This document shows positions 1 through 64,000 of a DNA stretch of 64,000 nt, piece after piece. The number at the start of each line of letters is the position of its first letter. The stretch's first letter is position 1. This DNA is from a virus. The notes below the pieces were generated by a model. That model made no database searches, was not told the origin of the DNA, and saw nothing but the letters and a program-made list of their open reading frames with translations. The DNA is taken from positions 36,744 to 100,743 of the IMG/VR virus record IMGVR_UViG_3300020477_001447; one strand, 5' to 3'. The position numbers and the translations under genes were made by a program.

Positions 1-1
1 A

Positions 2-1165
2 TATCAGTTTGTAAGTTTTGGTGGAGCAATCAAACATCACGATTATAGACCTACGAGGACTGAAGAGTTTGGCGATGATTGGATTATATATCCAGTTGAT
101 GGTTATGGAGATCAAGATTCTATTAGATCGGTAATCTGGACAGAGAAGCCAGACGTTTTATGGTTTATGACAGACCCTAGGTTTTGGGGCTGGCTTTGGC
201 AGATTGAAAATGAGATTAGAGCAAACGTGCCGATGGTCTATTACCACGTTTGGGATAATAGGCCCTATCCTAATTTTAATAAAAGTTTCTACGACTCTAA
301 TGACAACATAGCGTGCATATCAAAGCTTACATATGAGGTTGTGCAAAATGTTTCACCGGATGTAGAATCGTCATACTTACCACACACTGTGAACACCGAA
401 ATCTTTAAAAAGCTCGATCCGGAGGTCATTGAACAATTCAGAGAAACTAGTATACCACTTGAATACGAGCCAAACCGGGACAGAGTTTTGTTTTTTTGGA
501 ACAATCGAAATGCTAGAAGGAAACAGTCTGGCACTGTAGTCTGGTGGTTTAAAGAATTTCTAGACATTGTTGGTCACAATAATGCTGCGCTTATAATGCA
601 CACAGAAACTGACGATGTACATGGTCAAGACTTGGAAGCTATTTCCCGCGAGCTTGGGTTAAACAATGGTCAGTTGGTTTTCTCCAGACAAAAGGTGCCA
701 GCAGAAAACTTAGCCTTGGCTTACAACATGTGTGATTGTACTATTAATATTGCCGATGCGGAAGGTTTTGGTTTAGCGACTTTAGAGTCTTTAGCCTGCG
801 AAGTGCCAATTATTGTGACAATGACTGGTGGCCTACAGGAGCAAGTTACTGACGGAGAGAACTGGTTTGGTTTTGGTCTTGAGCCTGCAGCAAAAGCTAT
901 AATTGGCTCCCAGGAGGTGCCATACATCTATGAAGATCGTGTATCAAAAGAGGACTTTTTAGATGCAATGGTTAAGTTTTATAATATGACTAAAGAAGAA
1001 AGAGCGAAAATGGGTGCTGCTGGTAGAAATCACGTACTAACAAATTATTCTTTTGAAAAATATAGAACCAATTGGGACAACCTTTTTACCAAAGTGCATG
1101 AGGAATGTGGCTCCTGGGCTACGCGAAAGAATTACCAGTCTTGGGAGATGAAGGAAATAAAATGA
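2..1165 (+). CDS. Glycosyltransferase, GT4-like, 5'-truncated by window edge
   Basis: The reading frame is open from base 2, well before the first ATG at 167, and the codons before that ATG encode plausible protein (for example DDWIIYPVDGYG). The gene therefore starts outside the window. The visible 387 residues look like a GT-B glycosyltransferase. The nucleotide-sugar binding half carries the segment EGFGLATLESLACEVP, which matches the E-x7-E motif region of family GT4, followed by a VTMTGGLQEQV loop. GT4 enzymes transfer a sugar from a nucleotide donor, usually with retention. The gene ends in an ATGA overlap with the next glycosyltransferase, so it opens the visible part of a sugar-modification operon. 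Donor and acceptor cannot be read from the sequence. Confidence 0.85.
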   Translation, partial: YQFVSFGGAIKHHDYRPTRTEEFGDDWIIYPVDGYGDQDSIRSVIWTEKPDVLWFMTDPRFWGWLWQIENEIRANVPMVYYHVWDNRPYPNFNKSFYDSNDNIACISKLTYEVVQNVSPDVESSYLPHTVNTEIFKKLDPEVIEQFRETSIPLEYEPNRDRVLFFWNNRNARRKQSGTVVWWFKEFLDIVGHNNAALIMHTETDDVHGQDLEAISRELGLNNGQLVFSRQKVPAENLALAYNMCDCTINIADAEGFGLATLESLACEVPIIVTMTGGLQEQVTDGENWFGFGLEPAAKAIIGSQEVPYIYEDRVSKEDFLDAMVKFYNMTKEERAKMGAAGRNHVLTNYSFEKYRTNWDNLFTKVHEECGSWATRKNYQSWEMKEIK

Positions 1166-3246
1166 GAAAAAAGATATTAGTTAAAGGCCCAGCCTTATCT
1201 CGTTCTGGGTATGGAGAGCAAACACGGTTTGCACTACGCTCCCTTCGCAGTCAAGAAGAAAAATATGATATTTATCTACAAAATATTCCGTGGGGTCAAA
1301 CTGGGTGGATTTTTGATGATAACGAAGAGCGCACTTGGATTGATGCTTGTTTGGCTAAAAGTGTAGAATATGTTGCAGCAGGCGGCAAGTTCGACATGTC
1401 ATTACAGGTTACAATACCAAATGAGTGGGAAAAATTAGCACCAGTGAACATAGGATATACTGCCGGGATAGAAACAAATCAAATTTCACCAGCATGGATT
1501 GAAAAGACTGAAGTAGTTGATAAGATCATAACAATTTCAGAACACTCTAAGGATGGATTCCTAAACACAGTATATGATGTACAAAATAAAGAAACTGGCC
1601 AAGTAGTAAAGGGTTACAGGTGTGAAACACCAGTAGAGGTGGTACACTATCCAGTACGAAACGTTAAGCCGGCGAAACTAGATCTAGAACTAGAAAATGA
1701 TTTTAACTTTTTAGTTTTAGCTCAGTGGGGTGTTAGAAAAAACCTAGAAAATACAATACGTTGGTTTGTTGAAGAGTTTATTGATAGAGATGTTGGCTTG
1801 GTTATTAAGACTAATGCCGCAAATGACTCTATTATGGACAGAGACCACTGCGAAAAAAGATTACAAGAGCTTTTGAGTGAGTATGAAAATAGGCAGTGCA
1901 AGGTTTATATGATCCACGGCACAATGAAAGAAGATGAGCTGGCTGGTCTTTACAATCATCCTAAAATAAAAGCACTAATATCACTGACGCACGGTGAAGG
2001 CTACGGCTTGCCAATTTTTGAAGCCGCGTATTATGGTCTTCCAGTTATAACCGCTGGTTGGTCCGGACACGTTGATTTCTTATCAGCTCCGGTTAAAGAG
2101 AAGAACAAAAAAGTTAAAGTTAAGCCACTTTATGCAAAGGTAGACTTTGATGTAAAACGTATTCAAAAAGAAGCTCGCTGGGAAGGTGTTATTGAGAAAA
2201 GGTCTGAATGGTGTTACCCGCGAGAAGGCAGCGCAAAGATGCGCATGCGCGAGGTTTATAAAAGTCATGGAAGATTTAAGAGCAATGCACGAAAACTACA
2301 ATCGTGGATCTTAGAAAATTTCACAGAAGAACAGAAGTATGAGCAATTTGCTAATGCTGTTTGTGACGAGAAGATTGATTTAGACTGTGATTATGTTTTT
2401 GTTAGTGACAGATTTGCTGATCAGGCCCCTGGCGGCGCAGAGTTAAGTTTTCAGGCTGTTATAGATACAGCCCCCGGAAAACATCTAAAACTAAACGCCT
2501 CAGATGTTAGTGAAAGCTTAATAGATACATTAAAAGATAAAACTTGGATTTTCTCTAATTTTACAGCGATGGATAAATCCCTCGTTCCAAAGATCGCAGA
2601 AAACCTGAAGTATTACTTTATAGAATCAGATTATAAATACTGTGAACATAGATTACCACAGCTGTGTCAGATCTTCAATGGTGGAGAGGACTGCGTTTGT
2701 GTCGAAAAGGACTCAGGTCAGTTGATTAAATTGTTCTGTGATAACGCACAGTTGTTGTTTTTCCGTTCCGAGAACCAACGCGCACATCACTTAAGTGCTC
2801 TGGATCTAAAAAAGAAGGACACTAGGATCATGTCTGCGGTCTTTACGGACGATGTATTAAATTATATTCAAGCATTGCGCAAGGAATTTCTTAATAAGAA
2901 AGTAGATGTGTGGGTTGTCAGTTCTTCGCCTTCGTGGGTTAAGGGACATCAGGCTTCGAAGAAGTGGTGTGAAGAAAACAACAAACAAGTATTTGAGCTA
3001 CATGGTAAGTCTTATAAGGAATCCCTTGCTTGTTTAGCACAGGCCCGCGGCCTCTGCGCACTCCCGCCAGGGTATGATACTTGTCCACGAATGGTTATTG
3101 AAGCGAAGTTGTTGGGTTGTGAACTGCAGTTAAACGAGAACGTTTTGCATGCTGATGAAAAGTGGTTCGCTACAGATGACATTGAAGCAATAGAAGCACA
3201 CTTAAGATCAGTGGTGCCAACATTCTGGAAGGAAGTTTCAGTTTAA
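1162..3246 (+). CDS. Two-domain glycosyltransferase (tandem GT4-like modules)
   Basis: I chose ATG 1162 (MRKKILVKGPALS) because it overlaps the upstream stop as ATGA and is preceded by an AAGGA box; an in-frame ATG at 1105 would add 19 poorly fitting residues. The 694-residue product has an N-terminal GT-B module (about residues 1-400). Its motif HGEGYGLPIFEAAYYGLP is a classic GT4 E-x7-E region. A second, shorter GT-like module covers about residues 415-694. There the equivalent stretch is YDTCPRMVIEAKLLGC, which resembles the motif of the protein encoded at 4592. The protein may add two sugars in sequence or carry one degenerate binding domain. It is predicted to be cytoplasmic, with no signal peptide or membrane segment visible. 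Confidence 0.8.
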   Translation: MRKKILVKGPALSRSGYGEQTRFALRSLRSQEEKYDIYLQNIPWGQTGWIFDDNEERTWIDACLAKSVEYVAAGGKFDMSLQVTIPNEWEKLAPVNIGYTAGIETNQISPAWIEKTEVVDKIITISEHSKDGFLNTVYDVQNKETGQVVKGYRCETPVEVVHYPVRNVKPAKLDLELENDFNFLVLAQWGVRKNLENTIRWFVEEFIDRDVGLVIKTNAANDSIMDRDHCEKRLQELLSEYENRQCKVYMIHGTMKEDELAGLYNHPKIKALISLTHGEGYGLPIFEAAYYGLPVITAGWSGHVDFLSAPVKEKNKKVKVKPLYAKVDFDVKRIQKEARWEGVIEKRSEWCYPREGSAKMRMREVYKSHGRFKSNARKLQSWILENFTEEQKYEQFANAVCDEKIDLDCDYVFVSDRFADQAPGGAELSFQAVIDTAPGKHLKLNASDVSESLIDTLKDKTWIFSNFTAMDKSLVPKIAENLKYYFIESDYKYCEHRLPQLCQIFNGGEDCVCVEKDSGQLIKLFCDNAQLLFFRSENQRAHHLSALDLKKKDTRIMSAVFTDDVLNYIQALRKEFLNKKVDVWVVSSSPSWVKGHQASKKWCEENNKQVFELHGKSYKESLACLAQARGLCALPPGYDTCPRMVIEAKLLGCELQLNENVLHADEKWFATDDIEAIEAHLRSVVPTFWKEVSV

Positions 3247-3247
3247 T

Positions 3248-4000
3248 ATGACAGATCCTCATTTTAAAATTGTTACATCGATGTACAATGTTGAAAGCTG
3301 GATCAAAAGAACAGCGTTGAGCGTCAAGAATCAAAATTATACAAACTTTCAATGTGTGTTTGTTGATGACGCCTCCACTGACAAAACTGTTGAGATCTTA
3401 GAGGAGCTTGTTGGGGACGATGACAGATTCGCAATTCTTAAGAATTCGGATAAGAAATATTCCCTAGGAAGAATATACGAGGGTATAGAACACGCTAAGC
3501 CACAAGATGAAGATATTATTCTCAGTGTAGACGGGGATGACTGGTTAGCAACAAAGAACGTTTTAACTTACCTTAAGGACTTCTACGAGAAGGAACAATG
3601 CTGGATGACCTACGGAAGCTACATGGAGTTTCCAACTGGTATGAAGGGAATTGAAGCTTCTGCCTACTCTCCTGCGGTTATTCAAAGTAACACATATCGT
3701 ACTGATCGTTGGCGAGCATCCCATTTAAGAACATTTAAATACAAGCTTTGGAAGAATATCAAGAAAGAAGATCTCTTAGATTGGAATGGGGATTTCTTTA
3801 AAACAACTATTGACAAAGCATTTATGTACCCTATGTTAGAGATGTCGGGTGACCGCGCCAAGTATATCGATGAGATACTTTATGTGTATAACTTGACCAA
3901 TCCGCTTAATGTCCACAAAGCGCGCAGAGATCTGCAATTAAAAACAAATGATTATTTGAGAGGTAAAAAGGCATATGACCGCAAAGACGTACTGCATTAA
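3248..4000 (+). CDS. Glycosyltransferase family 2 (GT-A fold)
   Basis: The 250-residue product starts directly in a GT-A nucleotide-binding domain. FVDDASTDKTVEIL (residues 38-51) is the typical GT2 UDP-sugar binding segment, and VDGDDW (94-99) contains the acidic DxD-type metal-binding motif. GT2 enzymes transfer a sugar from a nucleotide donor with inversion. No C-terminal membrane segment is visible, so it is likely soluble. The start lies one base after the upstream stop, behind a GGAAGGAAG purine box about 12 bases away. The downstream methyltransferase overlaps its last 26 bases. The acceptor is unknown. Confidence 0.85.
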   Translation: MTDPHFKIVTSMYNVESWIKRTALSVKNQNYTNFQCVFVDDASTDKTVEILEELVGDDDRFAILKNSDKKYSLGRIYEGIEHAKPQDEDIILSVDGDDWLATKNVLTYLKDFYEKEQCWMTYGSYMEFPTGMKGIEASAYSPAVIQSNTYRTDRWRASHLRTFKYKLWKNIKKEDLLDWNGDFFKTTIDKAFMYPMLEMSGDRAKYIDEILYVYNLTNPLNVHKARRDLQLKTNDYLRGKKAYDRKDVLH

Positions 4001-4595
4001 AGAAGGATATGTTACGAGAGACGAATATATCCAGAATATACAAATAGGATCTGGAGACAAGTTTCAAGATCGAGTATACGCAAAGGCTCGCGAAGTTTGT
4101 GAGCGCAATAACTGCATGACTGTTTTAGATATTGGATGCGGATCTGGCTATAAACTGATAAAATATTTTAGTGATAAAATTTTTTTAGGATTAGAACTAG
4201 AGCCAAACTTAAGTTGGCTCAAAGAAACTTACCCACACTATCACTTTCAACTCTCTGACTTCGACAACCCTCCCGGTGGTCGTTTTGATTTGGTTATTTG
4301 CTCTGATGTTATTGAACACCTTTTAGATCCGGATCAATTATTAGAGTTTGTACAAAAATTAAATTTTGGTACGTTTGTAGTTTCCACTCCGGAGAGGGAT
4401 AACATGCAGTTATTACAAAAAGGATTTACCTGGGATGGACCTCCTCATAACCAGTATCACGTTAGAGAGTGGACAGAGGATGAATTTGAACAGTACATTT
4501 CTGAAACATTTAACATACAAGAACAAGTATTAACAAAAGGCGAAGAGGTCAGCACAGTAAATGAATGTCAGATCGTTGTTGCAACTAGAAAATGA
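3975..4595 (+). CDS. SAM-dependent methyltransferase (class I)
   Basis: The 206-residue product has the class I methyltransferase signature VLDIGCGSG (residues 50-58). An acidic residue pair follows at the end of strand 2 (LGLELEPN), and FDLVICSDVIEHLLDPD near residue 103 resembles the Methyltransf_11/23 families. Such enzymes methylate small molecules or sugar hydroxyls using S-adenosylmethionine. ATG 3975 follows an AAAAGG box by five bases and overlaps the upstream glycosyltransferase by 26 bases, while its stop overlaps the next start as ATGA. The position inside a glycosyltransferase operon suggests capping or decoration of a glycan by O-methylation; the substrate is an inference. Confidence 0.8.
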   Translation: MTAKTYCIKEGYVTRDEYIQNIQIGSGDKFQDRVYAKAREVCERNNCMTVLDIGCGSGYKLIKYFSDKIFLGLELEPNLSWLKETYPHYHFQLSDFDNPPGGRFDLVICSDVIEHLLDPDQLLEFVQKLNFGTFVVSTPERDNMQLLQKGFTWDGPPHNQYHVREWTEDEFEQYISETFNIQEQVLTKGEEVSTVNECQIVVATRK

Positions 4596-5500
4596 AAATC
4601 TTTTTAGATAATGTAAATCTGAATTCAACTAGTGGGCCAAACCACTTTGGTACAAAACTAAACAAGTATATTAGTCGTCTTGGTGCGACTTGCACAACTA
4701 ATCTTGATGAATCAAGTTTGGATGTACAGCTGTCATTTATTGAATCAATTCAAAATTCTAATTTGCCATTAGTTCAAAGATTAGATGGTATCTATTTTGA
4801 TATTGATACTGATAACAAACTCATGAATTCAAATTTACAGAAAACATACGAGAATTCTGCAGGTGTTATATTCCAGTCTGAATACTGCAGAGACTTATGT
4901 TTTAAATATTTAGGTGCGCATGATAACCATACTGTCATTCATAATGGCGCAGACTATGAGTTGATTGATGAGATAGAACCTCTTCAAGATTCGCTCCTTG
5001 ATAAGTTTGATACAGTTTGGACCTGTGCCAGCCGTTGGCGACCTTGGAAGCGATTAAGGCAAAATGTTGAATATTTTATTAATTTTTCTGGAGAGAACGA
5101 TTGCTTAGTAGTTGCCGGTAACCCCCCCGACGATGAGGTGGTAAAGCACAACAGAGTGTTCTATGTGGGGCGCTTACCTGTTGACATACTGTTTTCTTTA
5201 TATAAGAGGTCTAAGTATTTTATACACTTAGCAAGATATGACGCTTGTCCAAACGTTGTTGTTGACGCAAGAGCTAGTGGGTGTCAGATTATTTGTTCTT
5301 CGCTGGCTGGAACTAAAGAGGTCGCCGGCCCAAATGCTTTGGTAGTTGAAGATGTGCCGTGGGACTTAGAGCCCGTCAGCACATCACGAATACCAGATAT
5401 TAAGTTTGATAATGTAACAAAGAACACATACAATACAAATATTGATATGACCTTTGTTGCAAAAAATTACTTAAACTTTTTACAAAAAACTTTACAATAG
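4592..5500 (+). CDS. Glycosyltransferase, GT4-like with altered motif
   Basis: The 302-residue protein has a GT-B-like layout. It includes an N-terminal acceptor domain, a linker with VIHNGADYELID, and a donor domain with TCASRWRPWKRL and VFYVGRLP. The usual E-x7-E motif is changed to YDACPNVVVDARASGC, with aspartates where glutamates are expected. The same YDxCP pattern occurs in the C-terminal half of the two-domain transferase encoded at 1162, so the two may share ancestry. Start and upstream stop overlap as ATGA. Assignment to a glycosyltransferase is fairly safe; the reaction is unknown, and the changed catalytic motif leaves activity open. Confidence 0.75.
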   Translation: MKIFLDNVNLNSTSGPNHFGTKLNKYISRLGATCTTNLDESSLDVQLSFIESIQNSNLPLVQRLDGIYFDIDTDNKLMNSNLQKTYENSAGVIFQSEYCRDLCFKYLGAHDNHTVIHNGADYELIDEIEPLQDSLLDKFDTVWTCASRWRPWKRLRQNVEYFINFSGENDCLVVAGNPPDDEVVKHNRVFYVGRLPVDILFSLYKRSKYFIHLARYDACPNVVVDARASGCQIICSSLAGTKEVAGPNALVVEDVPWDLEPVSTSRIPDIKFDNVTKNTYNTNIDMTFVAKNYLNFLQKTLQ

Positions 5501-5507
5501 GATTATT

Positions 5508-6356
5508 ATGTTACTACAAAAACAAGTTGATAAATTTATCATGAATTTGAATGTCGCTGATGGCGGCATTTCTAATGTTCTCTATCACGTTGGTGAGAGA
5601 GAATTGGCATTTATGTCTCTTTTGCGCGAAACCGTTGAAGAGGGAATGACATGCGTGGACCTAGGAAGCAATATTGGTTATACAACCCTTTTTATGCTAG
5701 ACAAGGTGGGTGAAACGGGCAGGGTGTATGCTATTGAACCCGATCCAAACAACCTAGGGCTTCTGCAAAGCAACATACGCCAAAATAATTACACCTCTAT
5801 ATGCGAGGTTACGCAGTGTGCAATATCAGATACAGATGGTCAGTTAGATTTCTGGCAGGCTAGTGCTCCAAACTTGAGCAGTATTACTAAGCACAAGAAC
5901 AGCACCCATAAGATTACAGTTGATTCATTCTGTCTTAACACTTTCTTATCTAGTCGTGAATATCCAAACTTTCTTAAGATGGATGTTGAAGGCGGGGAAG
6001 TTAAGATCTTTGAAGGAGGTTTAGACTATTTTACCAAAAATAGAGGTACAACTCATTTCTTGGTGGAGGTCCACCCAGCAACTTATAATGAAGAGAATGA
6101 TTTTGAAGCAATCCTAAAAAAGTATTTCGAAATAGGATTTAGCCCAAAGTATGTTGTAACAACTCCAGTTCCGCAACCTACCTTGTTCGCAGAGGCCGGA
6201 TACACACCTGCCCGTACTGTAGAAACAGATGGATTTCATCGTGGAGTATATGACGATATATCAAATGAGCACTTGTTAGAGTTTGCCTGCAGGGAGCACC
6301 AAGAGGGTCGCAGTAAGAAGATCGTTAGAAGTTTCATGCTTTCACGCGAGGAATAG
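5508..6356 (+). CDS. FkbM-family methyltransferase
   Basis: The 282-residue protein carries the FkbM-type class I methyltransferase core. It has CVDLGSNIGYTT (residues 49-60) for S-adenosylmethionine binding, AIEPDPNN (75-82), and the family-typical FLKMDVEGGE (155-164). FkbM enzymes O-methylate sugars, polyketides and other hydroxyls, and are frequent in bacterial glycan loci. An AGGA box sits seven bases before the ATG. This is the second methyltransferase of the cassette, so two positions of the product glycan could be methylated. Residues after about 230 do not match the core and could shape the substrate pocket. Confidence 0.85.
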   Translation: MLLQKQVDKFIMNLNVADGGISNVLYHVGERELAFMSLLRETVEEGMTCVDLGSNIGYTTLFMLDKVGETGRVYAIEPDPNNLGLLQSNIRQNNYTSICEVTQCAISDTDGQLDFWQASAPNLSSITKHKNSTHKITVDSFCLNTFLSSREYPNFLKMDVEGGEVKIFEGGLDYFTKNRGTTHFLVEVHPATYNEENDFEAILKKYFEIGFSPKYVVTTPVPQPTLFAEAGYTPARTVETDGFHRGVYDDISNEHLLEFACREHQEGRSKKIVRSFMLSREE

Positions 6357-6362
6357 CTTTAA

Positions 6363-7055
6363 ATGTATTTTGAAAAAGGCTTGAATGATTTTGGTATTGT
6401 TCTGAAGGGGGCTAGTGTAGCGAGGTTACCAAAGATAGTTGATAACTATCAAGATTGCTACATGGTTAATAATTTTGATCGCAATGCGGACAACAATGAC
6501 TCTGAGTGGACCTTAGTAGCCCCCTTGCTCTCTGGTAAGAACGTTGCTCATTTTGTCAATAGACTAGAGACAGCACCGCTTTTAAAAGAACATTATGAAG
6601 AATTAAATATTAAGCACATTCAATTTACAAAAACCCAACTAGATCAGCGCCTATCCGACATGAAAGGTTTGTACGAAAGTTATAACCTAACCTGTCACAC
6701 ACTCCCAGAGGAACTGTTAGAATATAACAGTTTCTTTACGGACAAATACTATATGCGACCCGGGGACTCCAACTACGCGGAGAAGCATCCAAATACTGGT
6801 GTACTATCAATTATTTACGCAGCTCATATTTTAAAACCTAAAAACTTATGGATAGCTGGTTTAGATTTTTATCAAAACGATTATCTTTTCCGACGACCGT
6901 GGATTGCACCATTGAAAAATCAGCAGTTAAAAATGAGAAATACTCAAATGGTAGAACATTTTGTAGAGGTAATAAAAAAGCATCCAGACATCAATTTTAA
7001 AATGATTACAAATGCGAATCTGCCTCCATTGCAAAATTTGGAGATTATAGAATGA
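6363..7055 (+). CDS. GT42-like (CstI/CstII-type) sialyltransferase candidate
   Basis: The 230-residue protein resembles bacterial GT42 sialyltransferases such as Campylobacter CstII, from memory of that family. An N-terminal segment VLKGASVARLP followed by YMVNNF matches the CMP-binding GxGxS and RCNQF region. A later stretch NTGVLSIIYAAHILKPKN leads into LWIAGLDFYQND, paralleling the family's GVYMCAVAIALGYKEIYLSGIDFYQN region. GT42 enzymes transfer sialic acid from CMP-sialate to galactose or sialic acid acceptors. The adjacent cytidylyltransferase and NeuB-like genes support this substrate class. A GAGGAA box precedes the start. It could instead be a DUF115-type relative with another donor. 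Confidence 0.6.
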   Translation: MYFEKGLNDFGIVLKGASVARLPKIVDNYQDCYMVNNFDRNADNNDSEWTLVAPLLSGKNVAHFVNRLETAPLLKEHYEELNIKHIQFTKTQLDQRLSDMKGLYESYNLTCHTLPEELLEYNSFFTDKYYMRPGDSNYAEKHPNTGVLSIIYAAHILKPKNLWIAGLDFYQNDYLFRRPWIAPLKNQQLKMRNTQMVEHFVEVIKKHPDINFKMITNANLPPLQNLEIIE

Positions 7056-7828
7056 CAATTCAAAATTTTTTAGAAAAGATTAAGCCGAATAAAGAATACA
7101 ATGATTATCTTAGTGGTAAGCGGGTGGCGATTGTCGGCCCATCAAAACATATGTTGGCTTATGATGCCGGCACCTTAATTGATGATTATGATGTGGTTAT
7201 TCGAATGAAGTGGGTAGATATCCTACCTTTGGCAGAACACTGTGATGGAAAATATGTCAAGCATGTTGGCAGCAAGACAGACGTTGTTTATGGCAACAGG
7301 TTCTTAATTGTCAACAATATGATGCAGGAGTATTTGGAATACTTTAAAAAATCAGGCATTGATCATTATAGGATCCCTGATAATAAAATTTCAAATCACT
7401 TCTTTTCGAAAGACTTAGCTTGCGGAACAACATATACAGAGTATTCTTGCGGAGAGTTTGGTGTACAATACCAGCAATCACTAGGAACTTCAGATACAAG
7501 ATATTGGCCGCAAACAGGAACAGTAGCGATCATGGAAGCAATTGCTAGTGATGCCGCCGAGGTTTTTATTAGTGGCATAACAATGTATCATGGCGGGGGT
7601 CACATTTTTCAAAAGAATAAAAACCCAACTCACAATCAACCGATAGTTGGAAAACATCACGGCGTGCTAGAATTATCAATGTTGATAGATTGTTTTGATC
7701 TGCCAGAAAATCAGGGGAGAATAAGGGTTGATGAATTTTTGTACAATATTATGAACTTTCATAAGCAAGGCACCCCAACAAAAGAGATTACAAAGATTAT
7801 AAATAAGCGTGTAAATGATTTGGTATGA
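7052..7828 (+). CDS. GT29-like sialyltransferase with L, S and VS sialylmotifs
   Basis: The 258-residue protein carries what look like the three sialylmotifs of family GT29. Motif L spans residues 24-75: RVAIVGPSKHM, then TLIDDYDVVIRM, then KHVGSKTDVVYG. It parallels the vertebrate pattern of CAVVGNSGNL, DSHDxVxRMN and DVGSKTTH. Motif S is near 153-180, with PQTGTVAIMEAI and AAEVFISGITMY. Motif VS appears as H202-x4-E207 (HHGVLE), where the histidine acts as catalytic base in this family. GT29 enzymes transfer sialic acid from CMP-sialate. No membrane anchor is visible, unlike the eukaryotic Golgi enzymes. It overlaps both neighbours by ATGA junctions and directly precedes a CMP-sialate-synthetase-like gene. 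Confidence 0.7.
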   Translation: MTIQNFLEKIKPNKEYNDYLSGKRVAIVGPSKHMLAYDAGTLIDDYDVVIRMKWVDILPLAEHCDGKYVKHVGSKTDVVYGNRFLIVNNMMQEYLEYFKKSGIDHYRIPDNKISNHFFSKDLACGTTYTEYSCGEFGVQYQQSLGTSDTRYWPQTGTVAIMEAIASDAAEVFISGITMYHGGGHIFQKNKNPTHNQPIVGKHHGVLELSMLIDCFDLPENQGRIRVDEFLYNIMNFHKQGTPTKEITKIINKRVNDLV

Positions 7829-8502
7829 TAGGCAACAAAAAAGTTTTAGCAGTCACCCTCGCCCGCGGTGGCTCGAAAAAGATTCCAAGAAAAAACATAA
7901 TAGATATTAATGGAAAGCCTCTGTTGGGCTACACAACAGAAGTAGTACAAAAAAGCAAGTATGTTGATGCGCATATCGTGTCGACAGATGATACAGAAAT
8001 ATCTATTGTAGCACAATTGTGTGGAGCCTCAGTACATATGAGAGATCCATCTTTAGCCTTAGACACTACAACTTCTGCTGCAGCACTTTTAGATGTGGCA
8101 AAAAAACATCCAGATTACGACTATGTGGTTGAAGTAATGGCAACAAATCCATTAAAAACCACAGAAGACCTTGACAACGTAATAAAAAAGCTTTATGATA
8201 CTGGTGCAGACTCTGTTGTGTCGGTGGTTAGAATATGGGACCAGCACCCTTCTAGAGTTAAATATATTAAGGACGATAAGCTAATGGACTTTTATCCAGA
8301 AATACCAGAGTCCCGCCGGCAGGATTTGACACCAGCAGCGTATGTTCGCAATGGCAGTATCTATGCAACAACTATGAAATCATTTTTGGAGCACAAAGTT
8401 CGTTTAGGTCCGGACACGCGACCACATATTATGTCAGAAGAGAACACAATTAACATTGATGAGCCTAGGGATTTAGAATTAGCGAGAATTTTATTAAAAT
8501 GA
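7825..8502 (+). CDS. neuA: CMP-sialic-acid-synthetase-like cytidylyltransferase
   Basis: The 225-residue protein has the N-terminal nucleotide-binding signature LARGGSKKIPRKNI (residues 12-25) of the NeuA/KdsB cytidylyltransferase fold. The segments IVSTDDTEIS and VVEVMATNPLKTTED are typical of acylneuraminate cytidylyltransferases. The C-terminal INIDEPRDLELA is the usual NeuA ending. The enzyme couples CTP to a nonulosonic acid to give the CMP-sugar donor used by sialyltransferases. The length fits the single-domain bacterial enzymes. It overlaps the GT29-like gene upstream and the dehydrogenase gene downstream by ATGA junctions. The exact sugar (sialic, legionaminic, pseudaminic or another) cannot be decided. 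Confidence 0.85.
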   Translation: MIGNKKVLAVTLARGGSKKIPRKNIIDINGKPLLGYTTEVVQKSKYVDAHIVSTDDTEISIVAQLCGASVHMRDPSLALDTTTSAAALLDVAKKHPDYDYVVEVMATNPLKTTEDLDNVIKKLYDTGADSVVSVVRIWDQHPSRVKYIKDDKLMDFYPEIPESRRQDLTPAAYVRNGSIYATTMKSFLEHKVRLGPDTRPHIMSEENTINIDEPRDLELARILLK

Positions 8503-9431
8503 AAATTATATGCATAACTCCAATCACAGACACGATGATGGAAAACCTCCAGAGCCGCGGCAGCGTAACATATTGTCCAAATATTAACAAAAACGACCTG
8601 TCAGTTGCTCTACAAGAGGGTTATGACGTAATCTTTACCAACCCTAACAAGCAGGGGTTTATGCTCGATAAAGAGCTTCTGGGGCCCTCTAGCGTGTCTG
8701 TTATATGTACAGCATCCACTGGGACGAACCATATTGACAAAAAATACTGCGAAAGTAACGATATTACTGTGCTTTCCATAACGACTGATTATCACTTACT
8801 CAGGAAAATTACATCTACAGCTGAGCACTCTTTTGGGCTTATGTTATCGTTATTGAGAAATGTCCCCCGCGCACAGCAGTCTGTATTAGATGGTGGCTGG
8901 AACTGGGAGCCCTTTTTGGGCCGACAAATTAATTCATTAAAAGTTGGAATTGTTGGCTTTGGCCGCCTAGGCGAAATGATGGCTCACTACTGTGACTCAT
9001 TCGGCGCCGGCGTTTATATACATGATCCTTATAAGAGTTCTAAATTTAGATATATGCAGTCTCAGTCGTTGGAATCTTTGTTTAAAACATGCGACGTTGT
9101 TTCTTTACATGTACATGTCACAGATGAGACGCGACATTTTATTAACAAAGAGCTATTGCAAAATATAACATCTCCTGTATACTTGATTAACACCTCTCGC
9201 GGAGAAGTTGTTGATGAAAAAGATATTGTATCTATGTTAGAATCAGGTAAACTAGCCGGCTATGCTACAGATGTTGTTGAAAACGAATTTGACAATATTA
9301 ACGATAGCCCGATCATCCAACGAATGGATGATCTAAACATCATTGTAACTCCACATATTGGTGGAATGACTAGTGACGCAAGAGAGTTGGCTTATAATGG
9401 AGCGATTAACAAATTGGAGAATTTAACATGA
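8499..9431 (+). CDS. D-isomer-specific 2-hydroxyacid dehydrogenase
   Basis: The 310-residue protein has the family's full layout. The NAD-binding Rossmann motif GIVGFGRLG is at residues 150-158. The catalytic arginine lies in NTSRGE (R234), and the catalytic histidine in PHIGG (H286). Family members reduce 2-keto acids or oxidise 2-hydroxyacids with NAD(H); phosphoglycerate dehydrogenase is the best-known case. It lies between a NeuA-like and a NeuB-like gene with ATGA-type overlaps. A role in modifying or supplying the nonulosonic acid or its three-carbon precursor is plausible but inferred. The absence of an ACT domain argues against plain serine biosynthesis. Confidence 0.85.
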   Translation: MKIICITPITDTMMENLQSRGSVTYCPNINKNDLSVALQEGYDVIFTNPNKQGFMLDKELLGPSSVSVICTASTGTNHIDKKYCESNDITVLSITTDYHLLRKITSTAEHSFGLMLSLLRNVPRAQQSVLDGGWNWEPFLGRQINSLKVGIVGFGRLGEMMAHYCDSFGAGVYIHDPYKSSKFRYMQSQSLESLFKTCDVVSLHVHVTDETRHFINKELLQNITSPVYLINTSRGEVVDEKDIVSMLESGKLAGYATDVVENEFDNINDSPIIQRMDDLNIIVTPHIGGMTSDARELAYNGAINKLENLT

Positions 9432-10231
9432 CAGAAATTATTGCTGAAATTGGTTGGAACCATATGGGAGATTTAGAACTAGCAGAAACTATGATCCGCG
9501 CCGCTGCAGAAAATGGTGCGACGTATGCTAAGTTTCAAACTTGGTCTGTTTCGAGACTAAAAGATGGTGAGTGGAATCTAGATGGCCGTCGCCAAATCTA
9601 CGAGAATGCAGAGCTGTCTGCAGACGACCATGTTAGTTTGATTAACCTTTGCGATAAGCATGGGATTAAATTTCTATCTTCAGTATTTAGCGTGCCTGAT
9701 GCGGAGTTGTTAGTCGGTTTAAACCAAACTCATGCTGTTAAAATTCCAAGCTTTGAGTGTAGGAACGTCGAGCTAGTTGATTATTGTAATGAGCACTTTG
9801 AGAAGGTTTATATGTCCACAGGTACATCAAAGTGGGCAGAGTTGAGGGAGATGGTACCTAGGATTAATAAAGCTGAGCTTGTTTTACTTCATTGTGTATC
9901 ATCCTACCCATGTGAGCCAAACATGGCAAACATTTCAAAGTTGACAGATTTGAAGGAACTGTGTCCACGAATTGGCTATAGCGATCATATTATGGGTGTT
10001 GAGTCTGCAAAGGTTGCTTTGGCTTATGGTTTGAATGTAGTTGAGAAACACTTTACAGTAGACCATGATCTTCCAGGCAGGGATAATAAATTTGCGATAT
10101 TGCCCGAGGAGTTAGGTGATTTGTCAAGTTTTATTAAGCTGGTTGACCAGATGCATGAGTATCATGGTCTAGACTATCAGCCGGCTGAAGAGGGTGCAAG
10201 AAATGAATACTCAGGTAGGTTCAATGGCTGA
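9428..10231 (+). CDS. neuB: NeuB-like sialic acid synthase, short form without SAF domain
   Basis: The 267-residue protein matches the TIM-barrel domain of N-acetylneuraminate synthases. It has EIGWNHMGDLELAETMI near the N-terminus, AKFQTW, the VYMSTGTS strand, LLHCVSSYP, IGYSDH and VVEKHFTVD, all hallmark segments. NeuB condenses phosphoenolpyruvate with an N-acetylmannosamine-type sugar. Typical enzymes are near 340-350 residues and end in an SAF (antifreeze-like) domain that helps bind substrate across the dimer. Here the chain stops just after the barrel. GGAG precedes the ATG. It could be a shortened active synthase, or a relative with a different aldose substrate. Confidence 0.8.
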   Translation: MTEIIAEIGWNHMGDLELAETMIRAAAENGATYAKFQTWSVSRLKDGEWNLDGRRQIYENAELSADDHVSLINLCDKHGIKFLSSVFSVPDAELLVGLNQTHAVKIPSFECRNVELVDYCNEHFEKVYMSTGTSKWAELREMVPRINKAELVLLHCVSSYPCEPNMANISKLTDLKELCPRIGYSDHIMGVESAKVALAYGLNVVEKHFTVDHDLPGRDNKFAILPEELGDLSSFIKLVDQMHEYHGLDYQPAEEGARNEYSGRFNG

Positions 10232-10868
10232 CAATCTTTCTATTATTATTCGAAATAGAAATGAAGAAAACTGGATAGGTTATGCGATCCAGTCTTGTTT
10301 GGACACGTTTAATGATCCGGAGATCATAATTGTTGATAACAACTCAATTGATCAATCTATGGAAATCGTTAATGAATTCTGTTTTTCAAACATCAAAATA
10401 ATGCAAATTGATAATTATTCTCCGGGGCGGTCACTTAACATGGCAGTTCGCGCTGCATCGAATGATACAATCTTAGTTTTATCTGCACATAGCGTTATTA
10501 CAAGGCCCATTAATTTAGATCGAGTTAAATCGAACTTAAGACAGCATGCCGCTGTATTTGGAAAGCAGACGCCCGTATATAGGGGCCGTAAGATTACAAA
10601 ACGGTATGTGTGGTCCCACTTCACAGATGAATCTGTAGTCAACATGTGGTCTGATGCAGAGGAAAGACACTTTTTACACAATGCTTTTTGTTTTTATGAT
10701 AAAAGCGTTCTATTAGAGAATAAATTTGATGAGAGACTTTCTGGTAAAGAAGACCGCTATTGGGCTAACAAGGTTGTTTCTCGTGGTTTCACGTATTTGT
10801 ATGATGTTGAATTGCAGTGTGACCACCACTGGACCCCAGCCGGAAACACATGGAAGGGCTTAGGCTAG
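10224..10868 (+). CDS. Glycosyltransferase family 2
   Basis: The 214-residue protein begins with the GT2 fold (LSIIIRNRNEENWIGYAI) and has IIIVDNNSIDQS at about residues 34-45, the nucleotide-binding aspartate region. I chose ATG 10224 because the domain starts immediately after it and AGG boxes lie four and eight bases upstream. ATG 10203 and GTG 10194 are in-frame alternatives that would lengthen the overlap with the NeuB-like gene. The sequence LSGKEDRYWANKVVSRGF near residue 175 resembles the acceptor-side ED motif of this family. Acceptor and donor are unknown. Confidence 0.8.
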   Translation: MADNLSIIIRNRNEENWIGYAIQSCLDTFNDPEIIIVDNNSIDQSMEIVNEFCFSNIKIMQIDNYSPGRSLNMAVRAASNDTILVLSAHSVITRPINLDRVKSNLRQHAAVFGKQTPVYRGRKITKRYVWSHFTDESVVNMWSDAEERHFLHNAFCFYDKSVLLENKFDERLSGKEDRYWANKVVSRGFTYLYDVELQCDHHWTPAGNTWKGLG

Positions 10869-11431
10869 TGAGAATAGTCGCTTTTATTCCAGCTAAAGGC
10901 AACTCGCGTAGGCTAAAGGGTAAAAACATATACCCTTTGAAGGAAAAACCTCTTATATGTTGGACTTTGGACGCAATAAAACAGTCAAAGTATCTAAATG
11001 AGACTTATATTTCAACAAATAGTGAGGAAATTGCTAATATTTCTTTACTTTATGGGTTTAATGTTATTCATCGACCGGATAGCCTAGCCTTAGAAAGTGT
11101 TGGAAAACAACAGGTTTTAGAACATGCATTGTCGGAAATAGAGAAGTCTGGAAAAGTAGACTATATTTGCATGTTACAGGCCAACTCTCCACAGATTGAA
11201 GCTTGTAAAATAGACGAAGCTATTGAAAAAGTAGCACATTCAAACGGAGAAGTTTGGGAATGCTTGTCAATTAACAAGGAAACTTTGTTCACTGATGGCG
11301 CTATAAGAGTTTTTAATACAGATTGTGTATCCCGCCTAGGGTTGGGAATGTACATAAGTGCAGTTCTTACAGATTATATTGATGTACACACAATCGAAGA
11401 TATTAACACCCTAGAAAAGATGGATTTCTAA
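10850..11431 (+). CDS. Second NeuA-like cytidylyltransferase
   Basis: This 193-residue protein is a second member of the acylneuraminate cytidylyltransferase fold. It has FIPAKGNSRRLKGKNIYPL near the N-terminus, TYISTNSEEIANIS, and YICMLQANSP where NeuA has its substrate strand. It ends in DVHTIEDINTLEKM, matching the usual metal-binding tail. It is shorter and clearly divergent from the first copy at 7825, so it may activate another sugar acid. ATG 10850 overlaps the upstream gene by 19 bases. GTG 10868, overlapping the upstream stop as TAGTG behind a GGAAGGG box, is an equally good start. Confidence 0.75.
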   Translation: MEGLRLVRIVAFIPAKGNSRRLKGKNIYPLKEKPLICWTLDAIKQSKYLNETYISTNSEEIANISLLYGFNVIHRPDSLALESVGKQQVLEHALSEIEKSGKVDYICMLQANSPQIEACKIDEAIEKVAHSNGEVWECLSINKETLFTDGAIRVFNTDCVSRLGLGMYISAVLTDYIDVHTIEDINTLEKMDF

Positions 11432-11434
11432 AGA

Positions 11435-12094
11435 ATGTATAAAGTAACAGTTGGCATATGTTGCTATCGACAAGATGATTGGGTGTATCGATGCCTTCGA
11501 AGTTTAGCATCCCAGACCTTGAGCAAAGACCATTTTGAGGTTGTTCTAGTCGATGACAACGAAGTGCCGAGTCAAAAATTACAAGATGTTTGTACAGCAA
11601 TGGGTGATGTACTTAATGTAAGGCTTATACAGAACAAGAAAAATATGGGCTTACCCACATCATTAAATAATATTTTAAAGACTGCTCGTGGCAAGTATTT
11701 TGTTAGAGTTGATTCAGATGACTATGTTTCTAGACACTTTCTATACATGCTATCAACCATGTTGGAAATGAACAGGAGCTATCAAGCGGTTTGCTGTGAT
11801 TATATGAAAGTAGATCATGTTGGCCAGAAGCTAGGGTATTATGATTCTTTTTCAGAACCAATTGCTTGTGGCGTTATGTTTAGTTATGAAGCTTTGTGTT
11901 CGTTAAATTTTTACAATGAAGAATACAAAATGCGCGAGGGCCATGAGCTATTGGAGAGGTTCCAAAAAAAATATTCTATGTATCACTTAAAAGCTCCGCT
12001 ATATCGGTATAGAATACATGAAGAAAACAGAACAAACAACGTTGATAAAGTAGCTTATTACGATTCAAAACTTAAGGGAGAACAAGATGGCTAG
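11435..12094 (+). CDS. Glycosyltransferase family 2
   Basis: The 219-residue protein shows a standard GT2 GT-A core: VGICCYRQDDWVYRCL at the start, VVLVDDNE (residues 36-43), NMGLPTSLNNIL, and RVDSDDYV (91-98) containing the DxD motif. Near the end, MREGHELLERF is compatible with the family's ED-type acceptor motif. It starts three bases after the second cytidylyltransferase gene and overlaps the epimerase gene by eight bases, so it belongs to the same operon. It is the last recognisable glycosyltransferase of the cassette. The sugar it transfers is unknown. Confidence 0.85.
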   Translation: MYKVTVGICCYRQDDWVYRCLRSLASQTLSKDHFEVVLVDDNEVPSQKLQDVCTAMGDVLNVRLIQNKKNMGLPTSLNNILKTARGKYFVRVDSDDYVSRHFLYMLSTMLEMNRSYQAVCCDYMKVDHVGQKLGYYDSFSEPIACGVMFSYEALCSLNFYNEEYKMREGHELLERFQKKYSMYHLKAPLYRYRIHEENRTNNVDKVAYYDSKLKGEQDG

Positions 12095-12962
12095 ATGTTT
12101 AGTGACCGGACACCGCGGTTATATTGGTACAAAATTGGTACAAGAGTTAGAGCGCCAAGGACACGAAGTCTTAGGTATTGATCTACAGGATGGTAAAGAT
12201 GTAATAGATGAGCTGCAAGAACACACGGATGGAAAGTTTCACCCACATTACACTAATTTTAAACCAGAGTATTTGTTTCATTTAGCTTGTATCCCTAGGG
12301 TTGCATATAGTGTAGAGCAGCCAGTGGAGACGATGCAAAACAACGTGATGGCAACAAGTGTTGCTTTAAACTTCGCGCGCAAGAATGGAGTAAAGAGGTT
12401 TATTTATTCTAGTTCATCTTCTGTTCGGGGCAACGGGAACGGCCCAGTCAGCCCATATGCATTACAGAAATACACATCAGAGCTAGAAGTGGGAATGTAT
12501 AGTGCTCTTTATGGCACGATGGACACTGTGTCTCTTCGATATTTTAATGTTTATTCTCACGATCAGGAAGCATCTGGCCCATATGCAACTGCAGTTGCGG
12601 CATACATGAAAGCTGTCCGTGATGGTACCACTCCTCATATTACTGGAGACGGAGAGCAGCGGAGAGATATGTCTCATGTCTTAGATGTTGTTTCTGCGAA
12701 CATATTTGCTATGAATTTCGATATGAATTTTTGTGGCCAATTTTTTGATGTAGGCACCGGAGACAATATCTCCTTGAATCAAATAAAAAATATTGTACAA
12801 AAGCATCATCCTCATGTAAAATTTGATTATGTCGAAGAACGCGCTGGAGATGTTCGCTTAACGAAGGCTGATATGACACCACTAGAAGAGCTAGGGTGGA
12901 CGCCCGACTGGAACATCTATGACGGTATTGAGGACTGTTTTGAGAGAACAAAAGTAGGATAA
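12087..12962 (+). CDS. NAD-dependent epimerase/dehydratase (extended SDR)
   Basis: The 291-residue protein is an extended short-chain dehydrogenase/reductase acting on nucleotide sugars. The NAD-binding motif GHRGYIG is at residues 8-14. The catalytic serine region SSSSS is near 108-112, and the YxxxK pair is Y124/K128 in PYALQK. RYFNVYSHDQ and QRRDMSHVLDV are typical for GalE-, RmlB- and WbpP-like enzymes. Such enzymes epimerise or dehydrate UDP- or dTDP-sugars. A strong AAGGGAG box precedes the ATG. Its neighbour is a UDP-glucose-dehydrogenase-like gene, so the two may act in sequence on one nucleotide sugar, for example via a uronic acid; that pairing is inference. Confidence 0.88.
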   Translation: MARCLVTGHRGYIGTKLVQELERQGHEVLGIDLQDGKDVIDELQEHTDGKFHPHYTNFKPEYLFHLACIPRVAYSVEQPVETMQNNVMATSVALNFARKNGVKRFIYSSSSSVRGNGNGPVSPYALQKYTSELEVGMYSALYGTMDTVSLRYFNVYSHDQEASGPYATAVAAYMKAVRDGTTPHITGDGEQRRDMSHVLDVVSANIFAMNFDMNFCGQFFDVGTGDNISLNQIKNIVQKHHPHVKFDYVEERAGDVRLTKADMTPLEELGWTPDWNIYDGIEDCFERTKVG

Positions 12963-12963
12963 G

Positions 12964-13827
12964 ATGAAAGAAGAAATTGGTATAATAGGAAACGGATTTG
13001 TTGGCTCCGCAATTGCTGCCGGCTTTAGTTTGCATGCAGATGTGAAAGTTTACGATGTAGATCCAACGAGGTCAACGCACAATATGCGAGACACTATCAA
13101 TGAATCCAATGTCATCTTTGTTTCTGTTCCAACGCCTATGACGACTGCCTTGGGTGGCGAGATTGATACATCAATCATGGATGGCGTTTTCGAACAAATC
13201 TCTTTGTTAAATAAGCGAAAAGACAATATTTTTGTTGTAAAATCTACAGTTATTCCGGGTACTGTTGAACGATATATTGATAAGTATCCCGAGTTGAATA
13301 TTGTGTTCAGCCCAGAGTTTTTAACAGAACGCGCCGCCCGATTTGATTTTATTAACTCATCCAGGGTTATTTTAGGTGGAACAAAAGAACTAACTGAACG
13401 AGTTGAGATGGCAATGAGGACTCGGTTCCCATATGTTAGAATTATCCACACAGATGTTACAACCGCGCAGTTTATCAAATATATGGCGAACTGCTTTTTT
13501 GCTACAAAGGTATCCTTTATGAATGAAATGAGGCAAGGTGCTGACAAATTAAATGTTAATTGGCAAGATGCCATGCTTGGTTTTATTACAGATGGAAGAA
13601 TTGGAAACTCCCACATAGATGTCCCAGGCCATGACGGGAGTCTTGGCTTCGGAGGGAAATGCTTTCCAAAAGACTTGAATGCATTTATTGAAATGTTTCA
13701 CGAAAATGAAGTGGAGCCAACAGTTATGAAAGCTGTTTGGAACAAGAATTTAGAAGTTAGAGATGATTTGGACTGGACTAAGATTGAAGGTGCGGTCACT
13801 AAAAAAAAGAAAAGGAATTCAAAATGA
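12964..13827 (+). CDS. UDP-glucose/GDP-mannose dehydrogenase-like, C-terminally short
   Basis: The 287-residue protein has the nucleotide-sugar 6-dehydrogenase layout. The NAD motif GIIGNGFVGSA is at residues 6-16, SVPTP at 54-58 and KSTVIPGT at 93-100. The central-domain lysine is in FIKYMANCFFATKVSFMNE (K172), and the catalytic cysteine is C233 in GFGGKCFPKD. These enzymes oxidise the C6 alcohol of UDP-sugars to the uronic acid using two NAD. Typical members exceed 380 residues and end in a third, UDP-binding domain. Here only about 40 residues follow the catalytic cysteine loop, so that domain is missing. The tail is lysine-rich (TKKKKRNSK). Activity on UDP-sugars is therefore uncertain. 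Confidence 0.82.
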   Translation: MKEEIGIIGNGFVGSAIAAGFSLHADVKVYDVDPTRSTHNMRDTINESNVIFVSVPTPMTTALGGEIDTSIMDGVFEQISLLNKRKDNIFVVKSTVIPGTVERYIDKYPELNIVFSPEFLTERAARFDFINSSRVILGGTKELTERVEMAMRTRFPYVRIIHTDVTTAQFIKYMANCFFATKVSFMNEMRQGADKLNVNWQDAMLGFITDGRIGNSHIDVPGHDGSLGFGGKCFPKDLNAFIEMFHENEVEPTVMKAVWNKNLEVRDDLDWTKIEGAVTKKKKRNSK

Positions 13828-14048
13828 AATTAAGTAAGCAAGCGTTAGGCGCAATTATGATGACTTTACAAAAGTCTTTAATGGAGCAGAGTGACATTGT
13901 TCCGATGTTGGAGAATTTTAACTTGGCCACCGATGAGAATGATTCAACCTTGTTGCACGTTGTTAATCCTCCTGTTGTTAGTTTTGAGGGCGTTAAGATC
14001 GAAGAGACTTTCGATGCCGATGGCGACTCAGAAGACTCTGAGGAGTAA
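13824..14048 (+). CDS. Small acidic protein, unknown function
   Basis: This 74-residue protein has no domain I recognise. An N-terminal helix-forming half (KQALGAIMMTLQKSLMEQ) is followed by a strand-rich middle with VVNPPVVSFEGVKI, and an acidic tail DGDSEDSEE. The ATG overlaps the stop of the dehydrogenase gene as ATGA and follows an AAGGAA box, so translation is well supported. It lies between the glycan cassette and the late sigma factor region, and is more likely part of the latter's small-gene cluster. Confidence 0.7.
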   Translation: MKLSKQALGAIMMTLQKSLMEQSDIVPMLENFNLATDENDSTLLHVVNPPVVSFEGVKIEETFDADGDSEDSEE

Positions 14049-14294
14049 ATGCCGAGATACACATATCAGTGTCGCTCCTGTGAGGGTGTATTGAATGTGT
14101 ATCATTCTATCAAAGAAACTTTGCACGATTGTACTTTGTGTCATATAACTGGTTCTTTAGGTAGGATGTTGAGTACACCTTTGCTCACAAAAAAAATAGG
14201 GTCAACTAAAGTTGGCGAGGTGACAGAGAACTTTATCGAAGATGCGAAAAAGGAATTATCTCTGCAAAAGAAAGCTTTAAAAAAGAAAAGATGA
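14049..14294 (+). CDS. Small FmdB-like zinc-ribbon protein
   Basis: The 81-residue protein begins MPRYTYQCRSC and has two cysteine pairs, C8/C11 and C28/C31, forming a probable four-cysteine zinc ribbon. The layout matches the FmdB-type putative regulatory ribbon common in bacteria and phages. The second half is charged and lysine-rich (KKELSLQKKALKKKR), compatible with nucleic-acid or RNA polymerase contact. A GAGGAG box lies directly before the ATG, and the stop overlaps the next start. Its location two genes before the gp55-like sigma factor makes a transcription-related role possible, but this is inferred from position only. Confidence 0.75.
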   Translation: MPRYTYQCRSCEGVLNVYHSIKETLHDCTLCHITGSLGRMLSTPLLTKKIGSTKVGEVTENFIEDAKKELSLQKKALKKKR

Positions 14295-14623
14295 CAATTG
14301 CTCTAATATTGCTGAGTATATCAGTGTTACTAAATGTTGTTCTTGTTTGGTACTTGCTCAAGGTGCTAGCTAAACTACTATACACATCTGACAATCTTGG
14401 TGATCTATACATAGTGGCGGCTTCTTATTCTAAATTTGTTGAGGAACTCTATGGCATGGATATGTTTTATGGGGAACCGACAATACAAGAATTAGTTTTA
14501 AGATCTAAGGAGTTAGTTGCCGAAATACAAAACTTTGAATCTATTTATGAGCTTACAACAGATCTTGAAGATGGAATGGAACTAGATGACGAAAATAGTG
14601 AAGAAAAGACGGAAGAGGACTAA
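14291..14623 (+). CDS. Membrane-anchored acidic small protein
   Basis: The 110-residue protein has one N-terminal hydrophobic segment (about residues 3-27, IALILLSISVLLNVVLVWYL) with no obvious signal-peptide cleavage site. A cytoplasm- or periplasm-facing helical region follows, and the tail is strongly acidic (ELDDENSEEKTEED). I do not recognise a family. It overlaps the zinc-ribbon gene by four bases and the sigma factor gene by 38 bases, indicating tight translational coupling with late transcription control. Function unknown. Confidence 0.7.
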   Translation: MTIALILLSISVLLNVVLVWYLLKVLAKLLYTSDNLGDLYIVAASYSKFVEELYGMDMFYGEPTIQELVLRSKELVAEIQNFESIYELTTDLEDGMELDDENSEEKTEED

Positions 14624-15287
14624 GAATTTATATTTCACCAAAGAGCACGAACTGGCTATAATTGAATATACAAACACGAATTCTCGGGAGAAAAGAACAG
14701 AGTTATATATAAATTGGATCCAGCCGGCGTTCGATCAAATGGTGGATAAAATCATATATACTTATCGTTTTAGTAATTTACCAAACATTGATTATCTTAA
14801 GCAAGATTGCAAAGTTTGGCTAACAACAATATTAGACAAGTACGATCCCTCTAAGGGTTCGAAAGCTTTCTCTTATTTTTCTGTTGTTACTAAAAACTGG
14901 TTTATTCACAAGGTCAAGAAGAATGCTAGCAGAAGCAGGAAAGAAGTTTTCTTAGACGACCTGACAAACGATGCTATTATAGAGCAAATAACAGATGACT
15001 ATTCTTACATTAAGGAAAGACAGTCTAGAGAATTCTGGCTTCATTTTTACCATGAGATGAATTCTTGGACTAACGCAAACTTAAAACCCAATGAGAGAAA
15101 GGTCTTAGAAGCAATCAGAATTTTATTTGAAAGCTCTGAAGATATAGAGATTTTCAATAAAAAAGCTATTTACTTATACTTAAGAGAACTTACCGGCCTA
15201 AACACAAAGCAGGTTGTAAACATCTTAAATAAGTTAAGAATTAAATATAGGAATTTTAGAAACAAATGGGACTCAGGGGAAGTTTAG
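14586..15287 (+). CDS. gp55: T4 gp55-like late sigma factor
   Basis: The 233-residue protein resembles the phage late sigma factor gp55, a minimal sigma-70 relative that directs host RNA polymerase to late promoters. The region around residues 72-115, with YLKQDCKVWLTTILDKYDPS, then GSKAFSYFSVVTKNW and FIHKVKK, fits sigma region 2 (core binding and -10 recognition). Its basic N-terminus is MTKIVKKRRKRTK. A C-terminal helical part (ELTGLNTKQVVNILNKLR) looks like a small helix-turn-helix. No obvious sliding-clamp-binding end of the T4 type is visible (the tail is NKWDSGEV). The candidate targets are the CTAWWTA sites listed separately. The gene overlaps both neighbours. Confidence 0.78.
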   Translation: MTKIVKKRRKRTKNLYFTKEHELAIIEYTNTNSREKRTELYINWIQPAFDQMVDKIIYTYRFSNLPNIDYLKQDCKVWLTTILDKYDPSKGSKAFSYFSVVTKNWFIHKVKKNASRSRKEVFLDDLTNDAIIEQITDDYSYIKERQSREFWLHFYHEMNSWTNANLKPNERKVLEAIRILFESSEDIEIFNKKAIYLYLRELTGLNTKQVVNILNKLRIKYRNFRNKWDSGEV

Positions 15288-15571
15288 AAGATTATCTAGA
15301 AGAGGTTACAAGAAATGTTAGAGACGACAGAGCTTTAGCAAAAACTCTTTTAATTGATGCAATGCATGAGATGAAAAACTCTGATGCTGCCAAGAAGGAG
15401 TATGGACCCCTTGCTGCTAAATATATTGAAAATCTTCAACGATCAAACGAACAGTTAGTAAAATTATCGACAATTGTGCAAAGAGTCAGCAACACTAATG
15501 CTGGTTTATCTGCAGAAGATAAGTCTGATATATATGACATGATTAAGGATAAGAAAGATGAGCGCGATTGA
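15266..15571 (+). CDS. Small helical protein, unknown function
   Basis: The 101-residue protein is almost wholly predicted helix (ALAKTLLIDAMHEMKNS and ENLQRSNEQLVKLSTIV) with a charged end. It overlaps the sigma factor gene by 22 bases and the hub protein gene by 14 bases. In T4 the second late-transcription factor gp33 has a similar size. I see no clamp-binding tail or other gp33 signature, so I leave it unassigned. A weak AGGA lies about 12 bases before the ATG; the overlap with the upstream gene suggests coupled translation. Confidence 0.7.
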   Translation: MGLRGSLEDYLEEVTRNVRDDRALAKTLLIDAMHEMKNSDAAKKEYGPLAAKYIENLQRSNEQLVKLSTIVQRVSNTNAGLSAEDKSDIYDMIKDKKDERD

Positions 15572-16793
15572 GGATTTCATCGCGCGATGGCCAAAAACAC
15601 TAAATTATAATTCAGCATCTACACCTCTAGACACTAGAAGATCAAAGAGTTTAAAAGCATTAAGTGATGCGATAGAAGATCGGCATACTTTAAATACTAG
15701 AGAGGCCGTCGTAGAACACGAAGCACTGGTTTTAAAAGTAAAGCCATATTCTCCCCCTCCTGGCACAGCCCTAGATCCAGATATGGGCTTTTTTTCAACA
15801 ACCCCTCCAAACGTTGAGCTAAAATGTGTACTTCTAACAGATCCAGAATCTCAGGTCAGATCGACCCTCCCAAAAAACATCCCAGCGCCCCCGGGCACTA
15901 TGGACGATCTTATAATTGAAACATCTTTTCCTTCTTTTGTGGGAAGAGTTTTTCACGATCACCCCGTTGAGGTGGGTGACATTGTTATAGTACATAAGAC
16001 AGAAGCTACCGATGCCGAAGGGGTGTATATTAAAAAACTAGGCGTAAAGTGGCTTCCGACCGGAGGAGGGGCGTTTACAAGTCCAGAAGAAGTTCATAGA
16101 AATTTAACCTCTGGGCCTATAACTATGGGCAGCTATACTGGTGGGTTGAGCAGCTATAGCGGCGGAAAAAATACAGCACTAATTTTTGGAGACAGCCAAA
16201 TACAGGGCGCAATAGGCCGAAATTTTGAGAAGCTATTGCCGAAAAATGGCTGGACTTTAGTTGGTGGAAATCGACTAGGAAAGGTTGGCGCCAAACCTTC
16301 ATTTTGGGTAAAAGACGGAAATCAGAGCGCAGATTTAAAACAAAGATTACAGGCCCAGCCCGGGCTTATCGTAATTAACTTGGGCGGGAATGGCATCGCA
16401 GGTACAAAAAGCTTGTTAGATTTAATTAATGAAACAACCCCGGCCTCCAAGGTTATATGGCTAGGTCCACCCCCCGCGGTTAAACCAACTAGTGCCCCAT
16501 CTGATGTACAGTTGGTATATGCCACCCCAGCACCCCCCGGAACTGCAACTAGTGCCTCAAGATACAAAAGATATTATGTTAATTATAGAGAATACAGGGA
16601 AGGGTTAGCAAATAGGCTATTTGATACGGTAGCCAGCCACCCCGGCGCAAATCCAGTTATTACGATTAACGCAACTGCAGCGTTTGATTCGCTGGGGATG
16701 ACCTCTTCTCCAGATGGTGTACACGTTGTTGATCCATATGCTAGGCAATATGTGGAAAAATTGATTGAAATGCACAACATGAAGGTTGTTTAA
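15558..16793 (+). CDS. Tail hub protein: gp5-type N-domain fused to SGNH hydrolase
   Basis: The 411-residue protein has two parts. Residues 1 to about 175 are shared with the next gene (TRRSKSLKALSDAIE, PGTALDPDMGFFS, PSFVGRVF, VGDIVIV, WLPTGGG), probably an OB-type baseplate hub or spike adaptor like the N-domain of T4 gp5. Residues 205-400 form an SGNH/GDSL hydrolase. Block I is FGDSQ with nucleophile S213, block III is GGNG with N278, and block V is SPDGVH with D386 and H389. Such domains remove acyl groups, often acetyl, from polysaccharides. At the tail tip it may deacetylate surface glycan or peptidoglycan during entry. The substrate is inferred. Confidence 0.82.
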   Translation: MSAIEDFIARWPKTLNYNSASTPLDTRRSKSLKALSDAIEDRHTLNTREAVVEHEALVLKVKPYSPPPGTALDPDMGFFSTTPPNVELKCVLLTDPESQVRSTLPKNIPAPPGTMDDLIIETSFPSFVGRVFHDHPVEVGDIVIVHKTEATDAEGVYIKKLGVKWLPTGGGAFTSPEEVHRNLTSGPITMGSYTGGLSSYSGGKNTALIFGDSQIQGAIGRNFEKLLPKNGWTLVGGNRLGKVGAKPSFWVKDGNQSADLKQRLQAQPGLIVINLGGNGIAGTKSLLDLINETTPASKVIWLGPPPAVKPTSAPSDVQLVYATPAPPGTATSASRYKRYYVNYREYREGLANRLFDTVASHPGANPVITINATAAFDSLGMTSSPDGVHVVDPYARQYVEKLIEMHNMKVV

Positions 16794-16807
16794 AATTTAA
16801 AATGTTT

Positions 16808-16814
16808 CTAATTA
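16808..16814 (+). promoter_or_regulatory. Candidate late promoter element CTAWWTA (CTAATTA)
   Basis: In the 36-base gap before the lysozyme-type hub gene, CTAATTA begins 22 bases before the ATG at 16830 and is followed by TTTAC and a GAGG ribosome site. The same 11-mer CTAATTATTTA recurs at 63227. The heptamer resembles the T4 late promoter TATAAATA. Promoter activity is inferred. Confidence 0.4.
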
Positions 16815-16829
16815 TTTACGAGGTATACA

Positions 16830-18131
16830 ATGGCTGAACAAACACCTATAGAACTTTTTATTGCAAAATATAGAAAAAATATGTCGACAGCTATCGATCA
16901 ACCCGTTATCGATACTCGACGGCCTAGGACTCTTAAAAAAGCAAAGGACTTAATAGAATCTCAATCCACACTAGACATAACGGCAGGAATTCACGAGCAC
17001 GATGCTTGGGTGATGAGAGTGGATCCCTGGTCCCCGGACCCCGGAACAGCCCTAGACCCAAATATGGGTTTCTTTTCAATGCCAGGTACAAACTATACAG
17101 TTTATTGCGTAATCCTCTGTTGTCCATTGACAATTGGCCTACCCTTGCCGGGTACTGACCAACTGGGAGCACCAAGCAACACTTTAGGTGGTTTTCTGAT
17201 AGAGCAATTTCCAAGCTTTGATGGCCGAGTGTTTGATGGATCAGAAGGGCTTCCAGAGGTGGGTGACATTGTTAAAGTAACATACAATGGTGTAAACAAA
17301 ACAAGAGGTGTGTGTACCGGTCGCACTGGCCTTCGTTGGCTACCAATTGTGGGCGGAAGCTACACTCCAGCATTGTCTTCTTTTGGTTCTATGGCATTTC
17401 AGCCTGGAATGATGGGAAATGTAAGCTGTAATGAATCTGCCGGCACTGGAACAACTAATGTACCTAGGTTTTCCTATAGTGAGTTGAAAACAATGAGAGC
17501 ACCACTTCAACCTCTTTTAGAATATATCGCAGCCCATGAATCTAGAGGAAATTACAATGCAGTAAACAGAGGCGTTGGGGGAGACACTCCCGGTGGAGCA
17601 AAAGCTGTTGTTGGCAAAAACCTAACAGAAATGACAATTCAAGAGGTCTTGGACTTTATGAAAGGTGGCTCTAGAGCAGCCGAAACAGGACCCGGAGGGC
17701 AAGGTTCCGTTGGGTTCTTGGCTACAGGAAAGTATCAATTAATCCCTGTCACTCTTAACGCTGCAATCAATAGCACTGGTATATCTAAAAGCACACTGTA
17801 CAATGTAGAAACCCAAGAAACTCTAGGAGTTTATCTGCTATTAAAGAAGAGAAGAAAGCTTGGAAGCTATTTAATAGGTGCTAATAACGATTCCTGTGAG
17901 GCAGCCCAGGCAGCTGCTCTAGAGTGGGCATCTCTTCCTCTCCAGTATGGCAGATCAAATGGTTGCCAACGTGGGTACAGCGCATATTGCGTTGGGGGAG
18001 CAAACGCAACAGGAAGACTGAGTAGATCTCCAGAAGAGGTTATACAAAAATTACAATCTGCTCGCAGTGCTGTGACAACTAACCCTGTAGCATTGCAACT
18101 TATAACAAGTAAAGGCTCTGTGGTGGTTTAA
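16830..18131 (+). CDS. Tail hub lysozyme: gp5-type N-domain fused to muramidase-like domain
   Basis: The 433-residue protein repeats the N-terminal domain of the preceding gene (TRRPRTLKKAKDLIE, PGTALDPNMGFFS, PSFDGRVF, VGDIVKV, WLPIVGG). Its C-terminal half is a lysozyme-like domain. LEYIAAHESRGNYNAVNRG contains the likely catalytic E237, GFLATGKYQLIPVTL follows, and a helical end includes QETLGVYLLLKKRRK. The pattern resembles phage tail-associated and T4 gp5-type muramidases, which cut peptidoglycan so that the tube can cross the periplasm. A GAGG box and a CTAATTA element precede it, so it probably starts a late transcript. Whether it hydrolyses or transglycosylates cannot be told. Confidence 0.82.
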   Translation: MAEQTPIELFIAKYRKNMSTAIDQPVIDTRRPRTLKKAKDLIESQSTLDITAGIHEHDAWVMRVDPWSPDPGTALDPNMGFFSMPGTNYTVYCVILCCPLTIGLPLPGTDQLGAPSNTLGGFLIEQFPSFDGRVFDGSEGLPEVGDIVKVTYNGVNKTRGVCTGRTGLRWLPIVGGSYTPALSSFGSMAFQPGMMGNVSCNESAGTGTTNVPRFSYSELKTMRAPLQPLLEYIAAHESRGNYNAVNRGVGGDTPGGAKAVVGKNLTEMTIQEVLDFMKGGSRAAETGPGGQGSVGFLATGKYQLIPVTLNAAINSTGISKSTLYNVETQETLGVYLLLKKRRKLGSYLIGANNDSCEAAQAAALEWASLPLQYGRSNGCQRGYSAYCVGGANATGRLSRSPEEVIQKLQSARSAVTTNPVALQLITSKGSVVV

Positions 18132-18132
18132 A

Positions 18133-19113
18133 ATGGGCGAAGAAAACAAATATACAATACCAAAATCTGTTCGCAAGGCCGTCGATCAAGCCGGCCTTCC
18201 TAAGCCTGAAAGAGATTTGCTGGAAAATCTAGATAATATGGTTTTAAAGCATATGCATTCTGGAATAGGTGGTGGCAGGCAAACAGAAGCTATACCTGAA
18301 TTTAATTCCTCTCCCTCTGAGCATATAATTTCTGCAAGGGATCTAGGTAGAAATGCCTCTATTGTTCTTGGATATGATAGGGAATCAACAAAAACAACAG
18401 GTTATGGTGGAAGAGGTCACACACATGCCGCCGCCATCGATATAGTTGTCGGTCGAATGGGCCCGTATGCAGTAGAAGCAGATAACAATGGTAACAAGGT
18501 GAAAGCCAATATTGGATTTAAAGTCGATTCTGCGCGCATATATATAAGTCAAAAAACTGATATTGATGAATATTTTGGAATCAACGAAGGTAAGGTCGGA
18601 AGTCCAAAAGGTAGATCTGCTATAGCTCTCAAAGCTGACAGTGTTCGTTTAGTCGCTCGAAAAGGAGTGAAAATAGTCACAGGGGTTGATACAAGAGAGT
18701 CAGCTGGTTTTAGGCAGCTAGCCACAGACGGCATTGATTTGATGGCTGGAAACCCAGAGGATGAAACCGCTTTGCAGCCTCTAGTTAAAGGCGATAACTT
18801 ACGACAAGCTCTTTCGGATCTTTCAGAGCAGATCGCCAAACTAAGAGGAGTTCTTTACGGATTTTTAAAATCACAAAGGGATTTTAATACAGACATACTT
18901 AACCACCAACACAATTCTCCATTTATGGGAATACCAACATCTCAGCCTTTTGTTTTAGCAGCTAAAGGTATCAGAACAATAATAGAACAGGTTGCAACGT
19001 CAGAAAAAGATATTAATGCACATGCTGCCACGCTTACAGCATGGGAACAAAATTATTTAAATCCACTAAAAACAGATACTTATATTAATAGCAACTACAA
19101 TAGGACAAACTAA
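18133..19113 (+). CDS. Baseplate spike-like protein with three HxH motifs
   Basis: The 326-residue protein follows the lysozyme hub gene after one base. Its centre has short alternating strands (RSAIALKADSVRLVARKGVK, then IVTGVDTRES) of the kind seen in beta-helical tail spikes. The C-terminal third is helical (NLRQALSDLSEQIAKLRGVL). Three His-x-His pairs occur: H40/H42 in KHMHSG, H96/H98 in RGHTHAA and H258/H260 in NHQHNSPF. Paired histidines bind iron at the tips of some phage spikes, so metal binding is possible. Placement among hub genes supports a central spike or hub role. I do not recognise a named family. Confidence 0.6.
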   Translation: MGEENKYTIPKSVRKAVDQAGLPKPERDLLENLDNMVLKHMHSGIGGGRQTEAIPEFNSSPSEHIISARDLGRNASIVLGYDRESTKTTGYGGRGHTHAAAIDIVVGRMGPYAVEADNNGNKVKANIGFKVDSARIYISQKTDIDEYFGINEGKVGSPKGRSAIALKADSVRLVARKGVKIVTGVDTRESAGFRQLATDGIDLMAGNPEDETALQPLVKGDNLRQALSDLSEQIAKLRGVLYGFLKSQRDFNTDILNHQHNSPFMGIPTSQPFVLAAKGIRTIIEQVATSEKDINAHAATLTAWEQNYLNPLKTDTYINSNYNRTN

Positions 19114-19119
19114 TTTAAA

Positions 19120-22100
19120 ATGGCATCTCCTCCAATTACAACCCCTCCACCCACAACTAATGGTACCATGCCAGAAGTTAGATGGAGTCTTAAAAGCGTT
19201 AATCAGCCATACGAGGAAGCTGGTTTATACAAGGTTATTGTTCGCTCAACATCGAGAGACAAAGAGGGCACCCTTGAAGATTTTGTTACAATGTCCACTT
19301 TAGAGAGGGCGATTGATTTAGTTTATAATTTTTATGGCAAGATAGATATACCCGGAACCGATAGTTCCGGTGGTTCTGGGCATGCATCTAAAACTTTAAA
19401 AGAGAAAATTACACCAGAAAGTGCTATGGCCGGCTCAAACGTTGTAGCTATGACAGTGGTGGATCATTTTATTGATGATCGGCCAAACTCTGCTATAAAG
19501 CTTTTAATAACTTTTAGCAAGATGGCTATAGATCGAAAAGCCGATTATACTTTTGATCCATCTCAGATAGTCCATCAAAAACACTTTGAGTTTCAATCTT
19601 TAGAGAGACAGGTTAAGAAACTAAAAAAACTATTTATGGATTACCATAATGTTGCAAAATTTTTTGATGGAAGAATAAGCCCGTATATTAATTTTAAAAA
19701 AGAATATGAAAGGTTAGCGTCTTGGTATGACTCTCTTGTTGAGTTTGTCGAGTTTAACAACATAAGAAAAACATCAGATGAGAATGACACAATCATACTC
19801 AGCTTAGATGAAAATTATGGTCTATTACAAGTAGAGGTAATCCAGCAAGGGATAGCAAGCACCCTGCTTAGAGGGTACGATCATTATAAATCAAAAACTG
19901 CTCTAGGGAATGCAAGAACAAACGCACTTTCTTTGAATATTACAGAAATATCTAAAGTTCGTAAAGATCCTATAACTTGGAGTGAGTTTATAAAAAGGTA
20001 TTTTATCGCTGGATCATCAACAGAACAAATAAAGATTACTCACACGGGTCGCTCAAGAACACCGTCAGTGAGTGATGAAATGGCTGCGGAAGCTAATGAC
20101 AAAAATAAACTTTTTCAAACAGAGGCCGACGCGGAAGAAGAAAGGCGACAGATTAGGCTCAACACACAAAGGTCGCAGCGAATGTACAATGAAGCTGCAT
20201 CAGAAGCCGAAACAAGCCTTGAACAAGATCTAAGAAAAATTGCAAAAGAAATTAAGAAAATAAACAGTGCTGAAAAGCTAGTCCGTGACTTTATCATGAG
20301 GTACGGTATTGACAATCTTATTTCCGCTGGCTTAGAGTGTCTTGCTAGCCGCGCAGGAATAGATCCAGATAGTATTCCACCAATTCCGGGTATTGATCCA
20401 TATTCACTACCAACCCCCCCAACAGAGATTAAATTTCCAAAATTTCCAATGGAAATTCCAACATTTGATCCGGCTGCAGAAATACAAAAAGGAATAAAGG
20501 AGGGCATGAAAAAGGCCCTGGAGGAAGCTATCAAGGCAATGGTTAATGCAGTTGCAGACATGATTAGTGATATGTGTGCTGATAAGGATTATGGACAAGC
20601 AGAGCCATTATCATTGGCAATAACTGGTAATTTAACTCCAATAGAGGAAGACAAGGGCCCCGGCGCTTTAGATTCCTGTTTTGAAGATCACGGCATGACA
20701 AGAAACGAAGGAATCATGTTTGTTGATTCAGTATCTGATGTGCTGTCTCCAACGGAAGTTTGTGACTTGTTAAATGGCTCTCCCTCCACTAGTGTGATGG
20801 AAGCTATACTTGATATTGTTGGCCAGCAAAACTTAGAACTTAATTTTATGACAGAAGAGTCTGTTCTTGATTTCTTTGGCTGTCTCGGTGACTTAATAGA
20901 TCCGAGCTATTGCGATGCAATTTATAATCCTCCGATACTCCCAGCAGAGGTGGATCCTTGTTTGTTTGAAGATTCCCTCATTGATGCTCTCGGAGACGAA
21001 CAGGCATTTAATGATCTAAATGATCTATTAGATTTAATAAATAACGATGAACCAGTAACCGACCCAATGTCAATCTGTGAATCCGGTATAATTCCAGCAC
21101 TCAGTGGTATGCCTGCTATGGCTCACTCGATGGGCAAAGCTCTAGACGGAGTTTTGGGCCCCGCTCAGACTTCATTTATAAATGACGTTAGTGGGTTAAA
21201 GAGCCTGTATTTGAGGGTTGATAGAAGTCAACCTAATTTTGAATTGATTGAGCAGCTCGTTGCCGCTGGAGCCCTTAATACACCATCGGAAGAGGAGGAA
21301 GCAGCCCGAGAAGAAAAGATGAACTCTTTAAACAATTTCTTTGCGTTAGATGCTTTTGCTGGAAATGAAGACTTAGCCAACATTGCTTCTTTGGTGGAAC
21401 GTGGAAATAATGCAGTCATGGCTGGCGCAAAATTTGTGGTGCAAGCTCCAATACGAAGAACATTGCTAAACTTTGTAGAGGAAATTCAAACGCCTTGGAA
21501 TCCTGAGATTCCAAATTCATTTAATTGGGCCTTCTCTATCGGTACCGATTCTGATGATATTCATTTTGGTTCTCCAAACCTGATAGCAATACAGGACACT
21601 CAAAGCGGCGATACGATGTCTCATCCCGAAGGCATAGAGATTCCAGAGTTATACAACGCTAGCTACACAACCGCCAGAAATTTAACCGCTATGGAATTCG
21701 GTCAAAAGATTCGGGATTCATTATCTTCCCTTGGTGGCTCTTCCAGCGCAGCAGTGATGAATGATTTGGCAAATGTTGAATATTTCAATACAGTTTTATA
21801 CATGGCAGAGAGCGCAGCAGAAGGTATTCTTAATTCAGACCTGTTCGATTCAGAGGAGTTTAGAAAGTTTTCACTTGTTCCTGTGCCATGTCAAGACGGC
21901 ACAGAATTAAACGCTGCAGATCTTCTAGATATAGAGAATATTAAGCAGACAGCCTTAAACGACTTTTTTCAAGGCGCTTGTATTGAAGGGGATTATGAAA
22001 TTGGCCCCCTTGAAGATGCGATGATGTTCGCAGTGACAAATGTTTACATTCAGGTTTATGTTGTGGAGCAGTTGTTAAAGAACATATTCTTGTTTAACAC

Positions 22101-24507
22101 ATATGGAACAGCCGAAGTGCTGTCAGATCCGGTGTTATTAAAGAAGATGGTCGAAGATATAAAAAACAGCTTCTCTATCGAAGCAGAAAGAATATCACCA
22201 GAAGACCCGTCCTCAGTTGAGCCCTCTCTTCATACAACGATTGAAGAACTAAGCAAGATATATGTTAGAAAATTACTAGCTGCTCCACCAGAAAATAGTT
22301 TACCAGATTTAATTAACGAAGGGCAGTTTATTTTAATGGAACCATCCGAGGTCACAGCAGCCTTCGCGCTGGAATACATTGTTCAGAAAAGATTAAAGGA
22401 TGCTTCAGAGACAATAGGTGCTATCCTAACTGGTGGCTCTACCGCATCTTTTCATGGTCAATATTTAGCCAATGGTTTACCAACATCTGAGTTGTGGACC
22501 CCTAGAGACGGCACTTTAGAACTACAACAATCTTCAGGTGGCAATGGATACACTTACAAATACCTTCTTGATGTACCAATTGGGGCTGCTGACGAAGATT
22601 ACAGCCCTGAACTTCCAGCAGTGCCATCTTCTGGTTTGGGAATTGAAAGATACGTGTTGATGCACTTAAATGAAACACTTGTCTCTACACTGTCTGGGTT
22701 AGAACAATATATCATTAATAATATTATAATACCTGAACTTGGCCCTCACTTCCAACAACAGGCTGATCGCCGTCGTTATATTCTGTCTTTTGATGAATTT
22801 AGCACGTTTTTAACTCGCAGTGCTCAGTTCGCAGATGTTTCTGAAATATTAGATGAACTGCCGCCGGTAACCTTAGCCGCGGCTAATGGCTCTGGTGTTT
22901 CTAGAAAAGATATTAAGATTGACGAGAACAATTATGAAGCATTAAGGTTTATGTCAAATCTTATATCACACGAGATGGATGGCTCTACAGCGTTAATCGG
23001 ACCATTGAGAGATGCTACACAAACAGGCGATCAATACCCAGATCCCCTGACAGATCATGCAGAAAAATTATTCATACCAGAGAGTTTTTGGACAACCACA
23101 TATGGTCAACCGCGCGCAGACTGGACTGCCCCTCATTATATATACAACGATGATTTTGATGAAATGTCCGTTGGCTTCCCAGATAGTTGGGGAGAATATA
23201 ATCCATCTCTCGGCGCCGATCCTGCCACACCGAATGTACCAAGGAGGATTTACTTAACTCCTCCAAATAATGGAAACTGGGTCTCTAACGGCGTTGTTCA
23301 GTATAATCAGTTTAAATATTATTCCCCACAAGGACACGCAGAACAGGTGGACCCAAACGAAACCCAGCCTGCTGGCATTTTAAATTTCTGGTCTGCTGTA
23401 GAAAACTTCCCAGTCTTTTTAAGGGAAATTCCACTATCGGTCCTTCGCGATCTTAACAATCAGCCATCTATCGCGCCCAGTGGAGATTATCAGTTCTCTC
23501 AGACAGCGCCACCATTCTCAACTGTGTTCGAAAATATTCGTTTAGGCGCCAGATTAATTTATTATACGCCATACAAACAGTTCTCTGAATTAGAACCCCG
23601 CGGTTACTTTGAAACATATGGTCAAGATTTGACTCAGCAAGAACAGAAGTGGTTAGAGTATAGAACAGGTCCACCAATAAGGGGTGGCAATAACAAATAC
23701 ATTTTCCCAGTAGATATAGGGGCGTATGGTGCTATTCAGATTGCTGAAAACAGACAGGAGTTACTTGGCTCTTCATCAAATTACATATATGCCAAGTTTA
23801 GATCATCAAAGTCAGAACTGTATGAATCTTTAGCCTCGTCTGCTGGCTATCGAGATTTGTTTGTTAATGACTTGTATGGGTCTCCGATACTACCGGCAAG
23901 AGAAATAATTGCATTCTTTGCGTTACTAAGTCAAGCTGTGTCCGACAATAAATCTGCCGACATCAATAAAATGTTTGATGATACTAAGTTAAATTTAAGA
24001 TTTGTAATGCGCGCCTTATTAGCCGGCAATGATTATGCGTTTGAAGATCCGGAAGACCGATCTTCTGCGCAAGCAGCTCGCGATGCAGTTTTAGGCATTG
24101 TAGGCGCCGGCGCAGCTCCGTTTGCGCAAATGGGCGCGTCTTTTGTACTTAAAATGTTGATAGAAACTCCAAAAATGATTGTTAAAGGGTTGGCTGAAAT
24201 ATTAGACCCTCACGTTGTAATAGGTACACAGATAAGAAATATAACAGGTCCAATATTACAATCAATACCATCCTCTTTGCCGTTTGATGAACTGCTGCAG
24301 CTGCTGCAAGAGGAGATAGAGACGAAAGCAGACCAAGATGGAATTCCAGGGCCGCTAGTACCTCAAATTAAAAAGACGGGTATAGACATGGTTGGCAAAT
24401 TACCATTACTGTTTTTGCCGCCACCAACACCGCTTGGGATACTTTATATCTTGTTAAATATGAATTTAGAAGACCTAATTGAATTGCCAGATTGTGATTC
24501 GGAGTAA
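19120..24507 (+). CDS. Giant baseplate-module protein, 1795 residues, unknown function
   Basis: The protein lies directly between the spike-like gene and the gp25-like gene, so it is almost surely a tail or baseplate component. Residues 1-320 look globular. About 327-400 is a charged helical region (EADAEEERRQIRLNTQRSQR). A proline-rich stretch follows (IPPIPGIDPYSLPTPPTEI), then an amphipathic helix (IKEGMKKALEEAIKAMVNAV). The C-terminus has several hydrophobic runs, including FVLKMLIETPKMIVKGLAEI and LPLLFLPPPTPLGILYILL, which could pack in the baseplate or contact membrane. No catalytic motif or named family is recognised. It lacks the long heptad organisation expected of a tape measure protein. 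Confidence 0.7.
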   Translation: MASPPITTPPPTTNGTMPEVRWSLKSVNQPYEEAGLYKVIVRSTSRDKEGTLEDFVTMSTLERAIDLVYNFYGKIDIPGTDSSGGSGHASKTLKEKITPESAMAGSNVVAMTVVDHFIDDRPNSAIKLLITFSKMAIDRKADYTFDPSQIVHQKHFEFQSLERQVKKLKKLFMDYHNVAKFFDGRISPYINFKKEYERLASWYDSLVEFVEFNNIRKTSDENDTIILSLDENYGLLQVEVIQQGIASTLLRGYDHYKSKTALGNARTNALSLNITEISKVRKDPITWSEFIKRYFIAGSSTEQIKITHTGRSRTPSVSDEMAAEANDKNKLFQTEADAEEERRQIRLNTQRSQRMYNEAASEAETSLEQDLRKIAKEIKKINSAEKLVRDFIMRYGIDNLISAGLECLASRAGIDPDSIPPIPGIDPYSLPTPPTEIKFPKFPMEIPTFDPAAEIQKGIKEGMKKALEEAIKAMVNAVADMISDMCADKDYGQAEPLSLAITGNLTPIEEDKGPGALDSCFEDHGMTRNEGIMFVDSVSDVLSPTEVCDLLNGSPSTSVMEAILDIVGQQNLELNFMTEESVLDFFGCLGDLIDPSYCDAIYNPPILPAEVDPCLFEDSLIDALGDEQAFNDLNDLLDLINNDEPVTDPMSICESGIIPALSGMPAMAHSMGKALDGVLGPAQTSFINDVSGLKSLYLRVDRSQPNFELIEQLVAAGALNTPSEEEEAAREEKMNSLNNFFALDAFAGNEDLANIASLVERGNNAVMAGAKFVVQAPIRRTLLNFVEEIQTPWNPEIPNSFNWAFSIGTDSDDIHFGSPNLIAIQDTQSGDTMSHPEGIEIPELYNASYTTARNLTAMEFGQKIRDSLSSLGGSSSAAVMNDLANVEYFNTVLYMAESAAEGILNSDLFDSEEFRKFSLVPVPCQDGTELNAADLLDIENIKQTALNDFFQGACIEGDYEIGPLEDAMMFAVTNVYIQVYVVEQLLKNIFLFNTYGTAEVLSDPVLLKKMVEDIKNSFSIEAERISPEDPSSVEPSLHTTIEELSKIYVRKLLAAPPENSLPDLINEGQFILMEPSEVTAAFALEYIVQKRLKDASETIGAILTGGSTASFHGQYLANGLPTSELWTPRDGTLELQQSSGGNGYTYKYLLDVPIGAADEDYSPELPAVPSSGLGIERYVLMHLNETLVSTLSGLEQYIINNIIIPELGPHFQQQADRRRYILSFDEFSTFLTRSAQFADVSEILDELPPVTLAAANGSGVSRKDIKIDENNYEALRFMSNLISHEMDGSTALIGPLRDATQTGDQYPDPLTDHAEKLFIPESFWTTTYGQPRADWTAPHYIYNDDFDEMSVGFPDSWGEYNPSLGADPATPNVPRRIYLTPPNNGNWVSNGVVQYNQFKYYSPQGHAEQVDPNETQPAGILNFWSAVENFPVFLREIPLSVLRDLNNQPSIAPSGDYQFSQTAPPFSTVFENIRLGARLIYYTPYKQFSELEPRGYFETYGQDLTQQEQKWLEYRTGPPIRGGNNKYIFPVDIGAYGAIQIAENRQELLGSSSNYIYAKFRSSKSELYESLASSAGYRDLFVNDLYGSPILPAREIIAFFALLSQAVSDNKSADINKMFDDTKLNLRFVMRALLAGNDYAFEDPEDRSSAQAARDAVLGIVGAGAAPFAQMGASFVLKMLIETPKMIVKGLAEILDPHVVIGTQIRNITGPILQSIPSSLPFDELLQLLQEEIETKADQDGIPGPLVPQIKKTGIDMVGKLPLLFLPPPTPLGILYILLNMNLEDLIELPDCDSE

Positions 24508-24534
24508 GAATGAGTAAATTAATTCAACCTTTAA

Positions 24535-24541
24535 CTAAATA
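24535..24541 (+). promoter_or_regulatory. Candidate late promoter element CTAWWTA (CTAAATA)
   Basis: In the 48-base gap before the gp25-like gene, CTAAATA starts 21 bases before the ATG at 24556 and is followed by TAACAGG. The spacing matches that of the elements at 16808, 42490 and 48665. This copy is close to the T4 late consensus TATAAATA. Confidence 0.42.
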
Positions 24542-24555
24542 TAACAGGTAAAGTT

Positions 24556-24951
24556 ATGAAAGGTTTATCACCAAAATTTCCACTTGTTTTGAACACGGCT
24601 GAAATTACATATCAGCTTAATGTCTCGTACAAGGAGATGATCGCACAAAATTTAAAGAATTTATTGTTAACAAGTCCAGGCGAACGAGTCATGGAGCCAA
24701 ACTTCGGTGTTGGTTTAAGAAATTACTTTTTCGAACCTCTGTTACCAGAAACTCTCATCCAGATAAGAGAAAATGTATACTCTCAGGTAGGAACGTACAT
24801 GCCGTTTGTTGAGATAATAGATGTTGAGTTTTTTGAATCAGATGATGTTGGAGCGAACCCTAATATGCTTTCTGTAAAAATTATGTATGCAATAACTCCT
24901 TTACAAGAGGTGGACACGCTTAGCATAAATAATGATTTTTTAACTTCTTAA
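24556..24951 (+). CDS. gp25: Baseplate wedge protein, T4 gp25/GPW family
   Basis: The 131-residue protein is a clear gp25/GPW-family member. ITYQLNVSYKEMIAQNLKNL is followed by the hallmark SPGERVMEPNFGVGLRNYFF (residues 40-59), where the family motif reads roughly GER-EP-FG-GL. Gp25 sits in the inner baseplate wedge, next to gp6 and gp53, and helps initiate sheath polymerisation in contractile tails. The length matches T4 gp25 (about 132). The gene is followed after 14 bases by the gp6-like gene, the same order as in T4. It is preceded by a CTAAATA element and an AGG box. Confidence 0.92.
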   Translation: MKGLSPKFPLVLNTAEITYQLNVSYKEMIAQNLKNLLLTSPGERVMEPNFGVGLRNYFFEPLLPETLIQIRENVYSQVGTYMPFVEIIDVEFFESDDVGANPNMLSVKIMYAITPLQEVDTLSINNDFLTS

Positions 24952-24965
24952 CGGGAAACTAACTT

Positions 24966-26762
24966 ATGGCTAAAAAAATTAAATCAATTGATTATACAAG
25001 CAGAGACTTTGAGTCTATTAGGCAAGACTTAATCAATTATACAAAAAAATACTATCCTGACTCTTTTAAGGACTTTAATGAGGCTGGGTTTGGAGCATTG
25101 ATGCTCGATAGTGTTGCTTATGTTGGCGATATGCTTTCTTTCTACTTGGATTATCAAGCAAATGAAAGCTTTCTAGAAACATCGATGGAATATGCGAACA
25201 TTGTCAAACACGGAAGACAGATGGGGTACAAATACCCAGGAGTACCTTCTTCTTCTGGGTTAGTTTCTTTGTATATTACAGTACCGGCCAACGCAGACGG
25301 CACCGGCCCAGACATGTCATATGTCCCAACTCTTCTTAAAGGAACCCAGTTTACGTCTTTAAATGGTAGCATTTATACATTAATGGAAGATGTTTATTTT
25401 GGAAATGCGACCAACGAAGTGGTTGTATCAACTGTGGACTCCTCCACTGGCGTACCGACAAATTTTGCTATTAAAACATCAGGCTTAGCCATTTCTGGTC
25501 GTTTAATATCGCAAGAAGAGACAGTGGGTGATTTTCAAAAATTCTTGCGCATAGGATTGAACAACCCAAATGCTACTGAAATTGTTTCATGTGTTGACTC
25601 CGAAGGTCATGAATATTTTGAAGTGGATCATCTTTCTCAAAATGTTATTTACAAAGCAATACGAAACAACAATCAACATAGAAAATCCACACCATCAATC
25701 CTCAAAGCAGTCCCTGTACCTAGAAGGTTTGTTTTAGAGAGATCCCCAGGTGTAGCATTCCTTCAGTTTGGCTACGGTAGTGATAATGAATTAGTAAATT
25801 CCAGTGTTGTTGATCCAGCAAACATTGTAATGAACATTCATGGTCGCGACTATTCTGTAGATGAAGCTTTTGACCCAACAAAACTTACTGCTACTGATAA
25901 GTTTGGAATAGTTCCATCGAACACAACGCTTAATATAGTTTTTAGAGCTAACGCATCAACAGATGTTAATGCTAGTGTTGGCACAATTAACGGAGTTTCT
26001 TTGCCGCTATTTAAATTTACAAACCAGGGCGCCCTAAATGCAGGTTTAAGAACTACAGTTCGTGGTTCTTTGGAGGTTTTGAATGAGGAACCTTTTGTTG
26101 GGGACGTTGCTGTGCCTAGTGGTACAGAACTTAAACAAAGAATGTATAGTTTTTATGCAACTCAGAATCGCGCAGTCACTGCTGAAGACTACAAGAGCAT
26201 GGTTTATGCAATGCCCGGACGTTTCGGGGCTGTAAAGAAATGCTCTGTTTCTCGGGATTTTGATTCTTTTAAGAGAAACTTAAACTTGTATGTTGTCTCT
26301 GTTGATTCGAATAATAAATTAAGTCTAGCCAACACAACAATAAAAAATAATATTAAAACTTGGCTAAATCGGTATAAAATGATAAATGACACTGTTGACA
26401 TATTAGATGCTAAGATTGTTAATTTTGGTATCAAGTTTATTGTTGTCGCAGACTATGAAGAAAACAAGTATGATGTTTTGAATCGGGCAACTGCAGCTTT
26501 GAAAGAACACTTTTTAACAAATAGCTTTGATATTGGAGAGCCTATTTATATTACAGACATTTATAAGGCCCTACAAAAAGTGAAAGGTGTCGTAGATGTG
26601 GTTGACGTTATAGTTGTGCAGAAGCGTGGTGGTGTATATTCAAACACAACCTATGACTTCGAAGCAGCAATATCCAACGACGGAAGAAAGATTTTAGCAG
26701 AAGAGGATCTTGTGTTTGAATTGAAATATAGAAATACAGACATTGTAGGAAGCGTTTCATAA
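24966..26762 (+). CDS. gp6: Baseplate wedge protein, T4 gp6/Baseplate_J-like
   Basis: The 598-residue protein begins IDYTSRDFESIRQDLINYTK, the typical N-terminus of phage gp6-like wedge proteins. It continues with DFNEAGFGALMLDSVAYVGD and MLSFYLDYQANESFLETS. The C-terminal half includes AVTAEDYKSMVYAMPGRFG and a repeated alpha/beta ending characteristic of the Baseplate_J family. Gp6 forms the inner ring that joins the wedges around the hub. The length is near T4 gp6 (660). Its place after gp25 and its TAATG junction with the next structural gene agree with a T4-like wedge operon. Confidence 0.9.
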   Translation: MAKKIKSIDYTSRDFESIRQDLINYTKKYYPDSFKDFNEAGFGALMLDSVAYVGDMLSFYLDYQANESFLETSMEYANIVKHGRQMGYKYPGVPSSSGLVSLYITVPANADGTGPDMSYVPTLLKGTQFTSLNGSIYTLMEDVYFGNATNEVVVSTVDSSTGVPTNFAIKTSGLAISGRLISQEETVGDFQKFLRIGLNNPNATEIVSCVDSEGHEYFEVDHLSQNVIYKAIRNNNQHRKSTPSILKAVPVPRRFVLERSPGVAFLQFGYGSDNELVNSSVVDPANIVMNIHGRDYSVDEAFDPTKLTATDKFGIVPSNTTLNIVFRANASTDVNASVGTINGVSLPLFKFTNQGALNAGLRTTVRGSLEVLNEEPFVGDVAVPSGTELKQRMYSFYATQNRAVTAEDYKSMVYAMPGRFGAVKKCSVSRDFDSFKRNLNLYVVSVDSNNKLSLANTTIKNNIKTWLNRYKMINDTVDILDAKIVNFGIKFIVVADYEENKYDVLNRATAALKEHFLTNSFDIGEPIYITDIYKALQKVKGVVDVVDVIVVQKRGGVYSNTTYDFEAAISNDGRKILAEEDLVFELKYRNTDIVGSVS

Positions 26763-28408
26763 TGGCCATTAAAAGATATAAAGCAAGTAAAGATACAACC
26801 ATATCAAACTCATATGATTTTTCCCTCTTGCCTAGAAATAGAGCAACTGGTTCGAACATGGGTGCTGCAGACACTCTAGAAATCTTTTCGATATATGGCC
26901 AAGTATCTTCATCGGGCAAGCAAGAGGCAGTTGGCCTGTCGTCAGAACTTTCCAGAGTTTTGATTGGCTTCCCAGTTAGTGGATCAACAGAAACAATTGG
27001 GTCTGACCGAAATGCTGGAAAAATTCCTGTCTCTGGGAACGTAAAGTTCTTTTTGCGAATGTTTAATGCAAAGCATGCAGCCACAACTCCAAGAAACATT
27101 AAATTAGTTGTTGCAGCTGTATCAGCCAGTGCCGACTGGGAAGAGGGAACTGGCATAGATTTAGATGAGTATAAAGACAAAACTCATGACGAAGAGGGCG
27201 CAAACTGGATTAGATACGCATCTAATAAATCTTGGGACCGCCCCGGCGGAACATTTTATATTGATAGTACCTCTTCATACACCACAACTTTAGAAAAGGG
27301 CGACGAGGATATTGAACTTGATGTTACATCTATAGTTGAATATTGGCTCAAACCAGAGGGCAATGCCCAGCGCCGTGAAAATCGCGGCTTCGCAGTTTTT
27401 CTTACTTCAAGCCAGGAAGCATATCACTCTGCCTCAAAGGGTTATAACCTAAGTTTATTTCAGGGTCAGGGCGCAACAGGCTCTGTAATCCACAACCCTG
27501 CCGGTGCAAAAAGATCGTATTATACAAAGAAGTTTTTTGCACGGACATCTGAATTCTTTTTCAAACAGCCCGTTCTTGAAGCTCGATGGGATAGCACAGT
27601 TAAGGACAGGAGAGGTGATTGCCACTATAGTAGCTCTATGGTATCAGCTCAAGACAATTTAAACACAATCTATCTTTATAACTATGTTCGAGGTCGTCTG
27701 CAAAACATTCCATCGATAGGGACCGGTGAGATTTTTGTTACTTTGTATTCTGGATCTGCAGACAATAATTCACCTTCAATTAACACAATTAAATTACCAC
27801 AAGGTGGAGGTGTTTCCGGACCTGCGCACACATTAATCACGGGTGGGTATGTATCTACTGGTATATATTCTGCTTCATTTGCTATCACAGCCGCATCTAA
27901 CCCGCTAAGTAGGGTTTTTGATGTTTGGCATAGCGAGATTCCCATCGGAGAGGCACAGCCCGCTACGGAATTCTGGACAGGAAGCATAAACGTAAAAGCC
28001 TTTAAGTCTTACACGAATGCTCCGAGTTTTGAATATGTAACTGCAATACCAAATCTTAAAGCATCCTATTCAAAAACAGAGGTAGCTAGATTTAGACTCT
28101 ATGTCAGAGATAAAGACTGGAATCCAAACATATACACAAAGGCGACCAATACTCCCGATAATACTATTATTGAAAGTGGATCGTTTAAGGTGGTAAGATT
28201 ACAGGATAACCTCAATGTCATTAGTTATGGCACGGGATCAAACAGGCACACTCATACTTCCTTTGATGTGTCTGGAAATTATTTTGATTTGGACATGGAT
28301 CTCCTACAAGAAGACTACACGTATGGAATAAAACTCGCCTACTACAATGATCACATTGGTGGGTGGACTGAACAACCGGAAATTTTTAAATTTAGAGTTG
28401 AAGACTAA
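26762..28408 (+). CDS. Baseplate/tail structural protein with DNRLRE-like segment
   Basis: The 548-residue protein follows gp6 by a TAATG overlap. Residues about 15-240 resemble a DNRLRE-type beta domain, known from cell-surface and phage adhesion proteins: an opening YKASKDTTISNS, then DIELDVTSIVEYWLKPEGN and GFAVFLTSSQ. The rest is strand-rich (ARFRLYVRDKDWNPNIYTKA) and ends in TYGIKLAYYNDHIGGWTEQ. It probably forms a wedge or peripheral baseplate part with a carbohydrate- or fibre-facing surface. The domain call is by pattern only and could be wrong. Confidence 0.65.
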   Translation: MAIKRYKASKDTTISNSYDFSLLPRNRATGSNMGAADTLEIFSIYGQVSSSGKQEAVGLSSELSRVLIGFPVSGSTETIGSDRNAGKIPVSGNVKFFLRMFNAKHAATTPRNIKLVVAAVSASADWEEGTGIDLDEYKDKTHDEEGANWIRYASNKSWDRPGGTFYIDSTSSYTTTLEKGDEDIELDVTSIVEYWLKPEGNAQRRENRGFAVFLTSSQEAYHSASKGYNLSLFQGQGATGSVIHNPAGAKRSYYTKKFFARTSEFFFKQPVLEARWDSTVKDRRGDCHYSSSMVSAQDNLNTIYLYNYVRGRLQNIPSIGTGEIFVTLYSGSADNNSPSINTIKLPQGGGVSGPAHTLITGGYVSTGIYSASFAITAASNPLSRVFDVWHSEIPIGEAQPATEFWTGSINVKAFKSYTNAPSFEYVTAIPNLKASYSKTEVARFRLYVRDKDWNPNIYTKATNTPDNTIIESGSFKVVRLQDNLNVISYGTGSNRHTHTSFDVSGNYFDLDMDLLQEDYTYGIKLAYYNDHIGGWTEQPEIFKFRVED

Positions 28409-31400
28409 TGAGTATTAAACATCTTTTTGATAAAGTAAACGTTGATAAAAGTGCTGCCGGATTAAACTCCGAAGAACTTGGTGGTGAAGTTGAATCTTCA
28501 CGTTATCACGATGCTAAAATCGTAAAAGATGATAGAATCATACCGCAAATTGATTTCTCAAAACCAGAAAACTTTGCATTTTATGGCTCAGCTGAGCGAT
28601 ATTATGATGATGCAATCAAAAACATATATCAGACCTATCCATATGATGGATCACTATACGAGAAATTAGACTGGGAAAATAGTGCATCTTATGTTGATCT
28701 GTATGTTTTTGAGAATCTCTATCCAAGAACAAATGGATATATTAGATTTGACCGTGATGGTGCAGACAGTCCTAGCAATATTGCAGTGGGCTATGGTGTT
28801 TTTAGTACAGCAGACCAAGAATATATTACAATAAAAGGTGGCCCAGGTATCGGTGGTGGCCCTCAGTCTGCAGCTGCAAACATATATGATACAGGCTCAT
28901 TCCGTGAATCTAATTTAAAACTTGATCCAGTTGAGGGTACAACTGTTGAGTTCTGGTTGAAAAAAAAGGCGTTCAACTTAAGCAGAACTAGAAAAGAAGT
29001 TCTCTTTGATCTTTGGAACGGAGAACACTCATCAAGTGCTGGTTACGGTCGCTTAACTATTGAACTGACTGGTGCTCAATACAGTCAAGCTACAACAACT
29101 TCCGGAAGGGCTTTCCGGGTCACTTATCAGTCGGGTAACCTTACTACAGCCAGAGCCCCAACACATGGATTTCAAAACCAACCAATCGGTACTACAGGCG
29201 CTCTAACTTCTTCTGTTGCAGATAACAATTGGCACCATTATGCTTTCTCTTTCTTATCTGCGTCTACGGGTATAAGAACTAGACTTTATATTGACGGAGA
29301 CTTAAACGAAGAAAAAATTCTAGGTACAAACGGAGCCAAAGAGATAACAGGCTCTTTAATTGCTAGAATTGGTGCATTGCGAACAGCACCATCCGGTGCG
29401 ATTGGCTTTCACGGAGCCACTGATCTTGCCGGCGCCGGAAAACTTTCTGGTTCTATAGATGAGTTCAGGTATTGGAAAACACAACGTTCTTCAAAAGAAG
29501 TTGGTAGACATTGGTTTACTCAAGTTGGTGGTGGCACAAACACTGATCCGGCCAATACAAAATTGGGCGTTTACTATAAATTTAATGAAGGGATTGTTGG
29601 TACCAGCACAGACGAAATAGTTTTAGATTATTCTGGTCGAGTAACAAATGGTGCATGGACTGGCTACATTGCTGGAGCAAGGGAAACTGGATCAGCCATA
29701 AACGAAGCCACAACAACAAATCAAGAATTTTTAGATCCTATTCTTTATAGAAACCACCCCTCAGTTAATTCTTTAATCTCCAAGATGCGTCTGTCTGGAT
29801 CAACTCATGACCATCTAAATGCAACCTCTTTCTTTAGCTCTGTCCCAAGTTGGATGCAGGAAGAGGATAGGAAGTCTGGTGATTTACTAAAAGACCTAAC
29901 TCAAATCATGTCAAGTTACTTTGACACAATGCATATGCAGATTTCAGAGTTACCAAATATTAAAAATTATGGGTATATAAGTGGCTCCTCTAAGCCAAAC
30001 AATTTTAATAAAAACCTTCTGAACTCCCAAGGACTCCTAGCGCCAGAGATTTTTATTGACTCAGAAATTATAGAACGTTTAGCTTCTAGGAATGAAGATG
30101 AAACATACGATAAGTCTTTAGAGTACACTAAGAATCTAATATATAAGAACATTTACAATAACTTATCTTACATTTACAAGTCAAAGGGTACCGAGAAGTC
30201 TTTCCGAAACTTAATTCGCTGCTTTGGTATTGACGATGAGATAATAAAGCTAAACACTTATGGCAACAACGTTACCCACAAGATCCGAGACAACTATAGA
30301 CTAGTTTCTACTCCAAAGAAGTATATTGATTTTAATGACAATAATAGATTTGAGGGAACTGTATATCAGATGTCCTCAAGTAAGAACCAAAATAGTTATT
30401 CTTATATCGATGCGGCAAAACAACTAACAGGCGGTTATGGATTTACTTTACAAACTGAAGTTATCTTTCCAAAGAAGGCACCACAAACGGACCCCTTATA
30501 TCCTAGGCAAAGATATCCTGAACTAACGGCGTCATTGTTCGGTGTACACACGGCAAGAACTTCCTCAACAAACACAGTCAATACTCAGTGGGCTGAACCA
30601 GATGTTGTTAACTTTCAGGTCCACGCTGTTCGCGATGAAGTTGAATCAAACAATATACGGTTTATTTTAACAGGCAGTGCAGATGGTTACTTCCCTGAAT
30701 TATCGAGTAGTCTCTACGAGGATGCTTATGATAATACTAGATGGAACTTGGCAGTAAGAGTTAAGCCAGCAAAATTCCCACACGCAGATTCTGTACACGG
30801 CACCACTGGTTCTTTCTCTGGTGTAAGTCAAAACTTTAGCAGGTATTATACTGTAGAACTTTACGGTAACCAAACTGAATTTGGTACCATACAAAATGAA
30901 TTTACAGTCACAGGAAACATAGATTTAGCAGGGTTAAATCCTGCATCATCTGCAGACCAGTTTATTTACGGCGCCCGCCGTATATATATCGGCGCTCACA
31001 GAACGAACTTTACTGGCGCTGTTTTACAAAAAACTGATGCAAAGATTTCTTCGTGCCGGTTCTGGCTAGATTATTTGGATGATGAAACACTCCGCGCGCA
31101 CGCTAGAGATGTTGGCAACTATGGTGCTAAACACCCATATCGAAACGCTTACTCATTTGAAGGAAAATCAATTTATAACTCCTCAAAGACTTTGGTTGGT
31201 CGAGGGCGAAACTTTGAAGTACCACAAATTGAAACACTAGCATTAAACTGGGACTTTAATCAAGTCACTGGTTCGGATGCTAGCGGTGAGTTTACTGTTG
31301 TTGACTTCTCTTCTGGTTCTGCTAACAAGAGAACAAGATATGGCTGGATAGGTGATATCACAAAAGCTCAGTATACAGCTAGGGGAACTGGTTTTGGTAC

Positions 31401-34400
31401 AAGTTCTGCAAAAATAGTAGATAAGAATTATATTGGATCCGCAAAACAAAATCTTCCAGAAAACTTATATTCAGAAGACATGATCTCAGTGTTGTCTACA
31501 CAGGATGATGTTGAATTTACAAGAGATTCTAGGCCAATAAACCACTTCTTTGCATTTGAAAAGAGTATGTATCAGACCATTTCTGAAGAAATGATCAACA
31601 TTTTTGCCAGTATAGTTGATTTTAATAACTTAATTGGCGATCCAATAAATAAATATCGTCATGAATATAAGCAACTTAACAAGCTTCGATCACTTTTCTT
31701 TGAAAGAGTACAAAATACACCAGATTTAGATAAGTATGTAGACTTTTATAAGTGGTTTGACGACGCATTATCCAAGATGCTGCAGCAATTAGTGCCAGCC
31801 TCTGCAGACTTTTCTGATGATCTAAGGACTGTTGTTGAAAGTCACGTATTAGAGCGAAGTAAATATCAACACAAATTCCCAACTGTGGATATGAAATATG
31901 AGGAACCAGAGGGGCTTGTAGAAAGCATCCTTCCTTTAAGCCCGGGCTGGAAATATACACACGCTCCGATTCTTAAAGAAACAGCTGGAACGTCTCTGCT
32001 GTTTGATGGATCAAACGATCATGTAGATGCTGGAAATAATTCTTATTGGGCTCCTAAAATTACCGATCCTAATGTTAGTTTTTCTTTCTGGATAAGACCA
32101 GCTGCCCAGGCTCAAGAAACAATCTTTCATATGGGCGGGGGAAATGCAGCTCTAGAGGCGTTTCTCTTTAATAATCTTACCCTAGGTGGGTGGATCATGT
32201 ATGCACGAATGCATGATAATTCCGGCAATCAATCATGGGTCCAGGCAGATCTGTCAAGTGCCGGCCAGTTTACAGCGGGAGCGTGGCGCCACGTAGCAAT
32301 TAGTTTTGGAACGGGATATCCTTCAGTTTATATAGACGGTGTAGACCGCACACCTAGTTCAACCTCTTATAAATCTAATGCTGGTTCAGCCTTCGCCGGC
32401 CCCGGAACAAATGGGCTGCGAATTGGTAGAAAAATTACTTATAACTTCAGCGCCTTTGCAGGCCATTTGGCCGATTTTGCTGTCTTTACAAAGCTTTTAT
32501 CATCCGGCGAGGTGTCTACCATTTACAATGGTGGTCGCCGTTTAAGCTCGACAGGGTATCTTGGAATCACTGATATAGCTGGTTTTTGGAAGCTAGGCGA
32601 CGGTGATGGTGCAATTGGGACAACTCCAACTCAGTTTACAAACGCCTTTGATGCGGGCAACCCAGGATTACCTACCTCAACTCCTACCATTCAGAACACT
32701 TCCCCACCTACAACGCCGCAGGGCCTCAATGGATTAGATGAGAACCGAAACAGCAATTGGTGGCGCACCCGAGCCGAAAGACACGTTTCTATTTCTTCAT
32801 CTGCGGGACTGTATCACAACTCAGCCAAAAATGATTTGTTATCCGCATTTAAGAGTACAATTACTAGAAAGAAAACAACACCATATAGATTTAGCAGTAT
32901 CAAAACCAGAACGATCCACGGTGGAATTAACTATAGTCAGAATAAGCGTCGAGATATAGTTTACAATGCTGTATACCCATTTGGCCCAATCCTTTCTGGC
33001 ACAAACGTACCATTAAATATTGCAATTACATTCCAGTCTGATTTGGATGCTTTACCGACGATTGATCACCTAGAGCCAATTAAGAAGCGATATATGGCTC
33101 ATCGCATGACGTTGAGTAGAAACCAAGATCACGGCGCGCACTACAAACTCAAAGGTGACATAGTAGCTCTTTATAACTTAGTAAGTTCATCTCAAGGTTC
33201 CGCGCCCGAGGCGGGTTACAACAAGCATGTGATTCAAGCACTAACGGGAGCAAATGTTCCTGCAGGTCAAATTGAATTAGTCAACTTGCACAGTGATACT
33301 GTTGGCGAAAGTAATGAGATTCCGATGCAGGGTCCATTTACTGAAAAATATGTCGGTGGGCGCCAACACCGACACGTTACTCTAAACAGAGCGGTTTCTA
33401 CAAAGCCCGGTAAAAATAATTTAGACTCCAAGGCAGACCGACCGGAAGGTTGGAGGCTATTGTTTGATACTTGTGCTTCAGAAGATGAGACCGGCGCAAT
33501 TGCTTTTGTAGGCCCCCAATATCCAGATGATGGTGTTGCTGGTCCCCTAGAATCTCCACCTTATTTAATTGATAGGCCAAAGGCACATCTTTACAGAGAG
33601 ATCGCAGCTAAAAGACCAGTAAACATTAAGAACATACTTCATACAACTGGCTCTCCAACAATTATTGGAAACTACGCACACAATTATGAGGTTGTACACA
33701 CTGTTGGTAGAACCCAAAATGATCCATTCTTTAGGGATCAGTCTGTTCGGTTTGCAACGGCATCTGAAATGCCGTTTATCCGCCGCGGCTCCCGAAACAA
33801 GACGGGCTCGCTCGGGTATAGAAATCCATTAGGTCTAGTGGACGTACAGAAGGAACAGCCACCAAAGGAACAATTAAACTATAAATTACCAACGAGATCT
33901 ACAAACAAGACTGTTATTGTTAATAGGTTCTCTTCCCCTGGCGGTTTTGAAGTTATGTCCAGGGGCTACCTTGATCCCGCCCACGAGGAATATTCTCCAT
34001 ATAACGCATTACCATTTAGAAACTTAGGCATCCGAGGTTCTGGATCTGGTGAGGCCGGCAACGAATTAAGAATGAACGACCACACCGGTCGCCGTAGAGG
34101 ACTCCAAACTCTTCTAAAACAACGTTCTGGCCAGTTCGGTCACGATGCCGACTTCGGTAGTGTCACTGCTCTAAATTATGTGATAACCCCATCTTTCCAC
34201 AAAGTACACCGCAACAGAAGACTTGTTCCGAAGCTAGACAATCCTTTAGATGACCAGAGTTTTATCACAGGATCTCGATTTGACAATGCGTTTGTTACGC
34301 ACGTTATTCCACAAAGTGATTTACAGTATCGGTGGATTAAAGCTTCTGCTTTGCCAGTGGCATCAAACAACTTGTTGGGCTTTGCTCAATTGAGTGGTGG

Positions 34401-37400
34401 TATCGCTCCATCCACAGATATATTATTCCTCAGTGCTAGTGAGTTTGTTAGTTATACATCTTCGACTGGAGAAAGATTCTTTGGCGATGAAGAAGCAGAT
34501 TTAGTAACAAGAAGCCTAGCCCAGCGCACAGTATGGACTGATTTTGCAGGCGTAAACTATCATATTTTTGAGCCATTGACTGCTTCTTCAGGCCACTTGG
34601 GATATATTTCTACAGCCCCTGCAACCACCTATGCAAATAAAGATATTATTAATAGCATTGGTGGCAGAACAGCGCCAACTACCGCATCTGTGTTGAACGC
34701 CCTGTTACTACACAGAAACGGTCCGTATCAACATCCATCTTGGAAACAGATCCGCACAGGTCAACATCCCGTATCGCGACATCAAAGAAAGAACAACCTT
34801 CTAACAGTTCGGACAGAACCAGATGTTATCGAGGTCACTAGCAACGGCAAAACAGTAACCCGCCGCGGCCTTGCAGGAAACTCTTTTGTTAAATACACTG
34901 AGCCCCCAGTCTCTAGTGAAAACAAACCTTTAATTCACATCTTTAAGGGTGAAATGGACACATCCAAGCGAGGAGAAATTAGTAAAAACATTAAGATTGC
35001 TCACAGTTATGGTAACAACTTAACTTACTTTGCAAATACTGAGCTTAATAATAGACTTGGTACAATCAAGGGTTCTAATACAGACACTATGTTAAACCGA
35101 ATTAACAGTGTCCTTTTTGATCCAAACACAGAATCTCCGATGGAGGATGCAGAGTCGATTCGTTTTATTTATTCCGAAAGAATTTTCCCAAGAAGAAGAA
35201 ATTCTATGGGACTTAATAAAATTCGAACAAGAACTAATTTCATCTTAGATAGCTACTGGGCAGATAACAGGGGTAAGAGAACTCGCCCCGTCGCCTTTCC
35301 AGACGGCACTCTCTTCCCGGGCCACAAACGCCCCGAGCCTATTTTCTCTAGTTCAATGGTTTCCGCCACCGGTGCATTACCTTCAAAGGTGTATGGATTC
35401 CGTTCGCTTTTATCTCAAAGTATCTGGCCTCTGGACGCACACTCTAACGCTCTCACTGTTTATTCTAAAAATGCCGGTACAGGCGACGGAGCAGGCGTAC
35501 TTCAAAACAACTATACAACATATCACACAGCCAGTGTTTTCGAGCCTCTTAAGCAGTTCGGCCCTCTATACTGTCGTCGCACTCCCGGCTCTCATGGTGT
35601 CCCCGGTGGAGATCATGATTACTTCCCGGGCGATACAATCTGGGAAGCAGGCACTCAAGCCGGCAAACAACCATTCCTGTCATATGAAAACTATTCAGAT
35701 AACTTAAGGTTGGTTGGTAAAGATTATTCTATAGTTCCTGAATTTAGGATGAGTGAACATCTAGATTATTACATCAATGACAAGAAGGGTGATTTCTTAG
35801 CAGATCGTAATAATTTATTAGAAATCACAGGTGGAGCCATCGCTGATAGTTCCCATGAAGATTTTTACAGTGTATATTCGCACACTGACTTCATGAAGTA
35901 TTTCGAAACAGTAGACGATCAATATCATGAGCAAACTTTAACAGATGGTACAAAAATTTCTAGAGATCGAATTGCTCTAAAGTGTTCAGCATTACTTAAG
36001 TTCTTACCATATGACGGATTTTACCCAGTACAAAGAACTGTTGAACTATCAAAATTATTCTATAAGGATTTTGTAAGTGGCTCCGGAGGGCTAACTGATA
36101 GATTAGTAAGCCTCGGTTTGCGTAAAACTTCTACGGGCGCCCGCGATAATCTTGCAGCTGCCGCCGGCGCTACACCTCAAGTCTTGAACTCCGCTAGACC
36201 ATATGTCGAGCCGTTTTTTGCACCGGGCATTATGTATAATAGTATAAAATCTGGTATTGCTGTTGATTATCCTGTTGCAATTAGTACAAAGGTCACTGCT
36301 AGTGTTAGAAGACACACTCAGACAGGAACAGACGATGCAAATCAGTGGTTTGTTTCGGCGTCCGTTGGTCAAGGTATAGACAAACACTTCCATAGAGTTC
36401 CGTTCGAAGCAATTATTAAGCCATCAGCTTATGTGAACGCAAATACAATAAGTGGCTCTTTAATCTTTGATATGGAGCCGCACCCAAGTGGCGCTCTGTC
36501 TGCCTCTTTGGGTCGAATAGCTCCGTTCCCTAACGTTCTTGTAAACTATCCTGGCGCCAATGGTAAGCTTTATGAACTAGCAGCCGACAATTTCTTTGCA
36601 GAATGCTTAAACTTCTTTATGAAAGAAGATGAAGAAAAATCATTGCTTACAACATTCGTATCAAAACCAGAAAGTGAGTTTGGAACAGTTGTAAGTGGTA
36701 ACCTCTATTCAATGAGAGTCAACCTTGATCGTGCTCCAATCAACTTATCAGGAAGGGTTTTTGGCAAAGACAACCCGGGCTTCTATTATTTGAATGAAAA
36801 TAAATTCAACATGTATGATAGGCCATCAGCCTTTGGTCCCGGTTTCTGCTCACACCGCAGTCGAGTTGTTGGCTCTTCCGCGGCAAACAAGGCTCAACAA
36901 AATTATTCATATCAGCCAGTTACTCCATCTTATTATGATGGCAAGTCCTCTGCTTTAATCGTATACAGGCCAGATACAACTGGAAAGCCGACTCTGGATG
37001 ATATCTTTGCAAAATCATATCTTATTTGTCAAAGAAGTTTCCCAGAGTATGCCAACGGCGTATCATCTGCTATTTCTGACACTGCTGATAATGTTGTAGA
37101 GTATGTAAACTCTGTGTCTCAATTGTTGGCGATGCAAATAACTGCTTCTGTAGATGTATTTAAAAGCGAGATAGTACCAATTCCAGATTCGGATCAGGTA
37201 AGTAAAAGGTGGGTAATTCAGCCTAAATTTGAAACTCCAATCTTAAACTTTGATGAGTCTGTTGATGTGACTGCCCCAACGGGGTCTTTGATATCAAATT
37301 ACGATAATGCAAGCACCAACAATAGAAAATTAAGACAGGTTTCTAAGGGTATGTGGCACCAATACGGAAAGGTCCCGACAGGATCAGCTGGCGTTTGGCT

Positions 37401-38358
37401 TTCTGTAACGGCTGATGAGAAAATAACCGATCCAACAATAGCTTCTCAAACACATGGACCCCTTGTTAAATCGAACTCATTAGCTGACATTATTGGCATG
37501 CCGCTTAAGCGAGATAGAATTGGTGAAGTCAAAACAACAAAGACTATCTCAGAGGCTGTTGTTGCTGTACCGTTCTTAGAGAAGCAAGGTAGAAAAGTTT
37601 TCTTTAATGTTTCGCGCGATGATATTGATTTAGCTTTGGAACGAGAAGAAGGTGTTGGTGATACAGTTCAAAACATGGTTGATTTAATGCAAAAATATGT
37701 ATTACCTCCAAAGTTTGATTTTATAAAAAACGATACAATCCAGCCTTTCGCCATGTATATGTTTGAATTCTCCGCAGAATTAACAAAGCAAGACTTGGTT
37801 GATATTTGGCAAAACTTGCCACCAGACCTCAGCAACAGGTTTGAGCACAAAGAGGCAGTCATTGAACATGATTTGTTAGCTAACGAATTTTATGGACTAG
37901 AAGGTCAGGACTTAGACGGTTCGCTCAAGTGGCTTGTTTTCAAGGCGAAAAGGCAAGCAGAAAAGAGCTACTTTAATTTGCTCAAGGGAGCTACATCTTA
38001 TAACGTAGAAGAAGATCTTTCAGACCGTGGCAATGTTGTTAGCAGGTTTAACAACACAAAACCGAAACCTAAGCGAGTCAGAATAGGAGACAGAGACCTT
38101 AATCTAACAAGGCGCCCAACTGCAAAACCAACAAGAAGAAAACTTTCTAAGGTTGGTAACTTACTGTCTGGTCGTAAGAAGGTAGACCTTACCAAAGAAG
38201 CTCCTCCGAAATATAGTTATAACTGGCCTTATGATTATTTTTCACTCGTTGAGCTAATTAAAGTTGATGCTGCAGTTCAGTACGCAACAGAAGAAGAGCA
38301 GCCAACAGAAGCTCCTGTTCGCCGCTCCACCCGTACACCACGGAGAGGTAGAGAATAA
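28408..38358 (+). CDS. Giant baseplate/tail protein, 3316 residues, three LamG-like domains
   Basis: This is the largest gene of the window, joined to its neighbours by TAATG overlaps on both sides. The N-terminal 140 residues resemble wedge-associated phage proteins. Concanavalin/LamG-like sandwiches are visible at about residues 160-370 (TVEFWLKKKAFN, LYIDGDLNEE, DEFRYWKTQRS), 674-907 (SCRFWLDYLDDETLRAHARD) and 1194-1384 (LLFDGSNDHVDAG, SFSFWIRP, WRHVAISFG, VYIDGVDR). Such folds often bind sugars. Between and after them lie long unassigned regions. The last 110 residues are basic and proline-rich (RRPTAKPTRRKLSKVGN). It may be a peripheral baseplate scaffold with receptor-binding modules. 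No frameshift is needed to read it. Confidence 0.75.
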   Translation: MSIKHLFDKVNVDKSAAGLNSEELGGEVESSRYHDAKIVKDDRIIPQIDFSKPENFAFYGSAERYYDDAIKNIYQTYPYDGSLYEKLDWENSASYVDLYVFENLYPRTNGYIRFDRDGADSPSNIAVGYGVFSTADQEYITIKGGPGIGGGPQSAAANIYDTGSFRESNLKLDPVEGTTVEFWLKKKAFNLSRTRKEVLFDLWNGEHSSSAGYGRLTIELTGAQYSQATTTSGRAFRVTYQSGNLTTARAPTHGFQNQPIGTTGALTSSVADNNWHHYAFSFLSASTGIRTRLYIDGDLNEEKILGTNGAKEITGSLIARIGALRTAPSGAIGFHGATDLAGAGKLSGSIDEFRYWKTQRSSKEVGRHWFTQVGGGTNTDPANTKLGVYYKFNEGIVGTSTDEIVLDYSGRVTNGAWTGYIAGARETGSAINEATTTNQEFLDPILYRNHPSVNSLISKMRLSGSTHDHLNATSFFSSVPSWMQEEDRKSGDLLKDLTQIMSSYFDTMHMQISELPNIKNYGYISGSSKPNNFNKNLLNSQGLLAPEIFIDSEIIERLASRNEDETYDKSLEYTKNLIYKNIYNNLSYIYKSKGTEKSFRNLIRCFGIDDEIIKLNTYGNNVTHKIRDNYRLVSTPKKYIDFNDNNRFEGTVYQMSSSKNQNSYSYIDAAKQLTGGYGFTLQTEVIFPKKAPQTDPLYPRQRYPELTASLFGVHTARTSSTNTVNTQWAEPDVVNFQVHAVRDEVESNNIRFILTGSADGYFPELSSSLYEDAYDNTRWNLAVRVKPAKFPHADSVHGTTGSFSGVSQNFSRYYTVELYGNQTEFGTIQNEFTVTGNIDLAGLNPASSADQFIYGARRIYIGAHRTNFTGAVLQKTDAKISSCRFWLDYLDDETLRAHARDVGNYGAKHPYRNAYSFEGKSIYNSSKTLVGRGRNFEVPQIETLALNWDFNQVTGSDASGEFTVVDFSSGSANKRTRYGWIGDITKAQYTARGTGFGTSSAKIVDKNYIGSAKQNLPENLYSEDMISVLSTQDDVEFTRDSRPINHFFAFEKSMYQTISEEMINIFASIVDFNNLIGDPINKYRHEYKQLNKLRSLFFERVQNTPDLDKYVDFYKWFDDALSKMLQQLVPASADFSDDLRTVVESHVLERSKYQHKFPTVDMKYEEPEGLVESILPLSPGWKYTHAPILKETAGTSLLFDGSNDHVDAGNNSYWAPKITDPNVSFSFWIRPAAQAQETIFHMGGGNAALEAFLFNNLTLGGWIMYARMHDNSGNQSWVQADLSSAGQFTAGAWRHVAISFGTGYPSVYIDGVDRTPSSTSYKSNAGSAFAGPGTNGLRIGRKITYNFSAFAGHLADFAVFTKLLSSGEVSTIYNGGRRLSSTGYLGITDIAGFWKLGDGDGAIGTTPTQFTNAFDAGNPGLPTSTPTIQNTSPPTTPQGLNGLDENRNSNWWRTRAERHVSISSSAGLYHNSAKNDLLSAFKSTITRKKTTPYRFSSIKTRTIHGGINYSQNKRRDIVYNAVYPFGPILSGTNVPLNIAITFQSDLDALPTIDHLEPIKKRYMAHRMTLSRNQDHGAHYKLKGDIVALYNLVSSSQGSAPEAGYNKHVIQALTGANVPAGQIELVNLHSDTVGESNEIPMQGPFTEKYVGGRQHRHVTLNRAVSTKPGKNNLDSKADRPEGWRLLFDTCASEDETGAIAFVGPQYPDDGVAGPLESPPYLIDRPKAHLYREIAAKRPVNIKNILHTTGSPTIIGNYAHNYEVVHTVGRTQNDPFFRDQSVRFATASEMPFIRRGSRNKTGSLGYRNPLGLVDVQKEQPPKEQLNYKLPTRSTNKTVIVNRFSSPGGFEVMSRGYLDPAHEEYSPYNALPFRNLGIRGSGSGEAGNELRMNDHTGRRRGLQTLLKQRSGQFGHDADFGSVTALNYVITPSFHKVHRNRRLVPKLDNPLDDQSFITGSRFDNAFVTHVIPQSDLQYRWIKASALPVASNNLLGFAQLSGGIAPSTDILFLSASEFVSYTSSTGERFFGDEEADLVTRSLAQRTVWTDFAGVNYHIFEPLTASSGHLGYISTAPATTYANKDIINSIGGRTAPTTASVLNALLLHRNGPYQHPSWKQIRTGQHPVSRHQRKNNLLTVRTEPDVIEVTSNGKTVTRRGLAGNSFVKYTEPPVSSENKPLIHIFKGEMDTSKRGEISKNIKIAHSYGNNLTYFANTELNNRLGTIKGSNTDTMLNRINSVLFDPNTESPMEDAESIRFIYSERIFPRRRNSMGLNKIRTRTNFILDSYWADNRGKRTRPVAFPDGTLFPGHKRPEPIFSSSMVSATGALPSKVYGFRSLLSQSIWPLDAHSNALTVYSKNAGTGDGAGVLQNNYTTYHTASVFEPLKQFGPLYCRRTPGSHGVPGGDHDYFPGDTIWEAGTQAGKQPFLSYENYSDNLRLVGKDYSIVPEFRMSEHLDYYINDKKGDFLADRNNLLEITGGAIADSSHEDFYSVYSHTDFMKYFETVDDQYHEQTLTDGTKISRDRIALKCSALLKFLPYDGFYPVQRTVELSKLFYKDFVSGSGGLTDRLVSLGLRKTSTGARDNLAAAAGATPQVLNSARPYVEPFFAPGIMYNSIKSGIAVDYPVAISTKVTASVRRHTQTGTDDANQWFVSASVGQGIDKHFHRVPFEAIIKPSAYVNANTISGSLIFDMEPHPSGALSASLGRIAPFPNVLVNYPGANGKLYELAADNFFAECLNFFMKEDEEKSLLTTFVSKPESEFGTVVSGNLYSMRVNLDRAPINLSGRVFGKDNPGFYYLNENKFNMYDRPSAFGPGFCSHRSRVVGSSAANKAQQNYSYQPVTPSYYDGKSSALIVYRPDTTGKPTLDDIFAKSYLICQRSFPEYANGVSSAISDTADNVVEYVNSVSQLLAMQITASVDVFKSEIVPIPDSDQVSKRWVIQPKFETPILNFDESVDVTAPTGSLISNYDNASTNNRKLRQVSKGMWHQYGKVPTGSAGVWLSVTADEKITDPTIASQTHGPLVKSNSLADIIGMPLKRDRIGEVKTTKTISEAVVAVPFLEKQGRKVFFNVSRDDIDLALEREEGVGDTVQNMVDLMQKYVLPPKFDFIKNDTIQPFAMYMFEFSAELTKQDLVDIWQNLPPDLSNRFEHKEAVIEHDLLANEFYGLEGQDLDGSLKWLVFKAKRQAEKSYFNLLKGATSYNVEEDLSDRGNVVSRFNNTKPKPKRVRIGDRDLNLTRRPTAKPTRRKLSKVGNLLSGRKKVDLTKEAPPKYSYNWPYDYFSLVELIKVDAAVQYATEEEQPTEAPVRRSTRTPRRGRE

Positions 38359-39326
38359 TGACAACATTCTTTAATAAAAAAGAAGAAGTGTTACAAGTCA
38401 AACTGACCCAATATGGAAAGCATAAATTGTCCCAAGGTCGGCTCAATCCAACGTTCTATTCCTTTTTTGACGAGGGTGTAGTGTATGATTCTCAGTATAT
38501 TGGCTATGGAGAAGCACAGAACGATACGGAAGCGCGCATACAGACAGACACCCCGAGTCTAAAATCTCAGCATGTGTACACTGGGATACAGACCAGCGCG
38601 AGCTTAAATGCTTCTATAGTTAGAGGTGCTTTTCAATCGGCAATGCCATCTTTGGCATACTACGAAAACGATCCATACTTTTTAGAAGAACTGCAACCCC
38701 ATGACGACAAAAATGGATTTTTAACAAAGCCACTAGGCACATCTGCCTTGATCGACAAACATGTCCCAGCGTGGAGAGTTTCTCCGCTGATAGGGGAGAT
38801 TTGTGACTCAGAGCGTAACTTATCAGCATCTGATGGCATAAAAAAGATTCCTCAGATTAATCTAACTGTAAATTATGAGACGTTTATTGCACAATTAGAT
38901 CCTACTGAAGATTTAGATGATATAGCAGATCTCGACCCAACAATATATCCGGATGGAACTTATTATGTCGTCAGGGAGAATGATATTTTATTAGCAGTTG
39001 AAGAAAAGAATGCGCCGTTTAACAAAGAGAATTTTGATATAGAAATTTTTGAGGTTAATGAACACGAATCACAACCAAGACAGTTAAGGTTTAGTGTACA
39101 AGAAGATGCAGAGACATTACAAGTTGTATTCCCAGAACTCACGAAAAACAATGTAGAATATTATTTACAAATTAATCTAGATTCAGAAATCAGTGATTCT
39201 ATGAGAAGAGAGGCTAATATAGTTGATATCTCCTCGCCAGTTGTATCTGACGAAGAGATAGGCGTCAGCACAAGAAGATACTTAATCAGAGATCTTTATG
39301 AGCCTGAAGAGGATATATGTGAATAA
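38358..39326 (+). CDS. Structural protein with LTxxGKxxLxxG N-terminal module
   Basis: The 322-residue protein opens with QVKLTQYGKHKLSQGRLNP followed by YSFFDEGVVYDSQYIG. A related opening (VLTDTGRMRLAKG, then FALADDEINYALYD) is seen in the protein encoded at 46636, suggesting a shared attachment module. The remainder is acidic and strand-rich (AQLDPTEDLDDIADLDPTIY). TAATG junctions link it to both neighbours inside the baseplate operon. I know of no assigned function; a wedge or connector role is inferred from position. Confidence 0.65.
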   Translation: MTTFFNKKEEVLQVKLTQYGKHKLSQGRLNPTFYSFFDEGVVYDSQYIGYGEAQNDTEARIQTDTPSLKSQHVYTGIQTSASLNASIVRGAFQSAMPSLAYYENDPYFLEELQPHDDKNGFLTKPLGTSALIDKHVPAWRVSPLIGEICDSERNLSASDGIKKIPQINLTVNYETFIAQLDPTEDLDDIADLDPTIYPDGTYYVVRENDILLAVEEKNAPFNKENFDIEIFEVNEHESQPRQLRFSVQEDAETLQVVFPELTKNNVEYYLQINLDSEISDSMRREANIVDISSPVVSDEEIGVSTRRYLIRDLYEPEEDICE

Positions 39327-42300
39327 TGGATATTAGTCTAGAAGGATTAGAGGGTTTAACTATCCCTCGTGCTTTTACAAAGAGCATTTTATTAGAATCA
39401 GACCGCACCGGTGGGACAGCGGTTTCGGTTTCTTTCGTCATAAAAGAGTTTGAAACAAATGGCCTAGGCTTTTCTTTTTCAGAATCAGATTTGAGCCGGA
39501 TTAAATTCTATGGAGTCTTAACTTCGAATGAAACAATTGCCAAAAACCTCTCTGCAGATGGGTCTAGAATCTTAAATCTTGTACAGCTCAACACTCAACA
39601 CCCAGAGGTTGCAGTAACCACCGTAGACGGCTCTAACATGTCTTACAGTGCGACCAACAAGGATGAATCATACACACATGCGGGCGGAAAAGCAGCGAAA
39701 GACATTGTTTACAATATGAGACTCAATTTTCCGGGCTCTGAACCAGAATACTTAGCACTGTTTATCCTTCCATACGAAATTACACAGCAGGAACAAGAGC
39801 TTGGCATGTCTGAGAATCCAGCGATTAGTTATAGCGTACACACTTCTGATATTATTATAAAAAATTCTAAGGTAAATCAGTCTGGGTTGATTTTTATATT
39901 GCCCCATCGACCGGGAACAACAGAGGGTCAAGTATGGACTGGTGGTGTACATAAGCATGCAGATGGCAGTTGGATGACTGGAACGTACCATACCAACGAA
40001 TCCAGAACATTAATAGCTATGGAAGTTGAAAGCTCTAAGGTGCAAGACTTTAGAATAAGAGAAAAACTACAAAAATTGTTTTTTGATAGGAACTCTTTGC
40101 ACGGCGGTGAAAATTTTAATAATAGGGCTATGACAAAATTAGCAAAAGGGGTGAATGTCCAGAACATTAGAGAAAGAAAATCAAATTATATTTCGCCTAT
40201 GCATTTTGCTGCGGATACAAATAATAATTTGAACTATCACTTTTCTTTAGATCTGTTGAACGTGATTAAAGAAAACTGTGAGTTTGCATCGATATATTCC
40301 AACAACCAAGAATTACTAACATCTGCTGAAATACTTTCTTTTAAAATAATCCGAAGGAGAGTACAGAATGAATTTGTATTTAATCGCTTAACTGGTGGTG
40401 GAATATCAAATCGTGTTTTTGAAGAAAATCAAATTGAAGAAGTTATTGCACATGGAACCGGCGATACATTAAGGTCGGTTCAGTTGTCACCATCAGTCCC
40501 CGGGGTGTTGCACTATTTTGGTATAGATCCAACAATGAAAGATGTTACAACAGGAAAATATCAATATGGCGTTTCCATAGAAATGTTAGATAACACAAAA
40601 CAAAAAATAGTAAACTATCTGTATTCGCCAGAGAATGGTCTAACCAACATGGTATCCCAACTCAGGCAGTATTTAAATATTGCTTCTTTGCCGCAAAACT
40701 ATAATCCCGCTACAAACTCTTTTACGAATCGATTTGTAGATTTAAACTACGAACCGGTGTGGCAAGCCGCGGCCACAAGATATATTGACTTGTTAGAGAC
40801 TATTTTGGGTGCGGATTATGCCATCGATGGTACAACCTTAAGCGAGTTTGAAATAACATTACAAAACATTGCCAGCCCTCATTGTGGTAATCCTTCTGGT
40901 GTTCTATTACTAATAGATTTAATTCAAAAGATAATAAAAGATTTGAGCACTTTGGTGAGAAATACAAGTCAAAATAAGCCACATTCAGACAATGACGGAT
41001 ATGACTCTGCCCCCGCTTCTGGCGCATCCAAAAACATATTCTCTATAAAAACATTCTTTAAAGAAGCATATGATAGTGACAGGCCAAATGACTTCGGGTT
41101 AGAATATTTGTCAATAAACGAGATACCACAAAACCCAGACTCTGCTCTCATGAGAATGATGGACTATTCAACATGGGAAGATAGAATTAAGAAAGAGAAC
41201 ACAAAATATTCTATCGAACCTAATCGTTCTATTAATTCTTTTGGATACCTTTCTCCATCAAATATTAAGATGCCGAAGCAACGAGATATTATGATTGAGG
41301 ATACTGAAGAAAGCGCAAAAAAAATAAGTGGCGCCCTTTATAATGTTTTAGCATCAAAGGCCAGAAAAGCATCTCCTTTAAATTTAAGCAGAAACCGGGT
41401 CAATGTGCAGAGAGAAAACTTTGAAAGTGAAGACGTATCAAGAATAAGTGATCAAGTTGCAGCCCTAGAAGCTGCCGCCACTTCGGTTTCCGCCCTCCCC
41501 CGCGAGTCTAAAAATATATATAATATTGTAGATTCTAATAATGTTGCATTGACAGATGCATCAGCACTACTTTCAGCAGACTCTAATTTTGTTAAAAAGC
41601 CTAAAGTAAAAAGCCGTGTAAGTGGATCTTCAGAGACGGTGAGAAATGCAGATACTGTGTTTGCTGGTTCTAATTTATTAAAGAAGATTGATGCAAACGA
41701 TTCTAAAATAACAAATCAGCTTCTGGAGGGTGACGCTTTTAATGGCTTTGCGCCTTCTAGGGATAACGTGACAAGAACAAAAGGCACGCTCCGCGGAATG
41801 CCAAGAATCCCATCGCCAAAGTCTCCCGCCGAAGCGGAATTTAATAAGATAATCGCTGAGGGAGAAGGCATGCCCCAGGATATTGCCGCTGTTGCAGTAA
41901 AGTATGGTTTTACTAAGAAAGTAGAATACTTATCTGGGTACAAAGTTGATAAAAATACCAACTATACTTTTATAAAAGAACCATTATGGTTAGAATTAAC
42001 TGAGCAGGTTTTCGAAAATGCTAGAACTTCTAGTCAACCTCTTTTCTGCAGGATAGTTGAACCCAACTTGTCGCTACCAACATTTAAAGGTTTTGAGATG
42101 CCGGCGTATAATGAATATTTCATGATAGGTGCCGCCAGCACTTTATTGGTAACAGAAAGTGCAATTGGTGGTATTATCTCTAAACGAGTTGTTCCACCAA
42201 GAAAAGAATATTTTAGAATGTCAGAAATGGTGTCTTCTTACGAAGATTTTCTAAAAACTCCTAAACTTCCTGCAGGAATGGGCCTTGCTCTTCGTGATGT

Positions 42301-42493
42301 GGAAGATTATGATAAAAAAAGAACACAAACTGGCACTAAGCGACGATTTTTGCCTTCTTTGGGACGAGCAGCTGCAGCTACCTCAACTGTGACACCAAAC
42401 ACGCCACAACCTGCGACAGAGGCGCCTGCGGCGAATCCTACCCCAACGACCATTAGTAGGGGAACCACTAGAGGTGGAGGTAGTGGCTACTAA
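39326..42493 (+). CDS. Large baseplate-module structural protein, 1055 residues
   Basis: The protein lies between two other structural genes and starts with a TAATG overlap. No domain is recognised. The N-terminal 200 residues are strand-rich (AVSVSFVIKEFETNGLGFS). The middle contains helical regions (QIEEVIAHGTGDTLR, WQAAATRYIDLLETILG). The last 40 residues form a flexible Pro/Thr/Gly tail, TPQPATEAPAANPTPTT, ending in RGTTRGGGSGY. The giant protein encoded upstream ends in a similar QPTEAP segment followed by basic TR residues. The tails may be linkers for assembly. Function unknown. Confidence 0.65.
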   Translation: MDISLEGLEGLTIPRAFTKSILLESDRTGGTAVSVSFVIKEFETNGLGFSFSESDLSRIKFYGVLTSNETIAKNLSADGSRILNLVQLNTQHPEVAVTTVDGSNMSYSATNKDESYTHAGGKAAKDIVYNMRLNFPGSEPEYLALFILPYEITQQEQELGMSENPAISYSVHTSDIIIKNSKVNQSGLIFILPHRPGTTEGQVWTGGVHKHADGSWMTGTYHTNESRTLIAMEVESSKVQDFRIREKLQKLFFDRNSLHGGENFNNRAMTKLAKGVNVQNIRERKSNYISPMHFAADTNNNLNYHFSLDLLNVIKENCEFASIYSNNQELLTSAEILSFKIIRRRVQNEFVFNRLTGGGISNRVFEENQIEEVIAHGTGDTLRSVQLSPSVPGVLHYFGIDPTMKDVTTGKYQYGVSIEMLDNTKQKIVNYLYSPENGLTNMVSQLRQYLNIASLPQNYNPATNSFTNRFVDLNYEPVWQAAATRYIDLLETILGADYAIDGTTLSEFEITLQNIASPHCGNPSGVLLLIDLIQKIIKDLSTLVRNTSQNKPHSDNDGYDSAPASGASKNIFSIKTFFKEAYDSDRPNDFGLEYLSINEIPQNPDSALMRMMDYSTWEDRIKKENTKYSIEPNRSINSFGYLSPSNIKMPKQRDIMIEDTEESAKKISGALYNVLASKARKASPLNLSRNRVNVQRENFESEDVSRISDQVAALEAAATSVSALPRESKNIYNIVDSNNVALTDASALLSADSNFVKKPKVKSRVSGSSETVRNADTVFAGSNLLKKIDANDSKITNQLLEGDAFNGFAPSRDNVTRTKGTLRGMPRIPSPKSPAEAEFNKIIAEGEGMPQDIAAVAVKYGFTKKVEYLSGYKVDKNTNYTFIKEPLWLELTEQVFENARTSSQPLFCRIVEPNLSLPTFKGFEMPAYNEYFMIGAASTLLVTESAIGGIISKRVVPPRKEYFRMSEMVSSYEDFLKTPKLPAGMGLALRDVEDYDKKRTQTGTKRRFLPSLGRAAAATSTVTPNTPQPATEAPAANPTPTTISRGTTRGGGSGY

Positions 42494-42496
42494 TTA
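42490..42496 (+). promoter_or_regulatory. Candidate late promoter element CTAWWTA (CTAATTA)
   Basis: CTAATTA overlaps the stop codon of the upstream gene and starts 22 bases before the ATG at 42512, exactly the spacing seen at 16808 and 48665. The 18-base gap has no other obvious signal. Confidence 0.35.
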
Positions 42497-42511
42497 GTAT
42501 AAGCTAAGAAT

Positions 42512-45500
42512 ATGAAAATATACGGTAAAACACATATAATTCTAGAACCTACCCTACAGGGCCGTCGCCCAGAGGGCGGTACAAGGAATAGACTTACTTA
42601 TACTGAGCAGTCAGACAGTTTTCTGTTTGGTCATACTGGCTTGGGTAGATATTTTCGTCATTCTAATCTAGCTGCAGCGCCCGCCGCGCAGGGAGATCCT
42701 GAACATAGTCACAAAGCAGATGCGTTTAGAGCGACTTCAGGTAGGTACTGGGCCAGTCGGTGGCCGACTGATGGAACTTTAACATTTGCAAATAAGAGTT
42801 CGGCAAATCCAACAGGAGATACCATAGCCAGAGATTCTTATGATCCTCAATCTTTGCACCATTTAAACGAAAACAATCATGCTTTAAAAATACCGTTTGA
42901 GTTTGAATCACTTTTAATAGATGTCAAACAGACTCCTCAAAGTGCATATGCAACAATGTTGGCCCAGCCACAAACTTTGATGGGCTTGTATACAATTGTG
43001 GGAGATATAACGGATCATGAGGGCACCCCACAATCTCCTGTGCTGGGCGGTGGTCTAGAAATACACACAGCTGTTACAATAAGATATAACCATAATAATT
43101 ATGCTCTAGGAACCAAGACAACAAATGTGCCGGCAACTGATACTAGTTTAGATACTTTAGCAAATGCTGGTTACACTAATTGGAGAAAATACTGTTTAGG
43201 GGGTCAAATATTTGGTAGTGCCGTAGCCAACCCACCCGGATTATTCCATCCTGTGCCATATACTTGGGTATATGGTACCACTATGGCCACTACCCTTGGC
43301 CCAAATGTTTTACAAGATCACGTTTTTACAACCATGTCTCCTTATGATCGTAACACAGACGCTTATAGGAACTGGTCCCATGAAGACGGTCTTATGGGGG
43401 CTTCAGCTAGAGGCAACTACAATTATTTTCAGGGCTATTTTTATGAAGAGCTAGATGAGCATGTAATACCAAATTCTTATGCCATATACCATTCAATTTA
43501 TAATAGGTATAATTATTCACCGTCTCTAACAGAGCTGTTAAATTATAATCTATATTCTTATCTGCTTGACTATGGTGGCGAGCTAAACGAACCAACCACA
43601 TATCAGCAAATAAACTCAGACACAGTTGATTCTACGATAGCCGGCGCGCAACCACGCCCATATTTAGAAGAGCTAGCGAGAAGATATGATAGAATCTCTA
43701 CAAACCCTGATCATTTAGAGGGGTTAAAGAAAAGATACTCACATATTGGATTATCAGATAATGTAATGCAAGATTCTCAGCTTGCCGAGGAGCTTTATAA
43801 CGCTCATAATTTATTTCCAATGAGTACAGAGTTGGAATTTGATTCATATGCTCCGAATACACAGTTCTTTAATATATTAAGGAGACATGATTTAGTTGAT
43901 GCTCTCATGTTTGAAATAATGAGAGCGAATATGCAATTTCATGAAGAACAGGGTCTCCCGAATGGAGTTAATACTGGACTCACTCGAAACGGCGCAGAGT
44001 TCAAATACATGGACATGGCAGCTCAGATTACATCACCAGCAGATGACAACGAGCGCACTCAAATTTATGATTTGTATGACTATGAACCCGGTGAGTTTTA
44101 CACGGAGGATCAAGGGATATATTATGTGAAATCTTTGGACTTCTTCAGCCTTATAACAGAAATGCATATGGCCAGTCCTCTTGGTCAGGGCTTGTACGCT
44201 GATACGCCAATTGGCGAGCAGCCAGCATCTCTAGCAGGCCACACCACCGATGCTGGAATTAAAGATGGTTATGGTCTTATTGTTGGTGGAAAAGTAAGGA
44301 GGAGTGATATGATTCCAACTAATTCAATATCTTCCACTGAAGTTAATAAATTGAAGCTAGCATTTCAAGCTCTTTGTACAGAAATGAGGCGCCACAATAG
44401 AGCGTGGACTCAGTTAATTGACGGAGACAGGGCATACTCAGAGCCACTTTATTACAAGGTGGTTAAAAAAGATGAGTACGACACAATTATACAAAACTAT
44501 TATATTCCGCGGTCTAGCCCTCAAGATGTGTTACAAAACGTTAAACTGTCTGACACGCAGATCAAATATGGTAAAAGATATAAGTATGAAGTTTATGAAT
44601 ATAATTTAGTCATAGGTACAGAGTATTACTACAAGAATGTTCAAGTTTCTCCAAATGAGTATCCCTGGCCAGGATGGCATCCTAGAATTGACAGAGTTAT
44701 AGGCTTCATAGAGCCTTCTGCTCACGCCCAACTCGGCGCAGAAGATTCTACTATCCAAAACTTTCACTTAGGGGATTTCCACGTAGCAACACAAGAAAAC
44801 AGCACATCACCCAGACAAGGACCGGGCTATTTGGAAATGTTTAGCGGAGGAGATATTGGCCTAGAATCTGAAGCTGGCCACTGGAGAACTGTATTTCTTG
44901 ACGGAGATAATGAACTAACAAACAATAATTTCTTTTTAGATATTGTTGAATATGATCAATCTTTATTACCAATACAAAACGATCATGTTTCAATTGATCT
45001 GGGCGACGTATTGAAAAACATGTTTAGATACTTCCCGGGTCACAGTTGGACATACGAGTCGGTTGCGGAAAGTATACAAACAGAATTAAATCAACACCCT
45101 GATTTAACTTATGAGTATTTCTGTAAGTTTTTGCTCCGCGGAAATCCAGAGGACGTTATGACTCCCGAAGGCGGAATTCTGTTTGTAGATCTACCACAAG
45201 ACCCATCAGACTCTCTTTGGACAAGCCCTAGTTATGAGATTCGTTGTATCATAGCAACACATGATGGCATCGTCGCGCAAGGTCTTGAAGATCTTTTTGA
45301 TATACCAACAGGACCTCTTGTGCCCATAGGAACTGCCGAATCAGGCCCCCCACCAGTAACTGAAGCTGGAGCCCCGCTTTTACCGGCTGGGCAAGTCGAA
45401 CCATCAGGTCCTCGCCGCGGCCTCCCGGTTGGAAGCTACGCTCCTGTTCAGCCCCAAAAGTCGCCCCGCGGCCTCCCCGTAGGTACCGCTGCCCCAGTGG

Positions 45501-46582
45501 CTGGCTTATCAAACCCCACCGGCGGTCCAATACTCAGTACTTCGGAGGCGCCTCGCACTGGCCCGATTATGCCGGGTGACATTCTCAATTTACCTACTCA
45601 AAGGTTTAAGATACTATGGAGAACAGGCAGGCACGGGTGGGAGCCAAGCTCACCAGCTACTTCAACAGAAGATCATGGAACCTGCAATTTTGCAGTTAGA
45701 CAGGGGTTGTCTGCAAAAATAATAGAAGTGCCCTTCTACACAACAGAATTTGTGGCAGCTAGAGATTTTGGGCCAAGTATACCAGAAATCGAGCTGGTGC
45801 CATACAGGGGTAATAGCAACGAGATGTTGTTCTTACTAAACGCGCCAGCACATAGCTATTCTATGTTACCGATAGTAATAGAACCAGAAGATGAAGAAAT
45901 CTTTAACCTTCAACGGGAAGCACAGGGCCGGCCCACGGGCCCAATCGTATTCCAAGCAGATGATAGGTTTTTAAAATATCAGGTTTACAGATTGAATTTT
46001 AAACCTACAAGTTATACTGACTTTGCCGGCAGCCTTAGAGAAACTGTAGACTCATCGATGGAGATGATGAAAAGATCGACTGGTGCATCTTTTAAAGACT
46101 CTCTGCTTTCAAATCAAAAATATTATTATACTTTTAGAACTGTCGACGGACACGATCAGGTCTCTAATCCGACAGCTGTTTATGAAGTGGAACTAGTTGA
46201 CTATGATGGAAGAATGTACCCAATTATCAGCACAGTGCAATTCGAAGCAAAACCAGAACCAACAACAAGATCGTTTAAAAAATATATCAGTATTGCACCG
46301 TCGCTGCTTCAAAGAACACTCCCTCCCGCTTCGTCGCTGGCGACCTCAGCTGGAGATCTGGACGGTTTAGCACCATCTGTTCTATTAGGATCGCACACAG
46401 AAGAAATAGAGGACCGGGTGTGGGGCGAGACAAGTGACCCCACCGCGACAGAAAATTTACCATGTGAAAGAACAAACAACAAAACTTATAAGATAAGAAT
46501 AACTTCTAAATCTACAGGAAAGAAGCTTGATTTGAATATAAAATTCACAGAAACTCCGATTATCAATCCGGAGCGCGAATAA
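42512..46582 (+). CDS. Large structural protein with FN3-like segment and Pro-rich linker, 1356 residues
   Basis: The protein probably belongs to the baseplate or tail periphery. Most of it is unassigned and rich in aromatic residues (NYFQGYFYEELDEH). A segment around residues 690-715 (KYEVYEYNLVIGTEYYYKN) and another near 1195-1225 (KYYYTFRTVDGHDQVSNPT) look like fibronectin type III or related beta sandwiches. Between them is a proline-rich linker, about residues 945-1025, holding two copies of RGLPVG (from R969 and R986, 17 residues apart) followed by APV. A CTAATTA element precedes it and a weak purine box is present. Function unknown. Confidence 0.65.
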   Translation: MKIYGKTHIILEPTLQGRRPEGGTRNRLTYTEQSDSFLFGHTGLGRYFRHSNLAAAPAAQGDPEHSHKADAFRATSGRYWASRWPTDGTLTFANKSSANPTGDTIARDSYDPQSLHHLNENNHALKIPFEFESLLIDVKQTPQSAYATMLAQPQTLMGLYTIVGDITDHEGTPQSPVLGGGLEIHTAVTIRYNHNNYALGTKTTNVPATDTSLDTLANAGYTNWRKYCLGGQIFGSAVANPPGLFHPVPYTWVYGTTMATTLGPNVLQDHVFTTMSPYDRNTDAYRNWSHEDGLMGASARGNYNYFQGYFYEELDEHVIPNSYAIYHSIYNRYNYSPSLTELLNYNLYSYLLDYGGELNEPTTYQQINSDTVDSTIAGAQPRPYLEELARRYDRISTNPDHLEGLKKRYSHIGLSDNVMQDSQLAEELYNAHNLFPMSTELEFDSYAPNTQFFNILRRHDLVDALMFEIMRANMQFHEEQGLPNGVNTGLTRNGAEFKYMDMAAQITSPADDNERTQIYDLYDYEPGEFYTEDQGIYYVKSLDFFSLITEMHMASPLGQGLYADTPIGEQPASLAGHTTDAGIKDGYGLIVGGKVRRSDMIPTNSISSTEVNKLKLAFQALCTEMRRHNRAWTQLIDGDRAYSEPLYYKVVKKDEYDTIIQNYYIPRSSPQDVLQNVKLSDTQIKYGKRYKYEVYEYNLVIGTEYYYKNVQVSPNEYPWPGWHPRIDRVIGFIEPSAHAQLGAEDSTIQNFHLGDFHVATQENSTSPRQGPGYLEMFSGGDIGLESEAGHWRTVFLDGDNELTNNNFFLDIVEYDQSLLPIQNDHVSIDLGDVLKNMFRYFPGHSWTYESVAESIQTELNQHPDLTYEYFCKFLLRGNPEDVMTPEGGILFVDLPQDPSDSLWTSPSYEIRCIIATHDGIVAQGLEDLFDIPTGPLVPIGTAESGPPPVTEAGAPLLPAGQVEPSGPRRGLPVGSYAPVQPQKSPRGLPVGTAAPVAGLSNPTGGPILSTSEAPRTGPIMPGDILNLPTQRFKILWRTGRHGWEPSSPATSTEDHGTCNFAVRQGLSAKIIEVPFYTTEFVAARDFGPSIPEIELVPYRGNSNEMLFLLNAPAHSYSMLPIVIEPEDEEIFNLQREAQGRPTGPIVFQADDRFLKYQVYRLNFKPTSYTDFAGSLRETVDSSMEMMKRSTGASFKDSLLSNQKYYYTFRTVDGHDQVSNPTAVYEVELVDYDGRMYPIISTVQFEAKPEPTTRSFKKYISIAPSLLQRTLPPASSLATSAGDLDGLAPSVLLGSHTEEIEDRVWGETSDPTATENLPCERTNNKTYKIRITSKSTGKKLDLNIKFTETPIINPERE

Positions 46583-46599
46583 AATCGAGTTTAAACGAA

Positions 46600-46613
46600 C
46601 TAAATACTAATTA
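46600..46613 (+). promoter_or_regulatory. Candidate late promoter: tandem CTAAATA and CTAATTA
   Basis: The 53-base gap before 46636 carries CTAAATA (46600-46606) directly followed by CTAATTA (46607-46613). The second copy starts 29 bases before the ATG and is followed by ACAAAGAGGAA, which supplies the ribosome site. This is the only gap with two adjacent copies. The palindrome GTTTAAAC lies just upstream. Confidence 0.42.
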
Positions 46614-46635
46614 ACAAAGAGGAATATATTATAAT

Positions 46636-47577
46636 ATGGCATATTTAGATAATTCAGGCGACATCATTTTAGATGCAGTGCTCACCGACACTGGCAGAAT
46701 GAGACTAGCAAAAGGTGACGGAAGTTTTAAAATAGTCAAGTTTGCATTGGCTGATGATGAAATTAACTACGCACTTTATGACTCAAACCACCCAAGTGGT
46801 TCTGCATATTACGATCTTCAAATTTTACAAAGTCCTGTTTTAGAGGCGTTTACAAATAATGCGTCCTCCATGAAGTCTAGACTTTTAACAATCTCTAGAA
46901 ATGACTTATTATATCTTCCTGTAGTAAAACTAAACACACTTGCTGGAAATGGTACAGAAAGGCACCCATCAGTTAGCTCTTTTGTCATCGCAGTAGATGA
47001 AACTACAGTTGGTGTCGATACTAGTAACGGCTTCGGTCAACTACTCGGCACTGGTATACTAAACGGCAACGTCCCGGGTGAAAGTACAAACTCTATTCGA
47101 ATTGATCAAGGGCTAGACACAACGGAAATTTCTAGAAACCTTACGTTAGATCCAGACTTGGTGGAAACTCAGTACATAATTGAAATGGACAACAGATTAG
47201 GATATCTTGTTAGCCCAGCCGGAATGGGAGTTAATGCCACCACGGCCCAGGTCAGTTTTATTGATGATGATCAGATTGCAACATACTATTTAACACTAAA
47301 TACAGACCCTATGTTTATTAGTAATTTGGCTGGAACAGAACAGTCTTCTGTTGGTGGCCCAACTGGAACTAGATTAGAATTTAGAATAGGTGCCACCACA
47401 AATTTGCGAACAAACTCTCATTTGTTTGATAAACTAGGATCATCAGCTGCATCATTAACAAATGATGCCGGCATCGCGCTCGGCACTCATAAGTTCATTG
47501 ATACAACAATAAGAGTCTCTGGTGTAACGACGGGATATTCGCTAGATATACCAGTAAGATATGTGAAAAAGTCTTAG
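46636..47577 (+). CDS. Structural protein with LTxTGRxxLAKG N-terminal module
   Basis: The 313-residue protein starts with DNSGDIILDAVLTDTGRMRL followed by AKGDGSFKIVKFALADDEIN, a module also recognisable at the start of the protein encoded at 38358. The body is strand-rich with many Ser/Thr/Asn, typical of tail surface proteins. The last 70 residues (GTHKFIDTTIRVSGVTTGYS) look like a beta sandwich. It is preceded by a double CTAWWTA element, so it likely begins a new late transcript containing the next two structural genes. Function unknown. Confidence 0.65.
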   Translation: MAYLDNSGDIILDAVLTDTGRMRLAKGDGSFKIVKFALADDEINYALYDSNHPSGSAYYDLQILQSPVLEAFTNNASSMKSRLLTISRNDLLYLPVVKLNTLAGNGTERHPSVSSFVIAVDETTVGVDTSNGFGQLLGTGILNGNVPGESTNSIRIDQGLDTTEISRNLTLDPDLVETQYIIEMDNRLGYLVSPAGMGVNATTAQVSFIDDDQIATYYLTLNTDPMFISNLAGTEQSSVGGPTGTRLEFRIGATTNLRTNSHLFDKLGSSAASLTNDAGIALGTHKFIDTTIRVSGVTTGYSLDIPVRYVKKS

Positions 47578-47592
47578 CATAAGGATATAAGG

Positions 47593-48663
47593 ATGGCTAC
47601 TAACACTTCTACATTTAAAACGTTTTTAAACAACGATATCGTTTCAACACGAAGCATGCTTCATGAAGCGATTCCATTAACTGGTTCCATTGTTTCTGGA
47701 ACTTATGGCGGAAACAACATCAAAAACTTTTCCCACGGGATGTTTCAAAGTGTTTACGATTACCCATATTTAAGTTCTTCTGCTAATCACATCTTTGATG
47801 TCACAGTTGGTTATTCTTCAAATTCCATCCTATCCTCCTCTACAGCGGTACAGAACTCCAAAAAGATTAACATCTATAATCAGATGGCACAGCTTTTAGC
47901 TGGATATGACGCTGATGGTAAAATTAGAGAGTTTGATGCTGACGGAGATTTAAGTGGTGGTCGAAAGATAAGAGAAGCTTTCTTTATTAACTTCTCTAGA
48001 TTACTAACCAAGGATGAAATTAAGAAACAGAGTTTCTCCATGACGGTCATGACTGGTGGTACTTGTTTTAATCCATCTGGAAATGTCACTTTAGCTGACC
48101 TTCAGGCAAACACATCTTATAAGATAAATTCACCTGCCGGCGAGTATGCCGTACTTTATACCGGCTCAGCAACCGGTGACACCGCAAAGGGTGTCGGCTT
48201 GTTGTACTACCAAGCAGGAATCGCTGTTGTTACGGCTAGTGTTTTTGCCGGCAGAAACCAGCAGCCACCAAACCTAAACGATTATTTTGGCCCTCCAAAC
48301 GCACCGCTTCACAGAAAGTACAGTGTTTCTGGATCATTGACAGGTTCTCAGATTTCTTCCTCCGCTGATGGATTTAGAAATAGATTGAAGAATATCTCTT
48401 TCAACAATACAACGGAATTGAATTCAACAGTTTATTTCTGCAGAGCAAACAACAATGAATTTAATTACAGCTCCAACCCAACATATCTTTCCTCAAGCAA
48501 GATTCAGGTTAAGACAAATGCAGTAGATAATCCAGTCTCCTACATTACAACAGTCGGCCTTTACGCTGCTGATAATGAGCTGTTGGCTGTAGCTAAACTG
48601 TCTGAACCGCTCAAGAAAGATCCAACTAACGAATTTACATTGCGTGTGAGACTTGATTACTAG
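47593..48663 (+). CDS. Virion structural protein, C-terminal module shared with next gene
   Basis: The 356-residue protein has a Ser/Asn-rich, strand-forming sequence. Its C-terminal 45 residues (TTVGLYAADNELLAVAKLSE, then FTLRVRLDY) match the ending of the next gene's product (TKVGIYDEDRNLIGIAKLAN, then FTFKLKIDL). The N-terminal region, MLHEAIPLTGSIVSGTYGGN, has no family I know. A double AAGGATATAAGG box precedes the ATG. The pair probably forms related parts of a tail, collar or fibre structure. Exact location in the virion is unknown. Confidence 0.65.
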   Translation: MATNTSTFKTFLNNDIVSTRSMLHEAIPLTGSIVSGTYGGNNIKNFSHGMFQSVYDYPYLSSSANHIFDVTVGYSSNSILSSSTAVQNSKKINIYNQMAQLLAGYDADGKIREFDADGDLSGGRKIREAFFINFSRLLTKDEIKKQSFSMTVMTGGTCFNPSGNVTLADLQANTSYKINSPAGEYAVLYTGSATGDTAKGVGLLYYQAGIAVVTASVFAGRNQQPPNLNDYFGPPNAPLHRKYSVSGSLTGSQISSSADGFRNRLKNISFNNTTELNSTVYFCRANNNEFNYSSNPTYLSSSKIQVKTNAVDNPVSYITTVGLYAADNELLAVAKLSEPLKKDPTNEFTLRVRLDY

Positions 48664-48664
48664 C

Positions 48665-48671
48665 CTATTTA
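48665..48671 (+). promoter_or_regulatory. Candidate late promoter element CTAWWTA (CTATTTA)
   Basis: In the 23-base gap before the GTG-initiated gene, CTATTTA begins 22 bases upstream of the start codon at 48687. The octamer CTATTTAC recurs before the holin-like gene at 54667. It is followed by GAAGGGAG, a strong ribosome site. Confidence 0.38.
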
Positions 48672-48686
48672 CTGAAGGGAGTAGTC

Positions 48687-50054
48687 GTGTCTTATATATT
48701 TAAATTCAAACGTAACGATATATTCGTTAACACTATTGAAGCGAACCCAAGAGTAAATTTTCAGATTTATAGCGGCTCGGCGTTCTTAAACAATAGAATG
48801 AGCCTCTCTGGCGCGTTTACTTCTAGTGTTGTTGCAGACCCCGGCCATGTTTCGTTGTATGAACTAAACGTTGATAGGTCTGGTACTGTAGACTTTCATG
48901 CCGGCGCCCACGCCTTTGAAAATGCTGGCCGAAACCACCCGGACCTTGTTGATGAGCATGCGGTCGCTTATTATCGTGGTTTAAACCCTCGCGCGCACTC
49001 TTTTGTTGTTAAAGATGGCACAAGAATGTCTTTTAAAACAGTTACGACACATCAATTTAATGCATCAAGTCAGTTTGGCGATCACATATACAAGAAGTAT
49101 CCACTCACCTCTTCTTTGCATAGGGAGTATTACTATTCTACAACGAATAGACAACAGACTCCCAATTGGCAAGCGACACCTTCGGGTCAAACTCTTATAT
49201 CGTCTGGCTCTATAACTCACTTGTTTGCATTAAAAAATACACTAAATGATTATGTGAGATTGAGTCCGCATTATGCCTATAGTTCTTCACGCGGCGAATT
49301 AAGCTGGAACAAGCACACCCAGCACGTTAATCTCATATCGATACCATCAATATTCTATGGTTCCGAAATTGAGAAGGGTACCGTTGACTTAAAATATTAC
49401 ATCACGGGCACTCTCATAGGCCAGCTGCAGGACTTAAAGAGAAATGGGGATTTAGTTCAGGTTGGTCCTCGTGGAAGCACAGGGTCTGGTAGCGTAGCTG
49501 GTTCAGTATTGTATGACCAGGGTTTTATTATTTTGACAGGATCTTGGGCTCTCAGTTCCTCTACAAAAGAACAATATAAAGATTCTGCAGGAGATGATTT
49601 CCCACGGTGGATTCACTTTGCCAGCTGCATCGCAGATGGTCACCGACCCGGTGATGTTAACACTTTTTTGACTGCGCCAAATCCACCAACTCCATCATCA
49701 AGTTATAATTTAAGCTTCAATGGTACAACCAGAACTCCAACCTTAACGATGATGGCTCATGCTAAAAAAGGCACATTAAATCACTCCAACAATCCAACTT
49801 ATATTAAGTTTGGTGAATTCGGCCTCGCCGGTACTGGTTCTAATGGTTATGTAGAAAATGGTGAAATGACTATTAAAAATATTCTTAAAACACCGTATAA
49901 TGATCCTACTGGGAGTTTTAAGAAGATTACATATATTACAAAAGTTGGAATATATGACGAAGACAGAAATCTTATTGGAATTGCTAAATTAGCAAACCCT
50001 GTTAAGAAAACAGAAGATCGAGACTTCACCTTCAAATTAAAAATAGATTTATAA
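48687..50054 (+). CDS. Virion structural protein, GTG start, paralogous C-terminus
   Basis: The 455-residue protein starts with GTG, supported by the GAAGGGAG box three bases upstream; no ATG lies nearby. Its C-terminal module (ITYITKVGIYDEDRNLIGIA, ending FTFKLKIDL) is shared with the preceding gene, while the N-terminal 380 residues differ, so the two are mosaic relatives. The sequence is rich in Ser/Gly/Tyr and strand-forming, as in tail surface proteins. The segment YKKYPLTSSLHREYYY is notable for its tyrosines. Its stop is immediately followed by the RuvC-like gene. Function unknown. Confidence 0.65.
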   Translation: MSYIFKFKRNDIFVNTIEANPRVNFQIYSGSAFLNNRMSLSGAFTSSVVADPGHVSLYELNVDRSGTVDFHAGAHAFENAGRNHPDLVDEHAVAYYRGLNPRAHSFVVKDGTRMSFKTVTTHQFNASSQFGDHIYKKYPLTSSLHREYYYSTTNRQQTPNWQATPSGQTLISSGSITHLFALKNTLNDYVRLSPHYAYSSSRGELSWNKHTQHVNLISIPSIFYGSEIEKGTVDLKYYITGTLIGQLQDLKRNGDLVQVGPRGSTGSGSVAGSVLYDQGFIILTGSWALSSSTKEQYKDSAGDDFPRWIHFASCIADGHRPGDVNTFLTAPNPPTPSSSYNLSFNGTTRTPTLTMMAHAKKGTLNHSNNPTYIKFGEFGLAGTGSNGYVENGEMTIKNILKTPYNDPTGSFKKITYITKVGIYDEDRNLIGIAKLANPVKKTEDRDFTFKLKIDL

Positions 50055-50582
50055 ATGATATTAGGTTTAGATATCAGTACCAGTATAACAGGATATACTG
50101 TGCTGGATGATAATGGGAACATAGTTGTTTGCGACCATATTGATTTGCGCAAACAAAAAGATTTTTTTCAAAAAGCTACAACTGTCGAAGCTGTATTAGT
50201 AGATATAAAAAAACAACACTCTATAAAAAACGTATACATTGAATTGCCTTTCATGTTTTTCAAGTCTGGTGGGTCTTCAGCGATCACGATGTCTGTGTTG
50301 CAAAGATTTAATGGCGTTATTTCGTGGATGTGTTATAATCTGTTTAAGGTAACGCCAGAATATTTTGGTGCTACCGAGGCTCGAAAGTTGTGTGGAATCA
50401 AAGTCCCCCGCGGACAAAAAGCAAAAGATGTTGTTATGAAATTTGTACTTGACACCGAGGCTGAGTTTAGTGTAGAATATACAAGAAATAATAATCCAAA
50501 GGCTGGCTACGCAGATCGTGCAGACAGCTATGTTATTGCTAAAGCGGGTTCCACTACGTGCAAGAAGAAAAATTTAAGTTAA
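50055..50582 (+). CDS. RuvC-like Holliday-junction resolvase
   Basis: The 175-residue protein has the RNase H-like RuvC fold. The N-terminal strand ILGLDIS supplies D6, YIELPF supplies E63, and a C-terminal YADRADSYVIA supplies D154/D157, together a plausible metal-binding set. RuvC enzymes cut four-way junctions and branched DNA symmetrically. In a phage this debranches replication or recombination intermediates before packaging; T4 uses the unrelated endonuclease VII for that job. The ATG directly follows the structural gene's stop, and the primase gene overlaps its end. The terminase lies a few kilobases downstream, fitting a role before packaging. Confidence 0.82.
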   Translation: MILGLDISTSITGYTVLDDNGNIVVCDHIDLRKQKDFFQKATTVEAVLVDIKKQHSIKNVYIELPFMFFKSGGSSAITMSVLQRFNGVISWMCYNLFKVTPEYFGATEARKLCGIKVPRGQKAKDVVMKFVLDTEAEFSVEYTRNNNPKAGYADRADSYVIAKAGSTTCKKKNLS

Positions 50583-51493
50583 TAAAAGAAATTTTAGGAA
50601 GCGGATATAGAACTAATGATGAATATTTGTTCTTTTGTCCGTTTTGCAAACACCATAAGAGAAAGTTCTCTGTCAATATAGAGAAGGGCTTTTTCAAATG
50701 TTGGATCTGTGACACTCGCGGAAGAAACCTTCAGAGAATTGTGCGAAGGTTTGGAACATTCCACCAGAAACAACACTGGAAGGAGTTGACACAAACTGTC
50801 GATCTATCGCTTTTTGATGAACTTTTTGCCGGCAGCATAGAAGAAGAGGTACAAGAAAAAGTAATTCTCCCAGAGGGGTTTGTATCTCTAGTGAACAAGA
50901 ACCCACCCATGAGTTCCCTGTTGGCAAGAAAGTATCTTAAAAGCCGCGGCATAACCAGAGGGGATATTGTTAAGTGGAGGATCGGGTATTGTACTAAGGG
51001 TGAATACTCTGGAAGGATTGTGGTTCCATCTTTTAATCTAGACGGTGGTCTAAATTATTTTGTAGCGCGCTCTTATGGCAATGATTATCCAAAATACAAA
51101 AATCCACCGTCTAGCACAGACATGGTGTTTAATCATTTAAACATAGACTGGGCGTCTGACTTGGTGATAGTTGAAGGAGTTTTTGATGCAATCGTTGCCG
51201 GCCCAAATTCGGTACCACTTTTAGGATCAACTTTGAGAGATGATTCCAGGCTGTTTAAAGAGATTGTAACAAATGACACTCCTGTCTATATCGCACTCGA
51301 TCCAGATGCAGAAAAAAAATCTATGAAATTGATAGAAAAACTATTGACATATGACGTTGAGTTGTATAAACTAGATATAAATCCCTATTCTGATGTTGGG
51401 GAAATGACTCCGGAGGAGTTTTTGAAGAGAAAGGAAAATGCCTCTCCGATGACTTTCGACTCTTGTTTGATGAGAAAGACTATGATGATTTAA
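50558..51493 (+). CDS. DnaG-type primase with CHC2-like zinc finger and Toprim domain
   Basis: The 311-residue protein has an N-terminal zinc finger with C27, C30, C48 and C51 (FFCPFC and FKCWIC), as in CHC2-type primases. A Toprim domain follows, with VIVEGVFDAI carrying E206 and IALDPDAEKK carrying D248 and D250. It would synthesise RNA primers for lagging-strand replication, normally with a separate helicase. It is slightly shorter than T4 gp61 (342). The start is GTG 50558, inside the resolvase gene by 25 bases, with no strong ribosome site, so coupled translation is likely. No helicase domain is fused. Confidence 0.82.
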   Translation: MQEEKFKLIKEILGSGYRTNDEYLFFCPFCKHHKRKFSVNIEKGFFKCWICDTRGRNLQRIVRRFGTFHQKQHWKELTQTVDLSLFDELFAGSIEEEVQEKVILPEGFVSLVNKNPPMSSLLARKYLKSRGITRGDIVKWRIGYCTKGEYSGRIVVPSFNLDGGLNYFVARSYGNDYPKYKNPPSSTDMVFNHLNIDWASDLVIVEGVFDAIVAGPNSVPLLGSTLRDDSRLFKEIVTNDTPVYIALDPDAEKKSMKLIEKLLTYDVELYKLDINPYSDVGEMTPEEFLKRKENASPMTFDSCLMRKTMMI

Positions 51494-51495
51494 TT

Positions 51496-54400
51496 ATGAT
51501 TAAAATTGCCCACGCTGCCGACATTCACATTAAAAATTTAAAGTACCACTGGGAATACAACCAGATTTTTGAAAAGATGTACCAACATCTTCGCGATGAA
51601 GAAGTTGATTACATTTATATTGGGGGCGACATTGCCCACACAAAGACACAAATCTCTCCAGAGTTTGTAGATATGTGTTCGAAGTTTTTATCAACTCTTG
51701 CTGATATTGCTCCAACTGTTGTGATTCTTGGTAATCACGATGGGAACTTAAAGAACTCATCCAGGCAGGACGCAATCACGCCCATTGTTGAAGCACTAGA
51801 GCATCCAAACCTTCACCTACTCAAGGATTCCGGAGAGTTTACATTAGATAACAAGGTTGTTTTCAATGTACTGTCTGTATTTGATGAAGACAATTGGGTT
51901 AATCCATCTGATGATGAGAAGATTAATATCGCCCTGTATCATGGATCGGTCTCTGGTGTACAAACGGACGCTGGTTGGGTTATGGACTATGGCGATCACG
52001 ATGTTTCTATTTTTGCCGGCCATGATTATGCCATGCTTGGTGATATTCACAAGACAAATCAAATTCTTGATGAAGACGGTCGCGTGCGCTATTCCGGATC
52101 AATTGTACAGCAGAACCACGGTGAAACAAATGATAAGGGCTTTTTAATTTGGGAAATTGAGAACAAGAATGATTTTACTGTTCGACATGTTGAACTGAAA
52201 AACCCTAAGCCCTTTATTACGATTGAATTGACGCGAAAGGGACGAATGCCCCGCGGAGCCACTGTCCCCCCAGGCGCACGCCTACGTCTAGTTTCGAACA
52301 ACAATTTGCCCCTAGAAGCTATGCGCCGAGCCGTCGAGGTCGCGAAACACAGGTTTGCCCCAGAAAGTATTAGCTTCTTGAATAGAGCTGCTGGCGAACG
52401 TGGCACAGTTGAGGGAGCATCTACAAACCTAATTAAAGAGAACCTCAGAGATGTCTCTGTACAAGAGAAGTTTATACGCGAGTATCTTAAGGACTATGAA
52501 GCGTCGGAAGAGGTGATGGAAAAGGTCCTTGAACTAAATCGCAAATATAACACTATGGCCGAAGCAGGCGAAGAAATTTCAAGAAATGTTAATTGGAAAT
52601 TGAAAAGCTTTAAGTGGGACAATTTGTTTAATTATGGTGAATCGAACAAGGTTAATTTTGAGAAATTAAATGGTATTGTTGGTATTTTTGGTAAGAACTA
52701 TTCTGGAAAGTCTAGTGTTATCGATAGCTTACTTTACACAATGTTCAATTCTACGTCAAAGAACGAAAGAAAGAATTTGAACATAATCAATCAAAATAAA
52801 GATTATGGCCACGGCACAGTTGAGATTGAAATTGGAGATCGCTGCTATACTATTGATCGTAGATCGGAAAAGTATATAAAAAAGCTTAAGGGGCAAGAGA
52901 CCACTGAAGCAAAAACGGATTTAGACTTCTCTTCATACAACAAGGTATTAGAAGAAAGCTGCAGCCAAAACGGTCTGACAAGGATGGAAACAGATAAGAA
53001 GATCCGAAAGGTTTTTGGTTCTTTGGATGACTTTCTTCTTACATCGATGGCATCTCAGCTAGACTCTCTGTCCTTCATTAAAGAAGGTTCTACAAAGCGT
53101 AAAGAAATTTTAGCGAAGTTCTTGGATCTAGAGATCTTTGAAAAGAAGTTTAAATTTGCAAAAGAAGATGCTTCTGACTTGCGAGGGGCTCTGAAGAGGC
53201 TCTCCGATAAAGAATACGATGAGGGTATTGAAAGATCAGAGGAAGAACTTAGGTTAAATGAAAAGTCCTTGAAAAAGCAACAGGATATTTGTACGAATCT
53301 TAAGGCGAATATAGAGAATAAGGAATCGCAGATTGTGCAGTTGGAAGATAAGATAGCTTCTATACCTGCTGAGGTAATTGACTTTTTAACTGTTAGCAAT
53401 CAGAGTGAAGATAAGCAGTCGCAAAAAGCGTTGTTGCAAGAAAAGATAGAGGAAAATAAAAAGAAAATCTTAGACTGCGAATCCACGCTAACTTACATTA
53501 ATGAGTTCTTGAGCGATTTTGATGTTGATAATCTAAGCAACAAAGAACGTGAAGTAGAAGAACAAAGACAGCAGCTAGCAGAGATTGTTCAAAAGGCCCG
53601 AGACGAAGAGAAGGACATTAACAACAAAAAGAATAAGCTAGCATTGTTGGACGAGGTACCTTGCGGTAACGAATATCCTATGTGCAAGTTCATTCGCGAT
53701 GCTCATCGAGCTAAGAAGGCTATTCCAACATTGCAAGACGGATTGAATAAAACTCTTGTGAGAGCTAGGACTACAAAAGAAAAGATAGATATATTAAATC
53801 CGGATGGTATTTCGGACATGAGAAGTACATATTCAGATGTACTTTTTCACAAGAACGAGCTAGAGAACCGGATAAAGGATTACACGCTTTTTATGGAAAG
53901 AACGAATACAGATATTCTTTCTTTAAGTTCCGAGATCGAAGCATTAAATCTTAAGATTAAAGAATATGAAGACAACCGAGAGGTTATTGAAAATCTAGAG
54001 ACTTTAGCTGCTGAAAAGAAAACTTTAAATCGTGAACTGGAAGATCACAGGACAGACTTGGCACAATGCGATGTTGAGGTTATGGAGCTTTACAAGTTAC
54101 ACGGTTCTTTGGAGCAGAGGTTGCAAAATCTTAAATTGCAAAAAGCAGAGCTACAGACTCTCCGAGAAGAGTTTTCGGCCCATGATCTTTACATGAGGTG
54201 CATGCATTCGAATGGGATTGCTTATGATATCATTAAGAAGCAGCTCCCGGCGATCAATAATGAAATTGCCAAAGTCCTAGCTAACATTGTTAACTTTGAA
54301 ATCTTTTTCGAAGACGACGGTCGGCGCTTAAATATCTTTATCAAGCACCCGTCGCATGATGCTCGACCACTAGAGATGGGCTCCGGAGCAGAGAAGACTA

Positions 54401-54651
54401 TTGCTTCGATGGCTATCAGGCTAGCTCTCTTGTCTGTTTCCAGTTTGCCGAAGGGTGATATCTTTATTCTTGATGAGCCCGGTACTGCTTTGGATGAAGA
54501 CAATATGGAAGGTTTTGTGAGAATCTTGGAGCTTGTTAAGTCCTACTTTAAAACAGTCCTTTTGATATCTCACTTGGATAGTCTAAAGGATTGTGTAGAT
54601 ACTCAGATAACTATTGAAAAAACAAACGGTTATGCTCATGTAAATTTCTAA
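51496..54651 (+). CDS. SbcD-SbcC (Mre11-Rad50; T4 gp47-gp46) single-chain fusion
   Basis: This 1051-residue protein joins both halves of the recombination nuclease. The N-terminal phosphoesterase has HAADIH (6-11), GGD (43-45), GNHD (79-82), YHG (148-150) and GHDYAMLGDIH (175-185), the Mre11/SbcD metal motifs. From about 365 the SbcC/Rad50 ATPase follows. It has Walker A GKNYSGKSS (399-407), Q-loop region SMASQLDSLSF, and a long coiled coil interrupted by a hook PCGNEYPMC (C723, C730). Signature MGSGAEKT (961-968) and Walker B IFILDEPGTALD (989-1000) complete it. It processes DNA ends for recombination-dependent replication. ATG 51496 is chosen over TTG 51463, which adds eleven residues without homology. 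Confidence 0.88.
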   Translation: MIKIAHAADIHIKNLKYHWEYNQIFEKMYQHLRDEEVDYIYIGGDIAHTKTQISPEFVDMCSKFLSTLADIAPTVVILGNHDGNLKNSSRQDAITPIVEALEHPNLHLLKDSGEFTLDNKVVFNVLSVFDEDNWVNPSDDEKINIALYHGSVSGVQTDAGWVMDYGDHDVSIFAGHDYAMLGDIHKTNQILDEDGRVRYSGSIVQQNHGETNDKGFLIWEIENKNDFTVRHVELKNPKPFITIELTRKGRMPRGATVPPGARLRLVSNNNLPLEAMRRAVEVAKHRFAPESISFLNRAAGERGTVEGASTNLIKENLRDVSVQEKFIREYLKDYEASEEVMEKVLELNRKYNTMAEAGEEISRNVNWKLKSFKWDNLFNYGESNKVNFEKLNGIVGIFGKNYSGKSSVIDSLLYTMFNSTSKNERKNLNIINQNKDYGHGTVEIEIGDRCYTIDRRSEKYIKKLKGQETTEAKTDLDFSSYNKVLEESCSQNGLTRMETDKKIRKVFGSLDDFLLTSMASQLDSLSFIKEGSTKRKEILAKFLDLEIFEKKFKFAKEDASDLRGALKRLSDKEYDEGIERSEEELRLNEKSLKKQQDICTNLKANIENKESQIVQLEDKIASIPAEVIDFLTVSNQSEDKQSQKALLQEKIEENKKKILDCESTLTYINEFLSDFDVDNLSNKEREVEEQRQQLAEIVQKARDEEKDINNKKNKLALLDEVPCGNEYPMCKFIRDAHRAKKAIPTLQDGLNKTLVRARTTKEKIDILNPDGISDMRSTYSDVLFHKNELENRIKDYTLFMERTNTDILSLSSEIEALNLKIKEYEDNREVIENLETLAAEKKTLNRELEDHRTDLAQCDVEVMELYKLHGSLEQRLQNLKLQKAELQTLREEFSAHDLYMRCMHSNGIAYDIIKKQLPAINNEIAKVLANIVNFEIFFEDDGRRLNIFIKHPSHDARPLEMGSGAEKTIASMAIRLALLSVSSLPKGDIFILDEPGTALDEDNMEGFVRILELVKSYFKTVLLISHLDSLKDCVDTQITIEKTNGYAHVNF

Positions 54652-54666
54652 ATCTTCTATAAATCA

Positions 54667-54673
54667 CTATTTA
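54667..54673 (+). promoter_or_regulatory. Candidate late promoter: CTATTTA with upstream TATAAATC
   Basis: The 44-base gap before the small membrane protein gene contains CTATTTA, 29 bases before ATG 54696. Just upstream, TATAAATC (54658-54665) is one base from the T4 late consensus TATAAATA. AGGAGAG follows as a strong ribosome site. Either element could serve as the late promoter of the putative lysis cassette. Confidence 0.45.
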
Positions 54674-54695
54674 CCTTATAAGGAGAGTGTTTTAT

Positions 54696-54878
54696 ATGAG
54701 ACACGTATTAGATAAATTTCTAGAGAAACTAGTATCAAGAAAGTTACTAGCATGGTTGACTGCAACAAGTCTTCTAATGTTTGCAGATTTAGATTCTTCT
54801 GATTGGGTTATAATCACTACAGTTTACATTGGTGGTCAAACTGTTGTTGACGCAGTGGCCAAACTCAAGGGTCACTAA
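54696..54878 (+). CDS. Small holin-like membrane protein
   Basis: I chose ATG 54696 because AGGAGAG lies eight bases upstream; a GTG at 54687 is part of that box. The 60-residue protein has two hydrophobic stretches (LLAWLTATSLLMFADL and WVIITTVYIGGQTVVDAVA) separated by a short acidic turn, with charged ends. That hairpin layout resembles short phage holins, which form holes in the inner membrane at lysis. It is followed by two more membrane or exported proteins, joined to the first by TAATG. The holin call rests on size, topology and context, not on a family match. Confidence 0.5.
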   Translation: MRHVLDKFLEKLVSRKLLAWLTATSLLMFADLDSSDWVIITTVYIGGQTVVDAVAKLKGH

Positions 54879-55276
54879 TGTTAAAGTTGAAAAAAGCTTG
54901 GCTATGGTTTAAAAATCATTGGTATGTACCCTTTGTATTTTTACTGATTGTTTGTGCGTTTCTGTTGTTCCTTGTTACTCGCAACTCGATGTACATGGGG
55001 ACACTTTTGGATATGTTGGATTTATCCCAAAAAAATTATCAAAAAGAGAGAGATGTTTTAGATAAAATATCCAAAGAGGAACGAGAAAAAAGGGCTAAAA
55101 TTTTAGATGAGTACAATACTAAAGTTGAGGAACTTGAAAAGGAATATGAAGCCCGCGGCGAAAAATTAGCTGAAAAGAAAAAGAAGGAACTTAAAAAACT
55201 TGTAGAAGAGAGTTATACTGATCCTGAGTGGCTAGCTAAAGAGATAGCTAGACTATATGGACTTGAAAATGGCTAA
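54878..55276 (+). CDS. Membrane-anchored coiled-coil protein (inner spanin-like)
   Basis: The 132-residue protein has one N-terminal transmembrane segment (about residues 16-33, VPFVFLLIVCAFLLFLV) after a basic start. A long charged helix follows (YQKERDVLDKISKEEREKRA, continuing KKKKELKKLVEES). This is the layout of an i-spanin such as lambda Rz: cytoplasmic N-terminus, single membrane span, periplasmic coiled coil. The gene starts on the stop of the holin-like gene (TAATG) and overlaps the next exported-protein gene. A general membrane-tethered coiled coil of other function cannot be excluded. Confidence 0.5.
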   Translation: MLKLKKAWLWFKNHWYVPFVFLLIVCAFLLFLVTRNSMYMGTLLDMLDLSQKNYQKERDVLDKISKEEREKRAKILDEYNTKVEELEKEYEARGEKLAEKKKKELKKLVEESYTDPEWLAKEIARLYGLENG

Positions 55277-55712
55277 ACAGATATTAGCAAATATATTGAT
55301 AATCTTCTTTTTGTTTTCTTCTACAGCTATGGCTGCAGATATTGTTAATTTAAAAGAGGGTGACCCCGCACCATTTGAAGGGGTTTTACTGTCCAAAGAG
55401 GCTGCTGCCCAAATTATAATTGATAAAAAGTTTGAGGATCAAGAATGTGACCTTAAAGTAGAGTACGCACTCGAAATACAATCAGAAAGATATGAACTGC
55501 AATTGCAAACTAAAGACATATCTCTTCAGGCGGCAAACGATAGATACGAACAGATGATGATCCTTAAGACAACAGAGGTAGAGAACCTTAGAGAGATTGC
55601 ACTCAAGCCAAAGCCAGCAGATGGCCCTTGGCTCGTCGCACTTGGTTTTGGAATTGGCACCTTAACTTCTTTAGGCGTGTTCGCATTGTCGACAGAGATT
55701 GTATCCCAATGA
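55269..55712 (+). CDS. Exported protein with signal peptide and C-terminal membrane segment
   Basis: From ATG 55269 the 147-residue protein starts with a good Sec signal peptide (KQILANILIIFFLFSSTAMA, with cleavage likely after AMA); ATG 55257 would add four residues. The mature part has GDPAPFEGVLLSKEAAAQII, a helical middle (RYELQLQTKDISLQAANDRY), and a C-terminal hydrophobic span (WLVALGFGIGTLTSLGVFAL). There is no lipobox cysteine, so it is not a classical outer spanin. It may complete the lysis cassette or act at the envelope in another way. The start overlaps the upstream stop by eight bases. Confidence 0.6.
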   Translation: MAKQILANILIIFFLFSSTAMAADIVNLKEGDPAPFEGVLLSKEAAAQIIIDKKFEDQECDLKVEYALEIQSERYELQLQTKDISLQAANDRYEQMMILKTTEVENLREIALKPKPADGPWLVALGFGIGTLTSLGVFALSTEIVSQ

Positions 55713-56095
55713 AAAAAGATCAAGATTATATTGTAAAAGTAGAAAAAGCTATCGCGCAAAAATACGGAGCCGATACGATACAAAATCCTCGCGGCAATTG
55801 GGACGAGGAGAAAGAAAAAGAATATCTACAACAACTTAAAGAAGAAACAAAGAAGAATAATCAATTTTTGGATAATAATGAGAAAGCTGAAACTGACGGC
55901 TTTTTTGTAAATAAAAAACTACTTACTAGAGATCATAACAGGACTTGTCCAGTTTGCAATGTTTATTCATTCAACAAGATGGATGATGCCTATATGGTTA
56001 AGTTTCAATGCTGCTTTAATTGCTATGTGCAATGGGTTGAGGAAAGAGAGGAGCGTTGGCTAAAAGGTTGGAGACCTAACAAAGAGGAAAAATAA
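55709..56095 (+). CDS. Small zinc-finger protein upstream of terminase
   Basis: ATG 55709 overlaps the upstream stop as ATGA and gives 128 residues; a longer in-frame reading from 55628 begins with sequence that looks non-coding. The C-terminal half has a four-cysteine site (TCPVCN and FQCCFNC) followed by a tryptophan-rich end (WVEEREERWLKGWRP). The first half is charged and helical. I know of no assigned function. Being two genes before the large terminase it could help packaging or gene regulation; this is a position-based guess. Confidence 0.7.
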   Translation: MKKDQDYIVKVEKAIAQKYGADTIQNPRGNWDEEKEKEYLQQLKEETKKNNQFLDNNEKAETDGFFVNKKLLTRDHNRTCPVCNVYSFNKMDDAYMVKFQCCFNCYVQWVEEREERWLKGWRPNKEEK

Positions 56096-56096
56096 G

Positions 56097-56645
56097 ATGG
56101 CATCGACACTAGAAATTATACAAGGAATAGCTCAAGCTGCAGCAAATGCATACGATGGATCTCATGTTGAATCTATCGCGGCTGACGGACGCGCACGAAC
56201 AGTGGGGCTAAAAAGAGAAGAGGGTGACCTCATTAGGGACCGCCGTGTGATGGATGGATTTGGAATCCAGTTCCGTGGCGATCTTTTAAGAATCACATAT
56301 CAGGCAGAACTTCAGCTTAAAGAGGTTCACGGTAACGACTTTGAAAACGATATTGCTAGAATGCTCCAAAACATTGCACAGTTCCTCAAAAGAGAATACA
56401 AAGTAATTCGAAAAGAGAACCTTACTTTAACCAAGCAAGGTGATCCAGACATAATTGTACAAAAAATCTCTAACGTCAGAAGCGATGTACAGGCTTACTG
56501 CGACTATAAGATCGGAGGCTTAGGCGATGTACTCGGCGCTTCTGAGGCTTCTAGTGCTGATCGCCTAGATGATGCAATTAAAAACTTTTTATCTCAAGGT
56601 CACGAGGACGCAAAAAAGCCACAAAATGTAACACGCAAGGATTAA
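56097..56645 (+). CDS. Conserved-looking protein before terminase, unknown function
   Basis: The 182-residue protein starts one base after the zinc-finger gene's stop. It is mixed helix and strand, with FGIQFRGDLLRITYQAELQL and DIARMLQNIAQFLKREYKVI as the best-structured parts, and a KISNVRSDVQAYCDYKIGGL strand region. It ends in a flexible charged tail. In T4 the small terminase gp16 lies before gp17, but I see none of its helical-ring features, so I do not assign that role. It might be another packaging or virion component. Confidence 0.65.
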   Translation: MASTLEIIQGIAQAAANAYDGSHVESIAADGRARTVGLKREEGDLIRDRRVMDGFGIQFRGDLLRITYQAELQLKEVHGNDFENDIARMLQNIAQFLKREYKVIRKENLTLTKQGDPDIIVQKISNVRSDVQAYCDYKIGGLGDVLGASEASSADRLDDAIKNFLSQGHEDAKKPQNVTRKD

Positions 56646-56657
56646 TTGCAAGGTGCA

Positions 56658-58244
56658 ATGTCTTATAGCCTGACCAAGAAACAAATTGTTAAAGAAGTAG
56701 TGAAGGCCGGTAAAGACCCGGTTTATTTTATAAATAACTATTGCAGAATTTCACACCCCCTAGAGGGCCTCGTTCCATTTAGCACTTATGATTATCAAGA
56801 TGATCTTTTAAAAGACTTTGAAGATTATCGATTCAATGTTGTATTAAAGGGACGCCAGCTTGGTATCTCAACAATTACTGCCGGCTATGTTGTCTGGATG
56901 ATGCTTTTTCATCGAGATAAGAATATCCTTGTGATGGCAACAAAGTTTAGTACAGCTGCAAACTTAGTAAAAAAAGTAAAATCAATAATGAGAACACTTC
57001 CAGAATGGATGCAGATCTCAAAGATATCGGTAGATAATAGAACATCGTTTGAATTACATAACGGATCCCAAATTAAAGCATCATCCACATCTTCAGACGC
57101 TGGTCGTTCTGAAGCCCTTTCCTTACTAGTGATTGATGAGGCCGCGCACGTTGAGGGCTTAGAAGAGTTGTGGACTGGTCTATATCCAACGCTATCAACC
57201 GGTGGACGCTGCATTGCTTTGTCGACTCCGAATGGTGTTGGTAACTGGTTTCATAAAACTTGTGTGGATGCAGGAAATGGGTCGAATGATTTTAAACTAA
57301 CAACTTTACCTTGGAGTGCGCACCCTGATCGCGATCAAGAGTGGTTTGAAAAAGAAACTAAAAACATGTCCCGCCGACAAATCGCGCAGGAACTTGAATG
57401 TAATTTCAATATGTCAGGGGAGACTGTAATTCACTCCGAGGATATGGAGAGGATGTTAGCCTCTGTATGTGAGCCAAAATATAGAACAGGACATGATCGC
57501 AACTATTGGATATGGGAAGAATACCAAAGCGAAGGCAGTTATCTATTAACAGCAGATATTGCCAGAGGTGATGGAAAAGACTTCTCCGCTTTTCACATAT
57601 TAAGATTAGATACGATGGAAATTATTGCAGAGTACCAAGGAAAGCCAACTCCTGATGCATATGCGGAAATATTATACAGTGCCGGCAACGAATACGGGAC
57701 TTGCATGATTGTTGGCGAAAACAACAATATTGGCTTTACAGTCCTTAACAAACTTATAGAAAGAGGGTATCCTAGCATATATCACTCAAAAAAGAGTAGC
57801 CATGAATATGTTGACAGTTATTCTGCAGAATTTCAGACCGGCGTCGTCCCCGGCTTCACAACGTCTGCAAAAACAAGACCTTTGGTTATAGCAAAGATGG
57901 AAGAGTTTATCAGAAACAAACTAATTAAAATAAATTCCAATCGTTTGCTAACTGAGCTGAAAACTTTTGTTTGGCAAAATGGCCGCCCACAGGCCATGAG
58001 AAGTTATAACGATGATTTAGTTATGTCTTTGGCGATTGGATGTTGGGTGAGAGATACTGTATTGATTGAGAATCAAAGGGATGTGGAGTACAATAAAGCT
58101 TTTTTGAATACCATATCTAAGAGCAATAGTGTAATAAGCACTACAATCCCTGGCATGCATGGACATAAAAGAATTGAGAAAACAAAACAAATGAACGAAG
58201 CTGCAAAAATTAATAAAGAATTTGTCTGGCTTCTTAAGGGTTAA
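56658..58244 (+). CDS. gp17: Large terminase subunit, T4 gp17-like
   Basis: ATG 56658, with AAGG six bases upstream, gives 528 residues; TTG 56646 is a poorer start. The ATPase domain has Walker A GRQLGIST (65-72), Walker B LLVIDEAAH (156-164) and coupling motif STPNG (189-193). The nuclease domain has acidic residues D300 in TADIARGDGKDFS, E354 in VGENNNIG and D452/D453 in YNDDLVMS, matching the RNase H-like terminase nuclease. The protein pumps DNA into proheads through the portal and cuts the concatemer. It is shorter than T4 gp17 (610). The portal gene follows after five bases, whereas in T4 the sheath and tube genes lie between. Confidence 0.93.
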   Translation: MSYSLTKKQIVKEVVKAGKDPVYFINNYCRISHPLEGLVPFSTYDYQDDLLKDFEDYRFNVVLKGRQLGISTITAGYVVWMMLFHRDKNILVMATKFSTAANLVKKVKSIMRTLPEWMQISKISVDNRTSFELHNGSQIKASSTSSDAGRSEALSLLVIDEAAHVEGLEELWTGLYPTLSTGGRCIALSTPNGVGNWFHKTCVDAGNGSNDFKLTTLPWSAHPDRDQEWFEKETKNMSRRQIAQELECNFNMSGETVIHSEDMERMLASVCEPKYRTGHDRNYWIWEEYQSEGSYLLTADIARGDGKDFSAFHILRLDTMEIIAEYQGKPTPDAYAEILYSAGNEYGTCMIVGENNNIGFTVLNKLIERGYPSIYHSKKSSHEYVDSYSAEFQTGVVPGFTTSAKTRPLVIAKMEEFIRNKLIKINSNRLLTELKTFVWQNGRPQAMRSYNDDLVMSLAIGCWVRDTVLIENQRDVEYNKAFLNTISKSNSVISTTIPGMHGHKRIEKTKQMNEAAKINKEFVWLLKG

Positions 58245-58249
58245 AAACG

Positions 58250-60202
58250 ATGGCACCTAAAAATAAAAATCCAAGAAATCCAAATTCCGTACTCTTCAAG
58301 AGACTTACTAGAATTTTTTCTGGACCTTTAGTAAACTATAGAGCACAATTTACAAGAGAAGAACGAAGAACTGATTTAGACAAATACCGAGCTAGACTTA
58401 AAACTACCGGCGGTCAGCAGTTCAAGAGATCTCACGATAACTACGGTCATAATTTAAATATGGCCAGCGATATGATGCGCAACCAAAACCGCGCAGATCG
58501 CTATATCGATTTCGACCAAATGGAATATACCCCAGAGGTTGCGTCAGCATTGGATATCTATGCTGATGAAATGACAACTTCAAACGAATACAATAAGATA
58601 TTATCAATTCACTGTCCGAATGAAGAAATTAAAGCTGTTTTAAACTCTCTGTTTTTTGATATATTAAATGTCGAGTTTAATCTTTTTGGTTGGGCGCGCA
58701 CCATGTGCAAGTACGGCGACTTCTTTTTATACCTCGACCTTGATGAAACAATGGGTGTACAAAGTTGCATCGGTCTCCCCGGCAACGAGATGGAGCGATT
58801 AGAGGGTCAAGACAAAACAAATGCAAATTATGTCCAATATCAGTGGAACTCTGCCGGCATGACTTTAGAAAACTGGCAGGTAGCGCACTTTAGAGTTCTA
58901 GGGAACGACAAGCACGCTCCATATGGCACATCCGTACTTGAGCCCGCCCGCCGGATTTGGCGCCAGCTTAACTTAATTGAAGACGCGATGTTGGCTTATC
59001 GTATTGTCCGCGCGCCAGCGCGCAGGGTTTTTAAGATTGATGTTGGTAATATTGCCCCACAAGATGTTGAGCAATACATGGAGAGAGTTAAAACTTCCAT
59101 GAAAAGAAATCAGATTATTGATGATACGACCGGTCGCGTAGACCTTAGATATAACCCGCTGTCATTAGAAGAGGATTATTTTATCCCTGTTCGTGGTGGT
59201 GTTGGTTCTGATATTATAACACTCCCTGGTGCAAACTCTTTAAACGATATCGATGATGTCAAATATATGAGAGATAAGTTATTCTCAGCTTTGAAGGTTC
59301 CGCAATCTTATCTAACAATGGGCGATGGTGCTTCTGAGGATAAGGCAAGCTTATCTCAAAAAGATATTAGGTTTGCAAGAACAATTCAGCGACTTCAAAG
59401 GATTATGGTTTCTGAGCTTGAAAAGATTGGTGTTGTGCATCTTTATACAATGGGCTATCGAGCACAAGATTTAATTTCATTTACTTTGCAACTGAATAAT
59501 CCGTCTAAGATTGCAGAACTGCAAGAGCTGGAACACCTTAAGACAAGGTTTGATATTGCAGCATCTGCAACAGAGGGCTTGTTTAGTAAACAGTGGATTG
59601 CTAGAAATATATTTAGTATGTCTGATGAAGAATTCTTAAGAAACCAAAGAGAGTCCTTTTACGATAGAAAGATTGCAGCCGCGCTAGAGTCTGTGACAGA
59701 GGATGGGCTGACACCAGAAGGTGCCCCAGGTGGTCCTCTCGGTGACTTAGGTCTAGGCGATGAGGATCCCGCATTGCCAGATCTACCAGAGGAACCTGAG
59801 ATCGCAGACGTTGAAGCTACTGCAGCTGCCGATGAAATCCCGGGAGCAGAACCGACAGCGGACGAAAGCCCACTCTTGGTTGCCCCTGGACGCCGCGATA
59901 CTGATGATGACAAATATTCTTTCCGCAATGATGGTTCTTATTTGACAAAGGGATCAAAGGGGAAACGATATAATCCGACCAGCGGAGATGGCCGTCGTTA
60001 CTCAAACAAGCGATCAGCTTTGGCTCAGTCAGGCAGAGAAAAAGGTCTTAATAATAAAAGAAATGTATTCCCAGGAGCATTGACGCTTCAAGAAATGTTT
60101 GAGTCCATGCCTCGTAAAGATGAAGAGGAAAACATTTTTCAGTTAAATAACGATATTAAGAAACTAATTACTGAGCTAGAAAGCAAAGAGACGGAGAAAT
60201 AA
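58250..60202 (+). CDS. gp20: Portal protein, T4 gp20-like
   Basis: The 650-residue protein matches gp20-type portals. Examples are DRYIDFDQMEYTPEVASALD, IYADEMTT, then YKIVRAP-type sequence (LAYRIVRAPARRVFKIDVG), YIPRSGGV-like FIPVRGGVGSD and LKVPQSYL. Twelve copies form the channel through which DNA enters, and they nucleate prohead assembly. Residues about 490-560 form an acidic, proline/alanine-rich linker (DPALPDLPEEPEIADVEATA). A basic segment and a helical end follow, an extension beyond T4 gp20 (524 residues). It lies directly after the terminase gene, its functional partner. Confidence 0.92.
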   Translation: MAPKNKNPRNPNSVLFKRLTRIFSGPLVNYRAQFTREERRTDLDKYRARLKTTGGQQFKRSHDNYGHNLNMASDMMRNQNRADRYIDFDQMEYTPEVASALDIYADEMTTSNEYNKILSIHCPNEEIKAVLNSLFFDILNVEFNLFGWARTMCKYGDFFLYLDLDETMGVQSCIGLPGNEMERLEGQDKTNANYVQYQWNSAGMTLENWQVAHFRVLGNDKHAPYGTSVLEPARRIWRQLNLIEDAMLAYRIVRAPARRVFKIDVGNIAPQDVEQYMERVKTSMKRNQIIDDTTGRVDLRYNPLSLEEDYFIPVRGGVGSDIITLPGANSLNDIDDVKYMRDKLFSALKVPQSYLTMGDGASEDKASLSQKDIRFARTIQRLQRIMVSELEKIGVVHLYTMGYRAQDLISFTLQLNNPSKIAELQELEHLKTRFDIAASATEGLFSKQWIARNIFSMSDEEFLRNQRESFYDRKIAAALESVTEDGLTPEGAPGGPLGDLGLGDEDPALPDLPEEPEIADVEATAAADEIPGAEPTADESPLLVAPGRRDTDDDKYSFRNDGSYLTKGSKGKRYNPTSGDGRRYSNKRSALAQSGREKGLNNKRNVFPGALTLQEMFESMPRKDEEENIFQLNNDIKKLITELESKETEK

Positions 60203-60205
60203 AAG

Positions 60206-61036
60206 ATGCGCGCAAGACACAATAAGAAAAGAAATACAGCTTTTCTTTATGAAATGCTTGTACGTCAATTGACGAAAGCAGTTTTGGAAAAAGATGACGC
60301 TTCCCGCGCCGAGTTGACTTCTTTAATCAAAGAACATTTTCATAAAAATGAAATTTTGGGCCGAGAGTTGAAGCATTATGAAGCACTTTTAGAGACTTCA
60401 AATTTAAAGTCGCGCGTGGCTACTAAGTTATTAAAAGAAGTTAAGACAGATTATAGTAAGCTAAATCAGGAGGAGATTTTTGAAAAACAAACTCGCTTGA
60501 TTAAGCAGATCAACAAGACTCTTTCAAAAGATATCTGGAATGTTTTTATTCCAAATTATAAATCTTTGGCGACAGTCTCTGCAATATTTAGCGACAACAC
60601 ATCAGCCAAACAACGAGTCCTCTTTGAAGAGATGGTTATAAATTCTATGAGTTCTGAAATAGAGAACACCGAAACCGAATCTCTTAAGCCAATTGATAAT
60701 ATTGTTTATCACTCTTTTGTTAAAAGCTTTAATGAAAAATATGGTGATCTTCATGAAGAACAAAAAGTTTTATTAAATAAATACATTGCGTCTTTTGCCG
60801 ATAATGGTTTAGATCTAAAAGTATTTTTAAATGAAGAGCTTGGGAGATTGAAGACTGAGTTATCAACTGCAATTGCAAGAGATGAGTTTATAGCAGATGC
60901 AGATATGGCAAAGAAAGCTATCAAAGTCACAGGCATGCTCGATGGTTTTAAAAGCTCCTCAATAAACGAAGTTTTAGTTAGCAAGGTTCTTAAAGTACAA
61001 GAGCTTGTTCGGGAGATCTACTCCGATGACAATTAA
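60206..61036 (+). CDS. Helical protein between portal and protease, unknown function
   Basis: The 276-residue protein is nearly all helix and highly charged (RARHNKKRNTAFLYEMLVRQ at the start, EELGRLKTELSTAIARDEF later), with no domain I recognise. It starts three bases after the portal stop and overlaps the next gene by eleven bases. In T4 this interval encodes prohead core proteins (gp67, gp68), so a scaffolding or head-assembly role is plausible from position and helix content. It could equally be a DNA- or RNA-binding accessory. Confidence 0.7.
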   Translation: MRARHNKKRNTAFLYEMLVRQLTKAVLEKDDASRAELTSLIKEHFHKNEILGRELKHYEALLETSNLKSRVATKLLKEVKTDYSKLNQEEIFEKQTRLIKQINKTLSKDIWNVFIPNYKSLATVSAIFSDNTSAKQRVLFEEMVINSMSSEIENTETESLKPIDNIVYHSFVKSFNEKYGDLHEEQKVLLNKYIASFADNGLDLKVFLNEELGRLKTELSTAIARDEFIADADMAKKAIKVTGMLDGFKSSSINEVLVSKVLKVQELVREIYSDDN

Positions 61037-61535
61037 AGTAGTCATTGACGATACTGATGCTACAGTATCTTTAAACGCTAGAAAGAGTCTAGACGGAAAT
61101 CTAATGATCTTTGATCATGATCAAATTGATATTGTTGTTATGCATGAAAAAAAGAAAGTTGTTGCTTTTCCAAAAACAGATGTAACAGAGGATGTGTACA
61201 CAACCCAAGATCGTCTTTTTAGTTTACTATCAAAGCGTGGAGTTATCTCACATGAGTCAGTACAATCTGGAAATATTTTCAACTCACTAGAGGGTGAAAT
61301 ATTGGAATCTAATTTTGCAAACTCACTACAGGCGGCAGTGTATGTTATTTCTGAGTTTATAACTACAGAAAAAGAAACACTTGATCGCGCTGAGAAATAT
61401 CAGGATGAAATTGAGAAGCATCTTGTCAATCCGGCAGACGAGCACTCTACGGAACTTGGAGAAGTCCCACAAGAACCAGAAAAGGGTTCCATCCGTCCTG
61501 GGTATTACTATACTCCGCTCAGATATCGATACTAG
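61026..61535 (+). CDS. Protein between portal and protease, unknown function
   Basis: ATG 61026 (MTIKVVIDDTDATV) follows a GGGAGA box and overlaps the upstream gene; an in-frame TTG at 61005 adds seven residues and is less likely. The 169-residue protein has a strand-rich first half (LMIFDHDQIDIVVMHEKKKV) and a helical second half (LQAAVYVISEFITTEKETLD). It ends in a flexible, aromatic tail (RPGYYYTPLRYRY). No family is recognised. Its place suggests a prohead component or assembly factor. Confidence 0.68.
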   Translation: MTIKVVIDDTDATVSLNARKSLDGNLMIFDHDQIDIVVMHEKKKVVAFPKTDVTEDVYTTQDRLFSLLSKRGVISHESVQSGNIFNSLEGEILESNFANSLQAAVYVISEFITTEKETLDRAEKYQDEIEKHLVNPADEHSTELGEVPQEPEKGSIRPGYYYTPLRYRY

Positions 61536-61536
61536 T

Positions 61537-61899
61537 ATGACACTATTGTATTTTATACTTGCCGCTTATGGCATGACATTTATTCTTGTCTATGGTTCAA
61601 TCTTTGATCGTTTTCGTCCAAAGTGTGGCACATACTGGGGTTTGGGCAAATTGTTTCATTGCACTTTGTGCATGGGATTTTGGGTTGGAATCTTTCTTTG
61701 GGGCATAAGTCCATACACTGAACTATTTACATTTAGTAATAACCCAACAACAGCTTTTGTTTGTGGTTGTGTTAGTGCTGGGACATCGTACTTTTTGAGT
61801 GCGATAGTCGATGATGCTGGAATAAGCATAATTCATAAGGGAGAAAAGAACAATGCAGAAATGGAAACTACAACCTGTCCGACGCTGCTGCAAGGGTAG
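61537..61899 (+). CDS. Membrane protein, DUF1360-like
   Basis: The true start is ATG 61537, one base after the upstream stop; the longer open frame before it is a shadow. The 120-residue product has three hydrophobic segments: LLYFILAAYGMTFILVYGS, then FHCTLCMGFWVGIFLWGI, then FVCGCVSAGTSYFLSAIV. The FxCxLCMGFWVG motif matches the DUF1360 family of small membrane proteins found in phages and bacteria, whose function is unknown. The last 15 residues (NNAEMETTTCPTLLQG) share their bases with a possible micro-gene in another frame. Position in the prohead module is conserved-looking but unexplained. Confidence 0.75.
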   Translation: MTLLYFILAAYGMTFILVYGSIFDRFRPKCGTYWGLGKLFHCTLCMGFWVGIFLWGISPYTELFTFSNNPTTAFVCGCVSAGTSYFLSAIVDDAGISIIHKGEKNNAEMETTTCPTLLQG

Positions 61900-61903
61900 T
61901 TGA
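61853..61903 (+). CDS. Possible 16-residue micro-gene overlapping the DUF1360-like gene
   Basis: An ATG nine bases after a strong AAGGGAG box (61837-61843) opens a 16-codon frame encoding MQKWKLQPVRRCCKGS, ending at TGA 61903. The frame overlaps the end of the upstream gene in a different phase. The basic peptide with adjacent cysteines looks non-random, and the ribosome site cannot serve the next gene, which is 80 bases away. With only 16 codons, chance is a serious alternative. Confidence 0.3.
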   Translation: MQKWKLQPVRRCCKGS

Positions 61904-61922
61904 CTATCTTAAGGGAATAAAA

Positions 61923-62531
61923 ATGTCTAAAGTATTATTAAGAGAATATTATGAACTTTGTGAGGGAGGGGTTTGCCAAGATCTTCTCACAGAGGATGAA
62001 AAACGCTTTGTCGCCTCCGGAGGTTGCATCCTCTCTGGCATTATGCAACGAGCAAATACACCCAATGGAAATGGAAGAGTTTATAGCGAAGGCATATTAA
62101 AAAGAGAAGTTGAGTCCTATCAGAAAGCAGTAAAAGAGAACAGAGCATTAGGAGAGTTAGACCACCCAGATAACTCTGTTGTGTCTCTAGAGCGTGTGTC
62201 CCATAAAGTAACTTCTATATGGATGGAAGGCAATGATGTATATGGTAAAATACAAGTATTAAACACTTCGGCAGGACAGACCCTCCGGGCTCTTGTAGAC
62301 GGTGGGTGTTCAGTCGGAATCTCATCACGAGGTCTTGGCTCAGTCACTGAACGAGGAGGCCAAACAATTGTTGAAGACGATTTTCAATTAATTTGTTTCG
62401 ACATGGTTTCAGAACCTTCCACTCCTGGCGCGTTTATGATGAAAGAAAATAAAGAGTTAAATGAATCTACCTTATTTTCTAAAGCAGATAGAATTAACCG
62501 CACACTAACAGAAATATTAATGGACGAATAA
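61923..62531 (+). CDS. gp21: Prohead core protease, T4 gp21-like
   Basis: The 202-residue protein matches the gp21-type prohead protease (herpesvirus-assemblin-like serine protease). NTPNGNGRVYSEGILKREVE is the family's N-terminal signature. GELDHPD carries the catalytic H81, and VGISSRGLGS carries the nucleophile S134 or S135. A C-terminal FDMVSEPSTPGAF is also typical. The enzyme cleaves scaffold and capsid precursors after prohead assembly. A GTCT-free AAGGGAA box precedes the ATG. The length is close to T4 gp21 (212). The scaffold and capsid genes expected next are not in this window. Confidence 0.93.
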   Translation: MSKVLLREYYELCEGGVCQDLLTEDEKRFVASGGCILSGIMQRANTPNGNGRVYSEGILKREVESYQKAVKENRALGELDHPDNSVVSLERVSHKVTSIWMEGNDVYGKIQVLNTSAGQTLRALVDGGCSVGISSRGLGSVTERGGQTIVEDDFQLICFDMVSEPSTPGAFMMKENKELNESTLFSKADRINRTLTEILMDE

Positions 62532-62989
62532 TGAAAAAATCAGAGTTTCAAAAGCTTATAAAGCCAATTGTCAAGGAGTGCATAAAGGAGGTGATGTTTG
62601 AAGAGGGCATTCTTTCAAAGGTTGTTTCTGAAGTTGCTAAAGGTATGAGTGTTGTGCAGGCAGCACCTCCAGCTACTAGGCTGCAAGAAACAGTCGATGT
62701 TGACATGAACAATATGCAAAAAATTGCTTTGACTGAAAAGAGAGATAAAACAGCAACTCAACAAAGAAAAAAGCTTTTGGATGCTATAGGCAGAGATGCT
62801 TATAATGGTGTCGATTTATTTGAAGGCACTACCCCACTGTCTGGCAAAATTCCCGCCCCCGGCGCTGCAGCTTCACCACAAGGGCCCCTAGCAGGAACAT
62901 CTCCAGGCGACCCGGGCGTTGATATATCTAATTTGTTTGGGGCCGTAGGCAGCCACTGGAAAGCTCTTGCGGGCGGAAAAGCAAAGTAG
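62531..62989 (+). CDS. Small protein after prohead protease, unknown function
   Basis: The 152-residue protein starts on the protease stop (TAATG). Its N-terminal half is helical and lysine-rich (SEFQKLIKPIVKECIKEVMF). The C-terminal third is rich in Pro/Gly/Ala (GKIPAPGAAASPQGPLAGTS). In T4 the scaffold gp22 (269 residues) follows gp21; this protein is much shorter and not recognisably related. It may be a prohead core peptide or a virion protein processed by gp21. Function unknown. Confidence 0.68.
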   Translation: MKKSEFQKLIKPIVKECIKEVMFEEGILSKVVSEVAKGMSVVQAAPPATRLQETVDVDMNNMQKIALTEKRDKTATQQRKKLLDAIGRDAYNGVDLFEGTTPLSGKIPAPGAAASPQGPLAGTSPGDPGVDISNLFGAVGSHWKALAGGKAK

Positions 62990-62990
62990 A

Positions 62991-63200
62991 ATGCCAGCAA
63001 ACACTAAGGTTACCCTTCGCCGCGGCGAATCTTCTGAAAGATTAATTAGAAGATTCACAAAGAAGGTTAAAAAAGAACGAATTATAGAAGATTTTAAAGA
63101 AAAAACTTCTCACCATATTAAGCCCTCTGTTAAAAAAAAGATCAAACAAGAGAGAGCAAGAAGAGAGCGTCTGCGCCGCCAGCGCAAGATGCGTAAATAA
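62991..63200 (+). CDS. rpsU: Phage-encoded ribosomal protein bS21 homologue
   Basis: ATG 62991 lies one base after the upstream stop; a longer in-frame reading from 62967 is unlikely. The 69-residue product matches bS21 in length and pattern. It starts MPANTKVTLRRGESSERLIR, has an RRF motif where E. coli has LRRFKR, then a KPS segment where E. coli has KPTTERKR, and a strongly basic helical tail (KKKIKQERARRERLRRQRK). bS21 sits on the 30S platform near the anti-Shine-Dalgarno and is needed to initiate on many mRNAs. Viral copies are known from aquatic phages, where they may enter host ribosomes to favour phage messages. It ends the prohead gene group. Confidence 0.82.
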   Translation: MPANTKVTLRRGESSERLIRRFTKKVKKERIIEDFKEKTSHHIKPSVKKKIKQERARRERLRRQRKMRK

Positions 63201-63226
63201 TCTTTGTATATTTCGTTAATCAATTA

Positions 63227-63233
63227 CTAATTA
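63227..63233 (+). promoter_or_regulatory. Candidate late promoter element CTAWWTA (CTAATTA)
   Basis: In the 54-base gap before 63255, CTAATTA starts 28 bases before the ATG, followed by TTTAGAG and a CGGAG ribosome site. The 11-mer CTAATTATTTA is identical to the one at 16808. It would drive the structural block that continues past the window. Confidence 0.42.
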
Positions 63234-63254
63234 TTTAGAGCATCGGAGCATATT

Positions 63255-63692
63255 ATGAATAAACTTGGAAATGGACGATTCGCGCATTATGCCGTTGGAG
63301 TCAATAACGTCGGATCTTATCAGGTGTCAGGCGTCCCCTACATCACTGGTTCAAATGGCCTAAGAACGGGTCAGGAAAAGAAAGTTTCTTTCCCAATGGT
63401 TACAAAGAGGGTGACAGTAATGAGACACACCTCAGCATCAGCAGGTAAGATGCGTATACACTTTAATTCCACTGGATCCGGCGCAGTTGTTGCTGGTTAT
63501 CACTTTATTGAACTAGACAGTGATGAAGATTCTTTCGACTTTTCAATCAAGTGCAAAGAGATTTATGTTTCTAATGCAGGTTCAGCTACACAAGAATTTA
63601 GAGTGTATGCAGAACTAACCCAGATTCCAACAGGCTCCATGTTCACCTTAACTGGTTCTGGCTTAACAGACGAACCAACAGCTTTAGGCTAG
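63255..63692 (+). CDS. Small structural protein, beta-rich, unknown
   Basis: The 145-residue protein is strand-rich with many Gly/Ser/Val (YAVGVNNVGSYQVSGVPYIT, SAGKMRIHFNSTGSGAVVAG, EIYVSNAGSATQEFRVYAEL), typical of capsid decoration or tail surface proteins. A CTAATTA element and a CGGAG box precede it, so it seems to head a new late transcript. No family is recognised. The next gene encodes a glycine-rich fibre-like protein, so both could be virion surface parts. Confidence 0.65.
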   Translation: MNKLGNGRFAHYAVGVNNVGSYQVSGVPYITGSNGLRTGQEKKVSFPMVTKRVTVMRHTSASAGKMRIHFNSTGSGAVVAGYHFIELDSDEDSFDFSIKCKEIYVSNAGSATQEFRVYAELTQIPTGSMFTLTGSGLTDEPTALG

Positions 63693-63702
63693 GAGAGATA
63701 AA

Positions 63703-64000
63703 ATGGGTTTTAATTCAGGCGGTGGCGGCGGCGGCGGATTTGGTTCCGGCGGCGGCGATGTAGACGGACCACAAACAATTAATGGAAACGCTACAATCAA
63801 TGGAACAATAACTTATTCAAGTTCTGCTGGAGGTAAAATCTATGCTCATGACACTGGCTCCTTTGTTGGTTTGCAAGATATGGGCGACGATGGCTATCTT
63901 TACGTGTTGTCTTCTGATCATTACGGTATTGATATCTCTGGCTCTAATGCTGACGGTGTTTCTATCTATGGTGGCTTTGGCGCTGAAGCCGGTGTTAGTA
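63703..64000 (+). CDS. Glycine-rich structural/fibre-like protein, 3'-truncated by window edge
   Basis: ATG 63703 follows an AGGAGAGA box and opens a frame that runs off the window after 99 codons. The first 20 residues are mostly glycine and serine (MGFNSGGGGGGGFGSGGG), encoded by a repetitive GGCGGC tract. A repeat-like TINGNATINGTITYSSSAGG and YLYVLSSDHYGIDISGSNAD follow. The pattern fits a tail- or head-fibre protein, with a flexible glycine linker before a beta-structured shaft. Function is inferred from composition and the neighbouring structural gene. Confidence 0.7.
   Translation, partial: MGFNSGGGGGGGFGSGGGDVDGPQTINGNATINGTITYSSSAGGKIYAHDTGSFVGLQDMGDDGYLYVLSSDHYGIDISGSNADGVSIYGGFGAEAGVS

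What the first reader, a model, noticed from the sequence alone, without database searches (positions are those of the whole stretch)
6363..11431. Sialic-acid-type biosynthesis and transfer cassette in a phage
In about 5 kb there are a GT42-like and a GT29-like transferase, a NeuA-like synthetase, a 2-hydroxyacid dehydrogenase, a NeuB-like synthase, a GT2 enzyme and a second NeuA-like gene, nearly all overlapping by a few bases. Synthase, activator and transferases together suggest a self-contained nonulosonic acid pathway. The N-acetylmannosamine-forming epimerase is not seen; it may be upstream of the window or supplied by the host.
Basis: partly seen in the sequence, partly recalled or inferred. 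Interest (0 to 1): 0.85.

Follow-up and report, generated by a model that had tools for sequence, protein, structure and literature searches.

The report
Phage cassette for sialic-acid-like sugar
A T4-like phage, assembled from metagenome data and most like marine relatives, carries intact genes to build, activate and attach a sialic-acid-like sugar; the sugar-making enzyme belongs to an uncharacterised short branch of its family, and one attaching enzyme belongs to the family that sialylates animal glycoproteins, a family that has been described mainly from animals and other eukaryotes.

Summary
At 6363-11431 seven intact, tightly packed genes encode an unassigned transferase-like protein ('gtA'), a GT29 sialyltransferase-family protein, a PseF/NeuA-like cytidylyltransferase, a 2-hydroxyacid dehydrogenase, a NeuB-family synthase, a GT2 and a short second cytidylyltransferase. 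They lie in a larger sugar block (1-13827) of a T4-like phage. Relatives in other viral contigs keep the genes under strong purifying selection.

The interpretation needs three corrections. (1) The synthase is not ordinary NeuB: it has 267 aa, lacks the SAF domain, and belongs to a 100/100-supported clade shared with Pelagibacter, SAR86 and Prochlorococcus, with fixed substitutions at two substrate-side positions. The dehydrogenase is linked to this clade, not to full-length NeuB. The product is probably a non-canonical CMP-activated ulosonic acid, not shown to be Neu5Ac. (2) The pathway is not self-contained: no NeuC-type epimerase exists in the 100.7-kb record. (3) GT42 is unproven for gtA, but its viral homologues accompany NeuB genes.

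GT29 is firmly supported. GT29+NeuB/NeuA clusters recur in other viral contigs, including a 484-kb phage with at least five GT29 genes. I found no published description of phage GT29-NeuB-NeuA cassettes in the library available. The acceptor is unknown.

The parts
1..1165 (+). GT4-like glycosyltransferase; starts upstream of the window (full gene L003:18637-19908)
   Evidence: ORF open at the window start; full length; GT assignment by reading only, no family scan
1105..3246 (+). GT4-family glycosyltransferase, 713 aa
   Evidence: Pfam Glycos_transf_1 E 3e-6, above cut-off
3248..4000 (+). probable GT2-type glycosyltransferase
   Evidence: ORF; homologue in L083; family by reading only
3975..4595 (+). 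SAM methyltransferase
   Evidence: Pfam Methyltransf_23 E 6e-13
4592..5500 (+). GT4-family glycosyltransferase; travels with gtA
   Evidence: Pfam Glyco_trans_1_4 E 8e-8; near gtA in L083, L084, L086, L087 and L142
5508..6356 (+). FkbM-type methyltransferase
   Evidence: Pfam Methyltransf_21 E 9e-20; conserved beside gtA in viral relatives
   Evidence: no Pfam, NCBIfam, PHROG or PDB hit; S-sialylmotif-like segment only (hhalign probability 11%); found with a NeuB gene in five further viral records and one bacterium
7052..7828 (+). GT29 sialyltransferase-family protein
   Evidence: Pfam GT29 above cut-off; the leading PDB matches of the phage family profile are all sialyltransferases; L, S and VS sialylmotifs conserved
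7825..8502 (+). PseF/NeuA-like cytidylyltransferase, full length (neuA1)
   Evidence: Pfam CTP_transf_3 2e-25; best NCBIfam model PseF 5e-40 but below its cut-off
8499..9431 (+). D-isomer-specific 2-hydroxyacid dehydrogenase
   Evidence: Pfam 2-Hacid_dh_C 2e-48; linked to short NeuB
9428..10231 (+). short SAF-less NeuB-family synthase, 267 aa
   Evidence: Pfam NeuB 3e-52; active-site map; tree
10194..10868 (+). GT2-family transferase; lies near the short NeuB in most loci
   Evidence: Pfam GT2 1e-15; present near short NeuB in 42 of 68 loci
10850..11431 (+). second, C-terminally short cytidylyltransferase (neuA2), 193 aa
   Evidence: Pfam CTP_transf_3 4e-19, profile 2-120 of 217; a neuA2-like gene is the one found beside neuB in L015-L019 and L027
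11435..12094 (+). GT2-family transferase
   Evidence: Pfam GT2 1e-18
12087..12962 (+). SDR nucleotide-sugar epimerase/dehydratase
   Evidence: Pfam Epimerase 3e-39; PHROG nucleotide-sugar epimerase
12964..13827 (+). UDP-sugar 6-dehydrogenase lacking the usual C-terminal domain
   Evidence: Pfam UDPG_MGDP_dh_N and central domain only; PHROG UDP-glucose dehydrogenase

Best explanation
This is a maintained phage cassette that makes and attaches a sialic-acid-like (CMP-activated 3-deoxy-ulosonic) sugar during infection. Proposed steps: (1) the host, possibly helped by the phage SDR and UDP-sugar dehydrogenase, supplies an aldose; (2) the short NeuB condenses it with phosphoenolpyruvate; (3) the 2-hydroxyacid dehydrogenase adjusts the substrate or a substituent (exact reaction unknown); (4) one or both cytidylyltransferases make the CMP-sugar; (5) the GT29 protein, and probably gtA, transfer it in the cytoplasm to a glycan started by the phage GT4/GT2 enzymes. 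The acceptor is either a virion protein or a host lipid-linked oligosaccharide that the host then exports, changing the surface that phages see. Shown by sequence: families, catalytic residues, conservation, gene linkage, selection. Inferred: product, reaction order, acceptor, biological role.
For: Families are clear. Synthase residues corresponding to Neisseria NeuB E25, K53, Q55, K129, E134, S154, Y186, S213, H215, H236 and D247 are invariant in 12 family members (the roles of these residues are from memory). The leading PDB matches of the GT29 profile are sialyltransferases (porcine ST3Gal1 3e-7, ST6GalNAc2 5e-4, CstII 2e-3), and across 19 viral GT29 sequences the VS-motif histidine is invariant. 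NeuA lies near neuB in 20 and GT2 in 16 of 21 viral loci, and the dehydrogenase lies within 1.5 kb in 19 of 21. The same dehydrogenase association is seen for 17 of 47 short cellular NeuB genes but 0 of 33 full-length ones. Other viral contigs combine GT29 with NeuB and/or NeuA (13 of 18 GT29 loci found by an L-motif pattern). gtA homologues accompany a different NeuB subtype in five further viral records. Purifying selection. No TM-like segments in cassette proteins and no polytopic protein in 21 viral loci, against 19 of 51 cellular loci.
Against: No product, donor specificity or expression is known. No aldose-forming enzyme of a known nonulosonic acid route is encoded. The dehydrogenase has no defined step in any pathway known to me. 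The window's GT29 protein aligns to the Pfam model only over its L-motif half. NeuA2 is C-terminally short. The record is linear and may be incomplete. The chemistry could be transfer of a sugar acid other than a nonulosonate.
Confidence: 0.66

Rival explanations
1. Ordinary Neu5Ac pathway: the host supplies ManNAc, the phage NeuB makes Neu5Ac, NeuA makes CMP-Neu5Ac and GT29/gtA transfer it.
For: All conversion and transfer families are present; GT29 relatives use CMP-Neu5Ac (PMC10225777).
Against: The synthase lacks the SAF domain that supplies N-acetyl-binding residues in the Neisseria enzyme (from memory); N74 is replaced by R in all 12 and N184 by S in all 12; it is a separate 100/100 clade; Neptuniibacter, SAR86, Prochlorococcus and Synechococcus genomes carry a full-length or fused NeuB as well as the short one; no NeuC.
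Confidence: 0.15
2. The product is a different 2-keto-3-deoxy acid, such as a Kdo- or Kdn-like sugar or a sugar acid carrying an unusual substituent made by the dehydrogenase, used for host envelope remodelling rather than virion decoration.
For: Cytidylyltransferases also score against KdsB models; the same genes occur in marine bacteria, often with polytopic proteins nearby as expected for surface-polysaccharide regions; pelagimyophages carry LPS-type genes interpreted as host O-chain modification (PMC7029224).
Against: Synthase is NeuB-type, best models NeuB/PseI; best cytidylyltransferase model is PseF; sialyltransferase-family partner.
Confidence: 0.2
3. Passing host cargo: a fragment of a bacterial surface-polysaccharide cluster with no current function in the phage.
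For: Close functional counterparts in Pelagibacter, SAR86 and cyanobacteria.
Against: Strong purifying selection and intact ORFs between relatives with saturated synonymous sites; several viral lineages keep the set; GT29 absent from the 27 bacterial genomes tested with the same synthase and gtA absent from the fetched short-NeuB cellular loci.
Confidence: 0.06
4. DNA-base glycosylation system.
For: T4-like phages glycosylate hydroxymethylated bases (background knowledge).
Against: No thymidylate synthase/dCMP hydroxymethylase family gene in the record; nucleotide-sugar synthesis genes point to oligosaccharide work.
Confidence: 0.03

Closest known systems
Bacterial NeuA-NeuB-NeuC sialic acid clusters (e.g. 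Moritella viscosa contig FPLJ01000048)
   Same: Synthase plus CMP-activating enzyme in one operon
   Different: Moritella has a 347-aa NeuB, a UDP-GlcNAc 2-epimerase and capsule export genes; the phage has a 267-aa SAF-less synthase, no epimerase, a 2-hydroxyacid dehydrogenase and GT29
Short-NeuB cassettes of Pelagibacter, SAR86, Prochlorococcus (L026-L071)
   Same: Same synthase clade; neuB-GT2-neuA-dehydrogenase linkage
   Different: No GT29 in 27 such bacterial genomes, no gtA in the fetched loci; many loci have polytopic proteins nearby
GT29 sialyltransferases (animals, plants, protists; bacterial members in Petit et al. 2018, PMC5811610)
   Same: Sialylmotifs L, S and VS
   Different: Phage-borne, about 205-280 aa, no TM-like segment in the window protein; the window branch has a diverged motif III (HIFQ) and is recognised by Pfam only over the L-motif half
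GT42 sialyltransferases (CstII)
   Same: GT29 profile of the phages also reaches CstII (E 0.002)
   Different: gtA itself has no detectable sequence match to GT42
484-kb uncultured phage LR756508.1
   Same: NeuB (299 aa, too short for a SAF domain) beside GT29 genes
   Different: At least five GT29 genes; different NeuB type; no annotation in the deposited record
Pelagimyophage LPS-type glycosyltransferase regions (PMC7029224)
   Same: T4-like aquatic phages with sugar genes, many in the host-recognition region
   Different: No sialic, neuraminate or NeuB terms in that paper
Azotobacter phage TayeBlu putative alpha-2,3/2,8-sialyltransferase (PMC12772287)
   Same: A phage-borne sialyltransferase-like gene
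   Different: Mentioned as a single annotated gene, without a synthase cassette in that passage

Membership tests
NeuB family (PF03102) | NeuB (TIM-barrel) domain above the curated cut-off | tested here: met
   E 3e-52, profile 1-235 of 241
NeuB family (PF03102) | PEP- and metal-binding residues (Neisseria K53, K129, S154, S213, H215, H236) | tested here: met
   All conserved; residue roles from memory
Canonical N-acetylneuraminate synthase (TIGR03569) | Score over the equivalog cut-off | tested here: not met
   182 bits against 399.65
Canonical N-acetylneuraminate synthase (TIGR03569) | C-terminal SAF domain | tested here: not met
   Protein ends at residue 267 right after the barrel; no SAF hit
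Canonical N-acetylneuraminate synthase (TIGR03569) | Neu5Ac formation from ManNAc and PEP | not testable with these tools
   Needs enzyme assay
Pseudaminic acid cytidylyltransferase PseF (TIGR03584) | Score over the equivalog cut-off | tested here: not met
   neuA1 137.6 and neuA2 86.8 bits against 205.7
CMP-sugar synthetases (PF02348) | CTP_transf_3 domain above cut-off | tested here: met
   90.2 and 69.8 bits against 22.6
GT29 sialyltransferases (PF00777) | Score above curated cut-off | tested here: met
   26.3 against 23 bits in the window; 46.3 in L012, 52.9 in L143
GT29 sialyltransferases (PF00777) | Sialylmotifs L, S and VS with the catalytic VS histidine | tested here: met
   All three present; VS histidine invariant in 19 viral sequences
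GT29 sialyltransferases (PF00777) | Sialylmotif III | tested here: inconclusive
   Diverged (HIFQ) in the window branch; HYWE or HYF/HYY-type in most other viral members
GT29 sialyltransferases (PF00777) | Fold | tested here: inconclusive
   Model failed, pLDDT 29.5 with only 2 aligned sequences
GT42 (PF06002), for gtA | Sequence match to CST-I or CstII structures | tested here: not met
   None in Pfam or PDB; PF06002 search of the record empty, but its controls were silent too
GT42 (PF06002), for gtA | GT42 fold | tested here: inconclusive
   pLDDT 72; Foldseek found no convincing PDB match, TMq at most 0.47 among the 50 listed
Complete de novo nonulosonic acid pathway | NeuC-type epimerase (PF02350) or equivalent | tested here: not met
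   0 in the 100.7-kb record; other routes to the aldose not excluded

The most novel reading that the evidence does not exclude
Marine phages carry a distinct, independently maintained glycosylation kit in which a SAF-less synthase makes a CMP-activated ulosonic acid not described so far, and soluble phage GT29 enzymes attach it in the cytoplasm to virion proteins. Viral GT29 genes would then be part of the gene pool from which cellular sialyltransferases came.
Probability: 0.2. Interest if true: 0.85.

Novelty: new variant of a known kind. Interest (0 to 1): 0.62.

Why it matters
Phage sugar genes are usually lone glycosyltransferases or O-antigen modifiers. Here a synthase, an activator and sialyltransferase-family enzymes travel together, recur in several viral lineages, and use a synthase branch shared with some of the most abundant ocean bacteria. 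This makes three things testable: what acidic sugar Pelagibacter, SAR86 and their phages make; whether phages sialylate their virions or hosts; and whether viruses belong in the history of GT29, whose origin has been traced to bacteria without considering viruses (the main text of PMC5811610 does not mention virus or phage).

Tried and rejected
GT42 for gtA: Pfam, NCBIfam, PHROGs, PDB sequence search, AlphaFold model plus Foldseek (PDB and viral), and hhalign against phage GT29 all failed to prove it; only the S-motif-like segment and gene neighbourhood speak for a transferase. GT29 fold prediction failed for lack of homologues. PF06002 searches were uninformative because controls were silent. 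DNA-base modification looked for and not found. NeuC upstream of the window looked for and not found. Host assignment: terminase and portal are nearest to Flavobacterium phage 'immuto' and Microcystis phage Mel-JY01 at 38-44% identity, too distant to name a host. A Moritella contig in the phage collection is bacterial capsule DNA and was not counted as a phage.
Full report
WHAT IS THERE. The window is bases 36744-100743 of a 100,743-base linear virus record. Terminase, portal, baseplate wedge and late sigma factor families mark it as a T4-like tailed phage. The finding lies in a run of same-strand sugar genes covering window 1-13827, whose first gene starts about 100 bases upstream of the window. 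The first gene (gtA, 6363-7055) matches no family.

IT IS CONSERVED AND SELECTED. A scan of viral contigs with the synthase returned 20 loci. One contig, a separate 56-kb record, is identical at the synthase; L005-L008 carry the whole block at about 83% synthase identity. Between the window and L005 synonymous sites are saturated (pS 0.73-0.87) while pN is 0.06-0.14 in every gene tested, with no stops. Across 21 viral loci a NeuA-type gene lies near neuB in 20 and the GT2 in 16; the dehydrogenase lies within 1.5 kb in 19 and within 5.5 kb in 20.

THE SYNTHASE IS A SEPARATE KIND OF NeuB. It has 267 residues and ends after the barrel, without a SAF domain. It scores 182 bits on the N-acetylneuraminate synthase equivalog against a cut-off of 399.65. 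Its closest solved relative is the 290-residue chain 6NCS, followed by PseI, SpsE and Neisseria NeuB. Mapped on the Neisseria enzyme, E25, K53, Q55, K129, E134, S154, Y186, S213, H215, H236 and D247 are invariant in 12 family members; N74 is R and N184 is S in all. In a 99-sequence tree the short forms, 47 cellular and 14 viral, form one group with 100/100 support on a branch of 1.25 changes per column, apart from full-length NeuB (the root is a midpoint and the bootstrap had not fully settled). Four queried genomes (Neptuniibacter, SAR86, Prochlorococcus, Synechococcus) hold both the short form and a full-length or fused form. The dehydrogenase occurs within 1.5 kb of 17 of 47 short cellular neuB genes and 0 of 33 full-length ones; some cellular loci are contig ends, so 17 is a lower bound, and most of the full-length set comes from one bacterial order. 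I infer a product other than Neu5Ac. The step of the dehydrogenase is unknown.

THE TRANSFERASES. The window's GT29 protein passes Pfam's cut-off over its L-motif half. Relatives in L012 and L143 match along most of the model, and in L012 GT29 directly follows the dehydrogenase. A six-sequence phage profile searched against the PDB hits sialyltransferases first: porcine ST3Gal1 (3e-7), ST6GalNAc2 (5e-4) and the GT42 enzyme CstII (2e-3). GT29 and GT42 have been reported alike in fold and motifs (PMC1508147). Across 19 viral GT29 sequences the VS histidine is invariant. GT29 was found in 6 of 15 viral records and in none of 27 bacterial genomes that hold the same synthase, and in 4 of 200 Pseudomonadota genomes with weak partial matches. 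For gtA no search proves GT42, but five further viral records with gtA all carry a NeuB gene of another subtype, directly after gtA where the fetched stretch shows it, in the arrangement GT4-FkbM-gtA-NeuB, followed by GT29-NeuA in two. A bacterial gtA homologue (31% identity) also lies in a cluster with NeuB, a HAD phosphatase and a cytidylyltransferase. So the synthase appears to have been exchanged while the transferase backbone stayed.

HOW WIDESPREAD. A degenerate GT29 L-motif pattern found 34 viral stretches; 18 contain a GT29 ORF, and 13 of these also hold a NeuB and/or NeuA gene in the piece fetched. I did not check the viral nature of each contig. In the deposited phage collection the window's GT29 and gtA find nothing, and the synthase finds three records, of which one is a bacterial contig. 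One is the unannotated 484-kb phage LR756508.1, with at least five GT29 genes (to 2e-32), four of them within about 4 kb of a 299-aa NeuB.

WHAT IS MISSING. No UDP-GlcNAc 2-epimerase occurs in the record; 2 of 19 related records have one over the cut-off. The aldose must come from the host or from an unrecognised route. No cassette protein has a TM-like segment, and no polytopic protein occurs in 21 viral loci, against 19 of 51 cellular loci (simple hydropathy). The phage therefore does not bring its own flippase or polymerase in these stretches; transfer in the cytoplasm to virion proteins, or to host lipid-linked glycans exported by the host, are both open.

NOVELTY. Searches of the open paper library found no description of a phage GT29-NeuB-NeuA cassette; one phage paper mentions a lone putative sialyltransferase (PMC12772287). 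Subscription papers and preprints were not searchable, so absence is not proof. The kinds of enzyme are known; their combination in phages and the synthase branch are the new part.

Noticed in passing
L154 (LR756508.1, 309194-326809): A 484-kb uncultured phage holds at least five GT29 sialyltransferase-family genes near a SAF-less NeuB; the deposited record has no annotation.
   Followed up: partly
L083, L084, L086, L087: Related phages keep GT4-FkbM-gtA but carry a different, even shorter NeuB (228-234 aa) after gtA: the synthase appears to have been swapped within the cassette. L086 (G124) has a second NeuB-like gene in tandem (592-aa frame).
   Followed up: partly
L168, L190, L199: Viral GT29 genes followed by a 628-aa frame with a NeuB domain, apparently a fusion with an unidentified partner.
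   Followed up: no
L055, L059, L026, L031: Neptuniibacter, SAR86, Prochlorococcus and Synechococcus genomes carry both full-length (or fused) and short NeuB, suggesting two different acidic sugars per cell.
   Followed up: partly
window 12964-13827: The UDP-sugar 6-dehydrogenase lacks the usual C-terminal domain; similar short forms (about 285 aa) recur in related viral loci.
   Followed up: no
L010:3353, L014:2014: Two related viral contigs do encode a UDP-GlcNAc 2-epimerase inside the sugar cluster; in L014 with a Gfo/Idh oxidoreductase and an SDR upstream of the dehydrogenase, a hint at the missing upstream steps.
   Followed up: partly
L155 (FPLJ01000048.1): Moritella viscosa capsule contig filed in the phage collection; it is bacterial.
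   Followed up: yes
L002:16856-18097 and L003:2263-2766: Upstream in the same phage: a class I/II aminotransferase-like ORF and an RfaE-type nucleotidyltransferase-like ORF (read by eye, not scanned).
   Followed up: no

What the first reader, a model, noticed from the sequence alone, without database searches (positions are those of the whole stretch)
15558..18131. Paired hub proteins: same adaptor domain, esterase versus lysozyme
Two adjacent genes encode the same N-terminal hub domain (both have PGTALDPxMGFFS and WLP) fused to different enzymes: an SGNH hydrolase with S213, N278, D386 and H389, and a muramidase-like domain with E237. T4 has only the lysozyme version. The phage might load mixed trimers or two kinds of hub, first deacylating surface glycan or peptidoglycan and then cutting it.
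Basis: partly seen in the sequence, partly recalled or inferred. Interest (0 to 1): 0.75.

Follow-up and report, generated by a model that had tools for sequence, protein, structure and literature searches.

The report
Paired enzymes on phage tail tip
A marine tailed virus has two neighbouring genes that appear to fit the same attachment domain with different cell-wall enzymes, an esterase and a lysozyme; related viruses carry one to three such genes with swapped enzymes, which suggests an exchangeable tool kit for getting through the bacterial wall.

Summary
Genes 15558-16793 and 16830-18131 share an N-terminal domain (38% identity over 206 aa, E 5e-37), followed by an SGNH-esterase or a lysozyme-like domain.

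Beyond the finding: the slot between a late-sigma/101-aa gene pair and a separate spike gene is modular across marine relatives. In 160 distinct loci it holds one, two or three adaptor genes, never four. Enzymes include lysozymes, M23, M15, amidase_2, DUF2272, GH19, SGNH and PTP-like phosphatase. SGNH never occurs as the only cargo: 12 of 14 SGNH loci carry a recognised lysozyme-type partner (36 of 142 others; p = 1e-5), from four families, in tandem or fused. Its profile's best PDB match is PatB, a peptidoglycan O-acetyl enzyme. Two three-hub phages match adaptors by gene position although all three enzymes differ.

Best reading: tail-tip adaptors loading an acetyl-esterase that uncaps MurNAc together with the muramidase that O-acetyl groups would block. 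A heterotrimeric hub is plausible but unproven. Peptidoglycan is a likelier target than surface glycan. T4's OB domain is not detectably homologous in sequence. No activity, virion location or stoichiometry was tested.

The parts
15558..16793 (+). hub adaptor + SGNH hydrolase gene (411 aa)
   Evidence: ORF; paralogy; SGNH family profile A10 with PDB PatB match; AF2 model
15558..16088 (+). N-terminal adaptor domain of the SGNH protein (aa 1-177), OB-like: strands 53-64, 85-92, 126-130, 141-147, 154-164
   Evidence: AF2 pLDDT about 68-94 over the core; Foldseek also hits ribosomal uS12-type OB proteins
16167..16790 (+). SGNH esterase domain; S213, N278, D386, H389
   Evidence: alignment of 11 homologues; Foldseek hits SGNH esterases including Ape1 and OatA
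16830..18131 (+). hub adaptor + lysozyme/transglycosylase-like gene (433 aa)
   Evidence: ORF; PHROG endolysin matches; AF2
16830..17369 (+). N-terminal adaptor domain of the lysozyme protein (aa 1-180), OB-like
17442..18128 (+). lysozyme-like domain, invariant E237
   Evidence: alignment of 10 homologues; BFVD hits to phage lysins and gp5/Vgr OB-fold hub proteins
18133..19113 (+). separate tail-spike gene (326 aa), homologous to the C-terminal part of fused hub-spike proteins
   Evidence: hhalign 99% probability, E 3.5e-18 against the immuto / Mel-JY01-type proteins
14586..15287 (+). late-sigma-like gene that marks the upstream edge of the slot
   Evidence: PHROG late sigma factor E 2e-4; syntenic anchor
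15266..15571 (+). conserved 101-aa gene between the sigma gene and the hub slot
24556..26762 (+). baseplate wedge genes gp25 and gp6 downstream (context)
   Evidence: Pfam GPW_gp25 E 2e-14 and PHROG wedge families

Best explanation
These are two tail-tip (baseplate hub) adaptor proteins of a T4-like marine phage. They arose by duplication of one adaptor gene, and each carries a different peptidoglycan enzyme. Proposed action: as the spike (18133-19113) punctures the envelope, both enzymes reach the periplasm together; the SGNH domain removes the 6-O-acetyl group from MurNAc that blocks lysozymes, and the lysozyme-like domain then cuts the glycan. Shown here: paralogy, enzyme families, conserved pairing, modular slot, SGNH-lysozyme association. 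Inferred: location in the virion, substrate, order of action, and assembly into one mixed ring.
For: Shared adaptor. Pair conserved at 58%/65%. The slot lies between the sigma/101-aa genes and the spike, upstream of gp25-gp6, in the related loci that reach across it. In 160 loci it carries mostly peptidoglycan hydrolases where it can be classified. SGNH loci: 12 of 14 have a recognised lysozyme-type domain against 36 of 142 others, p = 1.3e-5; 8 of 9 lineages, p = 2e-4; among multi-enzyme loci 10 of 10 against 3 of 10, p = 0.0015. Partners come from four families (LYS type, PF11860, PF18013-like, lambda-lysozyme type), in tandem or fused: L117 and L135 are muramidase + SGNH in one polypeptide, L247 SGNH + lambda-type lysozyme. 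The SGNH profile's best PDB match is PatB (E 9e-11); Ape1 also matches. Precedent: Neisseria Ape1 and the lytic transglycosylase LtgA form a complex and stimulate each other (PMC7083599); O-acetyl at MurNAc C6 blocks lysozymes (PMC6174289).
Against: No biochemical or virion data. Many SGNH enzymes match at lower scores, and the fold search finds sialate O-acetylesterases too. PatB is a transferase in its host, so family does not fix the reaction. The host, and whether its wall is O-acetylated, are unknown. L216 and L228 have SGNH plus an unassigned C-terminal domain rather than a recognised lysozyme. NeuB-like genes are mildly enriched near SGNH loci.
Confidence: 0.58

Rival explanations
1. 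The SGNH domain deacetylates an outer surface glycan (O-antigen, capsule or nonulosonic acid), as tailspike deacetylases do, and its link with the muramidase only reflects two layers being breached in turn.
For: A nonulosonic-acid-type gene cluster lies upstream (7825-13827); NeuB-like genes near 6 of 14 SGNH loci against 21 of 146 (p 0.015); Foldseek hits include sialate O-acetylesterases.
Against: The profile is closest to PatB/DUF459. The enzyme sits in a hub slot otherwise filled mostly with peptidoglycan hydrolases, not in a tailspike. SGNH is fused directly to muramidases. Close NeuB homologues among SGNH loci occur only in the window and L004.
Confidence: 0.22
2. The two proteins form separate homotrimeric hubs, so that each virion carries one type or the other, or they occupy two stacked rings, rather than a mixed trimer. 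(This rivals only the assembly step, not the enzyme reading.)
For: T6SS offers a precedent: VgrG1 and VgrG2 of Serratia were concluded not to form heterotrimers (PMC4924876). Most phages in the family have a single adaptor and so must make a homomer.
Against: The three-hub phages L114 and L118 keep three position-specific adaptors while every enzyme differs (100/98, 100/97, 98/90). No locus has more than three. Both are harder to explain if the hubs are interchangeable homotrimers.
Confidence: 0.4
3. The adaptors are not baseplate hub proteins: they are lysis or other cell-wall enzymes that happen to lie in the baseplate operon.
For: No detectable sequence homology to the T4 gp5 OB domain; no virion proteomics.
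Against: Shared N-domain in 99 of 112 hub-slot proteins, OB-like in both window models; immediate synteny with the spike and with gp25-gp6; BFVD fold hits to gp5/Vgr OB-domain and baseplate hub-lysozyme proteins.
Confidence: 0.12

Closest known systems
Phage T4 gp5 (tail lysozyme: OB domain + lysozyme + beta-helix spike)
   Same: OB-like N-domain followed by a lysozyme-type enzyme, encoded upstream of gp6; proposed to act at the tail tip
   Different: Here the spike is a separate gene, there are two paralogous adaptors with different enzymes, and the adaptor does not match Gp5_OB (PF06714)
Anabaena myophage A-1(L) baseplate hub with dual hydrolytic activities (PMC10966104)
   Same: Two hydrolases at one trimeric hub with a separate central spike; an A-1(L) baseplate entry is the top PDB fold hit of the lysozyme protein, though weak (8KEA, E 0.011)
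   Different: A-1(L) has both enzymes (endoglucanase/lysozyme and peptidase) in one polypeptide; here they are on paralogous adaptors and include an esterase
Type VI secretion VgrG proteins with variable C-terminal effector domains
   Same: gp27-gp5-like spike platform, several paralogues, swappable C-terminal enzymes
   Different: VgrG fuses gp27-like, OB and beta-helix parts; Serratia VgrG1/2 were concluded not to heterotrimerise
PatB / Ape1 peptidoglycan O-acetyl enzymes (SGNH family)
   Same: SGNH blocks conserved; PatB is the best profile match in the PDB
   Different: Phage-encoded and fused to a putative tail adaptor; activity untested; a PatA-like acetyl donor was not looked for
Flavobacterium phage immuto and Microcystis phage Mel-JY01 (nearest cultured relatives found)
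   Same: Same order sigma / small gene / hub-spike / gp25 / gp6
   Different: N-domain and spike are fused in one protein without an enzyme; Mel-JY01 has a separate gene annotated as chitinase

Membership tests
SGNH hydrolase superfamily | Block I Ser, block II Gly, block III Asn, block V Asp-x-x-His | tested here: met
   S213, a block II Gly, N278, D386 and H389 conserved in 11 homologues
SGNH hydrolase superfamily | Passes the curated Pfam GDSL cut-off | tested here: inconclusive
   Window protein 15.2 bits against 32.9; homologues pass: L117 34.8 against 32.9, L135 36.8 against 23.6 (PF00657), L160 DUF459 29.0 against 27.2
PatB/Ape-type peptidoglycan O-acetyl enzymes | Closest sequence relatives among solved structures | tested here: met
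   PatB 8TLB E 9e-11 is the top hit; Ape1 4K3U E 2e-5
PatB/Ape-type peptidoglycan O-acetyl enzymes | Acts on 6-O-acetyl-MurNAc | not testable with these tools
   Needs a biochemical assay
T4 gp5 family | Sequence match to Gp5_OB (PF06714) | tested here: not met
   No match in 32 adaptors while T4 gp5 scores 221.7 bits; hhalign to the T4 OB domain 0.1%
T4 gp5 family | OB-fold N-domain | tested here: met
   Predicted strand order and Foldseek hits to OB proteins in two models; moderate confidence, and OB is a common fold
T4 gp5 family | beta-helix spike in the same polypeptide | tested here: not met
   The spike is a separate gene here
T4 gp5 family | Trimeric hub in the virion | not testable with these tools
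   No complex prediction or virion data
Phage lysozyme / SLT transglycosylase | Catalytic Glu conserved | tested here: met
   E237 invariant in 10 homologues
Phage lysozyme / SLT transglycosylase | Significant family match | tested here: met
   phrog_90 endolysin E 9e-14; Pfam SLT below cut-off, 16.3 against 21.3

The most novel reading that the evidence does not exclude
The hub ring of these phages is a heterotrimer of up to three non-interchangeable adaptor isoforms, each loading a different cell-wall enzyme: the tail tip is a three-socket tool holder in which sockets are inherited by position and enzymes are swapped freely.
Probability: 0.35. Interest if true: 0.88.

Novelty: new variant of a known kind. 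Interest (0 to 1): 0.74.

Why it matters
Tail-tip peptidoglycan hydrolases are well known, but tandem paralogous adaptors with different enzymes, and an O-acetyl-esterase paired with a muramidase in a phage tail, were not found in the papers searched. If right, it shows a phage counter to lysozyme-blocking wall acetylation built into the virion, and gives a natural, directly testable system of one to three swappable enzyme sockets for studying how asymmetric trimers form in contractile machines. It also gives a likely role to a family of marine phage proteins whose N-domain no Pfam or PHROG model was found to cover.

Tried and rejected
Phage collection search with the SGNH protein: no match. 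First scans with the two proteins or the N-domain alone found only two phage types; gp6 and the sigma gene were then used as syntenic anchors. PDB sequence search with two-row alignments: nothing; the 11-row SGNH profile succeeded. Profile link of the adaptor to the immuto-type fused N-domain: not significant (probability 6%). Giant single hubs as covalent multi-adaptors: rejected, no protein has more than one adaptor domain. Sialic-acid linkage tested by NeuB co-occurrence: weak. Genome-contig scan for a host: only two MAG contigs (Flavobacteriales, Actinomycetes), not usable as host evidence. Glycosidase calls among SGNH-negative loci include a loose motif match, which makes the association test conservative, but about 47 loci stayed unclassified by HMM. 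The cap-at-three probability (0.001-0.004) uses a naive model and ignores relatedness, so it is only suggestive.

Full report
1. Observation. Their first ~205 residues are 38% identical, E 5e-37. The rest differ: the first has a weak GDSL-like match, the second a weak SLT match and clear phage endolysin matches (phrog_37890 E 3e-27, phrog_90 E 9e-14).

2. The pair is real and old. A divergent phage (L004, IMG/VR) has the same two genes in the same order with 58% and 65% identity. In the careful tree the SGNH adaptors of both phages group together (99/92), as do the lysozyme adaptors (99/89), and the four form one clade (100/96). The duplication therefore preceded the split of the two phages and both copies were kept.

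3. Surroundings. The order is late-sigma-like gene, a 101-aa gene, the two hub genes, a 326-aa gene, a 1795-aa gene, gp25, gp6. The 326-aa protein is homologous (hhalign 99%, E 3.5e-18) to the C-terminal part of single hub-spike proteins of immuto and Mel-JY01-type phages, the nearest cultured relatives found (terminase 42-44% identical; wedge gp6 about 30-33%). The spike that is fused to its N-domain there is a separate gene here.

4. The slot is modular. Scans with gp6 and with the sigma gene gave 160 distinct loci with a readable slot. Of the first 112 hub-slot proteins 99 carry the adaptor by an iterated HMM, and 98 connect by BLAST. C-terminal domains include M23, M15/VanY, amidase_2, DUF2272, PF11860 muramidase, PF00959 lysozyme, PF18013-like lysozyme, GH19, glucosaminidase-like, SGNH and DSP/PTP-like phosphatase. 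About 47 loci have C-domains that no class HMM recognised. The slot holds one adaptor gene in 111 loci, two in 8, three in 9, none above three; in 32 loci no adaptor was detected, being divergent or cut.

5. SGNH never stands alone. Fourteen loci carry SGNH (one, L108 hub 3, assigned from motifs GAS-F, GGANG, DGLHP). Twelve have a recognised lysozyme-type domain in the same slot: LYS type (window, L004, L110, L114, L115, L160, L108), PF11860 (L117, L135, L161), PF18013-like (L120) and lambda-lysozyme type (L247, PDB 1AM7 E 3e-4). In L216 and L228 the SGNH protein has an unassigned ~280-aa C-terminal domain. Against 36 of 142 SGNH-negative loci this gives p = 1.3e-5; reducing sister loci to nine lineages gives 8 of 9, p = 2e-4. 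In L117 and L135 muramidase and SGNH are in one polypeptide, so there they must act in the same place. The five phosphatase-type hubs likewise always sit beside a lysozyme-like hub (two of the partners assigned by eye).

6. What the SGNH domain is. The 11-row profile's best solved relatives are PatB, the Gram-negative peptidoglycan O-acetyltransferase (8TLB E 9e-11), and a DUF459 protein; Ape1 (4K3U, E 2e-5) also matches. Fold search of the moderate-quality window model (pLDDT 73) hits SGNH esterases in general, including OatA, Ape1 and sialate O-acetylesterases, so fold alone does not pick the substrate. O-acetylation of MurNAc C6 blocks lysozymes, and Ape removes it (PMC6174289). In Neisseria Ape1 and the transglycosylase LtgA form a complex and stimulate each other (PMC7083599). 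Together with point 5 this makes an uncapping esterase the best reading.

7. Adaptors. Both window models have the same five-strand-plus-helix N-domain; OB-fold proteins appear among the hits of both. BFVD hits of the lysozyme protein include gp5/Vgr OB-domain and baseplate hub-lysozyme proteins. Sequence homology to T4 gp5 OB was tested and not found. So it may work like the OB-lysozyme part of gp5 but cannot be filed as a Gp5_OB member by sequence.

8. One ring or several? Adaptors within a phage are usually far more alike (32-78%) than adaptors carrying the same enzyme in unrelated phages (about 25-30%). Enzymes therefore move between adaptor lineages. In L114 and L118 the three adaptors match by position (100/98, 98/90, 100/97) although the enzymes are SGNH/amidase, lysozyme/DUF2272 and phosphatase/M15. 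L172 and L185 show the same with weaker support. Non-interchangeable, position-specific adaptors and a ceiling of three genes fit a heterotrimer, the hub of T4 being a trimer (established knowledge). This is inference: gene conversion could mimic within-phage similarity, and no stoichiometry was tested.

9. Novelty. The papers read hold a phage hub with two hydrolases in one polypeptide (A-1(L), PMC10966104) and T6SS VgrG variation.

Noticed in passing
L114:10785-12107, L172:7973-9442, L185:7973-9274, L243:4863-6602, L264:8952-10448: Hub adaptors carrying a DSP/tyrosine-phosphatase-like domain, always beside a lysozyme-like hub; possible removal of a phosphate or polymer linkage from the wall.
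   Followed up: partly
window 7825-13827: Nonulosonic-acid-type cluster (NeuB-like synthase, two CMP-sugar cytidylyltransferase-like genes, glycosyltransferases, epimerase, UDP-glucose dehydrogenase-like) upstream of the tail genes, conserved in L004; assigned by eye.
   Followed up: partly
window 19120-24507: 1795-aa gene between spike and gp25 with no family match; its position holds very different giant proteins (1685-2927 aa) in relatives.
   Followed up: no
window 28408-38358: 3316-aa structural gene with no assigned function here.
   Followed up: no
L126:7986-11855, L145:7989-11267, L171:7989-11933, L216:8939-11461, L228:8938-11403: Giant single hub proteins (821-1314 aa) with extra unassigned domains that look like glycoside-hydrolase barrels by eye.
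   Followed up: partly
BFVD A0A1B1IUR3, A0A1B1IUR4, A0A1B1IUT8: Fold hits with neighbouring accession numbers and similar size; possibly another tandem hub set in one virus.
   Followed up: no
L120:5552-6295: Middle gene of a three-hub array is an adaptor almost without cargo (247 aa), as are the short single hubs of L133, L184 and L038: enzyme-free hub subunits may exist.
   Followed up: no
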